A stretch of 64,000 nt of DNA from NCBI GenBank assembly GCA_027623555.1, contig JAQBSZ010000011.1, forward strand, positions 1-64,000, in the 5' to 3' direction. The first letter of the stretch is position 1. Each line of letters begins with the position of its first letter. A program made the translations under genes and the position numbers. This document shows, piece by piece, positions 1-64,000 of this stretch. Source of the stretch: Pseudomonadota bacterium. Its GTDB lineage: Bacteria; Pseudomonadota; Gammaproteobacteria; Pseudomonadales; Pseudohongiellaceae. Below the pieces are notes generated by a model, which worked only from the letters and a program-made list of their open reading frames with translations, was not told the DNA's origin and did no database searches.

Positions 1-328
1 GAATTCAGCCGCTTTCCAGCAGCAATCAGGCTGTCCCTCGCGCTTAACTACCACATCCACCTCCACCAGACCGAGAGCTATCCGGCCACCCTCCCTGGCA
101 GACTGTAATATTCCCTTTTTATCTTTGTTGTTGAGTGGGTCAGGCTTCGTCAGCTTCGTCAAACAACCCGGTCTGCGGCGGGGCGCGCTCGGGAGGTCGC
201 TGCGCCTGGGAATCTTCTACCAGCTCATTCACGAGCCCGGTGACAGGCCAGTTCATTGGCCCTGGTGACGAGTTCTTCCAGGCACTGAACTACACTGGCA
301 ATGACACCCAGTCGAAAAGGACTTCGAC
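1..328. other. left-edge sequence without an assignable gene
   Basis: A short open frame runs from base 1 to a stop at 106-108 on the plus strand, and another leaves the left edge on the minus strand. Both are high in Arg, Pro and Ser and neither resembles a family I recognise. The stretch just before the IS91-type transposase fragment shares nothing obvious with the sequence before the second copy near 4.75 kb, so the end of the element cannot be placed here. Confidence 0.4.
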
Positions 329-1483
329 TTGCTGCTGCCAGACCCATCGCCCGGCCTCGGTGGACAACAGGCGCACGGACGAGCGCCTCGCTATCAGCGC
401 CACCAGCCCGAGACCACGCTGCTCTACCGGATCGTCGAGCAGCATTACCCCGCGTTCCTCGCCCACCTGGAAGCCGAAGGCAGAGCATTGCCTGACTACG
501 TGCAACAGGAGTTCACTGACTACCTGAAGTGCGGCCGCTTGGAACACGGCTTCCTGCGGGTACGCTGCGAAAGCTGTCACCACGAGAAACTGGTGGCCTT
601 CTCCTGTAAACGCCGTGGCTTCTGCCCCAGCTGCGGTGCCCGCCGCATGGTGGAGAGCGCCGCCCTGCTGGTGGATGAGGTGCTGCCAGCGGTGGTGATA
701 GCTTTTATTCTACCTATACACTCTAAAGCGAGAACTGGTCGAGTGAAGATGAGCGCTGCCGAACTGGCCGAAGCGAAGAAGGCAATCAAGCAATTGCGCC
801 TGCCGATAGCTGATGTGCCAACCAGACGCTTTATGCGCGACAACCGCGGCCCCAAGGTGGACATGCGCGCCACCTTGAGAGCCTCACTGAAAGCAGGCCA
901 CGCGATCCCGCTGAGATTCAAGCGCCACCGCCGCCGTCAACTGCCGCTCGTCGTGCTCTGCGACATCTCCGGTTCCATGAACCGCTATTCCAGAATGTTC
1001 CTGCATTTCATGCACGCGGTGACGAACGACCGCGACCGCTTCCACACCTTCGTGTTCGCCACCAGGCTCACCAACATCAGCCGCCACCTGCGCCACCGAG
1101 ATGTGGACGTGGCGCTGGACAATGTGGCGGAGGCGGTGAATGACTGGGCTGGAGGGACAAGGATCGGGACGTGCTTGAAAGAGTTTAATGGCAGGTGGTC
1201 ACGGCGGGTGCTGGGCCAGGGGGCCATAACATTGATCATATCCGATGGGCTGGACCGGGATGAAGCTGAGGGATTGGGGGAGCAGATGGAGAGGCTTTCC
1301 AAGTCGGCCAAGAGGGTGATTTGGCTGAATCCGTTATTGAGGTATGAGGGGTTTGAGGCGCGGGCGATGGGGGGTAGGGCGATGTTGCCTTGGGTGGATG
1401 ATTTCAGGAGTTGTCATAGTTTGGGGAGTTTGGGGGAGTTGGGAGGGGTGTTGGGCGCCGAGGTGAGAATCAGATTTCCATAG
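329..1483 (+). pseudogene. chimera: IS91-type transposase N-terminus fused in frame to a CoxE/VWA domain
   Basis: Residues 1-120 are the N-terminal zinc-binding part of an IS91-family transposase: a CxxC pair (CESC), then SCKRRGFCPSCGARR, ending at VDEVLP (nt ~688). From about residue 133 the protein becomes a CoxE-like von Willebrand A protein: the MSAAELAEAKKAI segment, a MIDAS-type DxSxS motif (CDISGSM, residues 211-217) and a later ISDG. The catalytic Tyr domain of the transposase and the N-terminus of the VWA protein are both missing. CoxE-type proteins normally work beside MoxR-type AAA ATPases in maturation of metal enzymes, and no such partner is present. The true start is uncertain because the ATG at 329 has no clear ribosome binding site. 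I read this as the scar of an IS91 insertion or recombination event that happened to keep an open frame. A working fusion protein cannot be excluded. Confidence 0.75.
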
Positions 1484-2034
1484 CTACCCCGATCTAATCG
1501 AAATTAACTAACTCGCAGGACACTTCGCAGGTAGAGACTTTTCTCAGAACACAATTAAATCAATAGGTTAAATAGCTATTTCTTTAATATAAAAGATAAC
1601 CAAAGTAATGGAATTCACCCCATTTTAACGAATTGCATGCAAATTCGTCTTTGGGCATGCCGGTAACAGTTTGATTTATTTGTCTATTTCTCCAAGTTCA
1701 TTGACACACAAACCAATCTATTAGGACGCGCATTCTAGAACTCCCCTTAAGCAGCTTCAAAAATGGGGCTATTCGAAAAAATTCGATGTTGACTGTATAT
1801 CCATACAGCTACTATATTGCCGGGAAGACTTTGGCTTTATGCTCATTGTTGATCATCAAAATAAATTGGATCCTAATTGTTAATGGCCAAAGTGGATTTC
1901 AAAGAGGGATGATGGCCAGTTCGCGTTTCCTCACTGACAAGAATTGGGGAAATTTCAAGATTGCTGGCGGACTGAGACTCAGAAACCGGTTCACCACTTA
2001 CGAAACTGGACAACCCATCGCTTCGGAGATACCT
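1484..2034. other. AT-rich intergenic stretch
   Basis: The sequence turns visibly AT-rich just after the VWA frame. A plus-strand frame from 1786 to 2139 is open, but its product is unlike any family I know and its 3' third lies antisense to the DUF4329-like gene, so I do not call it. I see no IS end, RNA gene or terminator here. Confidence 0.5.
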
Positions 2035-2625
2035 TTAATCCTTCCTAATACTCTTGGATATTGTAGTCTTCACAATCACCGGCCGGTTGTTGCTGTCATT
2101 CACCTGCTTGCCACGAGCCATGCCCGATTCAGCAGGTAAACCAAGCCTGACTGCCTGTGCCTTGCTCAACGTCGCATCACCTGGACGAAAGACTTTCAAC
2201 TTGCCGGTATAATCTGCGAGATAAAAGGGCAGCCCCAGATTCTCAACCAGGGCGGTGTCAACTTCGGAAAAATATCGATGGTAGAAATCCGCCTTGCCGT
2301 GTGTGTGCCAGAATGCGACCACTTCATTCCACAGGTGTTTGGGGACGCGAATACTTACGGCGTCGTCTCCAACCTCCCCGGTCGAATAGTTAAAATAAAA
2401 ATAGCCCAGATGCCGGAAAATCGCACCCATGTACTCCCGGTCTTGCGCGATGGACAATGGGTTATAAAGATCCGCCGCAGCCTTTACTGCTGACAACTCC
2501 GTGACGTACGCTGGCCCGTCAAACAAATTCGGAGATTCACTGGCAATCGCAACAGGAAGTGAATGCAATATCATAAGGCAGAGCGCAACGCGTCGAAGTG
2601 GCAACATCAAAAACCTGCAATGCAT
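2035..2625 (-). CDS. exported DUF4329-like protein with a JAMM-style His motif
   Basis: A protein of 196 residues with a hydrophobic N-terminus (LPLRRVALCLMILHSLPVAIA) that looks like a Sec signal. The core has AFWHTHGK followed by a downstream Ser-x-x-Asp (FSEVDT), an arrangement seen in DUF4329 and related JAB/MPN-fold proteins, some of which act as isopeptidases or deamidases; activity here is unproven. DUF4329 is often found at the C-terminus of RHS-type toxins, whereas this is a stand-alone exported protein. An internal ATG at 2607 (MLPLRR) is an equally good start, as neither has a strong ribosome binding site. It is divergent from the LysR gene at 2824, about 200 bp apart, so that regulator may control it. 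Confidence 0.6.
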   Translation of the reverse strand: MHCRFLMLPLRRVALCLMILHSLPVAIASESPNLFDGPAYVTELSAVKAAADLYNPLSIAQDREYMGAIFRHLGYFYFNYSTGEVGDDAVSIRVPKHLWNEVVAFWHTHGKADFYHRYFSEVDTALVENLGLPFYLADYTGKLKVFRPGDATLSKAQAVRLGLPAESGMARGKQVNDSNNRPVIVKTTISKSIRKD

Positions 2626-2823
2626 CTGGTGAATAACTGGAAACTGCAGATCAACAGGCGATCAACATCGACGCCTATTCTAGGAGGCGAGCAGGAATTG
2701 AAAATCAATAAAAACTGAGGACACTAGTGCGTTTATGTCATTATGAGTTTTACTGTTAACTGGGTAACAATAAGCTTGGGTTAGGACTTCAAGGCGATTC
2801 CGCAGAGGATTTAGATACAAGCA

Positions 2824-3693
2824 ATGGCGCGAGATATTCCACACTTGAATTCGATACGCTTCTTCGAGAGTGCTGCGCGCCATCTGAGCTTTACCAAAGC
2901 CGGCGAAGAATTGTTTGTGACTCAGAGCGCGGTCAGTCGCCAGATCCGCTTACTCGAGGAGAAACTCGGCTGCGAATTGTTTGCCAGAAATGGACCTAAC
3001 CTGCGCCTGACTGCGCATGGCGAAGCGTTTCAGCAGACCGTCGTGTACTCGCTGGATGTCATCAGGCAGGGCGTGGCAAATCTGCGGCGCCAGAGTCAAT
3101 CTACCCTGACAGTCAGTGTATTACCGAGCTTCGCTGCGAACTGGTTAATACCCCGCATTCCCCAGCTGGACGAACTGGAACCTCCATTGTCCATTCGCCT
3201 GCAGTCTTCCTTCGATCTCATCGACTTCAGCTTGCGCACCGATATCGATGTAGCGATCCGTTTGGGAAGAGGCGTCTGGCCGGGGTTGTATACTGCACAA
3301 TTGACCACAGACAATATGGTGCCAGCCTGTTCACCTCAGCTCGCAGAACAAATCCATTCCATAGAAGATTTTCGCGAGCACACATTGTTGGTGGACAGCA
3401 CGGTATATGACGAATGGGTTGGATGGTTCAAGCTTGCCAAGGTGCCTTATCTGGCAAAAGACACCAGATATTACGACGACACCCTGACCCAGATTCGCGC
3501 GGCATTGCGCGGACAAGGAATCAGTCTGTGCCGCGAGGAATTGATCAGAGAATATTTGCAGTCGGGGGAATTGGTACAATTATTTGATATCGATTACATC
3601 TCTGACATGCACTATTATTTCGTCTGCCCGGAGGCGCGAATCAAAGAAGACACAATCAAACGTTTTCACGATTGGTTGCTGCTCGCCAGGTAG
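2824..3693 (+). CDS. LysR-family transcriptional regulator (GcvA-like)
   Basis: Residues 6-65 form the typical LysR winged HTH (SFTKAGEELFVTQSAVSRQI, then LEEKLGCELFAR). The effector-binding domain follows, and the length of 289 residues is normal. The N-terminal wording (HLNSIRFFESAARHLSFTKA) is closest to the GcvA/AmpR-like branch. LysR proteins usually control the divergent neighbour, here the DUF4329-like gene; the inducer cannot be inferred. The gene ends 25 bp from the convergent RibD-like gene. It appears intact although it lies between two IS91 fragments. Confidence 0.9.
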   Translation: MARDIPHLNSIRFFESAARHLSFTKAGEELFVTQSAVSRQIRLLEEKLGCELFARNGPNLRLTAHGEAFQQTVVYSLDVIRQGVANLRRQSQSTLTVSVLPSFAANWLIPRIPQLDELEPPLSIRLQSSFDLIDFSLRTDIDVAIRLGRGVWPGLYTAQLTTDNMVPACSPQLAEQIHSIEDFREHTLLVDSTVYDEWVGWFKLAKVPYLAKDTRYYDDTLTQIRAALRGQGISLCREELIREYLQSGELVQLFDIDYISDMHYYFVCPEARIKEDTIKRFHDWLLLAR

Positions 3694-3718
3694 TTGAGAG
3701 CCAGCAGAGACTTCGTTG

Positions 3719-4234
3719 TTATGCTGTTCTATCCACAGCATATTCCAGAGAGACAGTGCCGGATTTTTCATACACTCTGCTCTTTATCAGCTGCAGTTTG
3801 GTCTGCTCGCTTCGTGATTGCAGGAACGGGACTCCAGAGCCAAGTAATATCGGGATTATGCTAACCTCGACCACATCAACCAGTCCCAGATCGAGCAAGC
3901 TGCTAAAGAGTTGACCGCCTCCGAAGAGCCAGATGTTTTTGTCGGCTTCTTTCTGCAATTCTGCGATGGCATTTTTCAGGTCATCCCGAATAATTGTAAT
4001 GTTCGGATGATCTGCATTTTTCAAAGTCCTGGATACGACTATGGTTCTGCATTCAGACGAAGGGCCACTTCCAGTAATTTCGAATGCCTTGCGCCCCATT
4101 ACGTAGGTATCGAAGCGATCCATGTATGATTCAAAATCAATATCCGGGTCCATGAGTATCCAATCGTATTCATCGTTTGGGCCAGCGATGTATCCATCGA
4201 GGCTCATGGCAACACAGTAGTGAATACTTTTCAT
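3719..4234 (-). CDS. RibD C-terminal/dihydrofolate-reductase-fold reductase
   Basis: The 171-residue product begins MKSIHYCVAMSLDGYIAGPN, the signature opening of the RibD_C/DHFR-like family. VMGRKAFE and WLFGGGQL follow (NADPH-binding Gly-rich segment), then IPILLGSGVPFL. Members are NAD(P)H-dependent reductases of unknown substrate, often called YyaP/YwjB-like. I chose the start at 4234 because a GAGGAAC ribosome binding site lies just upstream. The same frame stays open to 4378, but that extension is out-of-frame transposase sequence. The start codon overlaps the stop codon of the truncated transposase frame (ATGA), so the gene may be translated by coupling to the IS remnant. Confidence 0.88.
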   Translation of the reverse strand: MKSIHYCVAMSLDGYIAGPNDEYDWILMDPDIDFESYMDRFDTYVMGRKAFEITGSGPSSECRTIVVSRTLKNADHPNITIIRDDLKNAIAELQKEADKNIWLFGGGQLFSSLLDLGLVDVVEVSIIPILLGSGVPFLQSRSEQTKLQLIKSRVYEKSGTVSLEYAVDRTA

Positions 4235-4752
4235 ATGTTCCTCTTGGTTGACACTGCATTGATTGGATGAAACAACGTGGTGGAGATCGCCCGGGTGACG
4301 ATACTCAGCACCCGGCTCACCAGCTCCGGGTAGGCGGCAAACAGGAAGCGCAGCGGGAATGGGACCGTCAGCACCCACTGACGGATCGGTCTGACCGGCA
4401 GTACTTCGTCCACCAGCAGGGCGGCGCTTTCCACCGTGCGGCGGGCGCCGCAGCTGGGGCAGAAGCCTCTTCGTTTGCAGGAGAAAGCCACCAGCTTTTC
4501 ATGGTGGCAATTCTCGCAGCGCACTCTCAGAAAGCCGTGCTCCAGCCACCCGCACTTGAGGAAATCGGCAAACTCTTTTTGCACATAGGCAGGTAATGGT
4601 CGGCCCGTAGCAGCCTGGGTTTCCAAAAACGCTGGGTAGTGCTTGTGCACCAACTGGTACAGGAGAGTCTGTTCGGGTTGATGGCGCCGGTAACGCGGTT
4701 TTGTGGGCGCGAGTTCTGCCGCATCAGTAGTGACTTGACCAAAGGAGTACAT
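4231..4752 (-). pseudogene. truncated IS91-type transposase, second copy
   Basis: The reading frame has the N-terminal zinc-binding domain (CENC, SCKRRGFCPSCGARR, VDEVLP) and continues further than the copy at 329, into VRPIRQWVLTVPFPLRFLFAAYPEL, the beginning of the Y2-transposase domain. Similarity stops near TRAIST (about nt 4270). The remaining residues (LFHPINAVSTKRNI) read into the leader of the reductase gene. The catalytic tyrosines are lost, so it cannot transpose. It is oriented opposite to the fragment at 329 and the two proteins are similar but not identical over roughly 100 residues, so they are related insertions and not one recently duplicated element. Confidence 0.85.
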
Positions 4753-4933
4753 ACCGGAATCCGTTCCAGGGTATGCGGAGGTAGTTTAGACAAATGTTTG
4801 TTATCAGGCGAAATAATCGAAGATATTGGCTATGACCCGGGATGCCTGAAAGCCGCGCAGCAACGCCCGCAGGGTGAGGAATTCAGCTTAGCGTTATATT
4901 CGTGGCTCACGACCTGATCCGGATTAATAACCC

Positions 4934-4961
4934 AAAAAAAGGGGCTCCCATTGGAAGCCCC
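4934..4961 (-). terminator. Rho-independent terminator of the TonB receptor gene
   Basis: Read on the minus strand, a GC-rich stem (GGGGCTTCC pairing with GGAGCCCC, one bulged base, short loop) is followed by a run of seven T. It lies about 40 bp beyond the stop codon of the receptor at 5001. Confidence 0.9.
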
Positions 4962-5000
4962 TAAAGAGAGAAGTATACACGTAGGTATACATCATCGGAT

Positions 5001-7919
5001 CTACAGCTCGAGAGAAACTCGTGCGTAGATCATTCGACCCATTGCGTCGTAAAGCCGCTCTTCAGTACCGCCCAACTCAGAGATGCGCTGGGGTCTTCTG
5101 TCGAACAGATTGCGTGAGCCAGCAGTCAAGGTCAGTTCGCTGCCGAATGCTTCCAGGCCTCGGTAGTTATACGCGAAGTCCTCCACATGGGATGCGCGTA
5201 ACTCGGTAACCGTCTTGGGCACTACACTGGAGTGTAGTCCAGCCAGGAAATTACCCTGAAAGCCATCGTAGCGTAAACTGTGCAGGTAATGGGAAGTCAG
5301 GTTGGCGCTGTGGTCACCGTTGACCCAACCTATTCGGAAATTACCCTTGACTCGTGGCATCGGAGGGACCGCACCGGTGCCGTTGTTACGATGACCCACA
5401 GCATCATTGACCGGGTCTTTAGCCGAAAGCTGAAAGGAATACTCATCCAGGTAAGTAGCCACCAGGTTCAGGCTAAATGAACCGATATCATTTAGATTGA
5501 ACATGTCTGGCAACTCAAACTGATAATTGAAGTCCAGGTCGTATGCCTGGACCAACATGTTAGAAGCATTCGAGCTACTCTGAAACACCCGCACGATTTC
5601 GGCCAGGTTGTTAGGGTCCCGGACCACGCGCTTGTCAGAGCGCGGATCATTTACCCAGTTAGCCACCTGAGTCAGAGTCGGCTTCTGTCCCGCAGGGACT
5701 GCACCAAAGGCTTGCTGGAAGTTGAAGAAATCGTTGGCCAGGATATCCTGCGAGTTCGTTGCCACGATGCGGTCGGTGAAGTCCGTCTCGCTGTAAGTCA
5801 GTGACAGTCTCATGCCATCGATGATGTCCCAGTCAAAACCGGCACTGACAGTATCTGCCGATTCTGGCACCAGGTTCGGATTACCCTGATTACAACTCGA
5901 GGTGAACGCGGCGAAGATTGTGAAAGGATCCGCTATATTCTGCAGACCACAAACCTGAGGTGAGGTGAGCGCATTCAGAGAAGGGGCAATAAACGAAGTT
6001 CCCTTGCTGGCACGCAGTGTCAGATTGTTGAACGGACTATAGACGATACCGTATTTAGGGTCGGTAGAATTCTGCCCGGTACTGTAATCTTCATCCCTTA
6101 CTGCCAGTTGCAGTTCCAGGTTGTTAAGCACAGGCAACGACAATTCGGCAAAGAATGAATCCACCTGACGCCCACCTGAGTTTGGCAGTTCCTGCGATCC
6201 AATCCACTGATCGTTTTGCTGCACATAGGACGCAGGCGAATCATCAAATTGCTCGTCTCGCCGCTGGTACCCCAGGGCGGCTCCTACCGGACCACCAGGC
6301 AGTTCAATGCTACCCAGAGGCACGCTACCGTTAATAACCAGATCGAATGTTTGTAGCCGTTCTTCGTTACGTTCTCTTGCGTAGTTTACGGTCGAATCCG
6401 CAACGGCCTGGGTGTTTGCATTCGCAGCGTCGGTTACAAAAGGCGTAAAACAGGCCTCTCGATCAGTCGCCACGTCACAGCGCAGACCCTGGTTCAGGCC
6501 GCCAAAGCTGCCTTCATAGTCCTTATCATTGTCCACCTCCTGTGACCACATGTAGGCTGCATGGCCTTCCCAGCCTTCCAAGTAAGGCACATTAAAGTCA
6601 GCCTGTAATACTGCTCGACTGCCGAAGAAATGACCGTCACGTGGTGACGACCCATCGCTATTGAAAATGGAGGGCAGTGTGCCGTGCTTGGCCCAGGGTC
6701 GCCAGGAAGCGAAGGACACATCTTCATTAAACGGGATGCCGTTAGGATCGAGGATCACTGTGCCGAAGGGATCGCCGCCGACACGGTCCGGAACTCCATC
6801 ACCATTGGCATCAAGTGCAAATAGCTGATTGCCGTTGGCATCCAATGCCGGAAATGGATTGCCGGGAATTTCACCGCGCACAATTGGCAGTTCAGTAACA
6901 CGACCTCCCGGATTAATAGGGGAGCCACGCACCTGGTGCTTCACATCCCATAAGCTGTATTGGGCATTAACTGACAAATCATTGCTGAAGTCATAGCTGG
7001 CGCTGGTAAACAGCGTGCCCTGTTGAGTTGGATAGCGATAATCCCAGAACTCACCATAGTCGTAAGCACAGTTGGTGGGACTGCGCAGAAAACCAAATTC
7101 TCCATTCTTGATTTTGGTGGGATCTTCATGAGCGGCGCCACAGCCTGGATCGGCCTGGACTGCACTGGATCCTGTTAAGGCACCGTTGGCGTCCCGTAGA
7201 GGCACACGGTAGTCACCTGGCGTAGCCGTACTGGACCAGACGAAGGCTGATCTCAGTGTATCCGGACGATCGCGCATTTCAAGACGACTATGCTCACGCC
7301 AGCCACCGGCTACAACTATATCGATACCATTAAATTCGGTGCCGTACAAAGCCTGAAATTGAACATCATTATAGTCGCCCTGATCATCACCCTGACTCAT
7401 GTGCTCAAGTTTGAACCCATCGTAGGATTTGATAGGCACGAAGTTAACCACACCCGCCACTGCCTGAGATCCATACAGTGCTGCGGCGCCATCTGTCACA
7501 ATATCCAGGCGTTGAATGGCGATCTGTGGCAATAGAATGTTGACGTTGGAACTTACGTTACGAATACCATCCAACAGGTCCAGTGTGGCACCAGCTCCCA
7601 GGCCACGTAAGTTAAGAGAAGTGGCAATATTCTGTGCACCGGTAAAGGCGTTAGCCGTCACCGTAGTGCCCTGATTGAAGCTCAAGTTATGTATTACATC
7701 ACCCATATTCGGTGTTCCGGCGGCAGCAATCTCGTCGGCAGAAATCTGGGTAATGGGGGAGGCCGCGCGGAAACCTTCCGTGCGACGGATGTACGAGCCG
7801 GTGACAATGACCTCTTCTACCTGAGAGTCCTGTTGGGCTAGTGAGATCCCTGAGAGTGGGATGAGCGACATTGAAATAGCCGCACAAAGCAGACGTCTTC
7901 TATGTGGAATAAACTGCAT
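5001..7919 (-). CDS. TonB-dependent outer-membrane receptor
   Basis: A 972-residue protein. A Sec signal (LLCAAISMSLIPLSGISLAQQ) precedes a TonB-box-like EEVIVTGSYIRR, then the plug domain with SLNLRGLGAGATLDLLDG and RLDIVTDGAAALYGSQAVAGVVNF, then a long 22-strand-type barrel with Asn/Asp-rich loops. The last residues end in alternating hydrophobics and a terminal Leu (ARVSLEL), as usual for receptors assembled by BAM. I place the start at 7919 because GGAGAG precedes it; the frame extends 15 codons upstream without a better site. Such receptors import siderophores, vitamins, saccharides or peptides at the expense of proton motive force. The size and plug wording fit the group related to iron or oligomer uptake, but no substrate can be assigned and no degradative partner lies beside it. 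Confidence 0.93.
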   Translation of the reverse strand: MQFIPHRRRLLCAAISMSLIPLSGISLAQQDSQVEEVIVTGSYIRRTEGFRAASPITQISADEIAAAGTPNMGDVIHNLSFNQGTTVTANAFTGAQNIATSLNLRGLGAGATLDLLDGIRNVSSNVNILLPQIAIQRLDIVTDGAAALYGSQAVAGVVNFVPIKSYDGFKLEHMSQGDDQGDYNDVQFQALYGTEFNGIDIVVAGGWREHSRLEMRDRPDTLRSAFVWSSTATPGDYRVPLRDANGALTGSSAVQADPGCGAAHEDPTKIKNGEFGFLRSPTNCAYDYGEFWDYRYPTQQGTLFTSASYDFSNDLSVNAQYSLWDVKHQVRGSPINPGGRVTELPIVRGEIPGNPFPALDANGNQLFALDANGDGVPDRVGGDPFGTVILDPNGIPFNEDVSFASWRPWAKHGTLPSIFNSDGSSPRDGHFFGSRAVLQADFNVPYLEGWEGHAAYMWSQEVDNDKDYEGSFGGLNQGLRCDVATDREACFTPFVTDAANANTQAVADSTVNYARERNEERLQTFDLVINGSVPLGSIELPGGPVGAALGYQRRDEQFDDSPASYVQQNDQWIGSQELPNSGGRQVDSFFAELSLPVLNNLELQLAVRDEDYSTGQNSTDPKYGIVYSPFNNLTLRASKGTSFIAPSLNALTSPQVCGLQNIADPFTIFAAFTSSCNQGNPNLVPESADTVSAGFDWDIIDGMRLSLTYSETDFTDRIVATNSQDILANDFFNFQQAFGAVPAGQKPTLTQVANWVNDPRSDKRVVRDPNNLAEIVRVFQSSSNASNMLVQAYDLDFNYQFELPDMFNLNDIGSFSLNLVATYLDEYSFQLSAKDPVNDAVGHRNNGTGAVPPMPRVKGNFRIGWVNGDHSANLTSHYLHSLRYDGFQGNFLAGLHSSVVPKTVTELRASHVEDFAYNYRGLEAFGSELTLTAGSRNLFDRRPQRISELGGTEERLYDAMGRMIYARVSLEL

Positions 7920-8450
7920 TTCTATCTCTCCAATGATTAACTTCATAAAGAAAAAACGATTCAATGTGCATTAGTTGTGGGAATGCACGAATGAATATTC
8001 AGAGGCTGAGATAGTCGTGTACTTCACTGTATTGCAGTTTGCCTTATGGCGAAAATCTCTCCATTGGATACTGCATCTTTCCCGGATGATCGCCATGACA
8101 ACGATCTCGCCTGACCACACGACCGTCAAATCAAATTATTTATTCCATGGGAAAAGAATCGAGAGTCAAATAGAGAGATTTCTACGCCGGATTACAAAAA
8201 TTAATTCAAAGGGAATAAAAAACTTTAGATGGCGAAATTTTTCTTCGCATTAAGGGTCTTGTGCTAGTTATGGATTAGGAATTGCAAAGTGCAAGAAGCG
8301 TGCATTGATAAAAACCCAGGCGAGCACTTCAGAATCTATTTCCGTGAACTTTGCTAGCGAGCTAAATTGTTGCCTCATCAGTATCTCTTCGTCACGTGCT
8401 GATGTCGATTTACTGGTAAACGGTCTAATACCGTTTAAGCTGCCTGTAAG
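7920..8450. other. AT-rich upstream region of the TonB receptor
   Basis: No convincing gene. The first part should carry the promoter of the minus-strand receptor. Further out the DNA is AT-rich, and the end of the IS3-remnant frame (8268-8450) no longer looks like transposase. Confidence 0.45.
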
Positions 8451-8606
8451 CGAAACGTTTATGCCGCCAAACTTGCTACACCAGAGGCAGTAACTGGCTT
8501 CCGAATAGCCGTGCCGCCTCCAAAGCTCTTTAAAAGCAAGTCCACCATTCGCTTTACGCAAAAATCCAATGACCTGTTCTTCTGAGAATCGCTTCTTCAC
8601 GCCCAA
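8451..8606 (-). mobile_element. IS3-family OrfA remnant
   Basis: The first ~52 residues of the frame match the OrfA start of IS3-family elements of the IS407/IS2-like type: KKRFSEEQVIGFLRKANGG, then the helix-turn-helix ELWRRHGYSEASYCLW and SKFGGINVS. After that the frame (to 8268) has no transposase likeness, and neither OrfB nor inverted repeats are present. The element is therefore a fragment truncated at its 3' side. Confidence 0.75.
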
Positions 8607-8956
8607 TCTCCTCTATTAAAGGCATTGGACCGTAAATCGAAGTGCTACTCAATTACGCGGGGATTGCCCTCCCTGCACAGTCCCCTGGTGGAATTTTGAC
8701 TATCACCGGGATGATCCTGGGCATAAGGATTGGAATTATTTTTACCGGCCAACAATCAAAATGGAAGCAAGCCAGTAGCATGTATTGGATATCCGTCCAA
8801 ATAGTTAGCAATGCTTAACTTCGAACGTTGAAATATTTGCTAACTAAGTCGGTCTGTATACTCTCAAGTAAAGATTTCTTTGCTTCAAAAAAATAGTCCC
8901 AATTCCCTTCATCGTGGCACTAGTTGAAATGCAGAATCACCCGTCATAAAAAAACC
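8607..8956. other. intergenic stretch between IS3 remnant and PiT permease
   Basis: No gene assigned. The first third is GC-richer and might be leftover IS sequence, but no frame gives a recognisable protein. The AT-rich last part probably held the promoter of the permease. Confidence 0.4.
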
Positions 8957-9913
8957 ATGTTTGTAGTCTTACTTGTGCTTGCCGTATTGTTTCTAGCCTG
9001 TTGGAATGGGGCTAACGACAATTTCAAAGGTGTCGCAACGCTTTATGGTAGCGGCACAGTGAATTTCCGCACTGGAATAATCCTCGCTACCATCGCAACA
9101 TTATTTGGGTCTGTATGCGCAATTTTTGTCGCTCAAGATTTGGTGAGTAGTTTTTCCGGTAAGGGTCTGGTACCGGATGAAACTGCAGGCAGCATTAACT
9201 TCTTGATCGCAGTCGGGTTTGGGGCTGCCTGTACCGTATTGCTGGCAACTCGCCTGGGATTTCCTATTTCGACGACCCACAGCCTGGTGGGAGGCTTGTT
9301 AGGTGCTGGACTAAAGTCAGTTGGCAGCCAGGTAACCTTCAGCCAGTTGAGCAACGCCTTTTTTATTCCCCTAATATTTAGCCCTCTGCTTGCCTTAGTG
9401 CTGGCGATGATAGCTTACTGGATATTTACCACACTCCGTAAACGTCTGGGGCTTACCAAAGAAAGTTGCGTATGCATTGGTAAAGAACGCCAGATTATCC
9501 CGGTGAGGAATCTTGCGGATTTCGATGAGTTTAATCTATCTGGTGACCAACAGTTGTTAAACTCCGGTATTACAGTAACTTTGGCTAGTACAGATGAATG
9601 CGCGAACCTCTATTCTGATCAGTTTGCAGGAGTTTATGTTCAAAAAATATTGGACTTCGCTCATGCATGCAGCGCCATCATAGTGTCATTTGCGAGGGGC
9701 CTTAATGGCACTCCAAAAATTGCCGGCCTCCTGGTCGCGAGTCTGTCGCTGAATATCCGTTGGGGAATGATCGCAATTTCCATTGCTATCGCAATTTCCA
9801 TTGCTATCGCAATTGGAGGCCTGCTGAATGCGAGGCGTGTCGTTGAAACCATGAGTAATAAAATCACCGACTTGAATCATGGGCTAGGGTTTTCAGCTTA
9901 TAGGAAGTATTAA
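8957..9913 (+). pseudogene. PiT-family inorganic phosphate permease, C-terminally truncated
   Basis: The start of the protein is a good PiT (PF01384) half: LACWNGANDNFKGVATLYGSG contains the hallmark GANDxxKG, and GFPISTTHSLVGGLLGAGLKS is the first conserved P-x-S-T-TH repeat. A hydrophilic loop follows, then GLNGTPKIAGLLVA and ETMSNKITDLNHGLGFSA, where the frame abruptly ends in YRKY. Family members continue with a second STTH repeat and two or three more helices, absent here. An 18-bp tandem repeat expands one membrane segment (9770-9814). The start at 8957 is chosen by alignment with the family; an upstream ATG at 8924 is in frame. Probably non-functional, since both inverted PiT repeats are normally needed for transport. 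Confidence 0.8.
9770..9814. repeat. 18-bp tandem repeat inside the PiT gene
   Basis: ATCGCAATTTCCATTGCT occurs twice perfectly (9770-9787, 9788-9805), followed by half a third copy. It encodes Ile-Ala-Ile-Ser-Ile-Ala repeats in a membrane helix. A separate 10-bp duplication (GGCTATCTCC twice, 9914-9933) directly follows the premature stop. Confidence 0.95.
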
Positions 9914-10062
9914 GGCTATCTCCGGCTATCTCCGAACCTTGATTGTGTCTAGCTTCGTGAGCGGTGAGCCCGTTGATGCCCGTTAACCAGCCAAATTTCC
10001 GAGGAAACCGATGACTTCTGCGCTCCAATGCGCCATCAACTCCCCTTCATTGCTGAGTGAGT

Positions 10063-10782
10063 TCAACCGGGCTCGCCAAACTGATAGTTCAAATTCAGGC
10101 TCGTGTCGTCAGACCGCCAACCGATGCTGCTATAGAAGTTCAGCGCCTCGGAATCGGAGTGGTCGCGCCAGCCATTTTCTGTAAACGATTCCAGGTTGAA
10201 GTAATACGCGAGTTGACCGTCGTTGCCACCGTATTCAATATTGGCCGCTGTTCGACCGAAAGAGCCGGTACTGACCTGGATGTTGGTGCCTTCGAAGTCG
10301 AAGCCATCCTTTATGTCGATCACCAGAGACCCACCGAGGCTATTCAGGCCAAACAAGGGAATGGCACCACCGGAAAGGGTAACACCCTGGATAGCCGACT
10401 GGGGTAGCAAGTCCCAATTCACTGCATCACCCAGCGGTTCGTTTATACGTACACCATTCTGGTAGACTGCAATGCCCTGGGCCAGTCCTAACAGCGGTGA
10501 GACTGAGAATCCTCGATACTGGAGATCTGGCTGCAGCGGATTGTTCTGGGCATCATTGAGGGAGATGCTGGAGAAACTCTGCTTGAGAAAATCGGCAATG
10601 CCAACTGCAGCAATATTCTCCAGATCTGCAGCACTAGCGGTCTGAATTGGATAGGGAATTTTACGGCGATCCTGACTGGCACCGGCCGGGACTATTCCGA
10701 TAACCACGATCTCTTCCAGATCCTGTGCCAGAACTTCGGTGCTAAGTGCCAGTGCCAGCAGTGAAACCAGCTTTATCCTCAT
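10063..10782 (-). pseudogene. TonB-dependent receptor fragment: signal and plug only
   Basis: Signal peptide (MRIKLVSLLALALSTEVLAQ), TonB box-like LEEIVVIG and a complete plug (QPDLQYRGFSVSPLLGLAQG, VRINEPLGDAVNWDLLP, PLFGLNSLGGSLVIDIKDG), then the first two or three barrel strands ending at LNLNYQFGEPG and a stop. A full receptor would have some 450 more residues. The wording is of the group that has a GDAVNWDLLP motif and differs from the receptor at 5001 and from the plug-less one at 38294. The start at 10782 removes an unlikely 8-residue leader. Confidence 0.85.
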
Positions 10783-11014
10783 GAAAACTCCAATGCATCG
10801 GACCAAAGCGGCTCTGTGCAGCCCGGCAGTATATCAGAATGCCTTATTTTTCAGAATCTTATACTTCGATCGCGCCCGAACCTCCAAAGCTTGCGACTCA
10901 TCCCACATCATGAACCTGCCGTCCAATCCACTGCGTTCTTTGACGGCACTGCAACGGACAGGTAGATTTACCTGATGACTTTTTTCACCTGGTAAATACC
11001 TCATAGGAGTTGGA

Positions 11015-11707
11015 ATGGCCACGGTACTGATTACAGGAACCAACAGAGGGGTCGGCTTGGAGTTCGTACGACAGTTTCTGGCGCGTGGCGATAAGGTGTT
11101 GGCAGCCTGTCGTGATCCGGACGCTGCAGAGGAGTTGGGAAGGTTCCGCGAAGAGAACGGGAATTTGCAATTGTTTACACTCGATGTTTCCAGTCAGAAA
11201 TCTATGGAGACTTTTACGATGCAATTGAGTGGGCAGGCGATCGACATCTTCATCAATAATGCAGGTGTCTATGGTCCGAGAGATTCCGGGTTTGGAAATG
11301 TCGACACGCAGCAGTGGTCCGAGGTGATGCAGGTTAATGCGATGGCACCGCTGATACTTACCCAACTGCTCATTAACAATCTGCGCCAGAGTGACACGAA
11401 GAAGTTGGCCTATATTACTTCGAAGATGGGCTCGATAGATGACAACACCGGCGGTGGCTCCTATGTCTATCGCAGTTCCAAGGCTGCCCTGAACGCGGTG
11501 GTTAAAAGTGTCGCAGTGGATTTAGGTAGCAATGGCTTCAGCGTGGCGGTATTACACCCGGGTTGGGTGCGGACCGACATGGGTGGGCCAAGCGGGCTTA
11601 TCGACACGCAAACCAGCGTGTCAGGCATGATGCGGGTTATCGATAGTATGAGCGAACAGAACAGCGGCAGCTTTTTCAATTATGACGGCAGCATCATTCC
11701 CTGGTAA
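11015..11707 (+). CDS. SDR-family NAD(P)-dependent oxidoreductase
   Basis: The 230-residue product has the classical SDR pattern: TGTNRGVG dinucleotide-binding loop (residues 7-14), NNAG (81-84), a Ser in the YITSKMGSI strand, and the catalytic Y152-x3-K156. The wording LITGTNRGVGLEFVRQF and PGWVRTDMGG is typical of the C-factor/sniffer-like carbonyl reductase branch. It is cytoplasmic, with no partner gene nearby. A ribosome binding site (AGGAG) precedes the start. Substrate unknown. Confidence 0.9.
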   Translation: MATVLITGTNRGVGLEFVRQFLARGDKVLAACRDPDAAEELGRFREENGNLQLFTLDVSSQKSMETFTMQLSGQAIDIFINNAGVYGPRDSGFGNVDTQQWSEVMQVNAMAPLILTQLLINNLRQSDTKKLAYITSKMGSIDDNTGGGSYVYRSSKAALNAVVKSVAVDLGSNGFSVAVLHPGWVRTDMGGPSGLIDTQTSVSGMMRVIDSMSEQNSGSFFNYDGSIIPW

Positions 11708-11813
11708 TTCAAACGCAGCGCCGTTGCGAGCCGGGATTTGTCGCCTTGCCGAGGCAATCATGCTAGTGTGTGCGCCTCTCCTGCACACTGCCCTTTACTA
11801 ACCCTGGTTGCCG

Positions 11814-12443
11814 ATGAACCTTCTACTCCTGCGCAATATAGTCGCAGCACTTCTACCTGCCTTGACCTCGATTCTGGCTAATCAGGCCGCAGGGCACGGC
11901 AGCGTCGCGTTCGAAGATGATCGTTGTGTGATCAGCATCAATTTCATGCAGGCACACTTTACCGTGTTTCAACCTGAACTGAATGACAACGAAGAATTCT
12001 GTGAAGACATACCGGATGTCAGTCGCTCGGTGTTTGTCATGGAGTACCTGCACAAGCTGCTCACCGAAATGGAGATTGATTTTCGAATCATCCGGGACAT
12101 AGACAGAATCGGGCGGTATGCATCCTGGGAAGACATAGAGTCGATAAGTGATATTGAAGCAGTTACGGTCTACTATGAGTCACCGCGCATCGAATCTGGT
12201 GGCTTCTATACCGCCAGTTATGAATTTGCTGACAGGGGATCCTATCTGGGTATTGTAACGGCCCAACACCCGTTCGAAGACCGCAATTACAATGCCGTAT
12301 TCTATTTTCAAGTTGGTGGAGCAGATCTTGGCACGATTCCGCTTTTCATAGCCCTTCTTATATTACTCCAGCTCGGTTATTGGCTGAGTAGCGGTGGTTA
12401 CCAGAGGCTGAAAAACCGTTACGGAAAATCACCGCCTTACTAG
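11814..12443 (+). CDS. exported protein with C-terminal membrane anchor, unknown function
   Basis: About 209 residues. The N-terminus is a signal-like helix (NLLLLRNIVAALLPALTSILA), the middle is acidic and probably extracytoplasmic with two Cys, and the C-terminus is one membrane helix (IPLFIALLILLQLGYWL) followed by a short basic tail, as for a type I membrane protein. An in-frame TTG at 11808 could also start it. I recognise no family and the neighbours give no clue. Confidence 0.7.
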   Translation: MNLLLLRNIVAALLPALTSILANQAAGHGSVAFEDDRCVISINFMQAHFTVFQPELNDNEEFCEDIPDVSRSVFVMEYLHKLLTEMEIDFRIIRDIDRIGRYASWEDIESISDIEAVTVYYESPRIESGGFYTASYEFADRGSYLGIVTAQHPFEDRNYNAVFYFQVGGADLGTIPLFIALLILLQLGYWLSSGGYQRLKNRYGKSPPY

Positions 12444-12659
12444 TCGAATTGTTGCCGACTCGTCTTTCTTTTGACAAATCTCACAGATTGAATGAATCGA
12501 AAGCGCCAATTTTGGCCCAGCTTGTTCAGAGACGATAACTCTCGCCGATAAAATTATAGGGAGCCGTTGAACTGTTGCTTTGTTCAGCGGCTTCTTACAG
12601 TGTAAACTTTCACTTTTGACGCTGTGCCTCAAGAAGACTGCTTGTACAGGTGATTGTGC

Positions 12660-13211
12660 ATGAATGCCAAGATTCTGCGACTAAACAAGGCAGGGATTCC
12701 GATTAGCTGGTTAACCAGGGAAGAGACCGCGACACTGTTGGTTAAGGACCTCGTAGTATGGTCGTTAGGCAATACTGTGATGGAGATTCGTGGCGGTTAC
12801 AATCGCATGGGCATTCAGTCAGTTCTCAAATTACCCAGCATCGTTGCCTGCGCTGGCAAAGTTCACAAAGATAACTTCGATCCTCCCCTGGAAAATAAAT
12901 TCCTGTTCAGGCGCGACAAGAACATGTGTATGTACTGTGGCAGCCAGCATGGCGTAAACCAGTTATCTCGAGATCATGTCAATCCGCTCTCACGTGGCGG
13001 GCGTGATGCATGGACTAACGTGGTGACGGCCTGTCGTCGTTGCAACAATCGCAAAGCGGACCGAATGCCGGAAGAGGCTAATATGCAACTGCTGGCGATT
13101 CCCTTTGTGCCAAACCAGTACGAATTTCTCTACTTGTCGAATCACAATGTGCTGGCAGATCAGATGGAATTCCTGAGCGCGAGATTCTCCCGTCATATCA
13201 AGCTCGTTTAG
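12660..13211 (+). CDS. HNH endonuclease-domain protein
   Basis: 183 residues. The C-terminal half is an HNH nuclease domain: CMYCG (C90, C93), LSRDHVNPLSRGGRDAWTNVVTACRRCN with the D-H pair at 106-107, the conserved Asn at about 120, and the second CxxC pair (C125, C128), then NRKADR. The N-terminal ~75 residues (LRLNKAGIPISWLTREETATLL) match the accessory part of the common stand-alone HNH family whose members begin VLVLNxxYEPL. The DNA target and role are unknown; these are chromosomal and not tied to a methylase here. I start at the ATG at 12660, ahead of a weak TTG. Confidence 0.88.
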   Translation: MNAKILRLNKAGIPISWLTREETATLLVKDLVVWSLGNTVMEIRGGYNRMGIQSVLKLPSIVACAGKVHKDNFDPPLENKFLFRRDKNMCMYCGSQHGVNQLSRDHVNPLSRGGRDAWTNVVTACRRCNNRKADRMPEEANMQLLAIPFVPNQYEFLYLSNHNVLADQMEFLSARFSRHIKLV

Positions 13212-13441
13212 GTCCGACACATAATATACTTGCTACCTGACTGCGCTAGTAAAACTATTTGCTTTCACTAATCAATCGGATTAGTTTTCTATCTGCGCAG
13301 AAGTCAATTCAAACCTATTGAGACAAAACTAGGATTGAGTCCAGCAAGGCTGGAAAAAAGGTATGCCTCAAGATTGGTGCTGGTGCCCACAATGTTTTCT
13401 ACTACCAGAACTCCATCCCTTAGTTTACTGAATAGGATCTG

Positions 13442-14407
13442 ATGAACAGTTCCAAACAAAATCATGTACTGGGATTCTTTCTGTCCCTGACCGCCGCCGC
13501 GATGTGGGGGATGTTGCCGGTTGCGCTGAAAGAGTTGTTGGCCGGGATGGATGCCACTTCTATTGTGTGGTATCGCTTCGTGGTCGCGGCCTTCGTACTG
13601 TTGTGTTGGCTGGGCTTTAAACACAAGCTGCCAAATGTGCTGAAGGTGAGTTGGCGGATTCGCTGGTACCTGATCATTGCCGCGCTCGGTCTCAGCGCCA
13701 ACTATTACCTTTTCAATTACAGCCTTAACTACATCAATGGCGAGACCACTGAAGCAGTCATTCAGTTGACAACGCTCTTCCTGATCCTGGGAGGAGTGCT
13801 TATCTACAAGGAACCCTTTATCGGGATCCAGAAACTGGGGACAGCACTGATCATCGCCGGGCTGGCACTATTCTTTAATGAGCGACTGCTGGTAATGACC
13901 AGTCTGGAAAACCTGGAAACCATTGGCGTATTGCTGGTGTTAGTCTCGGCAGTAACCTGGACAGTCTATGCGCTGCTACAAAAAGAATTGCTGCAGACTT
14001 TTTCATCGGTCCAGATACTGTTCCTGATCTACTTGTTTTCCTTTCTGGTATTGCTGCCTTTTACCACGCCGCTTATTGTTCTCGAGCTTAGCTCCTTTCA
14101 ATGGGCGTTGCTGGCATTCTGCTGCCTGAATACGCTGGTCGCCTATGGCTGCTTCGCTGAAGCGCTGAATCTATGGGATGCCTCCAGGGTGAGTGCGGTT
14201 CTGGCACTGGCACCACTGTTTACCATCAGCAGCCTGAAGCTCACGGTGTACTTCTATCCGCAGTATGAGTTTTCTGACCGGCTGACGCTTCTTTCTATTA
14301 TAGGTGCGCTGCTGCTAGTCATGGGCTCCGTACTTACTGCCCTGATGCCGGCGATCTACCAGCGTTCCAGGGAGCAGGCCGCCAGTTCCCGGGTTACGGC
14401 AAACTGA
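13442..14407 (+). CDS. EamA/DMT-family transporter (RhaT/RarD-like)
   Basis: 321 residues with about ten membrane helices arranged as two EamA repeats (residues ~10-140 and ~155-295). It starts GFFLSLTAAAMWGMLPVALKELLAGM, the typical first EamA helix, and has WYRFVVAAFVLL in helix 2. Members export metabolites such as amino acids or nucleosides across the inner membrane. No substrate can be deduced. It appears intact and is monocistronic. Confidence 0.88.
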   Translation: MNSSKQNHVLGFFLSLTAAAMWGMLPVALKELLAGMDATSIVWYRFVVAAFVLLCWLGFKHKLPNVLKVSWRIRWYLIIAALGLSANYYLFNYSLNYINGETTEAVIQLTTLFLILGGVLIYKEPFIGIQKLGTALIIAGLALFFNERLLVMTSLENLETIGVLLVLVSAVTWTVYALLQKELLQTFSSVQILFLIYLFSFLVLLPFTTPLIVLELSSFQWALLAFCCLNTLVAYGCFAEALNLWDASRVSAVLALAPLFTISSLKLTVYFYPQYEFSDRLTLLSIIGALLLVMGSVLTALMPAIYQRSREQAASSRVTAN

Positions 14408-14532
14408 GCTGTATTGCACCTTTCAGGCCGTTGACTATCGGGTTGAAATGATCAAAACTCGAGGGTCTTCCGGTGCTCAAAGCACAAACGCAGGTCTTAA
14501 TAACTATAAATAGAAAAAGAGTGGGTAAGGTC

Positions 14533-16539
14533 ATGGTTCGAACCAAGCTAACAAACTTCTTAATTGCCGCGATCCTGTTTAGCGCGAGCTCCCTTGTGTA
14601 TGGCGAAGTTACTCGCATCGAGATCAACGATCGGGAAACGCTTGCCGACTCGGCAGTAAACTTCAGCTACGAAACAATCTATGGCGTCGTACACTTCACG
14701 TTGGATCCTGCAGACCCGGCTAACGCGGCGATCACGGACATCGAGTACGCGCCGACGAATCGTGCTGGCCTCGTCGAATATTCCGCGGATTTCAAGCTGC
14801 TGGTACCATCTGCAGACATCGCCAATGGTGGTCTGCTCTACATGGTCAATAACCGGGGTGGGGGTGCTTCAGCGCCAGAGATATCCTTGCAGGATCCGCT
14901 TGCAGGGATAGGCTTTACCTACCTGCTTACCGGATGGATAAATGAGATTACCCCGAGTGACGGGCGCCTGCGTCTGCATGCACCGATTGTCGGGTCATCG
15001 AGCCAGCCGATAACCGGTGTAGTACGCTATGAAGTCAGCGTGGGTCGCGAGTCGAATGACGTCAACATCGCCGGTGACGGACACCTGGCCTATGAGCCAA
15101 CCGCAGCCGGGCTGGCGAATGCTACCCTGACCCAGCGCTTGTACCAGAGAGATCCACGGATACCGATCGAGCGGTCACAGTTTAGTTTGAAGGTAGAATC
15201 CGCGGCGTACAGCAATCAACCGATAGTCTCACTTAACGTGGAGGGTGGCCTGCAACCCGGCCAACTCTACGAATTAATCTATGAGGCAAAAAACCCGGTT
15301 CTGGCCGGAGCTGGAATGGCGGGAATTCGAGACCTCGTGGCATTGATTCGGCACGGTGGCGCAGGTAGCGACGAACTGCTGTCGCTGAATCTGCCCGATA
15401 TTGAACACACGGTTGCCTACGGATTTTCCCAGAGCGGACGACTGTTACGGCAATATCTGTACGACGGATTCAACGCCGACCTGGATGGGCAAATCGTCTT
15501 CGATGGTGTGGTTCCGTTTATCGCCGGTAGTGGCTATGGCATGTTCAACAACCGCTTTGCCATGCCTACTCGAACTAACGGCCAACATTCCAATTACCTG
15601 TATCCCAATGATCTTTTTCCTTATACCTATGGTGACAGCACCGACCCCTATACTGGTCGCAGCGATGGGGTACTCAAGAAAGCGCGAGCCAGCAATACCG
15701 TGCCCAAGCTGATGCATATCCAGACATCCAATGAGTACTGGGTGAGGGCAGGATCGCTGCCTCACACTAACCCGCAGGGTACTGAAGACGCCGTACTTCC
15801 TGAGGAGGTACGCTTCTACACGATTGGCGGTTCTCAACATGGGTCCGGCAACGGAATTCCGAGAGCTGCCAGCAGTGGACAGCTACCACCGAATCCCAGT
15901 ATGTGGAATCCAATTGGCATGTCACTCGTGGTCAGTATGTTTGACTGGGTAGCCGCTGGCACCGAGCCCCCAGCGTCCCGCTATCCCAGAATCTCAGATG
16001 ACACCCTGGTGCCCTCCCATGTCGATGGTCGCATCAATGGCAAGGCCTGGAATCGCTTGAGCTTCGTCACCCATCCCGCGGCAATCTACCAACCCAGCCA
16101 CGTCAACTATGGTGATCGTTGGGAAGACCAGCGCATTGTCGACAATCACCCGGATTACTCTGATCATTTCTACGGCGCATTGGTGCCTGCGGTAGATGCG
16201 GATAATAATGACTTTGCCACCAGCACAATTCTTCCGCCAGCCACCAGGGTGCCACTTGCCACATTCACTCCCTGGAACCTGCGGGCGCCCGCTACCGGTG
16301 CAGAGAAATCTCTCGCGAGATTATCCGGCGGCTATATTCCCTATGCGAAAGACACGGTGACGGCTTTGCAGGACCGCGATCCACGAAATTCAATCGCCGG
16401 GCTCTATCGATCGTTCGACGATTACCTGAGCAAGTACGAAGCGGCGACTGACGCGCTTATCGAAGAGGGCTATCTGCTGTCAGGATTCAAGGAAGCGTAT
16501 ATGGCAATCGCTCGCAGTAACGAACGGATCTTCGAATAA
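14533..16539 (+). CDS. exported alpha/beta-hydrolase domain protein (Abhydrolase_10 type)
   Basis: A 668-residue protein with a Sec signal (NFLIAAILFSASSLVYGE). The nucleophile elbow is GFSQSGR (S301) and GGSQHGSG may hold the catalytic His. Long stretches such as LLYMVNNRGGG and DGVVPFIAG are characteristic of large exported proteins annotated 'alpha/beta hydrolase domain-containing' in marine and soil Proteobacteria. Substrates are not known. I chose the ATG at 14533 because the signal peptide begins there; the frame opens at 14473. A GC-rich hairpin with a T-run follows the stop, so the gene is probably transcribed alone. Confidence 0.82.
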   Translation: MVRTKLTNFLIAAILFSASSLVYGEVTRIEINDRETLADSAVNFSYETIYGVVHFTLDPADPANAAITDIEYAPTNRAGLVEYSADFKLLVPSADIANGGLLYMVNNRGGGASAPEISLQDPLAGIGFTYLLTGWINEITPSDGRLRLHAPIVGSSSQPITGVVRYEVSVGRESNDVNIAGDGHLAYEPTAAGLANATLTQRLYQRDPRIPIERSQFSLKVESAAYSNQPIVSLNVEGGLQPGQLYELIYEAKNPVLAGAGMAGIRDLVALIRHGGAGSDELLSLNLPDIEHTVAYGFSQSGRLLRQYLYDGFNADLDGQIVFDGVVPFIAGSGYGMFNNRFAMPTRTNGQHSNYLYPNDLFPYTYGDSTDPYTGRSDGVLKKARASNTVPKLMHIQTSNEYWVRAGSLPHTNPQGTEDAVLPEEVRFYTIGGSQHGSGNGIPRAASSGQLPPNPSMWNPIGMSLVVSMFDWVAAGTEPPASRYPRISDDTLVPSHVDGRINGKAWNRLSFVTHPAAIYQPSHVNYGDRWEDQRIVDNHPDYSDHFYGALVPAVDADNNDFATSTILPPATRVPLATFTPWNLRAPATGAEKSLARLSGGYIPYAKDTVTALQDRDPRNSIAGLYRSFDDYLSKYEAATDALIEEGYLLSGFKEAYMAIARSNERIFE

Positions 16540-16546
16540 TAGAAAT

Positions 16547-16571
16547 CCGGGCGCCTAGCGCCCGGACTCTT
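16547..16571 (+). terminator. Rho-independent terminator after the exported hydrolase
   Basis: CCGGGCGC and GCGCCCGG form an 8-bp perfect stem with a 3-base loop, followed by ACTCTTTT. It lies between convergent genes and could serve both, although the minus-strand side lacks a T-run. Confidence 0.8.
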
Positions 16572-16576
16572 TTCCT

Positions 16577-16819
16577 TCAAGGGTAAGGGGATTCATTGTC
16601 TTTTTCCTGTTTGTCCCGAGCAGCCTCTGTACGGGCGAGATGCTTGCGTATATAGCGCATCAGCAGGATGGCCCGCTCCTCTGCATTGAAAGTTGCAGAT
16701 CCAGCCTCTTCGACAGGTACAGGGAACTGGTAACCATTGTCGGTCTCGTAAAACAGGCATTCGTCTCTGTAAAACACGAAGTGTGCGTTCTGGTTCTTCA
16801 CGATATCTTTGATGTTCAT
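16577..16819 (-). CDS. small conserved protein of unknown function
   Basis: 80 residues, no signal or membrane helix. It begins MNIKDIVKNQNAHFVFYRDE and contains FPVPVEEAGSATF and AILLMRYIRKHL. I recognise this as a small family that recurs in Proteobacteria and some phages, without known function. A strong ribosome binding site (AAAGGAGA) sits upstream of the ATG, and the gene stands alone. Confidence 0.75.
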   Translation of the reverse strand: MNIKDIVKNQNAHFVFYRDECLFYETDNGYQFPVPVEEAGSATFNAEERAILLMRYIRKHLARTEAARDKQEKDNESPYP

Positions 16820-17067
16820 AATTCTGTCTCCTTTTCATAATCCCTAAACGAAAAAACCTCGGGAGCGTTAGCTACCAGGGTTTTTCAGGAATGAATTATT
16901 AATCTTATCCGGGCAGCAGTGGGCCCACTGGTTCCAGTGAATCCTTCGAGTGCTGGTTGCTGTTAGGAAATATCATCGGTGCGCATCCCACTCAGATTAC
17001 TTAATCAAGTCCAGGCCTTCGATTTAACCCGATTGAAATGAGCCAATCGTTCCGTCAATACCAGGGA

Positions 17068-18285
17068 TTAGTCATCGCCCGGCACATCGAACTCGATCTT
17101 CTGTAAACGAGGCAAGGTACACAGATGTGGGGCTTTGTCATAGGATACTGCAGCCGGGTCTTCTCCCCCCATCAGGTTCATGAAGCTGGCTTCGGTGCTA
17201 CTTCCCAGGCAGACAATGTTTTTTCCGCTGTCACCGGGTTTGGTCAAGCCATCCCAGACAATATTGGGCGTGTTCAGACCGGTCAACTCGTGCCAGGGCA
17301 CTAGTGAACGGTGGCGAGGAGCAGTACCGCCGCCACGAAACTCATTGTCATGGATGTAAATCTGCTCAGGGTAAGGATCGTAGTTCGGGTCGTCTATGGT
17401 GCGACCGCCCAGGGTGAAACTGTAGACCATGATGTTGACGTTGCCGTTATCCCAGAATTCATTCTCGAAGACTTCGATATTGTCATTGGCCAGTACGAGT
17501 AAGCCGGTTCCCGGTGGTACGTTGCCAACGATATTACCTGCGGGTGCGAAGTTCTCGGTGTTATTGCGATATACCTGATTGTTGAACACTCGAGTTGCCT
17601 GTCCGCCCTGGACTTCCAGATTGGGCAGGTCGAAAACGAGAATGCCGCCGGTATTGTTCGTGGCGACATTGTCGTAAACATCGGCAAACGTAGAATTTTC
17701 AATCTCGATTCCAGCGACGTTGTATTCTGCATGCGAGTTGCGCACGATAATCTGGCTTGACTGCCCGACATAGATGCCGGCATCCGAGGCACCGATCGCA
17801 ACCGAACCTTCGATCAGAACGTTTCTGGATTGCACAGGGTAGATTCCGTACGCGCCGTTCTGTGAATCCGGACCGTTGGTCCATTCAGTGCGTACTCGCC
17901 GGATGGTGACATTAGTGCTCTGGTTAATCTTGAGCGCGTCACCAACAGTGTCTTCAATGGCGAGGTCCTGAATGATGAAATCATTGCCAGTGACCAGCAA
18001 TCCTTCGGCACCCTGTACCTGGTTCTTAAAGGACAGGATGGACTCATCCATGCCGGCGCCGCGGATCGTTACCCCGGGCACATTCAGCGACAGGCTTCGG
18101 GTAATCTCGTGCACTCCCGCCGGGATCTCAATGACGGCACCGGGTTGCGCTTCGATAAACTGAGTCTGTAGCTGCTCTTCGAAGCTTAGCTCGAGTGCTG
18201 GAGGCGCGGATTCACCGCAGCCGACCAACAGGCCGACAGCGATTAACACCGCGGTAGTCTTTAATTGCAATTCATTAATATTCAT
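17068..18285 (-). CDS. lipoprotein with right-handed parallel beta-helix
   Basis: 405 residues. The N-terminus is a lipoprotein signal ending at LLVGC (Cys23). The body is a run of beta-helix rungs, for example GVTIRGAG, NVTIRRVR, NVLIEGSV, QIIVRNSHAEYN, AGIEIENSTFADVYDN and IEVFENEFWDN, the pectate-lyase-like fold with Asn ladders. A first segment (AQPGAVIEIPAGVHEI) is typical of proteins annotated as parallel beta-helix domain proteins related to surface polysaccharide handling. No catalytic residues can be assigned. It is the last gene of a minus-strand cluster with the asparaginase-domain and split-barrel genes (gaps of 67 and 18 bp). The start at 18285 fits the signal peptide; the frame opens at 18324. 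Confidence 0.83.
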   Translation of the reverse strand: MNINELQLKTTAVLIAVGLLVGCGESAPPALELSFEEQLQTQFIEAQPGAVIEIPAGVHEITRSLSLNVPGVTIRGAGMDESILSFKNQVQGAEGLLVTGNDFIIQDLAIEDTVGDALKINQSTNVTIRRVRTEWTNGPDSQNGAYGIYPVQSRNVLIEGSVAIGASDAGIYVGQSSQIIVRNSHAEYNVAGIEIENSTFADVYDNVATNNTGGILVFDLPNLEVQGGQATRVFNNQVYRNNTENFAPAGNIVGNVPPGTGLLVLANDNIEVFENEFWDNGNVNIMVYSFTLGGRTIDDPNYDPYPEQIYIHDNEFRGGGTAPRHRSLVPWHELTGLNTPNIVWDGLTKPGDSGKNIVCLGSSTEASFMNLMGGEDPAAVSYDKAPHLCTLPRLQKIEFDVPGDD

Positions 18286-18352
18286 TGGAATTCTCTCTTT
18301 GTTCTTTTCATTTTCCCCTTTCATCTCAGGGGCCCGCTCGTTAAGGGACGTT

Positions 18353-18838
18353 CTATAATGCCACGAATCTGTTCTGCGCTACATCCTTCCTCACCTTATC
18401 GGGATCGAAAACCTGCCCGTTCATGGCGATGTAGACGCCGGGGGGCAGGGTCTGCACGGCAGTGAGCGCCGCGCCAATATTGAACATGGCGTCGGAATTC
18501 TTGAACAGTGCCGGTGCAAGTGCACCAGTCAGCACGATAGTCTTGTTCCTGACGACGCCAAGATGTCTGGCCGTCTCTGCCATGGTGTCAGTACCGTGGG
18601 TGATGACAATCAGATTTTCCTCAGCCTCTGAAACCCGATCTGCTATGAGTTGCCGGTCCGCTTCGGTCATGTCGAGGCTGTCCTTCTGCATCAATGCAGT
18701 AACACAGAATGAAATGTTCAGACTCAGGCCAGACAGGATCTCGGAGATGTTGGGCGGCCCCACTTCGTAAGTGCTCTTGGCATCGAAGTAGATCTTGTCA
18801 ATAGTGCCACCAACAGTAAAGATTCTGATCGGCTGCAT
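18353..18838 (-). CDS. single-domain asparaginase-like protein
   Basis: 161 residues, equal to the N-terminal domain of L-asparaginase/glutaminase only. It has the two active-site threonine motifs, TVGGTIDK and THGTDTM, then VLTGALAP, but ends before the C-terminal domain and lacks a signal peptide. Single-domain relatives exist as a separate family. Whether they hydrolyse asparagine is not established, because full enzymes use residues from a neighbouring subunit. It sits between the beta-helix lipoprotein and the membrane-anchored split-barrel protein. Confidence 0.82.
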   Translation of the reverse strand: MQPIRIFTVGGTIDKIYFDAKSTYEVGPPNISEILSGLSLNISFCVTALMQKDSLDMTEADRQLIADRVSEAEENLIVITHGTDTMAETARHLGVVRNKTIVLTGALAPALFKNSDAMFNIGAALTAVQTLPPGVYIAMNGQVFDPDKVRKDVAQNRFVAL

Positions 18839-18856
18839 AGCCACAGTGTTCCGGAA

Positions 18857-19375
18857 CTAGCGGTTCACGACTTCGTACATCCACGTATCGCCATTAGTCA
18901 CGGCATCGGCCGATGCCAGTCCTCCACCGGCGCCGGGAAAGTATTTACGGCCTAGTTCAGTCAACACAGGGATAACTTCCGGTCCAGCCATTATCCGCTC
19001 GAGTCGCTGTTCGTAGAGGTTGCCATCGATGCGAAGGATGACATTGTCGTCATTCGCCAGGTAGTGAGGCCATTGCTTCCAGATTCCGCCATAGCCCGTA
19101 TTCATATAGCCACTGACCAGAAACAGGCGTCCTTGATGGACAGCCAGCCAGACTGTTCTGGAAGTTGCGGGATCCATGGTCTGGAATTCGATGGTGCCGC
19201 GTTCGGTAAGAAAGCTCCAGTCGTCGGGCGCAGCAGATAATTCGCCACTGGTAAAGGGTCCGCCCGAGAATATTTCGACGGGGCCATCGGAAAAACGCAT
19301 GCTGATCAGGAATAGTCCGATCAGCAGGACCAGGGTGCCCAGGGAGATACCTAACCATTTTAAGAATTTTTTCAT
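18857..19375 (-). CDS. membrane-anchored, pyridoxamine-oxidase-like (split-barrel) protein
   Basis: 172 residues: one N-terminal membrane helix (WLGISLGTLVLLIGLFLI) and a soluble domain with GGPFTSGELSAAPDDWSF, TVWLAVHQGRLFLVSG, HYLANDDNVILRIDGNLYEQRLERI. The pattern of a strand pair, a basic or aromatic segment and 'xxVxLRIDGxxYxxRxxRI' resembles proteins with a flavin-reductase/PNPOx-like split barrel; the assignment is by eye. The gene at 28403 is a recognisable paralogue, and the one at 20060 a more distant one. First gene of a likely three-gene minus-strand operon. Function unknown. Confidence 0.6.
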   Translation of the reverse strand: MKKFLKWLGISLGTLVLLIGLFLISMRFSDGPVEIFSGGPFTSGELSAAPDDWSFLTERGTIEFQTMDPATSRTVWLAVHQGRLFLVSGYMNTGYGGIWKQWPHYLANDDNVILRIDGNLYEQRLERIMAGPEVIPVLTELGRKYFPGAGGGLASADAVTNGDTWMYEVVNR

Positions 19376-19490
19376 GATGAACTGTCTCCACACATTGAAT
19401 GAAAGGTGCTCCAGGACATAACTACCCTGTACTTAACTTACCCAGTACGCCGCAGTTTATCCAGCTGAAATTGAGCCTTGTGAAAATCTA

Positions 19491-19952
19491 TCAATAACGC
19501 TGCTCATCCAGGTAAGCACGGATTTTTTGGAGTACGGCGACCTGTCTTTCCAGCTTGTTCGCCGGAAATACGTCGGCGAACTCTCTTAACAGAGGAGCAG
19601 CCGAACTGATCGCCCTGTCTCGTAGAGTGCTACCTTTGGCCGTGATAGTGACCCTTTTTTTTCTACCGCTATGGGCATCCGGCTCGATCCGGACCAGTCC
19701 CTTGGCTTCCAGCTTCTTCAGAGTGTTAGTCATGGCGCCCCCGGTCACCTGGAAGGCCGTGGCCAACCTGCCTGGAGTGGCTTCGGAATCCACCCGAACA
19801 AACCAGTTGAGCACACCGAACTGGGAGTTGCTCAGTCCCTCAGGCAGGCTTCTCTCGAACAGGGCCGTACTGAGCTGGGAAATGATGCCAATCTCGTTAA
19901 AAAACGTGAAGACAATTGAGTCATCAGTTGTACCGCGTTTCCTGTTGGCCAT
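19491..19952 (-). CDS. MarR-family transcriptional regulator
   Basis: 153 residues with the MarR winged helix: LSNSQFGVLNWF, TPGRLATAFQVTGGAMTNTLKKLEAKGLV, then the wing SGRKKRVTITAKG. Members are dimers that usually repress their own gene and a divergent neighbour and are released by small phenolic or oxidant ligands. The divergent gene starts 107 bp away (20060), and a perfect 13-bp inverted repeat lies between them, the obvious operator candidate. It is likely to be autoregulated. Confidence 0.92.
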   Translation of the reverse strand: MANRKRGTTDDSIVFTFFNEIGIISQLSTALFERSLPEGLSNSQFGVLNWFVRVDSEATPGRLATAFQVTGGAMTNTLKKLEAKGLVRIEPDAHSGRKKRVTITAKGSTLRDRAISSAAPLLREFADVFPANKLERQVAVLQKIRAYLDEQRY

Positions 19953-19987
19953 GCGAATCCTCTAAGTTGGACCGGAAGAGCAGAAAT

Positions 19988-20029
19988 TTTAACATTAAAC
20001 CTTTTAATACTAAATAGTTTAATGTTAAA
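19988..20029. promoter_or_regulatory. operator-like palindrome between marR-type gene and 20060
   Basis: TTTAACATTAAAC at 19988-20000 is repeated in exact inverse (GTTTAATGTTAAA) at 20017-20029 with a 16-bp AT-rich spacer. Total span 42 bp. It lies 36 bp upstream of the MarR start and 30 bp upstream of the divergent gene, where it would overlap both promoters. Probably a MarR binding site or pair of sites. Confidence 0.75.
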
Positions 20030-20059
20030 GTGTTTGCCCTTTCAAAGGAGGAATGAGCT

Positions 20060-20467
20060 ATGAAGATTGTTTACTGGCTTACCGGCGCGTTATTCGGCCT
20101 GGTCATATTGCTGTTTGGTCTGCAGATCCTGGCATCCGAACGTGTCGAAGTCGTGGAATTGCATACGATAGATGAGGCAGGTGAGCCGGTGACTACCCGG
20201 CTCTGGGTTGTGGATGATGAGGGCTATGCCTATCTGCGCGTGGGTGCCGATGGTTCTGGCTGGTTCAGCCGAATACTGGCGAACGGAGAGTTTAGTGTGA
20301 CTCGTGACGGCAACACGCTCAGGTACACAAGCGTGCAACGCCCGCAGAAGAGTAACAGGATTAATGAGCTGATGCAGGCCAAGTACACGTGGGGTGACTC
20401 ACTAATCGGAGTACTCGCAGGAAGCCGTGAGAATTCTGTGCCTATTGAATTGCACGCAATAGACTAG
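20060..20467 (+). CDS. membrane-anchored split-barrel-like protein, probable MarR target
   Basis: 135 residues: one N-terminal membrane helix (WLTGALFGLVILLFGLQILA) and a compact beta-rich domain with VELHTIDEAGEPVTTRLWVVDDEGYAYLRVG, SGWFSRILANGEFSVTRDG. This strand order and the Trp-phenylalanine segment resemble DUF2255/deazaflavin-nitroreductase-like members of the split-barrel fold. No cofactor is assigned. An AAAGGAGG ribosome binding site precedes the ATG. It is divergent from the MarR gene and shares the palindromic operator region. Confidence 0.65.
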   Translation: MKIVYWLTGALFGLVILLFGLQILASERVEVVELHTIDEAGEPVTTRLWVVDDEGYAYLRVGADGSGWFSRILANGEFSVTRDGNTLRYTSVQRPQKSNRINELMQAKYTWGDSLIGVLAGSRENSVPIELHAID

Positions 20468-20727
20468 ATTCCAATCCGGCTCAGGCTGTTAATGAGTTCT
20501 CGAATAATTTTCTCAGCCGTCGGGTGAGAGGCAGCGAAACTTGCTTCCAGCGCGATGGCATCGTCCAGGATAGTATTCTCGTCAGTATCTACTTCAGGAT
20601 TTGTATAGTCTTGAATATCCGACTCCAACTGGCGAACTACGTTCAGGGTGTCATCGCCGATAGACTCGGTCTGTTCCAACTCACTAACGAGCTCGCCAAT
20701 TAACTGCTTGATTCGATCTTCGCTCAA
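20464..20727 (-). CDS. DUF4404-family small protein
   Basis: 87 residues: SEDRIKQLIGELVSELEQTESI, then an acidic helix and FAASHPTAEKIIRELINSLSRIGI, the pattern of DUF4404 (Glu-rich helical protein of unknown role). I start at a TTG at 20727 because AAGGAG lies 7 bases before it and because that places the gene 10 bp after the stop of the upstream gene. The longer frame to 20835 would overlap that gene and adds unrelated residues. Its stop overlaps the end of the convergent gene by 4 bp. Confidence 0.75.
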   Translation of the reverse strand: MSEDRIKQLIGELVSELEQTESIGDDTLNVVRQLESDIQDYTNPEVDTDENTILDDAIALEASFAASHPTAEKIIRELINSLSRIGI

Positions 20728-20737
20728 TCTACACTCC

Positions 20738-21223
20738 TTAACTGCTGGGTTGTCGCTTAAAATTAAATACTTCTGTGTGAACCGTTCCATCTGATTCTCG
20801 CAGACGCAGCGACACCCGTAATTGATCCGACTCAATCAATTCATAAGTTAATCCACCGAATACTGCTTTGTTGGGTTCTGCCGATTGTAGCTTGAAAGTT
20901 ACGTAGCCGTCCTTTTCTTCCCACCCGGTAAAATCCGGATTGAAATGTTTCAGGCGTAACAAATATTCTCCTTCGACCGAGGTGATCTCCATGAACTCGG
21001 TAAAGTTGAGTTCGGCATCATTTGATTGTTTGAAGATGCCAAACATACGCCCATCACTTCCAGGCATCCAGATTTCTTCAGACACGCCGCCAAATCCTTC
21101 GCCAATCCAGTACCCACTCAGAAAGGAGAAGTCTTCTATACTGATCGTACCGTCATCGGCCAGGCTTACCGCTGGGATACAGGCAAACACGGCGATTAAC
21201 GCAATTCGAATTCGATGAATCAT
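20738..21223 (-). CDS. exported DUF6265-like (lipocalin-like) protein
   Basis: 161 residues with a Sec signal (RIRIALIAVFACIPAVSLAD) and the block FSFLSGYWIGEGFGGVSEEIWMPGSDGRMFGIFK, the opening of DUF6265-type beta-barrel proteins. GLTYELIESDQLRVSLRL is near the end. Function unknown; probably periplasmic. An AGGAGG ribosome binding site precedes the ATG at 21223. It is followed closely by the DUF4404 gene, so the two are probably cotranscribed. Confidence 0.75.
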   Translation of the reverse strand: MIHRIRIALIAVFACIPAVSLADDGTISIEDFSFLSGYWIGEGFGGVSEEIWMPGSDGRMFGIFKQSNDAELNFTEFMEITSVEGEYLLRLKHFNPDFTGWEEKDGYVTFKLQSAEPNKAVFGGLTYELIESDQLRVSLRLRESDGTVHTEVFNFKRQPSS

Positions 21224-21374
21224 GCCAGCCTCCTCAGGCTTCGTTGACCGGGTAACCACCGGGTCATTGTGACTCAACAGCTTCCCGGATTAAAGGCAAA
21301 AAGGCGCGCCAAAGATAGAAAGATGTTCTACTATTAGGAGCTTATAACAATAAAAACCGCGTCTGGAGGCTCTC

Positions 21375-22958
21375 ATGTCACGCCTTGCAAAGATTTCAGG
21401 CAGCCTGCTAATTTGTCTCTTTGCCACACACTCACTGGCACAGGTTCACCAGACCTGGAACCTGGTTTTCCCGACTTCGGAACGCGGAGAAGCCCAGGAA
21501 CATTTTCTGGATGGTGTCACCTCTATGCATCTGCATATGTTTGAAGATGCCGAAGCGCATTTTCGACAGGCGCAGGAACTCTCTCCCGATTTCGCCATGG
21601 CCTATTGGGGCGAAGCCCTGAACAACCACCGCACGATCTGGAGTATTCACCAGCTTGACCAGGCCCGGGCCGTATTGAAAAGGCTCGGCGCTACGCCTGC
21701 AGAGCGCTCCGCCAAGGCACCAACTACCAGGGAAAAGGCGTACCTGGCGGCCATTGAGATTCTGTATGGTGAAGGCACGCAGCAGCAGCGGGAAACGGCT
21801 TACTCCGCCGCGATGGGTGAATTAAGTGCGTCTTACCCGGACGATATCGAAGCGAGTGCCTGGTATGCCCTGTCATTAATGCGGGTAACGCCCGCAGGAA
21901 TAACCCGACAACAAACCCGCTCTCTCATGGCTGGACTGTCTATCAGCATTCTCGCTAAAAATCCCAGCCACCCGGGTGCGAACCGCTACTTGATTCAGAG
22001 CACCGATGATCCGGAGAACACGGATCTTGGATTGCTGGCGGTGAATAACCTCCTGGAGATTGATACCGATGCGGCCGAAGCGCTACACATCCCTTCTCAT
22101 TACTATCTGCAGCATGGCATGTGGGAAGCGGTGGCCAGGTCGAATATGGATGCCTTCGAATCCTCAATGCACTGGGTGGAACTCAACGGCTGGTCCTTGC
22201 AGGATCTGAATGCCCACAATTATGGACACTTGCTGCAGTTTGCAAACTACGGTTTTCTGCAAGCTGGTAACCTGGCAGAAGCAGCCCGGATTCGTGAGCG
22301 CGTTTCAGCGGATTATATTGCCAGCGGATTAGCCGAAGCGATTTCAGTTCCTTTAGCCGATGTCTATGCCCGCTGGATACTTGACCTGGAACTGTGGGAT
22401 CAGATCGATAGCCTGGTGGACATGGCCAGGGAGTATTCACTTGACGACCCGGGTCTGTGGCAGGCCATCGGTATTGCCGCCGTGCGCACTGGAGACCTGC
22501 AACTGGCAGGCGAGGCGGTTACAGTCCTGGATAGCCTGAGTGACAACCCGGCGGCGCAGGGCCCGAATTCGGCGCGTATGGTAGAAGGCCTGATTCATCT
22601 TGCCCAGGGCCACGCTGAAATCGCGTTGCGCATACTCAAAGAAGCGAATGAATTGAATTGGGAACAGCCGACCACCATTATCGGCGTACCACCACGGCCG
22701 CTTAAAACCACCATGGAAGTCTATGGCGAAGCACTGCTTGAAACGGGCAATGTGCAACTGGCACTGGATGAGTTTCAGGAAGGATTGACTCGCTACCGAG
22801 GCAGGACAAACTTACTTCTAGGTGCGGCTCGAGCTGCCGATCGCCTTGGCAGTATTGAGTTGGCACAATCTTATTACAGGCAGCTCGCCGAGATCTGGCA
22901 GCGAGCGGATTCCAGTCATCCATTTATCGAAGAAGTAAACGCGCAACTAGCGCACTAA
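21375..22958 (+). CDS. exported TPR-repeat protein
   Basis: 527 residues. After a signal peptide (LLICLFATHSLAQ) the N-terminus holds a clear repeat, FLDGVTSMHLHMFEDAEAHFRQAQELSPDFAMAYWGEA, and TPR-like helices follow through the protein (GLIHLAQGHAEIALRILKEA; YGEALLETGNVQLALDEFQEGL). Members of this family are predicted periplasmic scaffold proteins; no partner is identified here. The start has GGAGG upstream. It is followed by the 22991 gene after 32 bp on the same strand. Confidence 0.85.
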   Translation: MSRLAKISGSLLICLFATHSLAQVHQTWNLVFPTSERGEAQEHFLDGVTSMHLHMFEDAEAHFRQAQELSPDFAMAYWGEALNNHRTIWSIHQLDQARAVLKRLGATPAERSAKAPTTREKAYLAAIEILYGEGTQQQRETAYSAAMGELSASYPDDIEASAWYALSLMRVTPAGITRQQTRSLMAGLSISILAKNPSHPGANRYLIQSTDDPENTDLGLLAVNNLLEIDTDAAEALHIPSHYYLQHGMWEAVARSNMDAFESSMHWVELNGWSLQDLNAHNYGHLLQFANYGFLQAGNLAEAARIRERVSADYIASGLAEAISVPLADVYARWILDLELWDQIDSLVDMAREYSLDDPGLWQAIGIAAVRTGDLQLAGEAVTVLDSLSDNPAAQGPNSARMVEGLIHLAQGHAEIALRILKEANELNWEQPTTIIGVPPRPLKTTMEVYGEALLETGNVQLALDEFQEGLTRYRGRTNLLLGAARAADRLGSIELAQSYYRQLAEIWQRADSSHPFIEEVNAQLAH

Positions 22959-22990
22959 CGAGCATACTATGGATATCCTGGAGTTCTGAC

Positions 22991-23497
22991 ATGGACTGGA
23001 ATGCCATTGGTGCAGTAGGAGAGATCGTCGGAGCAGTTGCCGTAGTTGCAACCCTGTTCTATCTCTCGCGGCAGATCTCTCACAATAACGTGCAGCTCGA
23101 CGTTCAAAGCCGATTGCTCAGAACTGGTATCTTCGATGCAATTGATAAAGCCTTCAGAGATTTCCGGGCACCCATCATTGCCAGTGACGAAGTTGCACAA
23201 CTCTGGGATAAAGCGAAAGGTAATTTTTCAAACCTCACTGGTAGCGAGAAAACCCGAGCCGACAACATATTGTTCGAGTATTTCGTACTTTACCGGAACA
23301 TGTTTATTCGTATGCATGAAATCGAATGGGAGTTTGTCGATCAATTCGAACTGATTGATTGGTACAGGAAGTCGATGTCTTATGAACTTCGCTGTTCTGG
23401 TACCCGCGATTGGTGGAAACAGAATAGTTCCAGATTGGAGCTATTCGAAGATTATGCCGTGCTGATCAATACACTGATCGCTGAATTTGAAAATTAA
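22991..23497 (+). CDS. single-helix membrane protein of unknown function
   Basis: 168 residues. It begins MDWNAIGAVGEIVGAVAVVATLFYLSRQI, one N-terminal membrane helix with a short lumenal end, followed by a cytoplasmic helical domain (HNNVQLDVQSR, RTGIFDAIDKAF, EYFVLYRNMFIRMHEIEWE). This layout is common in a family of small proteins in Proteobacteria without known role. Possibly cotranscribed with the TPR protein. A perfect palindrome directly follows the stop. Confidence 0.65.
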   Translation: MDWNAIGAVGEIVGAVAVVATLFYLSRQISHNNVQLDVQSRLLRTGIFDAIDKAFRDFRAPIIASDEVAQLWDKAKGNFSNLTGSEKTRADNILFEYFVLYRNMFIRMHEIEWEFVDQFELIDWYRKSMSYELRCSGTRDWWKQNSSRLELFEDYAVLINTLIAEFEN

Positions 23498-23500
23498 CAA

Positions 23501-23534
23501 AAAAGGTGCCAGGCACCGGTGCCTGGCACCTTTT
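23501..23534. terminator. 34-bp perfect palindrome, likely bidirectional terminator
   Basis: AAAAGGTGCCAGGCACC is followed directly by its exact inverse complement, giving a 17-bp perfect stem with A-runs and T-runs at the ends. Each half is also nearly palindromic (GGTGCC-A-GGCACC), so alternative hairpins are possible. It lies only 16 bp before the start of the next gene and might act as a terminator or an intergenic repeat. Confidence 0.65.
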
Positions 23535-23550
23535 AGGTAGGAGAATAATC

Positions 23551-24357
23551 ATGAGAAAAATGCTACTCATTGGACTACTGTTTATTTTAAGCAGCGCTGT
23601 CAGGGCGGATTTGAAATTGTTCGTATTCGATTGTGGGCACCTGGCATTTGCTGACATCAGCAACTTCGGATTAAGCAATGCCGAAACTCCGGTGCGGGAA
23701 CTCTTCGTGCCCTGTTACCTGATTGAGCATGACAATGGCAGGCTATTGTGGGATGCAGGACTGCCATTGGATGTAGTGGGACCGCGCGATCCTGAGGCAA
23801 CCAGCTGGTACGAGAATTCGATTCTCGATCAGCTGTTGGCTATGGACCTTACCCCTCGCGATGTTCGCTTTGCTGCCTTTTCTCATTTTCATTACGACCA
23901 TGTTGGAGCAGCTAATGCATTCCGGGATTCCACGATTCTGATTCAGGAGACGGAATACGTGGCTGCCTTCGAGCACGCGGAGGATAATCCCGTGTTCAGG
24001 CCGCCTCTGTATGCGGCGCTGCAAGACGCGAATCGCATCTTACTGAATGGCGATCATGATGTTTTTGGCGACGGGACCGTACGTATCATCTCAGCGCCCG
24101 GGCATACACCGGGACACCAGGTCTTGATGTTGCAGTTGGAGAACTACGGCCCATTGATACTCTCTGGTGACCTGTATCATTTCGAAGCGAGCCGGAGATT
24201 ACGCCGTACGCCGGTTTTCAATACCGATGCCGGGCAGACCCTGGAATCCATGGACAAGGTAGAGGCGCTGATTCGCGAGACCGGCGCGACATTCTGGATT
24301 GAGCATAACCAGGAACTGGCGAACACACTCAACCTGGCGCCGGCCTTCTACGATTAG
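23551..24357 (+). CDS. exported metallo-beta-lactamase-fold lactonase-like protein
   Basis: 268 residues. A signal peptide (MRKMLLIGLLFILSSAVRAD) precedes the metal-binding motif SHFHYDHVG (H112, H114, D116, H117), with further ligands in APGHTPGH, SGDLYHF and WIEHNQE. The whole closely follows the AHL-lactonase (AiiA/AttM) branch of the fold, including PCYLIEHDNGRLLWDAGLP. Family members open homoserine lactones or other lactones; the export signal suggests periplasmic action. The start at 23551 is chosen for AGGAG and the signal. The upstream palindrome is in the leader. Confidence 0.85.
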   Translation: MRKMLLIGLLFILSSAVRADLKLFVFDCGHLAFADISNFGLSNAETPVRELFVPCYLIEHDNGRLLWDAGLPLDVVGPRDPEATSWYENSILDQLLAMDLTPRDVRFAAFSHFHYDHVGAANAFRDSTILIQETEYVAAFEHAEDNPVFRPPLYAALQDANRILLNGDHDVFGDGTVRIISAPGHTPGHQVLMLQLENYGPLILSGDLYHFEASRRLRRTPVFNTDAGQTLESMDKVEALIRETGATFWIEHNQELANTLNLAPAFYD

Positions 24358-24381
24358 CCAGGCACAGGCTACCCAGAACTT

Positions 24382-25506
24382 CTACCCCATCAGCCCGGAG
24401 ATTGCCCGCACTCGATGGCTCTCACTGTCGCTGACATAGACAATTCCCTCATGCACACAGACACCGTGCGGGCGATTGGTCTTGCAGCCCAGCGGGTCTC
24501 CGTCCGGTCCATCACCCCGTTCACCGGTTCCTAACACGGTATCGATAAGGCCGGTGGTGAGGGCCATGCGGCGGATCACATGATTTTCCGTATCTACGAT
24601 ATAGAGGCAATGATCCTGGCGCGAATAGGCGATACCTTTCGGGCCATTGAACGTGGCACTAGTGGCTGATCCGCCATCCCCGGAATAGCCCTGCTCACCA
24701 GTGCCGGCGATACGCTGCAGGCGATTGCCTTCGATGTCCAACTGAAACACCGCGTTGCCTTCTCGAAGTACCAGGTAGGCGTTCCCGTCGGGGTCGCAAT
24801 CAACCGAGCGAGGCCCGAGCAATGGCGTACCGTTCAAGGGACCGCTATCGGGAGTAGCAACCCGTTCACCGGTGCCGGACAGGGTGTCGATAAATCCGCT
24901 GTCCCGGTTCACCGAGCGCAGACGCTGGTTACCGATATCGCAGATTAACAGGTTGCCGCGAGAATCGAAGGCGATGCTATGGGGTTGCCGTAGTTGCGAG
25001 AGTACCGCTATTCCCCCGTCTCCGGAGAAGCCGGGTTCACCGTTGCCGGCCAGCGTTGTGACCAGGCCTGAAGTTTTGGCAATTCTATGCACACAGTGCC
25101 CATCCCGTTCGACGATATACAGGTTGCCCTGTTCGTCCCAGCGAATTTCATGGGGTGCAGAGAATGGCGTCTCCAGTGGTTGGCGTGATTCGGTTACGAA
25201 GCCTTTCTCGCCGTTGCCGGCTACAGTTGATAGCCGCCTGGATTCCAGATCAAGACGGCGAACACGCCCACTGTCTACCTCACAAAAATACAGGGCTCCA
25301 TCCGGACCGATAACCACACCATAGGGATTGTTGACGGGCGTTTCAGTTGCAGGAGCTCCGCCTGTACCCTCGAATTCATATCCGGCTACACCGGTTCCGG
25401 CAACCGTAGAAACTCGGGATTGTTGGGCCAGAGAGAGTGCTGGCAGGCTGGCCAGGCCAGCCGCGAGAGAGGCCTTCAGGAATTGTCGTCGGGATGTGTT
25501 AGCCAT
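24382..25506 (-). CDS. Tat-exported NHL-repeat beta-propeller protein
   Basis: 374 residues. The Tat motif is SRRQFLK at residues 5-11, followed by a hydrophobic stretch. Six or so NHL blades follow, each with VNNPYGVVIGPDGALYFCE-like or LRQPHSIAFDSRGNLLICD-like wording and a TVAGNG/LAGNGEPGFSGDGG loop. Family members form a six-bladed propeller that binds ligands or proteins; no enzyme activity is evident. No downstream partner in the same strand. Confidence 0.87.
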   Translation of the reverse strand: MANTSRRQFLKASLAAGLASLPALSLAQQSRVSTVAGTGVAGYEFEGTGGAPATETPVNNPYGVVIGPDGALYFCEVDSGRVRRLDLESRRLSTVAGNGEKGFVTESRQPLETPFSAPHEIRWDEQGNLYIVERDGHCVHRIAKTSGLVTTLAGNGEPGFSGDGGIAVLSQLRQPHSIAFDSRGNLLICDIGNQRLRSVNRDSGFIDTLSGTGERVATPDSGPLNGTPLLGPRSVDCDPDGNAYLVLREGNAVFQLDIEGNRLQRIAGTGEQGYSGDGGSATSATFNGPKGIAYSRQDHCLYIVDTENHVIRRMALTTGLIDTVLGTGERGDGPDGDPLGCKTNRPHGVCVHEGIVYVSDSESHRVRAISGLMG

Positions 25507-25681
25507 TGTTGCACCTCATTGTTGGTGGCGGCGATGCCTGCTATTCAGTTTATCGACTATACAATAATCCTGGTCTGACGTGCTGCCACAATGCACTAGC
25601 TATTATCTGTGGATTGGGGTAAAAACAACTCAATAACAACAACATGCACTGAGATAAGTACGAAAGTTCGAGGAGATAGTC

Positions 25682-26560
25682 ATGTGCGATAACGATACCC
25701 AAAAAGATGTAGAAGAATACCTGCGCCGCCACCCCGAGATGACCCGGCGTGATTTTACCAAGCTGGCCACCGGTGCCGGCCTGGCGATGATGTTCCCTCC
25801 CATGGCAAACGCCCAGTCAGTTACTGAAGTCGACGTCGAGATTCGGACGCCCGATGGGGTTGCCGATTGCTATTTTGTCTACCCCTCCACAGGCGCCCAT
25901 GCTGCCGTGCTGGTGTGGCCAGATATTCTTGCACTGCGTCCGGCATTTCGCCAGATGGGCAAGCGCTTAGCGCGCTCCGGCTATGCCGTGTTGACCGTCA
26001 ACCCCTTCTATCGCGACGCCCGTGCTCCGGTTGTAGGAAGAGGCGCCAGTTTCGGCCAGCCTGAAGTGCGAGCACTAGTGTTACCCATGGCGCAAAACTT
26101 GAACGCTGAAACCCACTTCACCGATGCACGCGCCTTCACTGCCTGGCTGGATGAACAACCCCAGGTAGATACCAACAGAGGCATTGGCACTACCGGCTAT
26201 TGCATGGGTGGACCGATGGTGATGCGTACGGTTGCGGCTGTGCCCGAGCGCTTTGCAGCGGGTGCGACTTTCCATGGCGGCGGCCTGGCAACGAGCGCGC
26301 CGGACAGCCCCCACTTGTTGATTCCGGAAACCCGCGCGCAGATGCTGCACGCCGTTGCACAGAACGATGACGACAGTAATCCCGATGCGAAAAACATTCT
26401 GCGGGATGCCTATGCGGCCGCGCGAATTTCGGCCGAGATTGAAGTCTATGCCGACGCGATGCACGGTTGGTGTGCAATCGACTCCCAGGTGTATCACCAG
26501 GCTCAGGCGGAACGCGCCTGGAGCCGGTTGCTGAACCTTTTTGGGACTGCACTGGCCTAG
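25682..26560 (+). CDS. Tat-exported dienelactone hydrolase family protein
   Basis: 292 residues. An N-terminal Tat signal (MTRRDFTKLATGAGLAMMF) is followed by an alpha/beta hydrolase domain with the cysteine nucleophile typical of dienelactone hydrolases (GYCMGG, C174), and the catalytic His is in DAMHGWC (H261). Members open dienelactones in aromatic ring degradation or hydrolyse related esters. With a Tat signal it would act in the periplasm; no aromatic pathway genes are adjacent. GAGGAGAT before the ATG is a good ribosome binding site. A strong terminator follows. Confidence 0.88.
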   Translation: MCDNDTQKDVEEYLRRHPEMTRRDFTKLATGAGLAMMFPPMANAQSVTEVDVEIRTPDGVADCYFVYPSTGAHAAVLVWPDILALRPAFRQMGKRLARSGYAVLTVNPFYRDARAPVVGRGASFGQPEVRALVLPMAQNLNAETHFTDARAFTAWLDEQPQVDTNRGIGTTGYCMGGPMVMRTVAAVPERFAAGATFHGGGLATSAPDSPHLLIPETRAQMLHAVAQNDDDSNPDAKNILRDAYAAARISAEIEVYADAMHGWCAIDSQVYHQAQAERAWSRLLNLFGTALA

Positions 26561-26570
26561 AGTTAGATTG

Positions 26571-26606
26571 AAAAAAGGCGGCGAGATAAACCTCGTCGCC
26601 TTTTTT
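26571..26606 (+). terminator. bidirectional Rho-independent terminator
   Basis: A 15-bp stem (AAAAAAGGCGGCGAG pairing with CTCGTCGCCTTTTTT, one G-T pair) with a 6-base loop lies 10 bp after the dienelactone hydrolase stop and just beyond the end of the convergent broken MBL gene. A- and T-runs at both sides suit both directions. Confidence 0.92.
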
Positions 26607-26609
26607 ATC

Positions 26610-27346
26610 TTACCTGAAGTGGATTTGGATCAGATCAACCATCCGCTCTGAAAAATCTTCGTTATCGTAAATCTCGCCATGGCAGGGCAGCAGAACATTA
26701 CGCTTGTCATTGGGGAAGTGTTGCATCGCCCAATCATAGAATGCTTGCTATTGACGCCGCGTTTGAAGACCTTGTGGACCTGTAAACCGATGCCCAGTCC
26801 ATAAAGCTTCATCAAGATTCGCAGAATTGGACTGCCATCTAATGTGGCTAAATTCATGAATGAATCGCAGACTAGCCAGTAGACTGTGCCCCCAGCCTCT
26901 TCCGTTTCCACGCTTACCCAGACTTCACCCAGGCTATTGTCCGGTAGGACATGAATTCTGACGTGATCCGGTAATCCATTCGCCAGCGAATCTGGATGCT
27001 GGGCCCCATTAATCGAGGTCTTCACACGCAAGCGCTCGTTCGTGAAGTCAGAGGCAATGACTCGGGTCTTTAGATAGGCACTTTTCCACTCTTCCAGCCC
27101 CAGCGTGTGTCCTGCAGCGGGAGCCAGCAATAGCAGTTGTGGATCTGCCGGTAACAAGTGCCGTGCGGATTCCACCAGCCCTCGACCCGGACTGTAGACA
27201 AGAAACGATTCTTCAGTGAGCTTGATAAGTGCGCAATAGGGGGCACCCATATCGGCCCGGTACTGCGCGCGATGAATAGTCGCGCCAGTATCGACCGCCT
27301 GCCAGACAGAATCTGTCTGCACTGCTACCTGCACCCTGCTGCTCAC
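26610..27346 (-). pseudogene. MBL-fold/DUF4336-like hydrolase broken by a one-base deletion
   Basis: In the first frame (from 27346) the protein has the N-terminal strands ALIKLTEESFLVYSPGRGL and LLAPAAGHTLGLEEWKSAY. After FKRGVN the frame gives unrelated residues and stops at 26630. Reading the next frame from there gives QAFYDWAMQHFPNDKRNVLL, then PCHGEIYDNEDFSERMV, the expected end of such a protein, stopping at 26610. One missing base near 26749 explains both. The classical HxHxDH motif is replaced by AAGHTLGLEEW, so even the ancestor may have been a degenerate member. No other break is seen, so the event is recent or a sequencing error. Confidence 0.75.
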
Positions 27347-27365
27347 GCCTGAGACGCAAGCGGTG

Positions 27366-28334
27366 TTATTGGGTGTTTACCTTGTTTGTCCAGAAGATAT
27401 CGATATTGCCCAGACTGTTGTCCTGGCGCGACGAGAACCAGGAGAACGTATCGCCACCCGGAGGTAAGGCTGGGCACATATCGGCCCCAGCTGTGTTGAC
27501 CTGGGGCCCAAGGTTGCGCGCGGGTCCCCAGCTATTCTCACCCAATTGCATGGAACCCCATAGATCCATACCGCCAAATCCGCCGGGGCGGCCGGAGGTG
27601 AAGTACACCGTGCCGTTGCTGTCCTGGGTGAAGTGAAATTCCTCAGCTGCCGTGTTGATATTCGGACCCTGGTTGACTGGCTCCATCCAGTTGCCATTTG
27701 CATCGGGCTTGGAACAGTAAATATCGGAACCCCCAAAGCCACCGGGGCGTCTAGATGCGAAGCAGAGGGTTTCGCCGTCCTGCAAGATGGCCGGGCAGTG
27801 TTCGTTCCCGACATCGGTGCTGATAGGAAAACCGATCAGCTCGGGTGTGGACCAGGAGCCGTTCACTTTTCGCGTGACAAACAGGTCGGTGGCATTGTTT
27901 GGACTTGACGTGGCGAGACGGTCGGACTTGAAGTAAATCGTATTGCCGTCTGCCGTTATCCAGGGCTCTCGATCATCACCCAGTCGTAACGGGTCAACAT
28001 TGGTAGCCGGTGGTTGATTGACAGGTATGCCCATGTTTACCGGTGTGTTCCAGCTGCCGGTTTCCTGGTTAAAAGTTGCGATATACAAATCCTTGGGATC
28101 ACCGGGAGCCACCGCCATGTCTTCGCGGGCACTGCAATACACCATGGTTCCGTCAGTGGCAAAAGAAAGCTCACCTTCTGCCCACATAGTATTAATTGGC
28201 GCGCCAAAATTATGTACCGCAAGGTCGACCCAACTGCCTTGTTGTGCAGTTGTGGAATTTGCGGTCAGGCACAGTGTTAAGGACAGCAAGAATAATCTCG
28301 CCGGATTGCTTGGTGTTTTTGCTTGTGAAGTCAT
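27366..28334 (-). CDS. exported PD40/TolB-like propeller protein
   Basis: 322 residues with a signal peptide (RLFLLSLTLCLTANSTTAQQ) and five or more WD40-like PD40 blades: WAEGELSFATDGTMVYCSA, REPWITADGNTIYFKSDR, HCPAILQDGETLCFASRRPGGFGGSDIYCS and TVYFTSGRPGGFGGMDLWGS. RPGGFGG-x-D repeats are typical of envelope propellers related to TolB/OmpA-associated proteins. It is probably periplasmic or surface-exposed. It lies 19 bp beyond the broken MBL gene on the same strand. Confidence 0.85.
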   Translation of the reverse strand: MTSQAKTPSNPARLFLLSLTLCLTANSTTAQQGSWVDLAVHNFGAPINTMWAEGELSFATDGTMVYCSAREDMAVAPGDPKDLYIATFNQETGSWNTPVNMGIPVNQPPATNVDPLRLGDDREPWITADGNTIYFKSDRLATSSPNNATDLFVTRKVNGSWSTPELIGFPISTDVGNEHCPAILQDGETLCFASRRPGGFGGSDIYCSKPDANGNWMEPVNQGPNINTAAEEFHFTQDSNGTVYFTSGRPGGFGGMDLWGSMQLGENSWGPARNLGPQVNTAGADMCPALPPGGDTFSWFSSRQDNSLGNIDIFWTNKVNTQ

Positions 28335-28402
28335 AAAGCGTACTCCTGGAATTAATTTCTATTTCTAACTCTTACATTTGCATCAGCGTAATCAAATATC
28401 GC

Positions 28403-28945
28403 TTACGTGCGCGAGGTAACCCTGAAGGTCCACCAGCGATCGTTGCGTTGCGCATCGGGCGGTGGTGCCGGATTACCGGGACCGCCATGAACCTGCAGTT
28501 TATCTACTCGAGCCTGCCAGGCACGGTCTAGAGTGGCTGTATCAGTCACCCGATTCAGTCTTACTGGATAGACAACCCCATCCAGTTTCATTGCGGCGCG
28601 TTCGTCAGGACCGACTCTGGCTGCCCAGTACTTCGTATCGCACACAGAGCAGCTCAAATACATCTCACCCTCGGGCGTGGACATGCAGTTTAGATTTATC
28701 GAATGGGGTCGAATGCCGGCATAGATTTGCAATTGACACAGCTCTACGTCGTTGGCGAAAGACCAATCGGATACGGGTGCGTCGGCCCTATCACCCAGGA
28801 GAAAGCCACCGGGAGTTCGCTCACAAGGACAGATTGACGAATAGACCAGGAACCCGACGACGCCGACCACTAAAAGCGTAGCGATGGATCCGCCGATTAT
28901 CAGCTTGATTCTGGAAATGCCTGGAGATGCTTGAGCTTCTGACAT
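28403..28945 (-). CDS. membrane-anchored split-barrel-like protein, paralogue of 18857
   Basis: 180 residues: one N-terminal membrane helix (KLIIGGSIATLLVVGVVGFLVY) and a domain with SDWSFANDVELCQLQI, INLNCMSTPEGEMYLSC and MKLDGVVYPVRLNRVTD. The order DWSF ... xLxLDGxxYxxRxxRV matches the gene at 18857 (DWSFLTER ... VILRIDGNLYEQRLERI). It has extra Cys residues (CPCE, SCSVCDTKY) not seen in the other copy. A GAGGAAT ribosome binding site precedes the ATG. Function unknown. Confidence 0.6.
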   Translation of the reverse strand: MSEAQASPGISRIKLIIGGSIATLLVVGVVGFLVYSSICPCERTPGGFLLGDRADAPVSDWSFANDVELCQLQIYAGIRPHSINLNCMSTPEGEMYLSCSVCDTKYWAARVGPDERAAMKLDGVVYPVRLNRVTDTATLDRAWQARVDKLQVHGGPGNPAPPPDAQRNDRWWTFRVTSRT

Positions 28946-29001
28946 GATGATTCCTCTTCTTCTTCTAATTCTATGTTTATTGTATTTTTAATCTCAGCCA
29001 G

Positions 29002-30273
29002 TCATTGCCGCAGCGATAACCGGTAGTCTAACACCATCTCTTCTGTTAGCGAGGTGCCGAATCCCGGCTCAGTAGGAGCGATCACGAATCCATTCTCCAC
29101 CCTGCAGGACATGGCTTCAAGAATTTCTGAGCCCTGGGGAAAACTTTCTGCCATGGAGCAGCTGGCTGAGGTTAGCGCGATCGGGAATCCCCAGGAGCTG
29201 CCGCCGCGATGGGGAATGATCTCCAGGCCAGCCGCCTCCACCAGCTGAGAAATGCGCCGGCCGGCCGTCGTACCTCCACACCAGGTGATATCCGGTTGCA
29301 GTATTTCCGCCGCACCGAGCTGCACCAGAACATTGAAGCCATGCTGGGTGTACTCATGTTCTCCACAGGCGATACGGGTCCATCCCGCACCTTTGCCGCC
29401 AATGCGGTTCACCAGTTCAGCGTAGCCGAACACATCGTCTGGTGATAACAGCTCTTCCATGAAATAGAGATTGGCCGGGCGCAACGCTTCTGCCAGGGCT
29501 ACCGCCCAGTCCACGGTGCCATCCCGGGAAACGCAATCCGTCATCAACCGGACGTCCGGTCCCAGCACATCGCGAGCCTCCAGGACTGAATTGATATAGG
29601 CCCTGCGTGCTTCATCAGGCATGCGCGGCCCACCAATTGTTGTGCGCTTGAAATTGCGTATGCCGGCAGCTCTGCCCTGCATGAAATCCCCATTGGTCTG
29701 GTAGATCGCCAGGCGATCCCGCGGGGCACCACCAAGCAGCTCATGCACCGGCAAGCCGGCATGCTTGCCGGCGATATCCCAGAGGGCATTGTCCAGTGCA
29801 CTCAGGGCCATGACAAAAATGCCCCGCCGACCGTACAGGACCCCGGAGGTGTACATCTGGTCCCAGAGTTGTTCGACGTTTAACGGATTGCTATCCATAA
29901 GCAGGTGCTTGAGATGGCCGTCGATAATCTCCACGGCGGCGCTACCGCCGGCGCCCATGCCGAATCCGGTAATCCCCTGGTCGGTTTTTATTACGGCAAT
30001 GATGGCGGAAGGTAATTGCTCGAATGGGCCACCGAATTGCCAGCGCCTGGGGTCGTCATCGGAAGCAAAATTCGGTGCTTCCAGCAGCCCGTCGGAGCGC
30101 TGGCTAATATAGATGGGGTAGGCTTTGACCTCGCGAATTCGCATGCGTGCGGACTGCGCCAGCAGCTGACCCGATAAGCTGGTACCCGCTCCAGCGGTCG
30201 CCGCCAGTGCGGCGTACCAGCCAGCCTGGCGCAGAAAGCGGCGTCGGCTAGCGTGTTCTGGCTCGTTATTCAT
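29002..30273 (-). CDS. Tat-exported enolase-superfamily sugar-acid dehydratase-like protein
   Basis: 423 residues. A Tat signal (SRRRFLRQAGWYAALAATAG) precedes a full enolase-superfamily enzyme: N-terminal capping domain (REVKAYPIYISQRSD), then barrel metal ligands in RLMTDCVSRD, YFMEELLSPDD and IACGEHEYT, and the catalytic His region IIPHRGGSSWG. It is closest in wording to L-rhamnonate dehydratase and related mandelate-racemase-group enzymes, which eliminate water from acid sugars and use Mg. Those are normally cytoplasmic, so the Tat signal is unusual. The gene is the last of a minus-strand trio with 30284 and 31461. Confidence 0.82.
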   Translation of the reverse strand: MNNEPEHASRRRFLRQAGWYAALAATAGAGTSLSGQLLAQSARMRIREVKAYPIYISQRSDGLLEAPNFASDDDPRRWQFGGPFEQLPSAIIAVIKTDQGITGFGMGAGGSAAVEIIDGHLKHLLMDSNPLNVEQLWDQMYTSGVLYGRRGIFVMALSALDNALWDIAGKHAGLPVHELLGGAPRDRLAIYQTNGDFMQGRAAGIRNFKRTTIGGPRMPDEARRAYINSVLEARDVLGPDVRLMTDCVSRDGTVDWAVALAEALRPANLYFMEELLSPDDVFGYAELVNRIGGKGAGWTRIACGEHEYTQHGFNVLVQLGAAEILQPDITWCGGTTAGRRISQLVEAAGLEIIPHRGGSSWGFPIALTSASCSMAESFPQGSEILEAMSCRVENGFVIAPTEPGFGTSLTEEMVLDYRLSLRQ

Positions 30274-30283
30274 GCCTGTATCC

Positions 30284-31456
30284 TTAGAGTTGACCAGTCT
30301 CCAGTGCGAACAATTCCCTGAGGATTCGGCGCCATTGTAGGTACTGCTCTTCCATAGTGCCGCTCAGACCGTGTACCTGTTTGTTAAGCTCCAGAATGGC
30401 CGGCGCGATCTCGCGATTGAATCCAGTGGCGAGTTCCTGAAACTCTAACTCAAAGATCTTGCTCCAGCGATAGCGGTCATATCTCTGGGTCAGCGTCAGG
30501 TAGCCTCTCGATGAACTGTATCGCGAAGCATCATAAGCTTCGAGCAATGAGTCTTCTGCCTGTTCAATCTGGTCGTAGGAATAGCGTCGCCAGGTTACGT
30601 AGGCTGGCTGCATGTCTTCGTAGAGAGCCTGGTAGTATTCATCGACAGTGTCGATGAACTGATGATGACGCAGGCGCATGTCTTCCACTCGCGCCAGCAT
30701 CGGGTCGTTGCCGGCGGGCAGACTGTTGACACTTAACTTGCCCGAGCTATCCCGGGTCAGGGTATGGGCGAAAGAGTCCGGTGACAGATCGGCGGCATAC
30801 ACCAGCTGCGATATGCGCTTGATGGCAATGAGTTCTGCATCGCCGAGAACTGTTCTGGCGGCGACGAGGTCATTGTTTATCTGGTTATAGAGATCCTGAA
30901 AAGGATCGACAAAGGCAGCCGCATCGAAGCGATTGCCTGGCGTGTAACGGGTGCTCGCGGGAAAATCCTCACCGCTGGTGAAGTCTGCATAGTCCTTGTT
31001 CAGCCATTCACGACCAGTACTGTCATAGACCTCAACATGCAACTGTAGTTCCTGTCCATCGGATTTTATAACCGTACCGGTAATCAGCAGATCCATCGAC
31101 GGATCATTTTGTGGCAGAACTCTTACGGCTCCCCATTGGTTCGAATCGATCAGCGTATTACGCAACACATAGGGCAGGTACTGTGTCTCATTGTCGCGAA
31201 TTTCCTTGAAAGCCAGTTCTCCGAATTGTTCGCTGTCGGCTGCATCGACAGGATTGTCGAATACCCTCACACCGATATCGAGGGTTTGTGATTCATCAGG
31301 CGCCGCAAAGGCCTGATCGAGACTGACCGTTCCAACTGGCGGGATAACTGGCAGGACTGGAACCGGTAGGCGTTGCGCGCAAGCGCCGAGAAAAATCACC
31401 AGTATCCAGAGCTGGCGCCAACTATTCGAGGGTGTGTTGGTTACAAAGATCTTCAC
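30284..31456 (-). CDS. lipoprotein of unknown function
   Basis: 390 residues. The N-terminus ends in a lipobox (LVIFLGAC). The body has TLDIGVRVFDNP, WGAVRVLPQNDPSMDLLITGTVIKSDG and LQLHVEVYDSTGREWLNKDY, then a long charged alpha-helical end. I recognise no family with a known function; the middle resembles LpoB/penicillin-binding-activator-like beta domains but this is only a guess. It lies 10 bp upstream of the dehydratase-like gene and 4 bp downstream of 31461. Confidence 0.65.
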   Translation of the reverse strand: MKIFVTNTPSNSWRQLWILVIFLGACAQRLPVPVLPVIPPVGTVSLDQAFAAPDESQTLDIGVRVFDNPVDAADSEQFGELAFKEIRDNETQYLPYVLRNTLIDSNQWGAVRVLPQNDPSMDLLITGTVIKSDGQELQLHVEVYDSTGREWLNKDYADFTSGEDFPASTRYTPGNRFDAAAFVDPFQDLYNQINNDLVAARTVLGDAELIAIKRISQLVYAADLSPDSFAHTLTRDSSGKLSVNSLPAGNDPMLARVEDMRLRHHQFIDTVDEYYQALYEDMQPAYVTWRRYSYDQIEQAEDSLLEAYDASRYSSSRGYLTLTQRYDRYRWSKIFELEFQELATGFNREIAPAILELNKQVHGLSGTMEEQYLQWRRILRELFALETGQL

Positions 31457-31460
31457 TCGC

Positions 31461-32219
31461 TCAGTCCAGTGGCGTTCTCTGACTGCAGACCCGACCCCGA
31501 CTGATAGTCTGGATACAGTTGAATGTATCAGGTGGTGCCTGGTAGCGATTGAAAGCCTGGTTCAGCGTAAACGGGATTGTGTCTCCGCTCTGAATGCTGG
31601 TAATCAGGCGCAAAGCAGAACCGTCTGAGGAAACACTAAGCTGATGGGTTATATGAAGATCATCAGGCAGGCTTATCTCGAACACCAGCTGGTTGCGGTC
31701 CCAACCACAGGCCTCTGCGCCATGCGGGCTGGAGAATGTCTCAATCGGTCCGGTCTCCATGCCGCAGATGAGTGGCGCTTCTCCGCGCCGTTCAACGCGC
31801 ACTTCATTGCGGTTCTGGACAATACTTAGCGTCGACTGGCGGCTGATATACTCCGCAAGACGCGCCAGATTGACGATATTTTCACTCCGCCTGGACGGAT
31901 TGAGATTTATCCCGCCCAGAGACACTGCAGGGCCGGAGATTGGCGAAATGCCGGCGCGTTGCTGGGCGGCTTGTTCCTGGCGCATGCTCATGATGCGATT
32001 AAGTTCGTCTTCCCACTTGTCGCTGCGGCCAAAATCCTTCTCCCAGGACCCGGAAAAATTCATCCTTACTGGCGTGTCCAGGTTCAATACCGGCAGGTCA
32101 TCCTGGGCGTTAACTGCTGAACACAACAACAGCAGCATTCCAGCCAGGGCGCCGAAGGAGGTAGGCTTCCCCTGCGTTGTCAGCCCAGAAGAGTGTGTCA
32201 TTGTTACAGAATTGCTCAT
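31461..32219 (-). CDS. exported protein of unknown function
   Basis: 252 residues with a signal peptide (FGALAGMLLLLCSAVNAQ). It has FSGSWEKDFGRSDKWEDELNR, then a beta-rich part (LSIVQNRNEVRVERRGEAPLI and LSVSSDGSALRLITSI). The FSGSW and LxVSxDGxxL pattern is like the exported proteins that end each repeat with 'xGxW'. First gene of the three-gene minus-strand set. No function assigned. Confidence 0.6.
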   Translation of the reverse strand: MSNSVTMTHSSGLTTQGKPTSFGALAGMLLLLCSAVNAQDDLPVLNLDTPVRMNFSGSWEKDFGRSDKWEDELNRIMSMRQEQAAQQRAGISPISGPAVSLGGINLNPSRRSENIVNLARLAEYISRQSTLSIVQNRNEVRVERRGEAPLICGMETGPIETFSSPHGAEACGWDRNQLVFEISLPDDLHITHQLSVSSDGSALRLITSIQSGDTIPFTLNQAFNRYQAPPDTFNCIQTISRGRVCSQRTPLD

Positions 32220-32425
32220 AGGACGGTGCTGGCGCTTTTCATAGTTATACGTTGTTATATGGGGGACGCCGGGCTCGGCCTTAAACTGAGTCTGAATCCT
32301 GTATTAGGTTCCCAGCTTAGTCAATATAAGAAACTCCAGGAACCCCGCACAGGCAATTGGACATTTTCTGACAGGGCTCTTATGCTCCACAGGTAGCGAA
32401 ACTCACCAAGAAGGAGGTTCCCGCC

Positions 32426-33295
32426 ATGAATTATTCCAGAGCCATAAAATCGCGTTTTATCCTGGTTTCGGCAGTTATCCTGCTGATGCAGTCAGCCTTA
32501 GCCCAACAAGATTTCAGTAACGTCGAGATCGTACCCCATCATGTGGCTGGTACTATCTATTACCTGCAGGGAGCCGGCGGCAATATTGGCCTCTCCATTG
32601 GTGAGGACGGTGTGGTCATGATTGATGACCAGTTTGCACCCCTGACCGATAAAATCCTCGCTGCTATTCGCAGTCTGAATGACGGTGAGATTCGTTTCGT
32701 CATCAATACCCATGTGCATGGTGATCATACTGGTGGCAACGAGAACCTGGGCAAACTGGGAATATTGATTTTAGCCCGTGATGAGGTGCGGGTACGCCTC
32801 AGTGCCCAGTCACCGGCAGCAGCACTTCCGGTTCTCACCTACAGTGATGCCATAACTATTCATCTCAACGGCGAAGAAGTCTATGCCTTTCCCGTGCCAC
32901 CGGCTCACACCGATGGCGACACGTTTATTCACTTCAAGGATTCTGATGTGATTCATGCCGGGGATGTGTTCCGCACTACAGCGTTTCCGGTAATCGATAT
33001 CAATAATGGCGGCTCATTGGAGGGCACGTTAGCGGCACTGGCCATGCTCGTAGGTACGGCAGGTCCCGATACCAAAATTGTGCCCGGCCATGGTGAAGTC
33101 TCTTCACGTATGGATGTCATGGGATTTCGCGATATGGTTCTCGATGTGAAGAACAGGGTGGCACCCTTGGTTGAGCGGGGCATGAGTTATGAGCAGGTCG
33201 CTGCGGCCAATCCGACTGCAGCTTATAACGATCGTTATGGAGATCCGGAAAGATTTCTGCGAGCAGTTTATTCTGAACTTGGTGGCGGGCAGTAA
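32426..33295 (+). CDS. exported metallo-beta-lactamase-fold hydrolase
   Basis: 289 residues: signal peptide (ILVSAVILLMQSALAQQ), then NTHVHGDHTGG with H96, H98, D100 and H101, a cyclase-like PPAHTDGD, HAGDVF and PGHGE. This matches the family of exported MBL proteins seen next to many cyclase and quinoprotein genes. A strong ribosome binding site (AAGGAGG) precedes the ATG. It starts a plus-strand cluster with 33302, 34161 and perhaps 35568; gaps are short or overlapping. Its substrate is unknown. Confidence 0.88.
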   Translation: MNYSRAIKSRFILVSAVILLMQSALAQQDFSNVEIVPHHVAGTIYYLQGAGGNIGLSIGEDGVVMIDDQFAPLTDKILAAIRSLNDGEIRFVINTHVHGDHTGGNENLGKLGILILARDEVRVRLSAQSPAAALPVLTYSDAITIHLNGEEVYAFPVPPAHTDGDTFIHFKDSDVIHAGDVFRTTAFPVIDINNGGSLEGTLAALAMLVGTAGPDTKIVPGHGEVSSRMDVMGFRDMVLDVKNRVAPLVERGMSYEQVAAANPTAAYNDRYGDPERFLRAVYSELGGGQ

Positions 33296-33301
33296 AATCC
33301 T

Positions 33302-34192
33302 ATGCGGCTGCCCGAACTAATTTCATTGCTTAGTCTTATGGCTCTCAGTGCTGAGAGCCTTGCTGCCGCTAATGAAAACTGTCAACTGTTCCAGGTGGAC
33401 GATGGACGCCTGAGTATACCGGTGACTGTAGCGGGCGCCGAAACAAGGGCTATCCTCAATAGTGGAATATTGACCATTGGAATTTCAAGTGCCCTTGCGG
33501 AGCAATTAGGCCTGGAAGTGCTGGTTCCCGAGCCAGCCAGCCGTAGGCAGGCAATAGCCGTGCCACAATTACGTAGCGTTGAAAACGTGCCGGTTAATGT
33601 ATTTGGGCAGGAAATTGAGATGGAACAAATTTATGTGTTTGATCTTGATGTGCCACTGGTCAACCTCAACGTGATGATGTTTCGAAACTTTCTCGTACAG
33701 ATCGATTTCCCGCAGTCTCAAGTTTGCTTTTTGAATCCTGCAACTATCAATCTGGAAGCTGCGGAAAATATCAACATGCGGAGCACACGCGCTGGCACAC
33801 CAGCAGTCGAAGTCATTCTCAACGGCAAAGAAGAAGTCTGGCTGGATTTTCAGATCGGCTATGGCGGTGGGATTTCTATCGATTATGACACTGCCGATGA
33901 TCTTGGGTTCATTGAGGATAACCAGTCTGGTACTGAATCTTCCCCAACAGCGGTTGCAGTCACTGAGTCACTACTCTTCGGCCCCTATGAGCTCGGTGCT
34001 ATTAATACCAACTATGCTGTGGAAGAAGGTGCCAATGCGCGAAGATCCTTTCCCTCAGAAGGAGTTCTGCGTGCTGGCAGGCGCCGTAACCGAGCTGTGG
34101 AGACCCATGGTGAACTGGGTTACGAAATCATGCAACACTTTGTAATTACTATAGATTTCAATGAAGAGAGAATGCACGTCTTTGCACCTTAA
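33302..34192 (+). CDS. exported aspartyl-protease-like protein lacking the catalytic Asp
   Basis: 296 residues with a signal peptide. The N-terminal half has the retropepsin-like layout VTVAGAETRAILNSGIL followed by SSALAEQLGLEV, but the D-[ST]-G motif is N53-S54-G55. A second half (VWLDFQIGYGGGISIDYDTADDLGF) repeats the fold and likewise lacks D-T-G. The family member would thus be a pseudoprotease or a binding protein. The gene begins 6 bp after 32426 and overlaps 34161 by 32 bp, so translation is probably coupled. Confidence 0.7.
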   Translation: MRLPELISLLSLMALSAESLAAANENCQLFQVDDGRLSIPVTVAGAETRAILNSGILTIGISSALAEQLGLEVLVPEPASRRQAIAVPQLRSVENVPVNVFGQEIEMEQIYVFDLDVPLVNLNVMMFRNFLVQIDFPQSQVCFLNPATINLEAAENINMRSTRAGTPAVEVILNGKEEVWLDFQIGYGGGISIDYDTADDLGFIEDNQSGTESSPTAVAVTESLLFGPYELGAINTNYAVEEGANARRSFPSEGVLRAGRRRNRAVETHGELGYEIMQHFVITIDFNEERMHVFAP

Positions 34193-35438
34193 ACTAATAA
34201 ATATAGCTAGCAACCTGACAATAGCTCTTTTCCTGGTTATTCCTGCTTCTGGTATTGCAGCAGACGCAATCTCGACACAGGCCCTTGTCACCAACTTCTG
34301 GTCTGCCGCAACTCCGCAGGAAAGACAGGACAGTGAAGCTCAACTGATGGAACGCGCGGGTGATGCAGCGGCACTCTATCGCTGGCTGAAAATAGGGGCA
34401 GAGTATCCAGTCGATGTACTGAAAGGACAACAGGAGAGTGTGCGAGTCGCGGATGACGGCAATCGTTTTCCTTATGTTTACCTGGTTCCAGATTCTTACG
34501 ATCCTGCAAGATCCTATCCGGTAGAGTTTGTGTTGCACGGTGGGGTCAGCGCACCCGAATGGGAGCCTGGTGGTGGCTGGTGGCGGCGTGGCTATGATTC
34601 TCTCCGGCAAGAAGATCGCATGGTCGTGGTGCCGGCATCCTGGGAAGATGCATTCTGGTGGCATGAAAACCAGGCAGAGAATTTGCCAGCGATTCTTAAA
34701 ACACTCAAGCGCCGCTATAACATCGATGAAAACCGGGTCACCTTGACAGGTGTGTCTGATGGGGGAACTGGTGCCTACTTTTTCGCCTTCAAGCAACCCA
34801 CGGAATGGGCTGCCTTCTTCCCTTATATAGGCCATCCTGGTGTGCTGAGAAATCCACAGAGCGGTGGCGGCTATAAGCTCTATTTCGAAAACTTGCAGGC
34901 CAAGCCGCTCTACATCGTAAATGGTGAAGTTGACCGACTCTATCCGGCATCTTCGCTGGAGCCATTTATACAGGTATTGAGAGAGGCTGAAGTGCCCCAT
35001 GTCTTCAAGGTGATTGAGGATGGGGGGCATAACACGCAGTGGTTGCCGGATGAGACTCCAATGATTGAGCAGTACAAACTGGACAATCCCCGCGACCCCT
35101 TGCCAGACAGTATTCGCTGGGTGGCAGACCGCACGGATCGCTTCAATCGTAATCTGTGGATTCGAATCGATGAGCTCTCCCGGGAACCCGGATTGCTGGA
35201 AGTGAGCAGGGATGCCAACCGTTTTGTCGTCAATGCACGCGGCATCTCTCAGTTCACGCTATTGCTAAATCCTGAAGAAGTGGATTTCAGTCAACCGATT
35301 CTGGTGAATATAAACGGCAATACGGTGCTGGCAGAGAGTGTCAGCGAGAACAAAGAGACCCTGTTGAAGTGGGCGCGGGAAGATCTGGATAGAACGATGC
35401 TGTTTACTGCTGAGCTGACGTTCCAGGTTCCAGACTAG
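34161..35438 (+). CDS. exported esterase/PHB-depolymerase-like alpha/beta hydrolase
   Basis: 425 residues with a signal-like N-terminus (LTIALFLVIPASGIAADA). The core has VYLVPDSYDPARSYPVEFVLHGG, the nucleophile elbow TGVSDGGTG (S199) and GGHNTQW as the likely catalytic His. It resembles the esterase D/PHB-depolymerase branch, plus a C-terminal beta domain (residues ~330-425). The start at 34161 overlaps the preceding gene by 32 bp; a later start is possible. Its partners and substrate are unknown. Confidence 0.82.
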   Translation: MKRECTSLHLKLINIASNLTIALFLVIPASGIAADAISTQALVTNFWSAATPQERQDSEAQLMERAGDAAALYRWLKIGAEYPVDVLKGQQESVRVADDGNRFPYVYLVPDSYDPARSYPVEFVLHGGVSAPEWEPGGGWWRRGYDSLRQEDRMVVVPASWEDAFWWHENQAENLPAILKTLKRRYNIDENRVTLTGVSDGGTGAYFFAFKQPTEWAAFFPYIGHPGVLRNPQSGGGYKLYFENLQAKPLYIVNGEVDRLYPASSLEPFIQVLREAEVPHVFKVIEDGGHNTQWLPDETPMIEQYKLDNPRDPLPDSIRWVADRTDRFNRNLWIRIDELSREPGLLEVSRDANRFVVNARGISQFTLLLNPEEVDFSQPILVNINGNTVLAESVSENKETLLKWAREDLDRTMLFTAELTFQVPD

Positions 35439-35567
35439 GGAATCGATTCAGTTGCCATTTGTGTGTATACCCGGCTTGAAGTTAAGATTCACTACACAAA
35501 CCAGGTCTGGTCTAACTGGAGACCAGATAAAGTTCAGCGAATAATAGGCATCTCAGAGGCCATCCCC

Positions 35568-35981
35568 TTGAATAGAAAAATACGTCGTTACATCGATATC
35601 ATGCTCACTGGACTGGGCATCGCCCTAATATTCACGGCCGTTCTATTGGGCGGATCTCTCGAAATTCAGATACAGATGCCAATGGCGTTATTTGGTGTGC
35701 TGTTGATGGAAGCCGGCGTATGGGGTCTGTCCCAGAAGCTTTTTCCCAGTGACCGCCGTTTCTCCAGGCTTCGAAGCGAAGGCGACTATATGCTGGACTT
35801 GATTCGAGAACTCAATGCAGCGGCGATCGGCAAGGACAAGGGCGTCGAAGATGCCAAGCGGTTTCAGGCTACGTTGGAGAAGATGCATGACTCGGTAGTG
35901 CATATGTCTGAACTGGCCGCGATGGAAGATGGTATGAAAATACCCATTCGAGATAACCAACAGATAATATCTGGCGATTAA
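35568..35981 (+). CDS. two-helix membrane protein, unknown function
   Basis: 137 residues from TTG at 35568, which has GAGG upstream; the frame opens at 35463 but the first 35 residues look non-coding. Two adjacent membrane helices (MLTGLGIALIFTAVLLGG and MALFGVLLMEAGVWGLSQ) are followed by a charged cytoplasmic helical tail (RRFSRLRSEGDYMLDLIRELNAAAIGKDKG). I do not recognise the family. Confidence 0.55.
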   Translation: MNRKIRRYIDIMLTGLGIALIFTAVLLGGSLEIQIQMPMALFGVLLMEAGVWGLSQKLFPSDRRFSRLRSEGDYMLDLIRELNAAAIGKDKGVEDAKRFQATLEKMHDSVVHMSELAAMEDGMKIPIRDNQQIISGD

Positions 35982-36040
35982 GAGCCAGAGCCAGCGGCGC
36001 TGACTGCTAATCACTAGTTCAAATGGTGGCACCCCTTCCC

Positions 36041-38209
36041 ATGACCAAAGCAATTCAAGTTGGTGGTTTAACAGTCGCAGCTGAACTCGTCCAGTTTGTT
36101 GATGAGCAGTTGTTGCCGAAGTTAGAGCTCGACTCTGACGCATTCTGGTCGGGCTTCGAATCGATACTCGCGGACTTCACACCGAGGAACAGTGAACTGC
36201 TGGAAACTCGCAATGAGATGCAGGAGAAGATTGACGCCTGGCATCGCGCTAATCGTGGTCATGGATTCGATGCGGCGGCCTACCGGAGTTTTCTGCAACA
36301 AATCGGCTATCTGTTGGCTGAAGCAGAGCCGTTTTCAATCACAACCGCAAATGTAGACGCTGAAATTTCAACCCAGGCTGGACCGCAGCTCGTGGTCCCC
36401 TTGAAGAATGCCCGTTTTGCCCTCAATGCCGCGAATGCCCGCTGGGGCAGCTTGTACGATGCCTTGTACGGTACTGACGTAATCTCTCAGGAGCACGGTG
36501 CAGAGCGCGTCGGTGACTACAATCCAGTGCGCGGTGAAAAGGTTATTGCCTTCGCCAGGGAATTTCTCGATCGCACCTGCCCGTTACGAAAGTGCAGTCA
36601 CAAGGATTCCACTAGTTACATTGTCGAAGACGGTGAACTGGTAATCCAGATCGGCAAAGAGATCACCGGGCTTCAGGATAGTCTTCAGTTTGTTGGCTAC
36701 CAGGGCAGCCCTGGTTCTCCTTCCGCCATCCTGCTAAAGAATAACGATCTACACATTGAGATCCAGATTGACCGCAGTTCGGCTATTGGCCTCAGTGATG
36801 CGGCCGGTGTGAAGGACATCGTGCTGGAAGCGGCCATTACCACGATTCAGGACTGCGAGGATTCAGTCGCTGCCGTGGATGCCCAGGACAAGGTCGAGGT
36901 GTACAAAAACTGGCTGGGGCTGATAGGCGGCAATCTGGAAGAGTCGTTCACCAAGAGTGGGCGCGAAATCACCAGGGTGCTAAGTGAGGATCGCAAATAC
37001 TTCGCACCCGACTCAGAAGCGTTTCAGCTTCCTGGCCGTAGCCTGTTACTGGTGCGCAATGTCGGTCACCTGATGCGTAATAACGCGATTCACGATGCCC
37101 GTTCAGAGGAAGTCTATGAAGGCATCCTGGATGCTGTAATAACCAGCGCGATCGGCTCAATAGATGTCAATTGTAAGAACAGACTGCGCAATTCAAGAGC
37201 GGGCAGCATTTATATTGTCAAACCGAAGATGCATGGCCCGGCAGAAGTACAATTTACCTGTGACCTGTTTGCGCGCGTAGAAGACCTGTTAGGGCTGGAA
37301 AGATTTGTTATCAAAGTTGGCATCATGGATGAAGAGCGACGAACAACCGTCAATCTCAAGGAATGCATTCGTATCGCCAAAGATCGGGTGGTATTTATCA
37401 ACACCGGTTTTCTGGATCGCACGGGTGATGAGATTCACACCAGCATGGAAGCGGGCCCGATGATTGCAAAGACCAAGATGAAGGGCTCCGCCTGGATCAG
37501 TGCCTATGAGGATAACAATGTGGATGTCGGCCTCGCCTGTGGTTTACAGGGCAAGGCGCAGATCGGTAAAGGCATGTGGGCGATGCCGGACCTGATGGCG
37601 GCGATGCTGGAACAGAAAATCGGCCACCCGCAAGCTGGCGCCAATACCGCCTGGGTTCCCTCGCCTACCGCAGCGGTACTACATGCATTGCATTACCATC
37701 AGGTAAAGGTTGCTTCCCGGCAGCAGGAATTGCTGTCGCGCAGCCCGGCCAGTCTGGATGCGATACTAACGATTCCGATTATGGACGATCCGGCGAGTCT
37801 TTCAGCGGCGGAGATTCAGTTGGAACTGGACAATAATGCGCAGGGAATACTGGGGTATGTGGTGCGCTGGATTGACCAGGGGATTGGTTGCTCCAAGGTC
37901 CCGGACATCAACAACGTCGGTTTGATGGAAGACCGGGCAACACTGCGCATCAGCAGCCAACACCTGGCAAACTGGCTACACCATGGCATCTGTACAAAGG
38001 AACAGGTGAGAGAAACCATGCAACGCATGGCGAAGGTGGTCGATCAACAGAATGCCAATGATCCGCTGTACCACCCCATGGCAGACAATTTTGACCAATC
38101 AATTGCTTTTCAGGCCGCCTGTGCCCTGGTATTCGAAGGGCGGTTACAACCCAATGGTTACACCGAACCCCTGCTGCACAGCAAGCGGCTGCAATTCAAG
38201 CAGGGCTGA
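36041..38209 (+). CDS. glcB: malate synthase G
   Basis: 722 residues from the ATG at 36041, nearly identical in length to the E. coli enzyme. All hallmarks are seen: the N-terminal alpha clasp, [10 protein letters not shown] with the active-site Arg, [42 protein letters not shown] and the catalytic Asp region [21 protein letters not shown]. It condenses acetyl-CoA with glyoxylate to malate in the glyoxylate cycle or in glycolate use. It stands alone; isocitrate lyase and glycolate oxidase are not in the window. The frame extends 18 bases further up, to a second ATG. Confidence 0.97.
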
Positions 38210-38293
38210 ATGGCGATCCGGCTTTTCTGGGAGCACGACCTGGCAATCGTTCTCAGCTTGAAATTCGGGTAAAGAGCATATTGCGATTCCAGC

Positions 38294-40072
38294 GTGCTGG
38301 ACGTGCAAAATACTGGACAGCTGGTGAATATCGTCTTGCGAGAAGCCCTGTCCCGTTCCAGTATCGCCACCGAGGTCAGCGCGACCTATTTCGACGATGG
38401 TAATACCGAGCCCGGTGGGTCGCTAGCCTGGAGCGGCCAGTCAGGACGATTGACTTACCTGATGAGTGCAGGAGTGCAATCCGGATATCGACATTCCGAA
38501 CTGGATGAGAACAGTGTCAACAGTGATTTCTCACCCAATGATACCCGCGAAATCGATCAGTATTTCGAGATTAAGAACTACACATTCAATAGCAATCTCA
38601 GCTACGCCATAAGTGATCGAGACCGGCTGGCTCTGAATGTTCTCTACAACGATGGCGATCCACCCCAGCGGGTGTTCCGTACTATTACCGACTTTAATGC
38701 TGTGACTCCTGTGGTGACCTATGAACGAGAGGCGATACCGGCAACTTCAGAGAATTGGGAAGTTGGTGCTGACTACGAGCATAGTTTTCTTAATGGCGCT
38801 CGATTCAAGGCCCTGTTTATCGTTAACGAGAAAGACAGTCACATAACCCGAGAGCGGTTTATCTCCACGGCCCTGAATACTACCGAGAGCAAGAATCTGT
38901 TTCTCGACACCACCAGCCGCTACCGTGAGCGGATTGTGCGGGGATCCTACACGTTCAACCTGGCAGCTAACCAGGGCCTGGAAATCGGTGTCGAAGGATC
39001 ACAGACTATTCAAGATTCCGGATTGCGACTGGGTCTTCCCGTTCCTGGAGTCAGCTCACCGGATTTCGGTGGCCTTACTCCGGTTGCCTTCCCGAATGCA
39101 TTCTCGACAGTAGAAGAGATTCGTTACGAACCCTTTGCCATACATAACTGGCAGATCAATTCGCGCATGTCATTGGAAACCTCACTAATCGGTGAATGGT
39201 CGGAGATTGAACAGACCGGCGATGTAAACAAGAAACGTGATTTTGACTACATCAAGCCAAAACTTGATTTTCGATTCGATTTAAACAGTGCGTTGCAATT
39301 TAAGGCAACACTGGAACAAGTCGTGTCGCAACTGAGCTTCGGGGATTTTTCCCGCGCGACCAATGAGCGCGACGACGATCAGGACACTATAGCGGGTAAC
39401 CCGACTCTGGAACCGGAAGAGAGCCTGCAGGCCGAGTTCGGGCTGGATTACCGCTTGCCTAACGACGGCGGTGCATTGAATGCCCGCTATTTTTATTACG
39501 ACCACAGCAACAAGATCGGCAGGATCGATATATCACCTTCGCCAACCGATTTGCAGTCTACCAATGGCAATATCGGTTCGGCCGCCGCCTATGGCTTGAT
39601 CACCAATGCCAGCATACGCCTGGGATTCATGGGTCTGCCCACCGCCTTGGTCACCGGTTCCCTGACTCTGCAGGAGTCAGAATTTCATGATGATCCCTTT
39701 GTACCCAAGGAGCACGGTTTTGTTCCTTTTGACCGAGGAGGATATCGATTCGGTTTTCGGCACGATGTGCCCGAACGTAACCTGAACTATGGCATCAATT
39801 ACTTTGCGCGAATCGATGGTAACCGCACCTTCTTCGATATCGATAACCGGTTCGAGTTTGTCATTCCTTCCAATCTAGGCCTGTTTATCGAGATTGTTGG
39901 CTTTGCCGGACTCACCTATCGTCTCGAAGCAAATAACCTGGAAGATACGGAAGTTTGCTCGGAACGCCGTCGCTTCAATGGCCGTCTATTGAACGGCTTG
40001 CTGAAGGAAGTGGAGAACAACTGTAGTAAGAACGGCAGATCGTTCGCACTGAAAATTCGCGGAAACTTCTAG
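38294..40072 (+). pseudogene. TonB-dependent receptor lacking signal peptide and plug
   Basis: 592 residues, all outer-membrane barrel. It begins in the last part of the plug (LDVQNTGQLVNIVLREA) and then has regular beta-hairpins and Asp/Asn-rich loops. The last residue pair is Asn-Phe, an acceptable BAM signal. Upstream, a stop at 38270-38272 closes the frame, and neither a signal peptide nor a TonB box is found in the 85-bp gap after glcB, so the 5' part is gone. The remaining frame is uninterrupted over 1.8 kb, suggesting recent loss. Its barrel is not the missing half of the fragment at 10063. Confidence 0.82.
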
Positions 40073-40085
40073 AACTTCTACAGCC

Positions 40086-40116
40086 AAAAAAAACCGAGGT
40101 AGTCCTCGGTTTTTTT
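40086..40116 (+). terminator. bidirectional Rho-independent terminator
   Basis: AAAAAAACCGAGG pairs with CCTCGGTTTTTTT across a 4-base loop, between the receptor stop (40072) and the convergent gene end at 40133. Confidence 0.93.
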
Positions 40117-40132
40117 AATTCCGCAGTCTCGG

Positions 40133-41149
40133 CTATCTGCCGCTCTCTTCCGCTTCCAGCTGTTCCAGTTTCCTGGCCCCGGCGAGAATGCCAAGCATGC
40201 CATAGTTGCCTTCATGACAGGCATACTCATAGATCGGTTCGTCGATTCTTGACAACGGGTACTCGCCCGAAAAACTGTCTGTAAACACAGTGGAGTCATC
40301 GACAGTGAAACCGTAAATTAGCTTATTGTTCGCCTCGCGCCGGAAAGTTTCAGTCAAAGTGAGATTAGCAACCGGTAGTCCCCGGAAAGTATGCCAGTCG
40401 TTAAAATGCCGCGTCTCGACTACCAGGGTATCTCCTTCCCAATGGCCAATCGAATCTCCCATCCATTTCGCATGCGCCGCCGACGCCGGATTACGTTCGT
40501 CGCTTATCTTGATGATGCGGGCGTCGTGCACCATCTCGGCGATGATGACCACGTAGCCAGGTGATTGCACGAATTGCAGGTGGCTATTGTAGATAATTGG
40601 CATCATCACGGGGCCGGAGAGAGGCCCGAAGGCGATCAGGCAGCGTTCCGCCAAGCCACGGCCTTCAGGGCCATCATTGTTTCGACCCCGGGTAGCCTGA
40701 TCGTCACGGCGTAGCTCTTCCAGTCGCCCGACCATCTCGGGATGCAAGGCTGGCATCCGTCCATCGGGCGGATCGATAATGGCCGAAGTGCGCAGCTCAC
40801 CATCGATGGTAGGAATGAACTGCGCATCGTCGCGCCAGAACAGGTCGTAATTGCCAATCGGTGGTAAGGAGTCTGCCACAACCGGTGCTGGGCGGTTGGG
40901 GTCCAGCGGTTCATTGTCCGCATCGAATCGCTGTTGTTCCCTACGCTCGATTGTTAGCGCTTCTTCTTCTGTGTAGAAACGTTTCTCACCGAGGCTGTGT
41001 GGCCGCTCAAATGGAATAATAGAGGCATGTTTCCACACCGCCCGAAAATCCGGGACTCCCCACTCGGTTCTCGGCACCTGGTAATCCTGACCCAGGACTG
41101 GAGTGGCAATCATTGTCATCAGGAACAACAGCTGGCTGGTTTTTTTCAT
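40133..41149 (-). CDS. exported protein of a conserved family without known function
   Basis: 338 residues with a signal peptide (QLLFLMTMIATPVLGQ). It contains EWGVPDFRAVWKHASIIPFERP, CLIAFGPLSGPVMMP, GDSIGHWEGDTLVVETRHFNDWHTFRG and, near the end, YEYACHEGNYGMLGIL. This pattern recurs in exported proteins of many marine and soil Proteobacteria, often beside exported amidohydrolases or oxidases. No domain with a known function. The start at 41149 fits the signal. Confidence 0.75.
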   Translation of the reverse strand: MKKTSQLLFLMTMIATPVLGQDYQVPRTEWGVPDFRAVWKHASIIPFERPHSLGEKRFYTEEEALTIERREQQRFDADNEPLDPNRPAPVVADSLPPIGNYDLFWRDDAQFIPTIDGELRTSAIIDPPDGRMPALHPEMVGRLEELRRDDQATRGRNNDGPEGRGLAERCLIAFGPLSGPVMMPIIYNSHLQFVQSPGYVVIIAEMVHDARIIKISDERNPASAAHAKWMGDSIGHWEGDTLVVETRHFNDWHTFRGLPVANLTLTETFRREANNKLIYGFTVDDSTVFTDSFSGEYPLSRIDEPIYEYACHEGNYGMLGILAGARKLEQLEAEESGR

Positions 41150-41533
41150 AGTCGTGCTCAATGGTGTTAGTCAAAAAGTAAAACAGGACAGCGCAGGTGC
41201 TGGACAATAAGCAGATCTTCGTTGGCGTTGAGCCTGAAGCAGTGACACATTGTCATCTGTTGGTTTAGCCACCTGACTGTATGCTCTTGAGGTTACTGCT
41301 TTTTCTTCCATTTTGCAGCCTGTCAGGGCGATTTCCGACGAGTTACCCGGGTCGATCAAGTGGCGCGACATGCGGCAATGACTGAATTCCATGTTTTAGA
41401 GATTGCAACAAATTGTGATTTATCGCTGGTTTCCAGGTACTTATTGAATATTTGACCCTTTCTTTGTCATGATAGGCAGCCCAGAACAGTAATCAGGTCG
41501 CTATCCCCGACCGCGACCCAGAGGCAGTACATT
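41150..41533. other. divergent intergenic region
   Basis: No gene. It separates the minus-strand family protein (40133) and the plus-strand propeller gene (41534), so it should carry both promoters. I see no clear operator palindrome. Confidence 0.45.
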
Positions 41534-42658
41534 ATGCGTAAATCTTCACAGTTAGCGGCTTTCTTCCTGGCATTACTCTGCAGTGGGTTGCTATTGGCTC
41601 AGCCGCAGGGCAATGCCCGCGAACCTATCGGCGAGAGCCCCTACAACATCGTTTCCCTGTGGCACCAGCCCTTCGCCGAGGATGGCTTCGCCTTCGGCGG
41701 CAATTCCGGAGTCTGGGCAGAGTCTGCCGACCGCATCATCATCGCCCAACGAGGCGAGACCGTATTGCCTTACCCGATACCGGAGAATTTTCCGGGTTAT
41801 GTCGGCGCCCTTGGTATAAACGCATTGACAGAGACCAACCGCCGGACGTGGCAGAATTGTTTGTATACGCTCAATGCCAATGGAGAAGTACAGGAACTCT
41901 GGAATCAATGGGATTACCTCTGCGCGGGCTCAGACGGTCCCGGACCGCATCGTGTTCGCATCAGCCCCTACGATCCGGAGAGTAGAATCTGGCTGGTGAA
42001 CGAGACATTTCATCAGATCTACGTGTTCTCCAACGATGGTAGTGAATTACTGGCCACTTATGGCGAGAAAAACGTAATGGGTAGCGATGCGACTCACTTC
42101 GGACGTCCCCAGGATGTGGCCTTTCTCCCCGATGGTCGCATCCTGATTGCCGATGGTCTGGATAATCATCGGGTCATGATCATGGACAACGACATGAACT
42201 ACCTGGGCGAGTTTGGGGGATTCGGCACCGGACCGGGTCAGTTCAACACAATTCATGCCATCGGGATTGGCCCGGGAGGACGGATTTTTGTACTGGACCG
42301 ATCTGGCGGCAGAGTCAATCTGTTCAGAACTACCGACGATCCGGCAAAGGTTGAATTTGAACGTTCGATCGGTGAACTCACCTTGCCACTGGACATCATA
42401 GTTAATGAAAATGATTTCTGGATCACCGACCTTGGCCCACTGCGATTCGTTAATTTTGATTTTGAAGGCAATCGCAAGTACACCTGGCTGGTTCCGAGGG
42501 AATTACCAGACGGTTACCTCGAGGTGCACACGTTCAGCGTCGACCCGGATGGCAATCTCTACGGCGGTGACAACCAGTATGGCCGCACCCAGAAGTTCAT
42601 ACCTAAAGCGGGTGCGAGTGCGAGCTTGTTGATTGAGCCGCCCTGGGTAGCTCGATAG
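41534..42658 (+). CDS. exported six-bladed propeller (NHL-type) protein
   Basis: 374 residues with a signal peptide (QLAAFFLALLCSGLLLAQ). Blades include FGRPQDVAFLPDGRILIADG, NHRVMIMDNDMNYLGEFGGFGTGPGQFN, IHAIGIGPGGRIFVLDRSGGRV and VHTFSVDPDGNLYGGDN. These are NHL repeats of the peptidylglycine-lyase-like group, although the metal-binding residues of that enzyme cannot be confirmed. It is followed 76 bp later on the same strand by the exported aldolase-fold protein. Confidence 0.83.
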   Translation: MRKSSQLAAFFLALLCSGLLLAQPQGNAREPIGESPYNIVSLWHQPFAEDGFAFGGNSGVWAESADRIIIAQRGETVLPYPIPENFPGYVGALGINALTETNRRTWQNCLYTLNANGEVQELWNQWDYLCAGSDGPGPHRVRISPYDPESRIWLVNETFHQIYVFSNDGSELLATYGEKNVMGSDATHFGRPQDVAFLPDGRILIADGLDNHRVMIMDNDMNYLGEFGGFGTGPGQFNTIHAIGIGPGGRIFVLDRSGGRVNLFRTTDDPAKVEFERSIGELTLPLDIIVNENDFWITDLGPLRFVNFDFEGNRKYTWLVPRELPDGYLEVHTFSVDPDGNLYGGDNQYGRTQKFIPKAGASASLLIEPPWVAR

Positions 42659-42734
42659 AGGCAAGTACACGAATCTAGCTAATCAACCAGCGCTTAGAAT
42701 TAACCAAGTGCCTGTCAGAATGGAAGAGTGCATT

Positions 42735-43679
42735 ATGAAAAAAATAACAAGAAAAAGTTTGCAGATTCTCGGACTGTCTTGCCTGTTTAGCCTGTCTTCA
42801 TCTTTACTTGCGCAATCAGATGGTACCCGGGTTAACAGATTGATTGAATTGTTCGAGGCTGACCAGCCAGCCTTCGGGATACTGTCATTCGATTATTCGT
42901 TAAATAACGCTCGATCTATGGCAACGTCTGGCCTCGATTTCGTTTTCATCGATATGGAGCATGCGCCATTCGACGTCGAACGATTGCGCCTGTTCCTGTT
43001 GGGTATGACCGACAAGCGTTCGATTCAACAGAAAGGCAATCTGCAACCCGATGTGGTTCCTCTGGTGCGCATCCCTGCTGCCGCTGGAGCAGAGGAATTG
43101 ATTGCGCAGACTAAACAGGTTCTGGATGTCGGTGTTTTCGGCGTATTTTTCCCTGCCATCGGAACCAGGGAGCAAGCCGAACTGGCCATCAGGGCCACTC
43201 GCTATCCGCAGTATAACGACGCCCCTGACTATGAACCCCAGGGGCTGCGTGGTCGCAATCCTTCCAACGCCGCGTGGTATTGGGGTATTCCTGATTATCA
43301 TGCCAGGGCCGATGTCTGGCCCCTCGACCCCCAGGGTGAACTGCTGGCGATGATGTTTATCGAATCACCCGAAGGCGTAGCGAATATCGGTGAGATTATT
43401 ACCGTGCCAGGCCTGGGCGGTATCTTCATCGGTCCTTCCGATCTAAGCACTTCAATGGGTTATGCCAGTCCCGCAGCGCCCGAGGTCGAGGCCGCCATCC
43501 AGACAGTGTTGAGAGCGTGTCTGGATAACGATGTCCCCTGTGCGATCACCACCGGTGCCGGCTCGGTCCAACAGCGCATCGAGCAGGGCTTCCGGTTTGT
43601 TACCATCGGCGCCGATGGCGGACTGGGAGTCGGGGCGAGTAATGCCTTGCGCCTGGGAAGAGAAGCAGCGGGGCGCTAG
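42735..43679 (+). CDS. HpcH/HpaI-family aldolase with an export signal
   Basis: 314 residues. An N-terminal signal (LQILGLSCLFSLSSSLLAQ) precedes a complete HpcH/HpaI (2-keto-3-deoxy-sugar-acid aldolase) barrel: FVFIDMEHAPFDVERL, PLVRIPAA, FFPAIGTREQAE, RNPSNAAWYWG, MFIESPEGVANIGEI and GIFIGPSDLSTSMGY. The metal ligands (Glu of FIESPE, Asp of GPSDL) are present. Known members cleave or condense pyruvate-containing substrates in the cytoplasm; a periplasmic one is unusual. GGAAGAG precedes the ATG. The pairing with the upstream propeller suggests a shared substrate but this is unproven. Confidence 0.82.
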   Translation: MKKITRKSLQILGLSCLFSLSSSLLAQSDGTRVNRLIELFEADQPAFGILSFDYSLNNARSMATSGLDFVFIDMEHAPFDVERLRLFLLGMTDKRSIQQKGNLQPDVVPLVRIPAAAGAEELIAQTKQVLDVGVFGVFFPAIGTREQAELAIRATRYPQYNDAPDYEPQGLRGRNPSNAAWYWGIPDYHARADVWPLDPQGELLAMMFIESPEGVANIGEIITVPGLGGIFIGPSDLSTSMGYASPAAPEVEAAIQTVLRACLDNDVPCAITTGAGSVQQRIEQGFRFVTIGADGGLGVGASNALRLGREAAGR

Positions 43680-43753
43680 CTCGACTCCTACTGTGCCCAC
43701 TCATTTCTAATCAAGTGATAGTGCGAAGCGGGGGAATCCAGGTAATCAACGTT

Positions 43754-44230
43754 ATGCAATCCATAACCCGGGCAAACAGATCGCGAGGATTTACACTGAT
43801 TGAGCTACTGATGACAGTCGCTATCATTGGTGTACTCGCCTCGGTCGCCGCGCCGATCTACCAGGACTACATTGTGCGTGCCCAACTGGTTGAAACTGGC
43901 ATCATGTTAGGGCAATGGGGCCGTGAATTCCGGCGCTGGGATGGAGAGAACGGGCGTTACCCCAACGATAGTCATATCATCTTGCCACCTGAGGCCTCCG
44001 GTGATCTGATAATCGACAATAGTCAGTGGCTCGCTACCACTGCCCTGGGAGGTAACTGGAACTGGGAAGGTCCAAATGGTTATCCTTACGCGGGCATCTC
44101 AATCTACCAGGCGACCGCATCCGTACAGAAAATTGCCCAGCTCGATTTCATCCTGGACGATGGCGACTTGAGTGCTGGGATCTTTCGTCAGACTCCTAAC
44201 GGTCGCTACACGTATATCCTGGACGAATAG
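43754..44230 (+). CDS. type IV pilin/pseudopilin-like protein
   Basis: 158 residues. The prepilin peptidase site is RSRG-FTLIEL (cleavage after Gly12, F13 methylated), followed by the hydrophobic helix LLMTVAIIGVLASVAAPIYQDYIV. The globular part (QWGREFRRWDGENGRYPNDS, DFILDDGDL) lacks the two Cys of major pilins and is typical of a minor pilin or a type II secretion pseudopilin. No other pilus or secretion gene lies nearby. A hairpin (TTGGCCTGC/GCAGGCCAA) follows the stop. Confidence 0.85.
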   Translation: MQSITRANRSRGFTLIELLMTVAIIGVLASVAAPIYQDYIVRAQLVETGIMLGQWGREFRRWDGENGRYPNDSHIILPPEASGDLIIDNSQWLATTALGGNWNWEGPNGYPYAGISIYQATASVQKIAQLDFILDDGDLSAGIFRQTPNGRYTYILDE

Positions 44231-44251
44231 TTGGCCTGCTTCGCAGGCCAA
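44231..44251. terminator. hairpin between convergent genes
   Basis: TTGGCCTGC-TTC-GCAGGCCAA forms a 9-bp perfect stem immediately after the pilin stop. It has no T-run, so termination is only likely, and it may serve the convergent gene at 44257. Confidence 0.55.
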
Positions 44252-44256
44252 TAGAT

Positions 44257-44865
44257 CTATTCGATCAGGGTTGGTTCCGGGTTGCTGCGGCTGACATAGA
44301 TCTCTGTATACCCATAAAAATCCGGATGCGGGTGCGAAATTTTTATATCGCCGCCTTCTCGACTGATGATGTTGGGCGTACCCGACTGGTCGCAGCGTAG
44401 GGATTCATCTGGCAGCTGATTAGTCCGCAGCAGCGAGCCAATCTCCCTGAAAATTGAAATACAGCTGGCAAGCGGAGCAACGGCATTCTGCTGGGCAATG
44501 GCGGCAGCATCCATCGGTACAAAATCTGTCCGAGATGCGAAAAGAAATTGGTAGGCGATAATTCCAGAGGCCAGAATCGTGACACCCCATTGTAAGGTCT
44601 GCTGGTTACCCGCCTTCTTGCGGTAAGCAGGTTCGTCAGGTTTTGTTTGTAAAGGCTCTACGTGTGCAGGCTTACTACTGCGCTGCAGTTGAGAAGTTTG
44701 CTTCGAGACGTATTTTTCCGCTGCGCGAATTTCAGTGCAGTCTTCGCATAGCACTTCATCGTCGGTATAGGTAGCGCACATGCCACACAATGCCATTGCG
44801 CATTTTGAACAATTAGCGATGGACGGCGCAAATGGATGCTTCTCACAAAATATCTTGTCGGTCAT
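44257..44865 (-). CDS. zinc-binding membrane protein with N-terminal B-box-like motif
   Basis: 202 residues. The N-terminus (CEKHPFAPSIANCSKC, ALCGMC, VLCEDC) has three Cys pairs and a His, resembling a B-box zinc finger, followed by a charged linker, one membrane helix (LQWGVTILASGIIAYQFLFA) and a periplasmic tail. Similar bacterial B-box proteins are membrane-anchored, of unknown role. I use the ATG at 44865 (MTDKIFCEKH); the open frame reaches 44937. Confidence 0.72.
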   Translation of the reverse strand: MTDKIFCEKHPFAPSIANCSKCAMALCGMCATYTDDEVLCEDCTEIRAAEKYVSKQTSQLQRSSKPAHVEPLQTKPDEPAYRKKAGNQQTLQWGVTILASGIIAYQFLFASRTDFVPMDAAAIAQQNAVAPLASCISIFREIGSLLRTNQLPDESLRCDQSGTPNIISREGGDIKISHPHPDFYGYTEIYVSRSNPEPTLIE

Positions 44866-45076
44866 GGCACTCGGCAAGCGGGGCTTGCAGATCTTAAGGT
44901 TACTTCTAATCTTCCGCTGAGTAGCTGTGGCTAGCATACAAGCTGCTGTAGGATATGACTAGCGCATCTCGAAGGCTGCAGTTCAAGCGCGCCCCTGAGC
45001 CTGGTATGGAAGTATCACTGCGAAGGGTGAGCCACTGGTTTGGAAGTGCTCCGAGGGCTTGCTAGTATGGTGGACT

Positions 45077-45844
45077 ATGATTGAACTACAGAACGTTCAA
45101 AAATCTTTCGATGGTGGCATGTCCTATGCCGTCGCTGAGATCTCATTTAAGGTAGAGCGCGGTGAACTGCTCGGGCTTATCGGTGAGTCAGGCAGCGGCA
45201 AGACGACTACCCTGAAAATGATCAATCGATTGGAAGAACCCAATCAGGGTCAGATTCTGGTGAATGGCAGGAATGTGCAGGATAGAAACCCGGAACAGCT
45301 CAGGCGAAATATCGGTTACATTTTTCAGGGTATCGGTTTGTTCCCTCATTACTCGGTGGCGCAGAATGTTGCCGCCGTGCCAACTCTGCTGGGCTGGGAT
45401 CCCGATCGCATTCTATCCCGCTGCCGGGACACGCTGGAACTGGTTGGATTGGATTACGCAGACTATGCAGAGCGCCGCCCCGATCAACTCTCGGGTGGGC
45501 AACAGCAGCGAATAGGGGTGGCTAGAGCACTGGCCGCCGAACCTGAAATAATGTTAATGGACGAACCTTTTGGTGCGCTCGATCCGATTACCCGCGCCGA
45601 ACTGCAGGAGGAGTTCAAACGCATCCAGAAGAACCTGGACCTGACAGTCATCATGGTAACCCATGACATGACCGAAGCACTGTTGATGGCAGACCGCATC
45701 GCAGTCATGAAAGACGGGGAAGTATTGCAGATTGGCACACCCAGCGAGTTGCTCAACAACCCCACCCATGAGTACGTAAAGAAACTTGTGGAGATGCCAC
45801 GGCGTCGTGCCGAGCATCTCGAACGATTGATGCATTCCTCATGA
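45077..45844 (+). CDS. ABC transporter ATP-binding subunit, osmoprotectant type (OpuCA-like)
   Basis: 255 residues. Walker A is GESGSGKTT (residues 36-44), the signature LSGGQQQR, Walker B IMLMDEP and switch His THDM. The wording (TTTLKMINRLEEPNQGQI, QNVAAVPTLLGWD) is that of the OpuCA/ProV/YehX group that energises uptake of glycine betaine, choline or related compounds; no CBS domains follow. Its stop overlaps the next gene's start (ATGA), so the two are an operon. Confidence 0.92.
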   Translation: MIELQNVQKSFDGGMSYAVAEISFKVERGELLGLIGESGSGKTTTLKMINRLEEPNQGQILVNGRNVQDRNPEQLRRNIGYIFQGIGLFPHYSVAQNVAAVPTLLGWDPDRILSRCRDTLELVGLDYADYAERRPDQLSGGQQQRIGVARALAAEPEIMLMDEPFGALDPITRAELQEEFKRIQKNLDLTVIMVTHDMTEALLMADRIAVMKDGEVLQIGTPSELLNNPTHEYVKKLVEMPRRRAEHLERLMHSS

Positions 45845-47364
45845 ATGAGAATCTGCGCGAGCAGCTTTTGTTGTTGCCTGAATATTTTCAGGGGCACCTG
45901 GCACTGACTCTCATCGCACTGACGCTGGGGATCGCTATCAGTATTCCTTTGGGAATCTGGGCGACCCAATCGCCAGCGCTGAAACGGCCCCTACTGATTA
46001 CCGTCAGCATCATTCAAACTGTTCCCAGTATTGCAATCCTGGCGCTGGTAGTCGCTCTGTTAGGTGGCCAGATTGGACTGTTGCCAGCGATCGTCGCACT
46101 CGTGTTGTATTGCATGCTCCCTATCGTACGCAATACAGTCACCGGCCTGGAAACAATCGCCCCAGATGTGTTGGAGGCGGCTCGAGGTATTGGCATGTCG
46201 CCGCGTCAAATTCTCACCCGGGTAAGATTGCCTCTGGCGCTGCCGGTGATTATCGCCGGCATTCGCACCGCGGCTGTCTGGACAGTGGGCCTTGCTACAC
46301 TTTCCACGCTGGTTGGCGCTACCAGCTTTGGTAACTATATCTTTACCGGTCTGCAGACTCGCAACCTGGTCGCGGTGACCGTAGGTAGTGTTGCCGCAGC
46401 GGTAATGGCAGTCGCTCTGGATTCAATAATCGGTGGCATTCAATGGCTGACCGAAAATCGTAGCCAGGAGGCTTCGAGTCAACAGTTCAAACGGGCCAGA
46501 TTGGCCGTACTGTTTGGTATCGTGGCTGGATTCTCGCTGGCAGCCTATAGCTTGCTGCCGAAACCATCCGCCGATTTCGTCATCGGCGGAAAACCCTTCA
46601 CAGAGCAGTACATACTGGCAGGGTTGCTCGCCGCTGAACTGCAGAATGCAGGGTTCTCGGTCGATCAGCGCCTCGGTCTTGGCACCGATATATTGTACGA
46701 GGCTACCGCCAATGGCTCGGTAGATGCCTACGTCGAATATTCGGGCACAATCTGGTCAAATCGTATGCGCGAGACAGAAAACCCAGGTAAAGAAGTAGTG
46801 CTCGAGGCGGCCGCGAACTTCCTTGAAGAGAACGATGGCATGGTGAGCATCGGCCCGCTGGGTTTCCAGAATCTGTACACTTTGGCGATGCGCAGAGACC
46901 GGGCCGAGGAGTTGGGAATTGAGACTATAGATGACCTGCTCCCCGTCGCCAGAACCCTGATTGCAGCAGGTGATCTGGAATTTTTTGGCCGTCTGGAATG
47001 GATCTCTCTAAGAGACACTTACAATATAGACTTCGCCGAAAAACTTACCTTCAGTCCCACGCTCATGTATGCCGCTATCGATGAGCGCCAGGTAGACCTT
47101 ATTGCTGGCTACACTACCGATGGGCGCATTGCTGCCTACGACCTGAAGACTATTGAAGATTCCCGTAATGCAATACTGCCCTACGACAGCATGCTGCTGT
47201 CCTCGGCGACCGCCGCACAGAATCCCGAGTTTATGAGTACGCTCAGTGCGCTGGTCAACAAGATATCAGATAATGCGATGCGGGAAGCAAACCGGCTGGT
47301 CGATGTTGATGGCAGGTCGGTAAGCGATGCGGTGGCCTATTTACAAAGTATTATCAGACCGTGA
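45841..47364 (+). CDS. fused permease-substrate-binding protein of an osmoprotectant ABC importer
   Basis: 507 residues in one chain. Residues 1-220 form the permease, with five or six helices and the EAA-type loop LEAARGIGMSPRQILTRVRLPLALP; residues ~250-505 are an OpuAC-like binding domain that begins FVIGGKPFTEQYILAGLLA. This fusion of OpuCB and OpuCC-type parts is known in this family and keeps the binding domain tethered on the periplasmic side. Start is by ATGA coupling with the ATP-binding gene. The ligand is probably a quaternary amine but the aromatic cage residues cannot be verified by eye. Confidence 0.9.
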   Translation: MNENLREQLLLLPEYFQGHLALTLIALTLGIAISIPLGIWATQSPALKRPLLITVSIIQTVPSIAILALVVALLGGQIGLLPAIVALVLYCMLPIVRNTVTGLETIAPDVLEAARGIGMSPRQILTRVRLPLALPVIIAGIRTAAVWTVGLATLSTLVGATSFGNYIFTGLQTRNLVAVTVGSVAAAVMAVALDSIIGGIQWLTENRSQEASSQQFKRARLAVLFGIVAGFSLAAYSLLPKPSADFVIGGKPFTEQYILAGLLAAELQNAGFSVDQRLGLGTDILYEATANGSVDAYVEYSGTIWSNRMRETENPGKEVVLEAAANFLEENDGMVSIGPLGFQNLYTLAMRRDRAEELGIETIDDLLPVARTLIAAGDLEFFGRLEWISLRDTYNIDFAEKLTFSPTLMYAAIDERQVDLIAGYTTDGRIAAYDLKTIEDSRNAILPYDSMLLSSATAAQNPEFMSTLSALVNKISDNAMREANRLVDVDGRSVSDAVAYLQSIIRP

Positions 47365-47385
47365 TTCAACGAACCATTTTTGTTG

Positions 47386-49647
47386 TTAAGGTTGAATGGT
47401 AAAAGGCACGCCATCTGAACTGTAGACCAGTTCACCCGTAGCTGGAATCTGGTAAGCAAAGAATACCGTCAGTGCGGCAGAATCCACGCCGAAGTTGCCG
47501 GGCACGAAGTCGCTGAACGCGATCAGTTCCTCGGAGGCATTCAACGCCCTGGGCTGGATATTGCCGCCGAGTGTCTCCAGCGCACCATCCCAAACCTGGT
47601 AACCACCCTGGGCATCGCGATAGAAGAATCCCAGCCCGTCGGCTGCGATCACCACGTAGGTTATACCCACCTGCCCCTGGTGTTCGCTGGGTATCAGCAG
47701 TGTTGCCCTGACATCGATTGAATCTTGCGAGTTGAACAGTGAAACCGGAGTTTCCGAATCTCCAGTGCGGGTGGCAGCACCGAACATTATCAGGTTGGAA
47801 GTACCATTGGTTGCGGTGACATCGAGAATTCGGGAAGCACGGTGTGCAGCGATCTGGAATCGTGTGTGGTTGATGGTGTGCACCGCATCGGCACCGAGTT
47901 CACTATTGGTTCGAATGACTCCACAGGGCATGCCGTTGCAGCCGCTATTTGAAGGATTGGAAAACAATGGCAGCTGGGTCGAACCAGGATAATCGGTCTC
48001 GCTCGCCATAATGGTGGCAAACGACCCATCCACACCATGACCCAGTGACCAGGCAAACGTGCCCTCGGCTCCTGCTTGGCGCCGGGAATGATTGAGCCCA
48101 AAATTATGCCCCAGTTCATGAGCGAGGGTGAGATCATCACAGCCGCTTCCCCCTCCAGCCGGAAAACCATGAAGATACAAGATGGCATAGAGTTCCGAAT
48201 CAGCGAGCGACGGGTGGAATAATTCTCCCCGATAACCGATGCCACCGGTTGAGGCCAGGCCACACAGGTTACCCGTTGAAAATTTCCCATCGATCAGCAC
48301 GACGATGTCAGCGCCGATCTGCGAGCGTAATTCCGCCACCGACTGGAACGCAGGATCGGTAGCATCGGACAAGGCATCGAGGGCGGTATTAAGGTTATTT
48401 GCCACGTTGTAGTCGACGAATCCATAGTACACGGGACGGAAACTTGCCATGGCGCCACTGTTCGCATAGTAGCCATTGGTAATCTGTACGAGTTGATTTA
48501 TTGCAGTCTCGGGTGATGGGTGGGTGATGTCATTCAGAAATTTCTGCGTGTAGAGAAACATCAGATCGACTTCGGGTTTGAAATCAGCGGCAACCACTGA
48601 CGCGCTATTATTGGGATCGGTATTGGTTATGATCTCATTAAAATCGGTAATGCCATCGCCATCGCTATCGGCCAGGGTTTCCTTGTTCACGAATATAAAT
48701 GCGTTCTGTTGCACAAACTGTCCAGAAAGATTGCCTACAAACACGCCACTGGCAATTTGCGGATAAGAGATATCGGTAATGCGCACAGTATAGTTAAAGG
48801 TGGTACTGGCACCGGGAGCCAGGCTGCCAATGGTACAGGCGATAGTAGGTTGAGCACCGGTAGAGCCAACCGAACAACCCGGACTGCTGCTAATAAAGTC
48901 CGTCTCATCAAGCACAAAGAGTACGTTGACTTTCTCGTTGCTGATTGTGGAACTCAGATTATTGGTAATTTGTATGGATACACTTACCTGGTCGCCAACC
49001 GAGGTATTGATCTGGGTGCCGCTATCACCGCCACTTGATGTCATAGTTTGAACGACAGTGACATCTCCACCGCTTAACGCGGAGTAATCAGTCAGTGGCG
49101 CGAAGCGTCCTGCCTGGCGTGACCGGTAACCCCCATCATCGCTGGGCAGATAAGTGAAATCCCTGGACAGAGAATAGACCCAGCCGACGAAGGCATCGCC
49201 ATTTCCAGTTGGAACTGCCTGCAGTTGATATTTACCCCCAGGGCTGTAGATAGTGGCCAATACGACTTGCGAATTTTGCGTCAACGAGAAGGCGAATTGC
49301 TGATCCTGATCTTTGAAGCCACCATTCCAACCGCGATCCCCATTCAGATAGTCGTTGCTATCCTCAATCAGGTAACTGAACTGTTGGTTGAGCGCGACCT
49401 CAATTATCAGCGAATCGTCGAGAAGTAATTCGTCGAACAGCAATTCAGAGAGTAACACCGCTTGTTGGGTATCCGTGGCGTTCGGCAATTGAATCTCAGA
49501 CAATTGCTCTGGGTACAGGCCAGGATCGACCAGTTCCCAGAGCGTCTGGTTATCGGCAGAGGCAAGCTGTGTATTGAGAACACTGGCTAGCATAGCCAGC
49601 CAAGCGAACAATCTAGTGTGGGTAAAATTCAGTTCAAATCGATACAT
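47386..49647 (-). CDS. exported metzincin (M12-like) metallopeptidase with beta domain
   Basis: 753 residues. Signal region (FAWLAMLASVLNTQLASA), then an N-terminal domain, a DUF11-like beta domain (residues ~220-330, TITNNLS, VRITDISYPQIASGVFVGN), a thrombospondin-type Ca-binding stretch (DSDGDGITDFNE), and a metzincin catalytic domain with HELGHNFGLNH (about residues 508-518) and a Met-turn ATIMAS. The final ~150 residues form another beta domain. It probably is secreted to the surface or medium to degrade proteins. Start at 49647 avoids overlap with the upstream GNAT gene stop (49653); 49665 is the alternative. Confidence 0.85.
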   Translation of the reverse strand: MYRFELNFTHTRLFAWLAMLASVLNTQLASADNQTLWELVDPGLYPEQLSEIQLPNATDTQQAVLLSELLFDELLLDDSLIIEVALNQQFSYLIEDSNDYLNGDRGWNGGFKDQDQQFAFSLTQNSQVVLATIYSPGGKYQLQAVPTGNGDAFVGWVYSLSRDFTYLPSDDGGYRSRQAGRFAPLTDYSALSGGDVTVVQTMTSSGGDSGTQINTSVGDQVSVSIQITNNLSSTISNEKVNVLFVLDETDFISSSPGCSVGSTGAQPTIACTIGSLAPGASTTFNYTVRITDISYPQIASGVFVGNLSGQFVQQNAFIFVNKETLADSDGDGITDFNEIITNTDPNNSASVVAADFKPEVDLMFLYTQKFLNDITHPSPETAINQLVQITNGYYANSGAMASFRPVYYGFVDYNVANNLNTALDALSDATDPAFQSVAELRSQIGADIVVLIDGKFSTGNLCGLASTGGIGYRGELFHPSLADSELYAILYLHGFPAGGGSGCDDLTLAHELGHNFGLNHSRRQAGAEGTFAWSLGHGVDGSFATIMASETDYPGSTQLPLFSNPSNSGCNGMPCGVIRTNSELGADAVHTINHTRFQIAAHRASRILDVTATNGTSNLIMFGAATRTGDSETPVSLFNSQDSIDVRATLLIPSEHQGQVGITYVVIAADGLGFFYRDAQGGYQVWDGALETLGGNIQPRALNASEELIAFSDFVPGNFGVDSAALTVFFAYQIPATGELVYSSDGVPFTIQP

Positions 49648-49652
49648 AAAAT

Positions 49653-50201
49653 CTACTGCGTACATAAGGAATAGTGAAGGACATCTGATTTTCCCGAAAG
49701 CTCAAGATTTGGAAACTCGATGTGATTCGATAATTTTGCTTCCAGATTAAAACCGCACTTCTCAAGTACCCTGACCGAGGCAATGTGCTCGGGATGACAC
49801 AGTGCATAGACGCTCGATATTGGCAGACCACGTGCGATTTCAACGATAGCATGCAATGCTTCGGTGGCATAGCCAGATCCCCAGGAGTCCCTTGCCAGTA
49901 CGTATCCAGTGGATGCCAGTGCTTTCGATTCGTATTCGAGGCCGGTGCCTCCCAGCAGCCTGTCGTTCATTTTATCGAAAATCAGATAGGGACCGACTTG
50001 ATCCTGTTCCCATTTCTGATTGCTGTACTGAAGAAACTCCAAGGTCTGTTCTACCCAATCATGGCGCGCCCAACCCAGGAAGCGCGTGACATCCACGTCA
50101 CTGTCATAGCGAGTGAACACCGACTCAGCATCGTCTAATCGGGGGCGTCTGATAAACAGCCGTTCGGTAGTGAGAGTCTCAGGAGCCGAAATAGTTTCCA
50201 T
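49653..50201 (-). CDS. GNAT-family N-acetyltransferase
   Basis: 182 residues with RimJ/RimL-type wording: LTTERLFIRRPRLDDAESVF near the start, YVLARDSWGSGYATEALHAIVE as the acetyl-CoA-binding motif (R/Q-x-x-G-x-G/A variant, WGSGYA), and HPEHIASVRVLEKCGFNLEA. Typical of single-domain acetyltransferases acting on protein N-termini or amino groups. The ATG overlaps nothing on its 5' side and the 3' end abuts the metzincin start, so the two may be cotranscribed. Confidence 0.88.
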   Translation of the reverse strand: METISAPETLTTERLFIRRPRLDDAESVFTRYDSDVDVTRFLGWARHDWVEQTLEFLQYSNQKWEQDQVGPYLIFDKMNDRLLGGTGLEYESKALASTGYVLARDSWGSGYATEALHAIVEIARGLPISSVYALCHPEHIASVRVLEKCGFNLEAKLSNHIEFPNLELSGKSDVLHYSLCTQ

Positions 50202-50305
50202 GGCTTAAGTCTACTACTATTGCCGCAACGGCATCGTAGTGGAATCAGCTGTGCAGCAGGTGCTGTCTCATGAAATGAAATACTAACGGTACGCTGTTTC
50301 CAGGC

Positions 50306-50740
50306 TTATTCTTCTGGTATGAACACAGTAAGTACATCTACTGTGGCGCCATGTAAAAGTTTGACGGCGGTCGATCCGAGCATGACCTTCCAACCGGAAT
50401 GCCCATGGCTGCCAATTACGATGGCATCGGCCTTGAGTTGGTCCTGCAGCTCTCGAATTTTCACGGCCGGTGTTCCCAACAAGGTATGTTGTCGGGACTT
50501 GTCGATTCCCGTCTTGTCTCCCAGTTCCTGCAGAAGATTGGCCGAGCTTTCGAGAATCTTATTCTGTAAATCTATTGGATTTATCGAGTAGGACTCCATA
50601 CCCCACACAGTGGGAATCGGTTCGACTACATGGGCGATTTCCAGTCTGTTCAGGTCGTTGCCAACCAATTCGAGGGCCCTGTCTACGACACGCCTCGAGC
50701 TATCCGAAAAATCGACTGCCACAATCACCTTGTTATACAT
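50306..50740 (-). CDS. universal stress protein (UspA family)
   Basis: 144 residues. It starts YNKVIVAVDFSDSSRRVVDRAL and has the nucleotide-binding motif GSHGHSGWKVMLGSTAVKLL (the G-x2-G-x9-G-S/T pattern), so it probably binds ATP. Usp proteins respond to starvation, oxidative stress or anaerobiosis. It is divergent from the membrane Cys-motif gene at 51001. Confidence 0.93.
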   Translation of the reverse strand: MYNKVIVAVDFSDSSRRVVDRALELVGNDLNRLEIAHVVEPIPTVWGMESYSINPIDLQNKILESSANLLQELGDKTGIDKSRQHTLLGTPAVKIRELQDQLKADAIVIGSHGHSGWKVMLGSTAVKLLHGATVDVLTVFIPEE

Positions 50741-51000
50741 GCGTTTGTTTCTCCTGGATTCAGTCTATGAGTTTCTTTATAAGCCTATTCCGAAGCAAAA
50801 ACTATGCTCGCAGATCTATTTGTTGTTGTGGCCTTCGAACCGGTTTTCCATGCACAATACTAGTAGATAAACGCGGGCGATACTTGATTGAAATCAAGGC
50901 AATGGAGTGGACCAGCCCACATGATGGCATATCTTGCGTCAATGGCAACCCAGTTTGTGGTTCTGCCAGTCAGGCGGCTCCAATTGGAGGAAACCCGGTA

Positions 51001-51585
51001 ATGAACGATCAACTGAAGATGATTCTGGACAAGATGTCGTTGCTGGAAGCAGAGTTGCATGATGAATTAAAATCCAGCCAGCAGCGCTTTCAGGAGCGCT
51101 TTGTGGCGAGTGTGGCGGAACTAAGACGTTCGGCCCTGAATGCGCAACAACGACTGGAGACCAGGTCATATAAGGTGTTCACTCTAATATTCTGGCGCCA
51201 CGTGGCTTCCATTCCCTTCATCTATATCATGGTGGTGCCATTCGTATTTATGGACTTGATGCTGACGATCTATCAGCAGGCCTGCTTTCGTTTATATGGA
51301 GTGCCGCTTGCCAGGCGCGCCGAACACTTCGTCATCGACCGACACTTGTTGGACAACCTGAACCTGGTGGATAAACTGAATTGCATGTATTGCGGGTACG
51401 GAACCGGATTGTTTTCCTATGGCCGGGAGATTATTTCCAAGACTGAACAATACTGGTGCCCGATAAAACATGCCCAGAAAACTCTCTCTGCTTCGCAGCG
51501 TTATAATGAGTTTCTCGAATATGGCGATACCGAGGAATACCACAGGAAAGTGGCAGAGTACCGAGAAGAACTCAGGAAGGAATAA
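51001..51585 (+). CDS. conserved membrane-associated protein with CxxC motif, unknown function
   Basis: 194 residues. A charged coiled N-terminus, one membrane segment (VASIPFIYIMVVPFVFMDLML), then LARRAEHFVIDRHLL, LNCMYCGYGTGLFSYGREI and EQYWCPIKHAQK. The CxYCGY ... WCPIKHA combination is one I recognise from an unnamed family in Proteobacteria; the Cys residues could bind a metal or heme-like group. I start at 51001 because GGAGG precedes it; the frame is open from 50470, but that part is mostly antisense to the Usp gene. Confidence 0.72.
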   Translation: MNDQLKMILDKMSLLEAELHDELKSSQQRFQERFVASVAELRRSALNAQQRLETRSYKVFTLIFWRHVASIPFIYIMVVPFVFMDLMLTIYQQACFRLYGVPLARRAEHFVIDRHLLDNLNLVDKLNCMYCGYGTGLFSYGREIISKTEQYWCPIKHAQKTLSASQRYNEFLEYGDTEEYHRKVAEYREELRKE

Positions 51586-51722
51586 TAGAGGCTGATCTCA
51601 GAATGCTTCCCGGTTACCCCGTAATTGGCGTTCCGACAGAAAACAATTTTTTGAATCGCAAACTGATAACCAGTTGCCGATCCATGCAACCGACAACTGG
51701 TTTTCTCGCATGCAGTATTTCT

Positions 51723-52952
51723 CTATTTGTAAATGGCAGCGCGTGCGCCTGCGTGCACCTGCAGGGAATAGAGAATATCGCTGTTCTGAATCATGCCGAT
51801 GAATACGACGTTCTCTACTGGATCGATCCAGAACCAGGAACCGGCAATTCCCCACCACCAGTGAGTGCCGACTGGCGCGCCCTGGTAAGCCTGCGAATCA
51901 TTCACAATGGCGAAGTCCAGGCCAAATACATTACCGGGATAGAGCTGTCCTATGTTTGGCACAGCGTCGGGTAACTGATTGCTGCGCATTAGCTGCACTG
52001 CCTTTGCGGAAAGAATGCGCTTGCCATTCAGCGTTCCACCATTGAGATGCATCTGGGCGAATTTCATGTAATCCGCCGCCGTAGAAGTCAGACCACCACC
52101 ACCGGAGAGGAATTTCGGAGGACTAAGAAATGAACCATTGTCGGTGCGAGCCAGGGTACCATCCTGCCTGGGATTGTACTGACGGGACAGGCGGCTGGCG
52201 TTTTCAGCCTTCACGTAAAATCCGGTATCGACCATTCCCAGCGGATCGAACAGCCGCTCCTGCAGGAACCTATCAAAGGTTTGACCCGAAAGCTTCTCTA
52301 CCATGTAGCCCTGTACATCGACCGAGATGCTATAGACCCATTGCGTACCTGGCTGGTAACTCAGTGGGATGTCACCGAGCGCGGGAATGGATTCCGCCAG
52401 AGTGTAGTTGGGCAGATTCATAATGCCCGCCTTGGCATAGGCATTGGCGATGGGTCCCTGGGACAGTGGTGGAGTATAGAGCAGGCCGCCGGTGTGACTC
52501 ATCAACTCACGTACAGTCATCGGATGATTGGCTTGCTCAGTCACCCAGCTGCCATCGTCATTCTGCGACACGAATACTTCCATGCCAGCCAGCTCCGGCA
52601 GATGCTTCTCAACAGGATCGTCCAGTTGGAACTTGCCTTCGTCATACAACATCATCAGCGCTGTGCCGGTGATTGGCTTGGTCATGGAGAAGATGCGAAA
52701 GATCGTAGCGTCGCTCATGGGAACCTGATCTTCGACATTCTGGTAGCCCAGGGCTCTGGTCATCTTGACCTCACCGTCTTGAGCGACCATGACTACGGCG
52801 CCGGAGAGTTTGTTCGCATCGATGCGCGCTTGCAGGTCGGCGGTTACGGCATCCAGATTGGATTTATCAATATCCGCAAAGGAAATTGCAGTAGCCAATG
52901 CCAGAGCAACAGCGACCACGATTTGGATTAGTTTGTAGTTGGTACTCCTCAT
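51723..52952 (-). CDS. exported serine hydrolase (class C beta-lactamase/esterase family)
   Basis: 409 residues. The signal (LIQIVVAVALALATAISFAD) is followed by the SxxK motif SMTK (S89-K92), a YSI motif in WVYSISVDVQGY and a later HWWWGIAGSWFW instead of the classic KTG. The wording fits the esterase EstB/penicillin-binding-like branch more than true beta-lactamases. It probably hydrolyses small esters or muropeptide-like amides in the periplasm. Start at 52952; the frame opens at 52976. Confidence 0.87.
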   Translation of the reverse strand: MRSTNYKLIQIVVAVALALATAISFADIDKSNLDAVTADLQARIDANKLSGAVVMVAQDGEVKMTRALGYQNVEDQVPMSDATIFRIFSMTKPITGTALMMLYDEGKFQLDDPVEKHLPELAGMEVFVSQNDDGSWVTEQANHPMTVRELMSHTGGLLYTPPLSQGPIANAYAKAGIMNLPNYTLAESIPALGDIPLSYQPGTQWVYSISVDVQGYMVEKLSGQTFDRFLQERLFDPLGMVDTGFYVKAENASRLSRQYNPRQDGTLARTDNGSFLSPPKFLSGGGGLTSTAADYMKFAQMHLNGGTLNGKRILSAKAVQLMRSNQLPDAVPNIGQLYPGNVFGLDFAIVNDSQAYQGAPVGTHWWWGIAGSWFWIDPVENVVFIGMIQNSDILYSLQVHAGARAAIYK

Positions 52953-53108
52953 CTTCGAGGCCCCCTTTGAATACACGTTAGTCGAAACTTAAGAGGCCGT
53001 ATTAGAGCATCAAAAGCAGCAATAATGAAGGATAGCGAGCCAGCCCTGCCGGACTCCGGGATGAACGGAGAGAGGGCAGGATGCAGAAGAAGAGAGTTCG
53101 GCAGGATG

Positions 53109-54584
53109 CTAATCGGGCAGCGGGTAGCGGTCCAGCAGCTTCTGTATCGCGTCTTCGGTGACTCGTGAGCTGACGATGCTCATACCGCGGTGAATGCCAT
53201 GGGCAATAACCAGCGGTGTGTGCCCGAATTCGTTCTCCTGACTCCAGATGGAAATCTCCGCACCATTGTCATGCAGATATTGAACTACCGACGGCACGTG
53301 TTTGTAGGCTGCGCCGTGCATGGCCGTGTTGCCACGATCATCCACGGCATTGATGTCACTGCCGAGACTGAGCACAAATTGAACCGCTTCCAACACTTCA
53401 CTCTCGGTGCCGGGGTCTTCACCGGGAGCCCCTGTACCAAGACCGGCAGCGACCATCAGGGCGGTGCTGTCATCCATGTTCGGAATATGCGGATCTGCAC
53501 CCAGTTCGACGAGCAGGCGCATGAGGTCGACATCGGCGGTTCTCGCCGCCAACAGGAACGGTGTACCGCCGACCATGTTCAAGTCACTGACGCCAACAGG
53601 GGGACGGGTGCTTGCCTGTGCATCGAGATCGGCACCATGAACTACTAACAGTCGCACAAACTCCAGGCTGCCAATCTTTCCAGATCCTTCCGGAGCGGGA
53701 TTATTACTACCTGCCTGGCCGGCCTTGCGCACCCAGGATACCTGGTGCAGAGGCGTCCAGCCCAGCGGGGCATAGTTGGGATCGGCACCATGCTCGAGAA
53801 GCAGGGCGGCGGTTTCGAAATGACCGCTTCCCGCGGCCAGCAGCAACGGTGTCATTCCGGTCTGTTCGGCTGAACTCAGACCGCTCTCAGTGACTTCGGC
53901 GGCCCGTGAGGGCAGAGTCTCATTCACACTGGCGCCCAGATTTATCAAGGAGTCGACCAGTTCGGTGTGACCTTCCCGAGCAGCGAACAGTAGTGCCGAG
54001 AAGCCTTTTTCTGACCGGGCGGTCAAATCGGCGCCATTGGCAATCAGCAGCTCAGAGACTTCCTGGTTGCCTTCGCCTGCAGCCCACATTAGGGCAGTCT
54101 GACCGCGCCAGCTTTCCCTGGCATTGACATCAGCGCCGTGGTCAATAAGCAATTGCACAACCTCGACAACCCCCGTGCGCGCCGCGGTCATCAAAGCCGA
54201 CTCATCTTCACCCATGGTGGTATTGGCATGGGCTCCGGCATCCAGCAGCAGGCTCACCAGTGCTGCACTGCCATTATTCGCCGCCAGTGACAGCGCGGCG
54301 ACCTCGTAGCGATTCTTCGCGTTGACATCGGCACCGGCGTTCAACAGCAGCCTGACCATTTCGGCGTTGTCTCGATGCACAGCCCAGTGCAGGGCGCGGG
54401 TACCATCGCTCTGGCTCGCATTCACGTCGGCATTGAGATCAAGCAGCGTACGAAACGCGGATAGGTCTTGCTGCTCAACCGCTTCGATCAGGCGAGTATC
54501 CTGTTGGCCCAGTGCGGTGGATATAAATGCGCTACCCATAACAATCAGGAAAATTCTGCTGGGGATGCCGACGCTGAATTTCAT
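53109..54584 (-). CDS. exported ankyrin-repeat protein
   Basis: 491 residues with a signal peptide (IFLIVMGSAFISTALGQQ). About ten ankyrin repeats follow (DGTRALHWAVHRDNAEMVRLLLNAGADVNA and similar, with the TALH/LL-GAD pattern). The last repeats are spaced by loops near residues 230-260 and 320-345. It is the last gene of a minus-strand cluster after DUF1592 and DUF1552 proteins (21 bp gap), so it likely is a protein-binding partner of that pair in the periplasm. Confidence 0.9.
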   Translation of the reverse strand: MKFSVGIPSRIFLIVMGSAFISTALGQQDTRLIEAVEQQDLSAFRTLLDLNADVNASQSDGTRALHWAVHRDNAEMVRLLLNAGADVNAKNRYEVAALSLAANNGSAALVSLLLDAGAHANTTMGEDESALMTAARTGVVEVVQLLIDHGADVNARESWRGQTALMWAAGEGNQEVSELLIANGADLTARSEKGFSALLFAAREGHTELVDSLINLGASVNETLPSRAAEVTESGLSSAEQTGMTPLLLAAGSGHFETAALLLEHGADPNYAPLGWTPLHQVSWVRKAGQAGSNNPAPEGSGKIGSLEFVRLLVVHGADLDAQASTRPPVGVSDLNMVGGTPFLLAARTADVDLMRLLVELGADPHIPNMDDSTALMVAAGLGTGAPGEDPGTESEVLEAVQFVLSLGSDINAVDDRGNTAMHGAAYKHVPSVVQYLHDNGAEISIWSQENEFGHTPLVIAHGIHRGMSIVSSRVTEDAIQKLLDRYPLPD

Positions 54585-54605
54585 CTAGGTGTCCTCTGCG
54601 TATTC

Positions 54606-55946
54606 TTATGCCGTGGGGTGAAACAGCTCATCGACCCGGCCGGTATTATCGGCGAAGCCTTCCAGGTGGACACTCATGCTATCCAGCAGACTCAAATGCA
54701 GGTTCGCCAATGGCGTCTGTTCCTGGTAGCGGATGTGGCGGCCACCGGATATGCCGGTATTCGCGCCACTGGCCAATACGATCGGCAGGTTAGAGTGATC
54801 GTGGATGTCCGGATTACCCATGCCACTGCCCATCAGGTAAGTCGTGTTATCCAACAGCGTGCCATTGCCTTCATCCACAGCGTCGAGTCGCTCCAACAAG
54901 TATCCAAAGAGTGACACATGGTACTGGTTTATCTTGGCCAGTTTCTCCAGTTGCACCGGGTCATTGCCGTGGTGCGAAACAGGATGATGGGGCTCGGTCA
55001 CGCCGATCTGTGGATAGGTGCGGGTACTGGCCTCTCTCGCCAGTTGAAAGGAGACGACTCGGGTCAGGTCGGCCTGCAGGGCCAGCGTCTGCAGATCGAT
55101 CATGAGTTTTACATGATCTTCCCAGTCCGCAGGGATACTGGAAGGCCGTGAGAGCTCAGGCAGCGGCGCGGCTTCGGTTTGCTGCTGCGCCATCTGAATG
55201 CGCCGTTCGACTTCGCGCACGGTGGACAGGTATTCATCGACTTTAACGCGATCACCAGCACCGAGCTTGTTCTGGTAATTCGCGATGTCCTCCATCACCC
55301 AGTCTAACAGGCTGGCATTCTTGGACAGCTCCGCCTGGCGCTGCTGCGGCGTGCCACCATCGCCGAACAGACGTTCGAACAGTATGCGCGGATCGGCTTC
55401 GGTAGGCAGAGGTGTGGTGGGCGAGGACCAGGACAGGCTGTTCTGATACACACAGGCATAGCCATTGTCACAGTTACCCACCAGCGAGATCAGGTCGGTA
55501 CCCAGTTCCAGCGAGGGGAAGGGTGTTTCTCCGCCAATTCTCTGTGCTGCAATCTGGTCGACCGTGGTGCCCAGCTCGTAGTCGCTTCCCTCGGTGCGTT
55601 TGGCCTGTACACAGCTTAGAAACGCGCAATTGGATGACGCATGGTTACCGGTGGTGTAGGCATCGCGAATCTCCAGGTTGGACATCACAGTAATCTTGTC
55701 CAGGAAAGGATTCAGCGCCGCCAGTGACGGCGTGAGCGCGCCAAGCCGGCCAACCGTTTCGGGCACCCAGGGGTCCGGATTCATCCCCATGGGAATATAG
55801 AAGTAGCCGAGGCGACGGGTAACCTCGGCGGCCGAACCTGACTGCGCCAGCGCCGGTACCATGGCATCCAGCATTGGCAGAGCGACCGCCGCACCGAGGC
55901 CACGCAGAAACGTGCGGCGGGGTAAGGCTTTCTTGGTGATGATCAT
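54606..55946 (-). CDS. DUF1552-family Tat-exported protein
   Basis: 446 residues with a Tat signal (PRRTFLRGLGAAVALPMLD). The rest matches DUF1552: YFYIPMGMNPDPW, LEIRDAYTTGNHASSNCAFLS, QIAAQRIGG, CDNGYACVYQNSLSW and VTEPHHPVSHHGND. Members have a sulfatase/phosphatase-like (DUF1501-related) fold and always pair with the DUF1592 protein; function is not established. Its first codon overlaps the DUF1592 stop (ATGA). Confidence 0.92.
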   Translation of the reverse strand: MIITKKALPRRTFLRGLGAAVALPMLDAMVPALAQSGSAAEVTRRLGYFYIPMGMNPDPWVPETVGRLGALTPSLAALNPFLDKITVMSNLEIRDAYTTGNHASSNCAFLSCVQAKRTEGSDYELGTTVDQIAAQRIGGETPFPSLELGTDLISLVGNCDNGYACVYQNSLSWSSPTTPLPTEADPRILFERLFGDGGTPQQRQAELSKNASLLDWVMEDIANYQNKLGAGDRVKVDEYLSTVREVERRIQMAQQQTEAAPLPELSRPSSIPADWEDHVKLMIDLQTLALQADLTRVVSFQLAREASTRTYPQIGVTEPHHPVSHHGNDPVQLEKLAKINQYHVSLFGYLLERLDAVDEGNGTLLDNTTYLMGSGMGNPDIHDHSNLPIVLASGANTGISGGRHIRYQEQTPLANLHLSLLDSMSVHLEGFADNTGRVDELFHPTA

Positions 55947-58369
55947 TGGGTTCTCCTCATCTGGAAGGGAGTGCTGTTTACGATACCGAGAACCAGAGAC
56001 GAGAAGCGATAATCTTGCTCTGTCGCCTGGTTAAGAATTTTACGTATGGCCGGGCCGTCGTAGTATTCGAGACCGCGACCCAGTGCATAAGTTAAGAGTT
56101 TTTCGCTCATGGTGCCGACGAAGGCAGCGGGATTGTCCAGCAGGGCGCTGCGCAGACCGTTCACGCCTGCCAGGGGGTCACCGCCCGGTAAATTGCCCGT
56201 GGTATCGATTGAGGGATGATCGGTGTTGGGTTCACGCCATCTTCCGATAGCGTCGAAGTCTTCCATCACCAGCCCGATCGGGTCCATGACCTGGTGACAG
56301 GCCGCACAGGCCGGATTGGCGCGATGCTGTGCCATGCGGTCCCGCATGGTTTCTATTTTCACTTCAGAATGATCTTCAGCCAGCGCCGGTACATTATCCG
56401 GAGGTGGCGGCGGTGGAATGCCCAGTACATTTTCAAGCACCCATTTACCCCGTTGCACTGGCGAGGTGCGGGTGGCATAGGAAGTGACGGTGAGCACGCT
56501 GCCATGACCCAGCAGACCGAGTCGCGGGCTGTCTTGGGGCAGGCTTACCTTGCGGAAATGATCTCCGTACACATTGGGAATGTCATAGTGCCTGGCCAGC
56601 CTTTCGTTAAGAAAGGTGTAATCCGCGCTGAGAAGTTCCATCACGTCGCGGTCTTCGGCGATGATGGTCTTGAATAGCAGCTCGGTCTCCTGCCGCATGG
56701 CCTGGCGCAGGTTGTCATCGAAGTCTGGAAACAGGCGCGTGTTGGGATCGACACCGTCGAGGTTCCTCAGGTAGAGCCACTGGCTGGCGAAGTTCGATGC
56801 CAGCGCCTCTGCTTTCGGATCGGCTAACATGCGCTGAACCTGGGCGGCGAGCACCTCAGGATCGCTTAGCTGCTCCTGGATAGCCAGATCCAGCAATTCG
56901 GCATCGGGAATACTGCTCCATAAAAAGAAGGAAAGCCGGGACGCCAGATCCACATCACTCAGTGCGTAAACCTGCCCTGCTGCGAAATCAGCAGGATCCT
57001 GCTCGATGCGGAACAGGAACTGCGGGCTTACGAGCAAGGCCCGGATAGCCATCTCGATGCCCGCCTCGAATCCTTCTTCGTTGTTAACTCTCTCGAAGAA
57101 GGCCAGCGGCGTGGCGATATCGTCATCGGTAATGGGTCTTCTGAACGCTGTCTGAGCCAGCGGCGCCACGATGGATCGGGCACACTCGCTGGCGCTGACC
57201 GACTCGCCGGGCCGGCAGTTAAAGATGCGATCGCGGCTGGGCGTGCCTGAGATTCCGGTTGACTCAAACGGGCCACCGATGGATACCGAGTGCACCGCGG
57301 GTTGCTGGCGAGGGTGACGATCGCGATTGAAGTGGGCGATATAGGGCTGTCGGGTACTCTCCAGCAGGGCCGAGTTCTTCTTGATAAACGTCACCGCCAC
57401 AGCATGGGGTCCGGCAGTTACCGACGCAGAAGCTGTCAGGCCATCGCCGGCGCCCTGATCGGAGTAATAGAACGTGGCAAATCGTTCGGTGCGGTTCGGC
57501 ACTATCTCAAACAGGCCGACGCGTTCGCCGTCTATCGTCATCTCCATCTCGTGGGCTTCGGTGAGGCCTTCGATATTTTCATTGCGGTCCCGTGCCAGTA
57601 CCACATCGAGTCGGTACTCACCGTCGCGGGGAAAATGGTAAGCGAATGAAGTGCCGCCGCGAGTTCCAAACGGCAGTCCTTCAAGGCGATCTTCCTGGGT
57701 GAGGCTGGCAGCCACCAGTTCAACATGACTGGCGGGATTATGCAGTGGCGTACCTACCGCCAGTCGACTGATCTTCTGGGCCGCCGCGAGATAGCGTTCC
57801 ATCAGGGTTGGCGACAGGTTCGTCAAGTTGACGTTATCGAAGCCGTAACTGGCATCGTCCTTCGGTAGAAGTTCAGAGACATCGACCTCGACAGCAAGCA
57901 GATCGCGGATAGCATTCTGGTACTGGAGCCGGTTCAGGCGATTGAAGGTGGCGGTGCGACCCGGATTTGGGTTCTGCAAAGCCAGATTGTCCAGGGAGCT
58001 TTCCAGGTAGGCAGTGAACTGCTGAAACGTGGCCGCATCGGGTCGCGGCATGCCAGTTGGGGGCATGGCATTGGCGCGCAGCTTCTTCAGTACTTGCTCC
58101 CACACCTGAGGATGGTCAGACACAGTCGTCACGTCGATACTGTCCAGTGCCAGCCCACCGGTTAGCAGGGTCTGGTTATGGCAGGCAACGCAGTATTGAT
58201 TGACCAGTGTCGAGTGGTCGCCGGGCTTGCCAGTACTGGCCAGGGGAACAGCGACCGCGCCCGGTGCAGTGCTGGCAAGTTCAGGAGTCTGGGTGGATAC
58301 AAGAAAGAATGCCCCCATGGCGAGCAGCCCGAGCAAGACTACCGAAGTGATAAGGCCCGATCTTCTCAT
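55943..58369 (-). CDS. DUF1587/1592/1588/1585-type protein with c-type cytochrome motifs
   Basis: 808 residues. It begins with a signal or anchor helix, then a CVACH heme-c motif (C60, C63, H64), a DUF1587 part (RLNRLQYQNAIRDLL), a beta domain, DUF1595 and DUF1592 (FLFRIEQDPAD, SRLSFFLWSSIPDAELL), DUF1588 (GLLGHGSVLTVTSYATRTSPVQRGKW) and DUF1585 (end). NPACAACHQVMDP is a second CxxCH. This is the conserved planctomycete-style partner of DUF1552; it is probably a periplasmic electron-transfer or oxidase protein, but no activity is known. Confidence 0.92.
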   Translation of the reverse strand: MRRSGLITSVVLLGLLAMGAFFLVSTQTPELASTAPGAVAVPLASTGKPGDHSTLVNQYCVACHNQTLLTGGLALDSIDVTTVSDHPQVWEQVLKKLRANAMPPTGMPRPDAATFQQFTAYLESSLDNLALQNPNPGRTATFNRLNRLQYQNAIRDLLAVEVDVSELLPKDDASYGFDNVNLTNLSPTLMERYLAAAQKISRLAVGTPLHNPASHVELVAASLTQEDRLEGLPFGTRGGTSFAYHFPRDGEYRLDVVLARDRNENIEGLTEAHEMEMTIDGERVGLFEIVPNRTERFATFYYSDQGAGDGLTASASVTAGPHAVAVTFIKKNSALLESTRQPYIAHFNRDRHPRQQPAVHSVSIGGPFESTGISGTPSRDRIFNCRPGESVSASECARSIVAPLAQTAFRRPITDDDIATPLAFFERVNNEEGFEAGIEMAIRALLVSPQFLFRIEQDPADFAAGQVYALSDVDLASRLSFFLWSSIPDAELLDLAIQEQLSDPEVLAAQVQRMLADPKAEALASNFASQWLYLRNLDGVDPNTRLFPDFDDNLRQAMRQETELLFKTIIAEDRDVMELLSADYTFLNERLARHYDIPNVYGDHFRKVSLPQDSPRLGLLGHGSVLTVTSYATRTSPVQRGKWVLENVLGIPPPPPPDNVPALAEDHSEVKIETMRDRMAQHRANPACAACHQVMDPIGLVMEDFDAIGRWREPNTDHPSIDTTGNLPGGDPLAGVNGLRSALLDNPAAFVGTMSEKLLTYALGRGLEYYDGPAIRKILNQATEQDYRFSSLVLGIVNSTPFQMRRTQ

Positions 58370-58674
58370 GGCGGCTCCAGGCTGATCGTTGGATGTTATG
58401 GTGATTGATTCAGATACTGGAACAGGTGTTTAACCACAGCATCGCCGGAACCAATAGACCAAAGTAAACCCCGCTGTAGGGTAGTGTCAAGGATAAAGAA
58501 GTGCTGCGAAGGCAGGAATTTCAACGCGTTGCGCCTGGTCACTACTTCAGATTTAGGGTGAATAAGTAGGTCCTGGGGCACCTGTTCCTACCAACGCTAT
58601 TTACAGTTATATGGATGCCAAATTGCAATTTGTAGCAACAGGGGTCTGGACTGCGCTTTTGCTCTCTCCATTTA
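58370..58674. other. intergenic region upstream of the DUF1592 operon
   Basis: No gene. It should hold the promoter of the DUF1592 operon; the 3' side lies beyond the Crp/Fnr stop. No clear palindrome or terminator. Confidence 0.45.
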
Positions 58675-59346
58675 CTATTCCCAGATATAGTGTTTCGGTA
58701 GGCTATTAGAATCAATGATGATGCATTTGCTGCTTTTATCGATATCGTAGATCCTGTCTTTTTGGAGTTTTCGGATTACTCGGGACACGGTTTCTCGCTC
58801 CTTACCCAACCGGTCCGCAATCTGCTGATGGGTCCATCTGTCGTGGGTAAGAAAGGTTCCATCGCCATTCTTTTTCGAGTAAATACTGTTAGTGAGTAGC
58901 CGAATGATATTGGTTCGAACGTCAAGCAGGGCAGTGTCGATGAGTTTGATGGATAACTCTCGAATACGAGAGATGAGATCATTGATCAGAAGCTTCGACG
59001 TCATCTTGTTTTCCAGCGGCTTGGTGAAAGCCTTTTTGGGAATCTCCAGGATTATGCTATCTGAGGTTGTGGTCACCGACGCGGAGCGTTTCTCATCATC
59101 TAAAAGCGCGTACTCGCCAAAATAACACCCTTCATCTAGGTCATTTATCACGTACTGGTATCTATCCACTACGTTAAACACCTTAACCCCTCCTGATTGA
59201 ATAACATACATCGAATTCGATTCATCTCCTTCCGAGAATATGCGCACGTTCTTCTTTATAACGTGCGTTGTCGCTGCCCGCCGAACTGCTTGCATGTCAG
59301 CTTCGTTAAGATGAGAAAAAATCGAGATATTCTTGAGTGATTTCAT
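58675..59346 (-). CDS. Crp/Fnr-family transcriptional regulator
   Basis: 223 residues. The cyclic-nucleotide-binding domain runs from FSHLNEADMQAVRRAATTHV to FGEYALLDDEKRSASV, a long helix follows, and the C-terminal HTH is THQQIADRLGKERETVSRVIRKL. It lacks the cysteine cluster of FNR, so it senses a nucleotide or something else. GGAGAAG precedes the ATG at 59346. It is divergent from the small membrane protein at 59635 and the P450/DyP genes beyond it; regulation of those is plausible but unproven. Confidence 0.9.
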   Translation of the reverse strand: MKSLKNISIFSHLNEADMQAVRRAATTHVIKKNVRIFSEGDESNSMYVIQSGGVKVFNVVDRYQYVINDLDEGCYFGEYALLDDEKRSASVTTTSDSIILEIPKKAFTKPLENKMTSKLLINDLISRIRELSIKLIDTALLDVRTNIIRLLTNSIYSKKNGDGTFLTHDRWTHQQIADRLGKERETVSRVIRKLQKDRIYDIDKSSKCIIIDSNSLPKHYIWE

Positions 59347-59634
59347 AACACTACTTCTCCAAAGGAGCACTTCATCGGCTTTTGCCTAGCCATATTGAAT
59401 AGCAGATTCAATCAACTTTAGTTCGCTGCTTGCCAGCAACCGGATTCAGGCCCGGTTGATTGGAATCTGCGGTGAATATCGGTGTTGGAAATCGACCAAT
59501 TTCGGTGACATTTGTTACAGAACTATTATACGGACTCTCTACTATACCCTCTACGCCTGGTCTCTGCCGCGCAGAGACTACTCGTATAATATTGCTCGAT
59601 ATCACCCATAGTTCAGGTCACGCGACATCCAGAT

Positions 59635-59943
59635 ATGAGTTATTTCAAGTCAAAAATGGCCCACGCCGAGAAAAGAAAGCTACAGATAGGCAGCAGGAAT
59701 GCCCCGGCCTCTATCGCGGGCTTTAAGCATTCCAAAATAGCCTGGAGAATACTGAATCTCATCTTCCTGCTATCGGTACTTGCGGCTGGAGTAGTCTTGT
59801 TTGTACCTGGCGATCTCGTGGAAAAGTGGCTAATGCTTGGATATACCGGCGTAGTCGCGGCGGGAATCGAATACGGATTCGACATTTTCGTATTGGCTTG
59901 CATGCCGCTGCTCCACTTTCTGGCTTGCTGGATAAAACGGTAG
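59635..59943 (+). CDS. small two-helix membrane protein
   Basis: 102 residues. A charged N-terminus (HAEKRKLQIGSRNAPA), then two membrane helices (IAWRILNLIFLLSVLAAGVVLFV and FDIFVLACMPLLHFLACW) with a short GDLVEKWLMLGYTGVVAAGIEYG between. No known family. No good ribosome binding site is visible. It lies 197 bp before the P450-like gene on the same strand, and could be part of the same unit or an independent small gene. Confidence 0.5.
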   Translation: MSYFKSKMAHAEKRKLQIGSRNAPASIAGFKHSKIAWRILNLIFLLSVLAAGVVLFVPGDLVEKWLMLGYTGVVAAGIEYGFDIFVLACMPLLHFLACWIKR

Positions 59944-60140
59944 GGGAATTATGACGATTCGAATTCCTCGACCCCATGAAACGGAAAGTCAATGAGAGAA
60001 CTATTGGTTACAAATAGAGCAAGAATCCTAATAGGTAGGTTCTGGAACCCAGATTTCCAATTCTGGGAATTCGGGAATATAGTGGGAAGTGTCAAAATGA
60101 CCTACAGTTTCGCGTCCAATAATAAAAACTGGAATCTATC

Positions 60141-62645
60141 ATGAGCTATAGAGAAGATTTTGAAAATGCGGGAAAACGATCGCAATATGCCGCAACAGAG
60201 TTGCTCTGGCACTGGTTGCAGAGCGATGAGCACCGCCCGAGGTTGTTTCACGAGTTTCGTACGGATAAAAAACCACCTTTTCTGAAATTTCAAAGCATGG
60301 CCAGTAAGGGTGAAGATGAAAATAAAGTCTTTAAACAGGAAGTAGTTATCCTGTTCGATCCTGAAGATATAAAACAAGCGCTGCAAGACCAGAATTTTAG
60401 TAACGATCCCTACAAGCCCCTTGGCAGCGGAACATCCGTGCTGGCCAGCGATGACGAGGAACCTCAGAATCATGAAGTCAAGCGTGAAGTTCTTGCTTCG
60501 GCGTTTAAGAATAAAGATCTCAGACCATTTTTGTTCCTAGATAGTGTAACAGCACTCGCCTGTCATCACGGCATCGTGTTGGCGAGAAAGAAAAAGGAAT
60601 TTAATTTTGTTAGCGATGTGGCCGAGCAGTCTGCCCTGATATTTGCCTCGGGTTTGTTTGGCATTCCGACACGTCACCATTACCTGATGCAGGAACTGCT
60701 GCGCAAGAGTCTCGATGCCATGGCTTACCAGATGTTCTCCCGGCACTTTACTAATGACGCACTGGCTTTGCAGACTGGAAATATTGCCATGGGCGGGTTG
60801 GCCAAGGTGATCGATGAATTGCTGCAGGAAGCCGCCTGTCCTCCCTATTTCGACGAGCTGCAACAGATTCTGTGGCGCGGCCTGGGGAGCGAAGATGAGG
60901 AAGTTAAGCAGGAAAGAATAGCGGCCGTGAAGAAAGTGCTGGATGTCGTGCCAGCAGTGGATATTGACAAATTGCTCGGACTCAAAGAAGCCAAGTTGAA
61001 AGGGCATCCGCAAGCTGAGGAATTGGAAGCAATGTACGCCGCCCATCTGCGCGAACTCGATAAATTGAAAGAGAAAACCGCCGATGAGCGCGAGATTGTC
61101 AGAGACATACTCAAATACTTCGATGAGGCACTGAACTACCACGAAGTGCGGGAATGGGCGAAAGACAGACTGACGATTAATAGCCTCGAACTGGAAGAGA
61201 ATGAATTCAACAAAGATCTACTGAGCATTTTCCGCCTTATGCGAGAGGATAAAGAGCGGGCAGAGGATGATTTGATCAGGAAAAAACTGGATCCTTTTGA
61301 TGACGGCAATTTTATCTACAGAAAAACCATTATTGAGGTACTCGCCGAGAATCCTGGCAATCATTCAGGCAATGAACTTATTGTTGACATCGTTGCGGCG
61401 ATTGCAGGCACGGTAGGGAATATCACCGCTGGAGCCAGCATCGCGCTAAATGAAATTCTGCATGATAAAGGCGGCAGCCGAGAGGCGATCAATATTGTGC
61501 GAGGAATAATGGAGGCGGCGCTGGAGGAGGGCGCGGAAGAAGAGAAAGACAAAGATAAAGATAAAGCTAAGCCGCTGCCAAGATTGCCCCATCGACTTCC
61601 GGTAGGGCAGCGCGAAAGAGGGCAATTCTTCGGACAGGCGAAAAAGCGTAGCGCTGAAATAGCAAACTACGTCAAGGAAGCGTTGCGGCTCTACCCCCCG
61701 GCACCGTTTGTTCCCCGGTTAGCCAAAAATACGATCACGCTTGCAAAGAATGAGAGGAAAAGCACGAAAGTGGAAATAGCGGCAAAGCAGGTGGAATTGC
61801 TTCCTTTGGGTTCGCTAACTCGAGGTAGCACTCAAACAGAAACGGAGAGCTTCAAAGTGGAAATAGCGGCAAAGCAGGTGGTATTGCTTCCTTTGGGTTC
61901 GCTAACTCGAGGTAGCACTCAAACAGAAACGGAGAGCTTCAATGCGAAGCGTGATAAACGTAATCTGGATGAGAGTCACAATTACTTATTCGGCTATCCA
62001 GAACACGGTAGTGAACACACCCATCGCTGTCTGGGAGACTATATATCGATACCGCTGATCTCAAATATTGTAGCTAATGTTCTCCTGCTCGATGGCATCG
62101 ACCTGGTGGATCCTGAAACTACTGAATCCAGAAAGGATATCGCTGACCTGATAGCTCCTACGCTGAAAAAGAAGTGGGGATTCATCTGCGAGTCGCTCGA
62201 TCTCAGTCAGCAATTGTCTGCACAGATCAATCAATCGCCATTGAATGTGATTATGAAAGTGCGAACACCGGTTGGCTCTCACGCCGAAGTACTGAAGCGA
62301 ATCATTCAGTACGGCGCTCCGACCATACAATATTTGCTTGAGTCTTCGAATATGGTGCATTTCGCACGCTTCGTGTTTTTAAACAACGATACGGAATTGG
62401 GACTCTTTACATCTTACGATGGTGAGTTTGATCCCTATATAAGACACTTTGCCAATGCCGCAGGACCCCTATTCGACCAGATATTTGCTCATATTCAGGA
62501 CCCGCCGCTAATGCCAGTACGGGAAAATCCTTCTGCATTTATCGAGCATATCAAACGCTATGACAGATCACCCGTCTCGGACTACTTCTATACCTCTTAT
62601 CCTGAAAAGACCGTGACAGAAATTCTCGGCAAAGCCAGCAAATAA
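60141..62645 (+). CDS. large cytochrome P450-like protein with extra C-terminal domain
   Basis: 834 residues, well above the usual 400-500 for bacterial P450s. The ExxR motif of helix K is EALR in VKEALRLYPPAPFVPR (E about residue 513), and the heme-thiolate Cys is C630 in FGYPEHGSEHTHRCLG. IVAAIAGTVGNITAGAS lies in the I-helix position, with no canonical AGxxTT. Between about 225 and 380 is a charged helical insertion, and a Lys/Asp-rich linker at ~465-480. Residues ~740-834 (MVHFARFVFLNNDTELGLFT, YDGEFDPYIRHFAN) form a separate domain found near DyP-type peroxidases. An 87-bp tandem repeat lengthens the stretch before the heme Cys. The DyP gene follows after 22 bp, so an operon is likely. 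Substrate and redox partner are unknown. Confidence 0.75.
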   Translation: MSYREDFENAGKRSQYAATELLWHWLQSDEHRPRLFHEFRTDKKPPFLKFQSMASKGEDENKVFKQEVVILFDPEDIKQALQDQNFSNDPYKPLGSGTSVLASDDEEPQNHEVKREVLASAFKNKDLRPFLFLDSVTALACHHGIVLARKKKEFNFVSDVAEQSALIFASGLFGIPTRHHYLMQELLRKSLDAMAYQMFSRHFTNDALALQTGNIAMGGLAKVIDELLQEAACPPYFDELQQILWRGLGSEDEEVKQERIAAVKKVLDVVPAVDIDKLLGLKEAKLKGHPQAEELEAMYAAHLRELDKLKEKTADEREIVRDILKYFDEALNYHEVREWAKDRLTINSLELEENEFNKDLLSIFRLMREDKERAEDDLIRKKLDPFDDGNFIYRKTIIEVLAENPGNHSGNELIVDIVAAIAGTVGNITAGASIALNEILHDKGGSREAINIVRGIMEAALEEGAEEEKDKDKDKAKPLPRLPHRLPVGQRERGQFFGQAKKRSAEIANYVKEALRLYPPAPFVPRLAKNTITLAKNERKSTKVEIAAKQVELLPLGSLTRGSTQTETESFKVEIAAKQVVLLPLGSLTRGSTQTETESFNAKRDKRNLDESHNYLFGYPEHGSEHTHRCLGDYISIPLISNIVANVLLLDGIDLVDPETTESRKDIADLIAPTLKKKWGFICESLDLSQQLSAQINQSPLNVIMKVRTPVGSHAEVLKRIIQYGAPTIQYLLESSNMVHFARFVFLNNDTELGLFTSYDGEFDPYIRHFANAAGPLFDQIFAHIQDPPLMPVRENPSAFIEHIKRYDRSPVSDYFYTSYPEKTVTEILGKASK
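61767..61940. repeat. 87-bp tandem duplication inside the P450-like gene
   Basis: The 87-bp unit at 61767-61853 is repeated at 61854-61940 with one base change. Each copy encodes 29 residues including VEIAAKQV, LLPLGSLTRGST and ETESF. In normal P450s this region is a single strand-plus-loop leading from helix K to the heme loop, so the copy adds a second one. The near-identity points to a recent event. Confidence 0.95.
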
Positions 62646-62667
62646 CCAATATTGGATACTATGAGAA

Positions 62668-64000
62668 ATGGTTGATCGTACAAATATTGACGTAGAGGAA
62701 GTCCAACGCCTGGTGCTGCATGGATTCAATTACCATCGGACCTGGTATCTGATTCTGCAAGTGGAATCGAAGATTCTGGCGCGAGCGTTCCTAAGCAATC
62801 TCAGTCGCAATAAAAAGGATACTGCAAAGCCCGAGGTCCCGGTTATCGCTTTTTCCGGGAAGAAACGATCCTGGGCTTCAGGTGAGCACAAGGAAAAGTC
62901 CGATCTGAGCATTGCGTTCACTTATGCTGGTATGGATGCCCTGGATTTAGACGATGGCCTGCTCAGAGAGCCACTGCCAAAACTGGCCAATTCGTTCGTG
63001 CAAGGGGCTGCCAGGAGATCGTCTTCACTGGGCGATACCCGCGCAGATACAAGCCGGCAGTGGGAGCCTGCATTCAAATCCAACCGTGCACATATTGTTA
63101 TATCCATTCATGGCAATGATAAAGATCTCATTAAAACCATAGTGGAGGAGTTGAAAAAAATTGATGGCTGGAAAGGATTATCTGGCTGGTCAAATATTCA
63201 GGAGGGAAAACATCGGGGTACTGATCAGAATGACAGAAAGGAGCACTTCGGTTTCGTGGATGGTATTTCCCAACCAGTTATTCGCCGAGTTCATAATATC
63301 CAGGAAATTGAAGCACGCAGGGGGTACAGTATTCCTCCCTTCATGAAATATGAAGCTGGCGAATTTTTGTTGGGGCACCCCAATGAAGTCCGGGAGAATC
63401 GGTGGAGAGAACCGCTACTAAGCAACAAGGCAGCAAAATTTTATGGCAACGGCAGTTTCGCCGCCTTTCGAAAGATGGAGCAGGATGTTGCAGCCTACAG
63501 AAAATTTATCAAGGTCACGGCCAACCAGCACGCGATTCCGGAAAAATACCTCGAAGCCAAGCTTTGCGGCAGGAATAAGGATGGCACACCGTTAGTGAAT
63601 GCAGTGTCATCAAGCGCTGACTTAAACTCCTTCGGTTTTCGAGGGGATGCAGATGGAAGAAATTGCCCAATCGGTTCCCATATCAGGCGCCTCAATCCGC
63701 GCGACGATAAAGAAGTGATACCCAGGATGCGACGCCCGGTTATCCGTCGTGGCATTCCTTATGGGAAAGAATTCGAAGAATTCCCAGACCAGAAACGGGG
63801 ATTATTGGGCATGTTTTTCTGCGCCTCATTGGAGCAGCAGTTCGAATTTCTGATGCAGGATTGGGTTGATGAGACTCCTATTCGAGAGCCCGGCGCCAAT
63901 ACCAAGGACCCGCTAATCGGCAACCACGAATACAACACAAAAAACTATGTTATTCCTGTCGTTACTGGCAAACCCATTGAGGTTGAAGGTATCGCAAAGG
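62668..64000 (+). CDS. DyP-type heme peroxidase, 3' end beyond the window
   Basis: An open frame from the ATG at 62668 runs off the right edge (444 codons seen, no stop). The hallmark GxxDG motif is GFVDG (residues 195-199) in EHFGFVDGISQPVI, and the proximal heme His is H338 in CPIGSHIRRLNPR. The N-terminus has HGFNYHRTWYLILQVES. DyP peroxidases use hydrogen peroxide to oxidise dyes, lignin-type phenolics or other aromatics. The N-terminal segment before GFVDG is of normal length. It follows the P450-like gene after 22 bp, and no signal peptide is present, so both would act in the cytoplasm or on the inner membrane. The gene is incomplete only because the window ends. Confidence 0.9.
   Translation, partial: MVDRTNIDVEEVQRLVLHGFNYHRTWYLILQVESKILARAFLSNLSRNKKDTAKPEVPVIAFSGKKRSWASGEHKEKSDLSIAFTYAGMDALDLDDGLLREPLPKLANSFVQGAARRSSSLGDTRADTSRQWEPAFKSNRAHIVISIHGNDKDLIKTIVEELKKIDGWKGLSGWSNIQEGKHRGTDQNDRKEHFGFVDGISQPVIRRVHNIQEIEARRGYSIPPFMKYEAGEFLLGHPNEVRENRWREPLLSNKAAKFYGNGSFAAFRKMEQDVAAYRKFIKVTANQHAIPEKYLEAKLCGRNKDGTPLVNAVSSSADLNSFGFRGDADGRNCPIGSHIRRLNPRDDKEVIPRMRRPVIRRGIPYGKEFEEFPDQKRGLLGMFFCASLEQQFEFLMQDWVDETPIREPGANTKDPLIGNHEYNTKNYVIPVVTGKPIEVEGIAK

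Follow-up and report, generated by a model that had tools for sequence, protein, structure and literature searches.

Heme peroxidase-type enzymes working with cytochromes P450 are represented by the fungal dioxygenase-P450 (DOX-CYP) fusions, including linoleate diol, epoxy alcohol, and allene oxide synthases, and by cyclooxygenase (COX) with prostacyclin synthase (PGIS). PMC13049297 describes the P450s of the DOX-CYP and COX cascades as self-sufficient, with no need for a reductase, and reports ATQGN287 at the I-helix site of PGIS and Asn321 in plant allene oxide synthase (AOS). The bacterial locus described here likewise pairs a heme peroxidase-type enzyme with a P450, and the T-V-G-N427 sequence of its P450 resembles the site of the distal I-helix Asn that this source gives for PGIS and plant AOS. 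By contrast, the partner of this P450 is a DyP-type peroxidase, in which Pfam detects no animal heme peroxidase domain, the system is bacterial, and it includes an extra companion domain. By analogy, we infer that the pair works like the DOX-CYP and COX cascades, although it is not a member of them. Among DyP-type peroxidases, the DyP shares both the PF21105 and PF20628 domains and the Asp, His, and Arg residues, whereas it differs in having the companion domain and another heme enzyme alongside it. With bacterial P450s (PF00067), the P450 shares an ExxR motif, an HxC heme loop, and a collinear profile match, and its N-terminal stretch resembles P450 YjiB (E 0.0015); however, its P450 part exceeds the 459-column profile of the related P450s by approximately 230 residues, and the 834-aa protein carries the companion domain and Gly-Asn in place of acid-Thr. 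P450s encoded beside RoxA-like di-heme cytochromes (L204 and L205) belong to the same broader family and are also paired with a heme protein, although they retain I-helix E-T and have no DyP or companion in the fetched 19 kb and 10.5 kb, the latter reaching the contig end.

The window, i.e., the whole stretch of DNA analyzed, comprises 64,000 nucleotides of a Pseudomonadota bacterium (Pseudohongiellaceae; contig JAQBSZ010000011.1, positions 1 to 64,000). The features of the locus are as follows:

58675 to 59370, minus strand: Crp/Fnr-type regulator (PF00027, 67.3 bits; PF13545, 35.6 bits)
59635 to 59943, plus strand: open reading frame for a 102-aa protein that on visual inspection looks like a small membrane protein
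60141 to 62645, plus strand: P450-companion protein of 834 aa (open reading frame call, profiles, and motifs)
61404 to 61421, plus strand: I-helix site A422-G-T-V-G426-N427, aligned to the P450-fusion profile without printed per-column confidence
61677 to 61688, plus strand: ExxR motif E513-A-L-R516, aligned with EAMR of the P450-fusion profile
61767 to 61853 and 61854 to 61940, plus strand: 87-bp in-frame tandem duplication, the copies identical at 86 of 87 positions
61989 to 62036, plus strand: heme-ligand loop F617-G-Y-P-E-H-G-S-E-H-T-H-R-C630-L-G (motif and hhalign)
62214 to 62636, plus strand: DyP-companion domain (E 3e-46 with the companion profile, which was built with this copy included)
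62668 to 64000, running past the window to 64128, plus strand: DyP-type peroxidase of 486 aa
64128 to 67478, outside the window (L003:4629-7979), plus strand: class III cyclase-AAA_16-TPR protein (Pfam)

The open reading frames agree with the gene pair proposed in the initial annotation of this DNA, the DyP gene beginning 22 bp after the P450 gene. Extension of the contig past 64000, which was also suggested there, located the end of the DyP gene at 64128, where its stop is overlapped by the start of the cyclase gene, the third co-directional gene. Neither this gene, which lies past the window, nor the 87-bp duplication appears in the initial annotation. The Crp/Fnr-type regulator, comprising a cNMP-binding domain and a Crp HTH, is divergent to the operon and carries a GE...RSA pattern (sequence GEYALLDDEKRSA), which we take to be phosphate-binding. 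Of the two neighbors that had been assigned to the system, the regulator is present and Crp-type regulators occur near other members, but the 102-aa protein is without a homolog elsewhere: it has no Pfam match and matched only itself across 91 loci at E 0.01. An Rfam scan of L003:1-9800 yielded no match; promoter-like sites at the locus are rarer than in shuffled sequences, and terminator-like sites are roughly as many as in shuffles.

The P450 part of the 834-aa protein spans residues 1–691 and the companion domain residues 692–832. Both the heme-thiolate Cys loop (C630 in HTHRCLG) and the ExxR motif are present, as originally read. The score against PF00067 is 18.5 bits, below the cut-off of 22.8, and the assignment to the P450s therefore rests on hhalign, the motifs, and the fusion relatives. 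Against the profile of forward DyP-linked P450s, hhalign aligned residues 404–657 (probability 93.5, E 2.2e-7) and paired the ExxR motif and the Cys loop with the corresponding motifs of the relatives. This similarity exceeds chance: an hmmsearch control with the same profile listed the real sequence but neither its reversed form nor any of 500 shuffled versions. The probability against the reverse-fusion P450 profile was only 8. In the alignment, Gly426 occupies the acid position and Asn427 the alcohol position of the I-helix, and the acid-alcohol pair of O2-activating P450 monooxygenases is thus absent. AlphaFold2 prediction of the full-length protein gave a mean pLDDT of 35.9 and a pTM of 0.21 with a 13-row, partly wrong alignment, a model of insufficient quality for use; realignment of the P450 parts mended the Cys loop in one case, not the I-helix.

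The P450 of the window additionally bears long charged insertions, and the 87-bp duplication falls between the ExxR motif and the heme loop, which itself exceeds FGxGxHxCxG by six residues. No homolog except itself was found by a word search among 5.8 billion proteins, and none was found in 97 related genomes. The protein is a singleton with a recent duplication, and its function may be impaired. These features, together with the Pfam score below the cut-off and the pairing of the companion with DyP without a P450 at the Type II loci (L051–L062), favor an alternative in which the module is real elsewhere and this P450 is decaying or repurposed, heme-free or inactive, and serves mainly as a companion carrier for the DyP. 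However, the frame is open over 834 codons, and neither the companion domain nor Cys630, HxC, or ExxR is disrupted; we regard such decay as unlikely.

The DyP piece inside the window matches PF21105 (49.5 bits) and PF20628 (23.1 bits), both over the cut-off; the same 444-aa piece scores 78.4 bits against NCBIfam TIGR01413, whose cut-off is 100.5. The Dyp_perox_N model PF04261 was tried and gave no match, the matching model being PF21105. The motifs GFVDG at 195 and SHIRR at 337, previously noticed, are accompanied by VIRRG at 358, in which the first Arg of IRRG is presumably the distal Arg of DyP. The catalytic Asp, His, and Arg are present here and in all 93 aligned DyP domains, a count that excludes 20 later-fetched loci. 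PDB relatives include 8re3 (E 3.3e-32). In a DyP tree from which 22 near-duplicate loci were left out, the clade of this DyP otherwise consists of eight database DyPs, whose neighbors stand outside the locus counts. A contig search with this DyP as a query gave no match, and among 399 genomes searched for its nearest kin only three genomes already in the set were recovered.

The C-terminal domain of the P450 had been likened to a domain from the vicinity of DyP peroxidases, and the survey bears this out: the companion lies within 3 kb of DyP at all 89 DyP loci examined, 44 of which came from DyP rather than companion searches. It was found beside DyP in four bacterial phyla, the companion and DyP open reading frames being read as stop-to-stop frames. 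Modules hold one or two copies, and the copy in the window, fused to the P450 C-terminus, is 38–40% identical to the stand-alone companions of L051, L054, L056, and L060. Relatives of the companion have no Pfam match over the cut-off, two of them have no NCBIfam match, and a comparison of the domain with PDB sequences gave no match; structure prediction with a 23-row alignment reached a pLDDT of 49.1, likewise of insufficient quality for use. The companion domain is an unnamed protein family.

Among the 398 genomes of a phylum sample, the companion occurs in 27, and DyP adjoins it in all 27. A P450 stands beside it in 16 genomes, a catalase-like protein, whose identity is confirmed by no library, in seven, and neither in four; the last group counts against a coupled module. 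The two-heme pairing thus holds in that a P450 recurs beside DyP, but the P450 is one of two alternatives. P450 and DyP are encoded on the same strand in all 22 split loci, 0–2067 bp apart, and elsewhere they are fused in both orders. P450-companion-DyP fusions comprise 22 database proteins (P0122–P0143; P0139 is truncated and P0122 is identical to the query L012), a protein on Novosphingobium pNL2 (N. aromaticivorans WP_011907039.1), and those at loci L118, L122–L124, L127, and L134. Reverse DyP-P450 fusions are P0144 (by motifs) and those at L178–L180, L184, L185, L187, and L188; two that were scanned score 16.0 and 20.2 bits with the Pfam p450 model, under the cut-off. Whether such P450s occur mostly without DyP, as the initial annotation had asked, was addressed in the related P450 family, for whose strong matches the window P450 itself falls below the threshold: seven of the ten strong matches in 249 genomes are at DyP loci, four of these from one genus, and three are elsewhere. 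In the order sample, G1174 is absent, the contig of G1178 stops before any DyP, and that of G1155 stops just after DyP, so its downstream partner is outside the view. Overall, what the initial annotation observed is confirmed and its interpretation is partly supported; the "peroxide-linked" character that it gave to the system is putative.

Pro replaces the I-helix acid in 27 of 29 locus P450s (the window and seven reverse fusions excluded, near-duplicates retained) and in 21 of the 22 database fusions that had data at this site. Reverse fusions retain S-T-D-T-T at this site (7/7 aligned loci) or E-T (P0144), and the ExxR Glu is also missing in the same seven; the three related P450s away from DyP retain E-T. 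Acid loss is therefore not universal among DyP-linked P450s, and the idea that all of them lack the acid was dropped. DyPs oxidize many aromatic compounds, and peroxide or xenobiotic detoxification, in which oxidative or membrane stress would co-regulate DyP and a monooxygenase-type P450 with no common substrate or coupling, would accord with the O2-activation pair retained in the reverse fusions and with the GST adjoining the type I locus L044. We consider it rather improbable, since the two opposite fusion orders, the dedicated companion at every locus, and the replacement of the acid by Pro in the majority of forward members suggest tighter coupling. Besides this GST, the lipid-type neighbors, each a single representative, are a patatin (L119), a PLD (L060), a PhoD and a lipid-transport-like domain (L054), and a GMC oxidoreductase (L120); such neighbors are in line with a lipid-like substrate, but they vary among locus types, which counts against a lipid reading. 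Non-lipid neighbors include a Mur ligase with an MraY-like protein (L113), an ABC-type ATPase (L130), and a member of the endonuclease/exonuclease/phosphatase family (L132), and the neighbors scanned in L010, L067, L122, and L137 gave no match. Separately, an animal heme peroxidase gene was observed near DyP at the related locus L125.

The cyclase matches PF00211 with 46.9 bits (cut-off 21.9). At the positions expected for class III cyclases, the two metal Asp (FCDIVG) and the base-specifying Lys (K-P-E-G-D) are present, whereas the active-site Asn-Arg pair is replaced by Ser and Asn; on these residues, its enzymatic activity is uncertain. Class III cyclases occur at 17 of the 89 loci, the window included, and within 3 kb in seven of the 27 companion-bearing genomes; Pfam confirms the cyclase at the window and eight other loci, and those scanned hold TPR regions, often with AAA. 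Crp-type regulators are present at 7/17 cyclase loci, i.e., the window and six of the 16 others (L118, L122, L123, L124, L135, and L186), where they lie near DyP. A Pycsar-like cyclic-nucleotide anti-phage defense with the heme pair as an effector was also considered. PADLOC PycC models weakly match the cyclase domain (best E 4.6e-11), but of the three proteins scanned (P450, DyP, and cyclase) the P450 and DyP matched no PADLOC model even at a threshold of E 0.1, Pfam found no Pycsar-type effector (PycTM/PycTIR) among the other operon genes scanned, the cyclase has an AAA_16-TPR build, and most loci are without a cyclase. This defense is highly improbable, and the reading was dropped on the weak PycC matches and the missing effector match.

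The two-heme locus is one version of a widespread bacterial module that is apparently undescribed as far as an open-access literature search reached, which found no paper recognizably on P450-DyP fusions or the companion domain. The analysis establishes which parts make up the module, how their genes are ordered, directed, and fused, and that DyP has its peroxidase residues. These parts are DyP, the companion, and a second heme enzyme (a P450 here, a catalase-like protein elsewhere), with a cyclase and Crp in a subset. That they act jointly on a hydrophobic substrate, and that cyclic nucleotides control the operon, is a proposal with about an even chance of being correct. Briefly, the companion would serve as a dock or scaffold that holds both heme enzymes to a membrane or lipid surface, and DyP would spend peroxide by oxidizing a hydrophobic (lipid-like) substrate or turning it into a hydroperoxide. 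The P450 would then rearrange or use that peroxide without a reductase, as PGIS or AOS does after cyclooxygenase, lipoxygenase, or a fungal dioxygenase; it would depend on peroxide rather than O2 and act in concert with DyP, an unproven view suggested by the missing I-helix acid in most members. The cyclase would make a signal that Crp reads, tying the operon to cyclic-nucleotide control. A bolder possibility, which we think doubtful, is that bacteria have an equivalent of the cyclooxygenase cascade built from unrelated enzymes: DyP and an O2-independent P450 or catalase-like protein, linked by the companion domain, would yield a lipid-derived oxidized mediator or damage signal under cyclase-Crp control. 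To our knowledge, what DyP peroxidases do in nature is an open question because their assays use dyes; with the companion, the second heme enzyme, the two-way fusions, and the cyclic-nucleotide genes, this role becomes testable. Coupling of a peroxidase with a P450 is so far known from animals and fungi, and from plants with lipoxygenase; if the P450 acts on peroxides, the module would represent an independent invention of such coupling.

Both open reading frames proposed in the initial annotation, their 22-bp spacing and their heme motifs were borne out by ORF calls, Pfam and sequence motifs. Extension of the contig past position 64000 completed the dye-decolorizing peroxidase (DyP) gene and revealed a third co-directional gene, whose first base is the final base of the DyP gene. 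The extended locus (L003) is organized as follows.

Genes of the window locus
54606-58369, minus strand: planctomycete-type cytochrome gene (PSCyt/PSD domains, 808 aa), then a 446-aa gene
60141-62645, plus strand: P450-like gene (834 aa), residues 692-832 forming the companion domain
62668-64128, plus strand: DyP gene (486 aa in full), its stop at 64128 lying outside the window
64128 onward, plus strand: class III cyclase–AAA_16–TPR gene (1116 aa)
67695-68957 (L003:8196-9458): three small genes after the cyclase gene (137, 131, and 134 aa)

No homologs of the three small genes were found at the other loci compared, and the first has a below-threshold match to Peptidase_C93. Starting with the Crp gene at 58675 and continuing to about 68957, the genes have a GC content of 0.43-0.49, whereas the two flanks are at 0.526 and 0.528. 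Among 84 genomes from the genus, only 4, counting the window's own, carry the companion domain; the gene group is therefore read as an accessory island. The cytochrome gene and the 446-aa gene directly precede it.

The domain added to the P450 C-terminus, which had been suspected of a link to DyP peroxidases, is indeed DyP-associated: when stop-to-stop frames were searched with a companion profile, all 89 loci having a DyP proved to carry it no more than 3 kb from DyP; 44 of these loci were themselves found via DyP (37 from DyP genome searches, including the window, and 7 from plasmid records, opened out of 65 with matches). The opened plasmid records span Cyanobacteriota, Acidobacteriota, Actinomycetota, and Pseudomonadota. 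A class-wide DyP search of 369 genomes yielded three further loci (L007, L008, and L009), in which short unnamed ORFs or a fused region stand beside or in front of DyP; within a nine-protein set, blastp matched the P450 C-terminal domain directly to the L009 fused region (E 1e-8), one L007 ORF (0.005), and one L008 ORF (0.001), and the remaining two short ORFs are linked to it indirectly via directly matching copies. Stand-alone copies share 38-40% identity with that of the window. No match to the domain was found in Pfam (above cut-off, relatives scanned), NCBIfam (two relatives scanned), or PDB sequences. It often occurs in two copies, which in fusions are separated, by eye, by a hydrophobic stretch.

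A second heme enzyme frequently accompanies the pair. The companion domain was found in 27 of 398 genomes of a phylum sample, with DyP adjacent in all 27 and, within 3 kb, a P450 in 16, a catalase-like protein in 7, and neither in 4; in one of these four, G655, both loci lie close to the end of a contig. The weakest of the 16 P450 matches are those at L137 (E 9e-13) and in the window (E 2e-4). In an order sample (companion domain in 22 of 293 genomes), the 21 genomes examined have DyP adjacent in 20, the contig ending first in the other, together with P450 in 12, catalase-like protein in 4, and cyclase in 9. By plain arithmetic, a genome with even 20 P450 genes per 5 Mb would have one of them in a given 6-kb neighbourhood 2-3% of the time. 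In all 22 loci with a split P450 gene, that gene is on the same strand as DyP, at a distance of 0-2067 bp; at L119 a patatin-like phospholipase gene (6708-7739; PF01734, 80.7 bits) lies between DyP and P450.

The label "catalase-like" comes from reading the sequence as that of a y4iL-like family, supported by a profile match (E 1e-26) to an Agrobacterium gene annotated as "catalase" in plasmid locus L081, where, at 3974-10696, the catalase, companion, and DyP genes adjoin oleate hydratase and 3-hydroxyacyl-CoA dehydrogenase genes. No match to the catalase-like proteins was found in Pfam (two forms scanned) or NCBIfam (three scanned). At L125 (8655-11387 and 4269-7295), from the window's order, a 911-codon frame joins DyP to a catalase-like domain; an animal heme peroxidase gene (PF03098, 231.9 bits) and a second gene of the catalase-like kind lie beside it.

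Two fusion proteins used as database queries retrieved 23 sequences. Of these, 22 (P0122-P0143) are P450–companion–DyP forward fusions, P0122 being identical to the query L012 and P0139 missing most of its P450; the motifs of the remaining one, P0144, mark it as a reverse DyP–P450 fusion. The Novosphingobium aromaticivorans DSM 12444 plasmid pNL2 encodes a forward fusion of 1443 aa (WP_011907039.1). Large TPR proteins lie immediately upstream of fusion genes at L012 (14154-16664) and L077 (1465-3153), the latter bearing the annotation SARP-family regulator. A distinct clade within the window's order combines the companion domain with a reverse fusion of about 1000 aa (L178-L180, L184, L185, L187, and L188), whose P450 parts are divergent (own-profile E values, 2e-12 to 1e-20; Pfam scores of the two scanned, 20.2 and 16.0 bits, below cut-off), keeping the Cys loop and missing the Glu of ExxR. 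On a DyP tree of 80 rows (22 near-duplicates removed; 8 rows of unknown genomic context unlabelled; loci cut by contig ends scored as without P450), the label "P450 nearby" changes at least 8 times on well-supported branches, so the P450 partner has changed by gain or loss several times over. The window DyP clusters with database DyPs of unlabelled context, neighbouring companion–DyP loci without P450 (type II), whose scanned representatives lie near PLD and PhoD genes.

The window P450 itself is divergent. Its Pfam p450 score is 18.5 bits against a cut-off of 22.8, and phmmer against PDB sequences matched P450 YjiB (E 0.0015; best stretch, residues 40-186). By hhalign, residues 404-657 align with the profile of forward DyP-linked P450s (probability 93.5, E 2.2e-7), the ExxR and Cys loop both being paired, against a probability of 8 for reverse-fusion P450s. 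A word search of 5.8 billion proteins (7996 candidates scored) gave no other homologs. The protein has long charged insertions, and the loop before Cys630 exceeds the usual length by six residues; within its gene, 87 bp are duplicated in tandem and in frame (86 of 87 positions identical), and its AlphaFold2 model was too poor to use.

In forward P450s, the acid of the O2-activating I-helix pair is replaced by Pro in 27 of 29 locus P450s (exceptions, L135 and L175; window and 7 reverse fusions excluded, near-duplicates kept) and in 21 of 22 database fusion proteins with data. As a control, a related-P450 family search of 249 genomes gave 10 strong matches, the window P450 not among them: 7 at DyP loci (4 from one genus) and 3 elsewhere, all E-T-T with no DyP in the 10.5-19 kb fetched. 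Two of these three, those with neighbours scanned (L204:6341-8341 and L205:8013-10109), adjoin RoxA-like di-heme cytochromes (PF21419), which is another two-heme pairing without DyP. The seven reverse fusions retain D-T-T and P0144 retains E-T, which speaks against a simple acid-loss rule. The window has Gly426-Asn427 at this site, and its T-V-G-N resembles ATQGN287 of prostacyclin synthase, a likeness of a few residues and not proof; PMC13049297 also gives Asn321 for plant allene oxide synthase, and reports that some enzymes can do without the Asn and that others have Thr or nonpolar residues in its place.

Class III cyclase domains occur at 17 loci (L003, L118, L122-L124, L126, L135, L137, L173, L178-L180, and L184-L188; Pfam-confirmed in L003, L118, L123, L124, L126, L135, L137, L173, and L178); relative to the DyP gene they are placed upstream in the same orientation, downstream, or convergently. 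At L118, L122, L123, and L124, all of one genus, 39-160 bp (counted between open frames) separate a Crp-type regulator from the fusion gene, and at L135 and L186 such a regulator is 4.4 and 3.4 kb from DyP; every one of these loci also has a cyclase, and the window likewise combines the two. A further Crp match, L139, is about 7.5 kb from the L012 fusion on the same contig. In the window cyclase, the metal Asp and the Lys of K-x-x-G-D are conserved; since the usual Asn/Arg pair is missing, the activity of this cyclase is uncertain.

The module parts are known families, the companion domain excepted, and no description of the P450–companion–DyP combination was recognised in the open-access full-text literature searched. 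The window module would work like dioxygenase–P450 pairs, yet is not a member because its partner is without an animal heme peroxidase domain. The catalytic Asp, His, and Arg of DyP are kept in 93 of 93 aligned domains (an alignment predating, and excluding, 20 loci). Lipid-type neighbours, though varied and tested in single representatives, are consistent with a hydrophobic substrate, whereas other scanned neighbours (Mur ligase, ABC-type ATPase, and endonuclease/exonuclease/phosphatase family) give no pointer to lipids. On the reading that fits best, DyP would apply peroxide to a hydrophobic substrate, the companion domain would keep DyP and its partner together at a membrane, and the second heme enzyme would convert the resulting peroxide without a reductase; substrate and chemistry in this scheme are inferred, as is the direction in which cyclic-nucleotide control would run.
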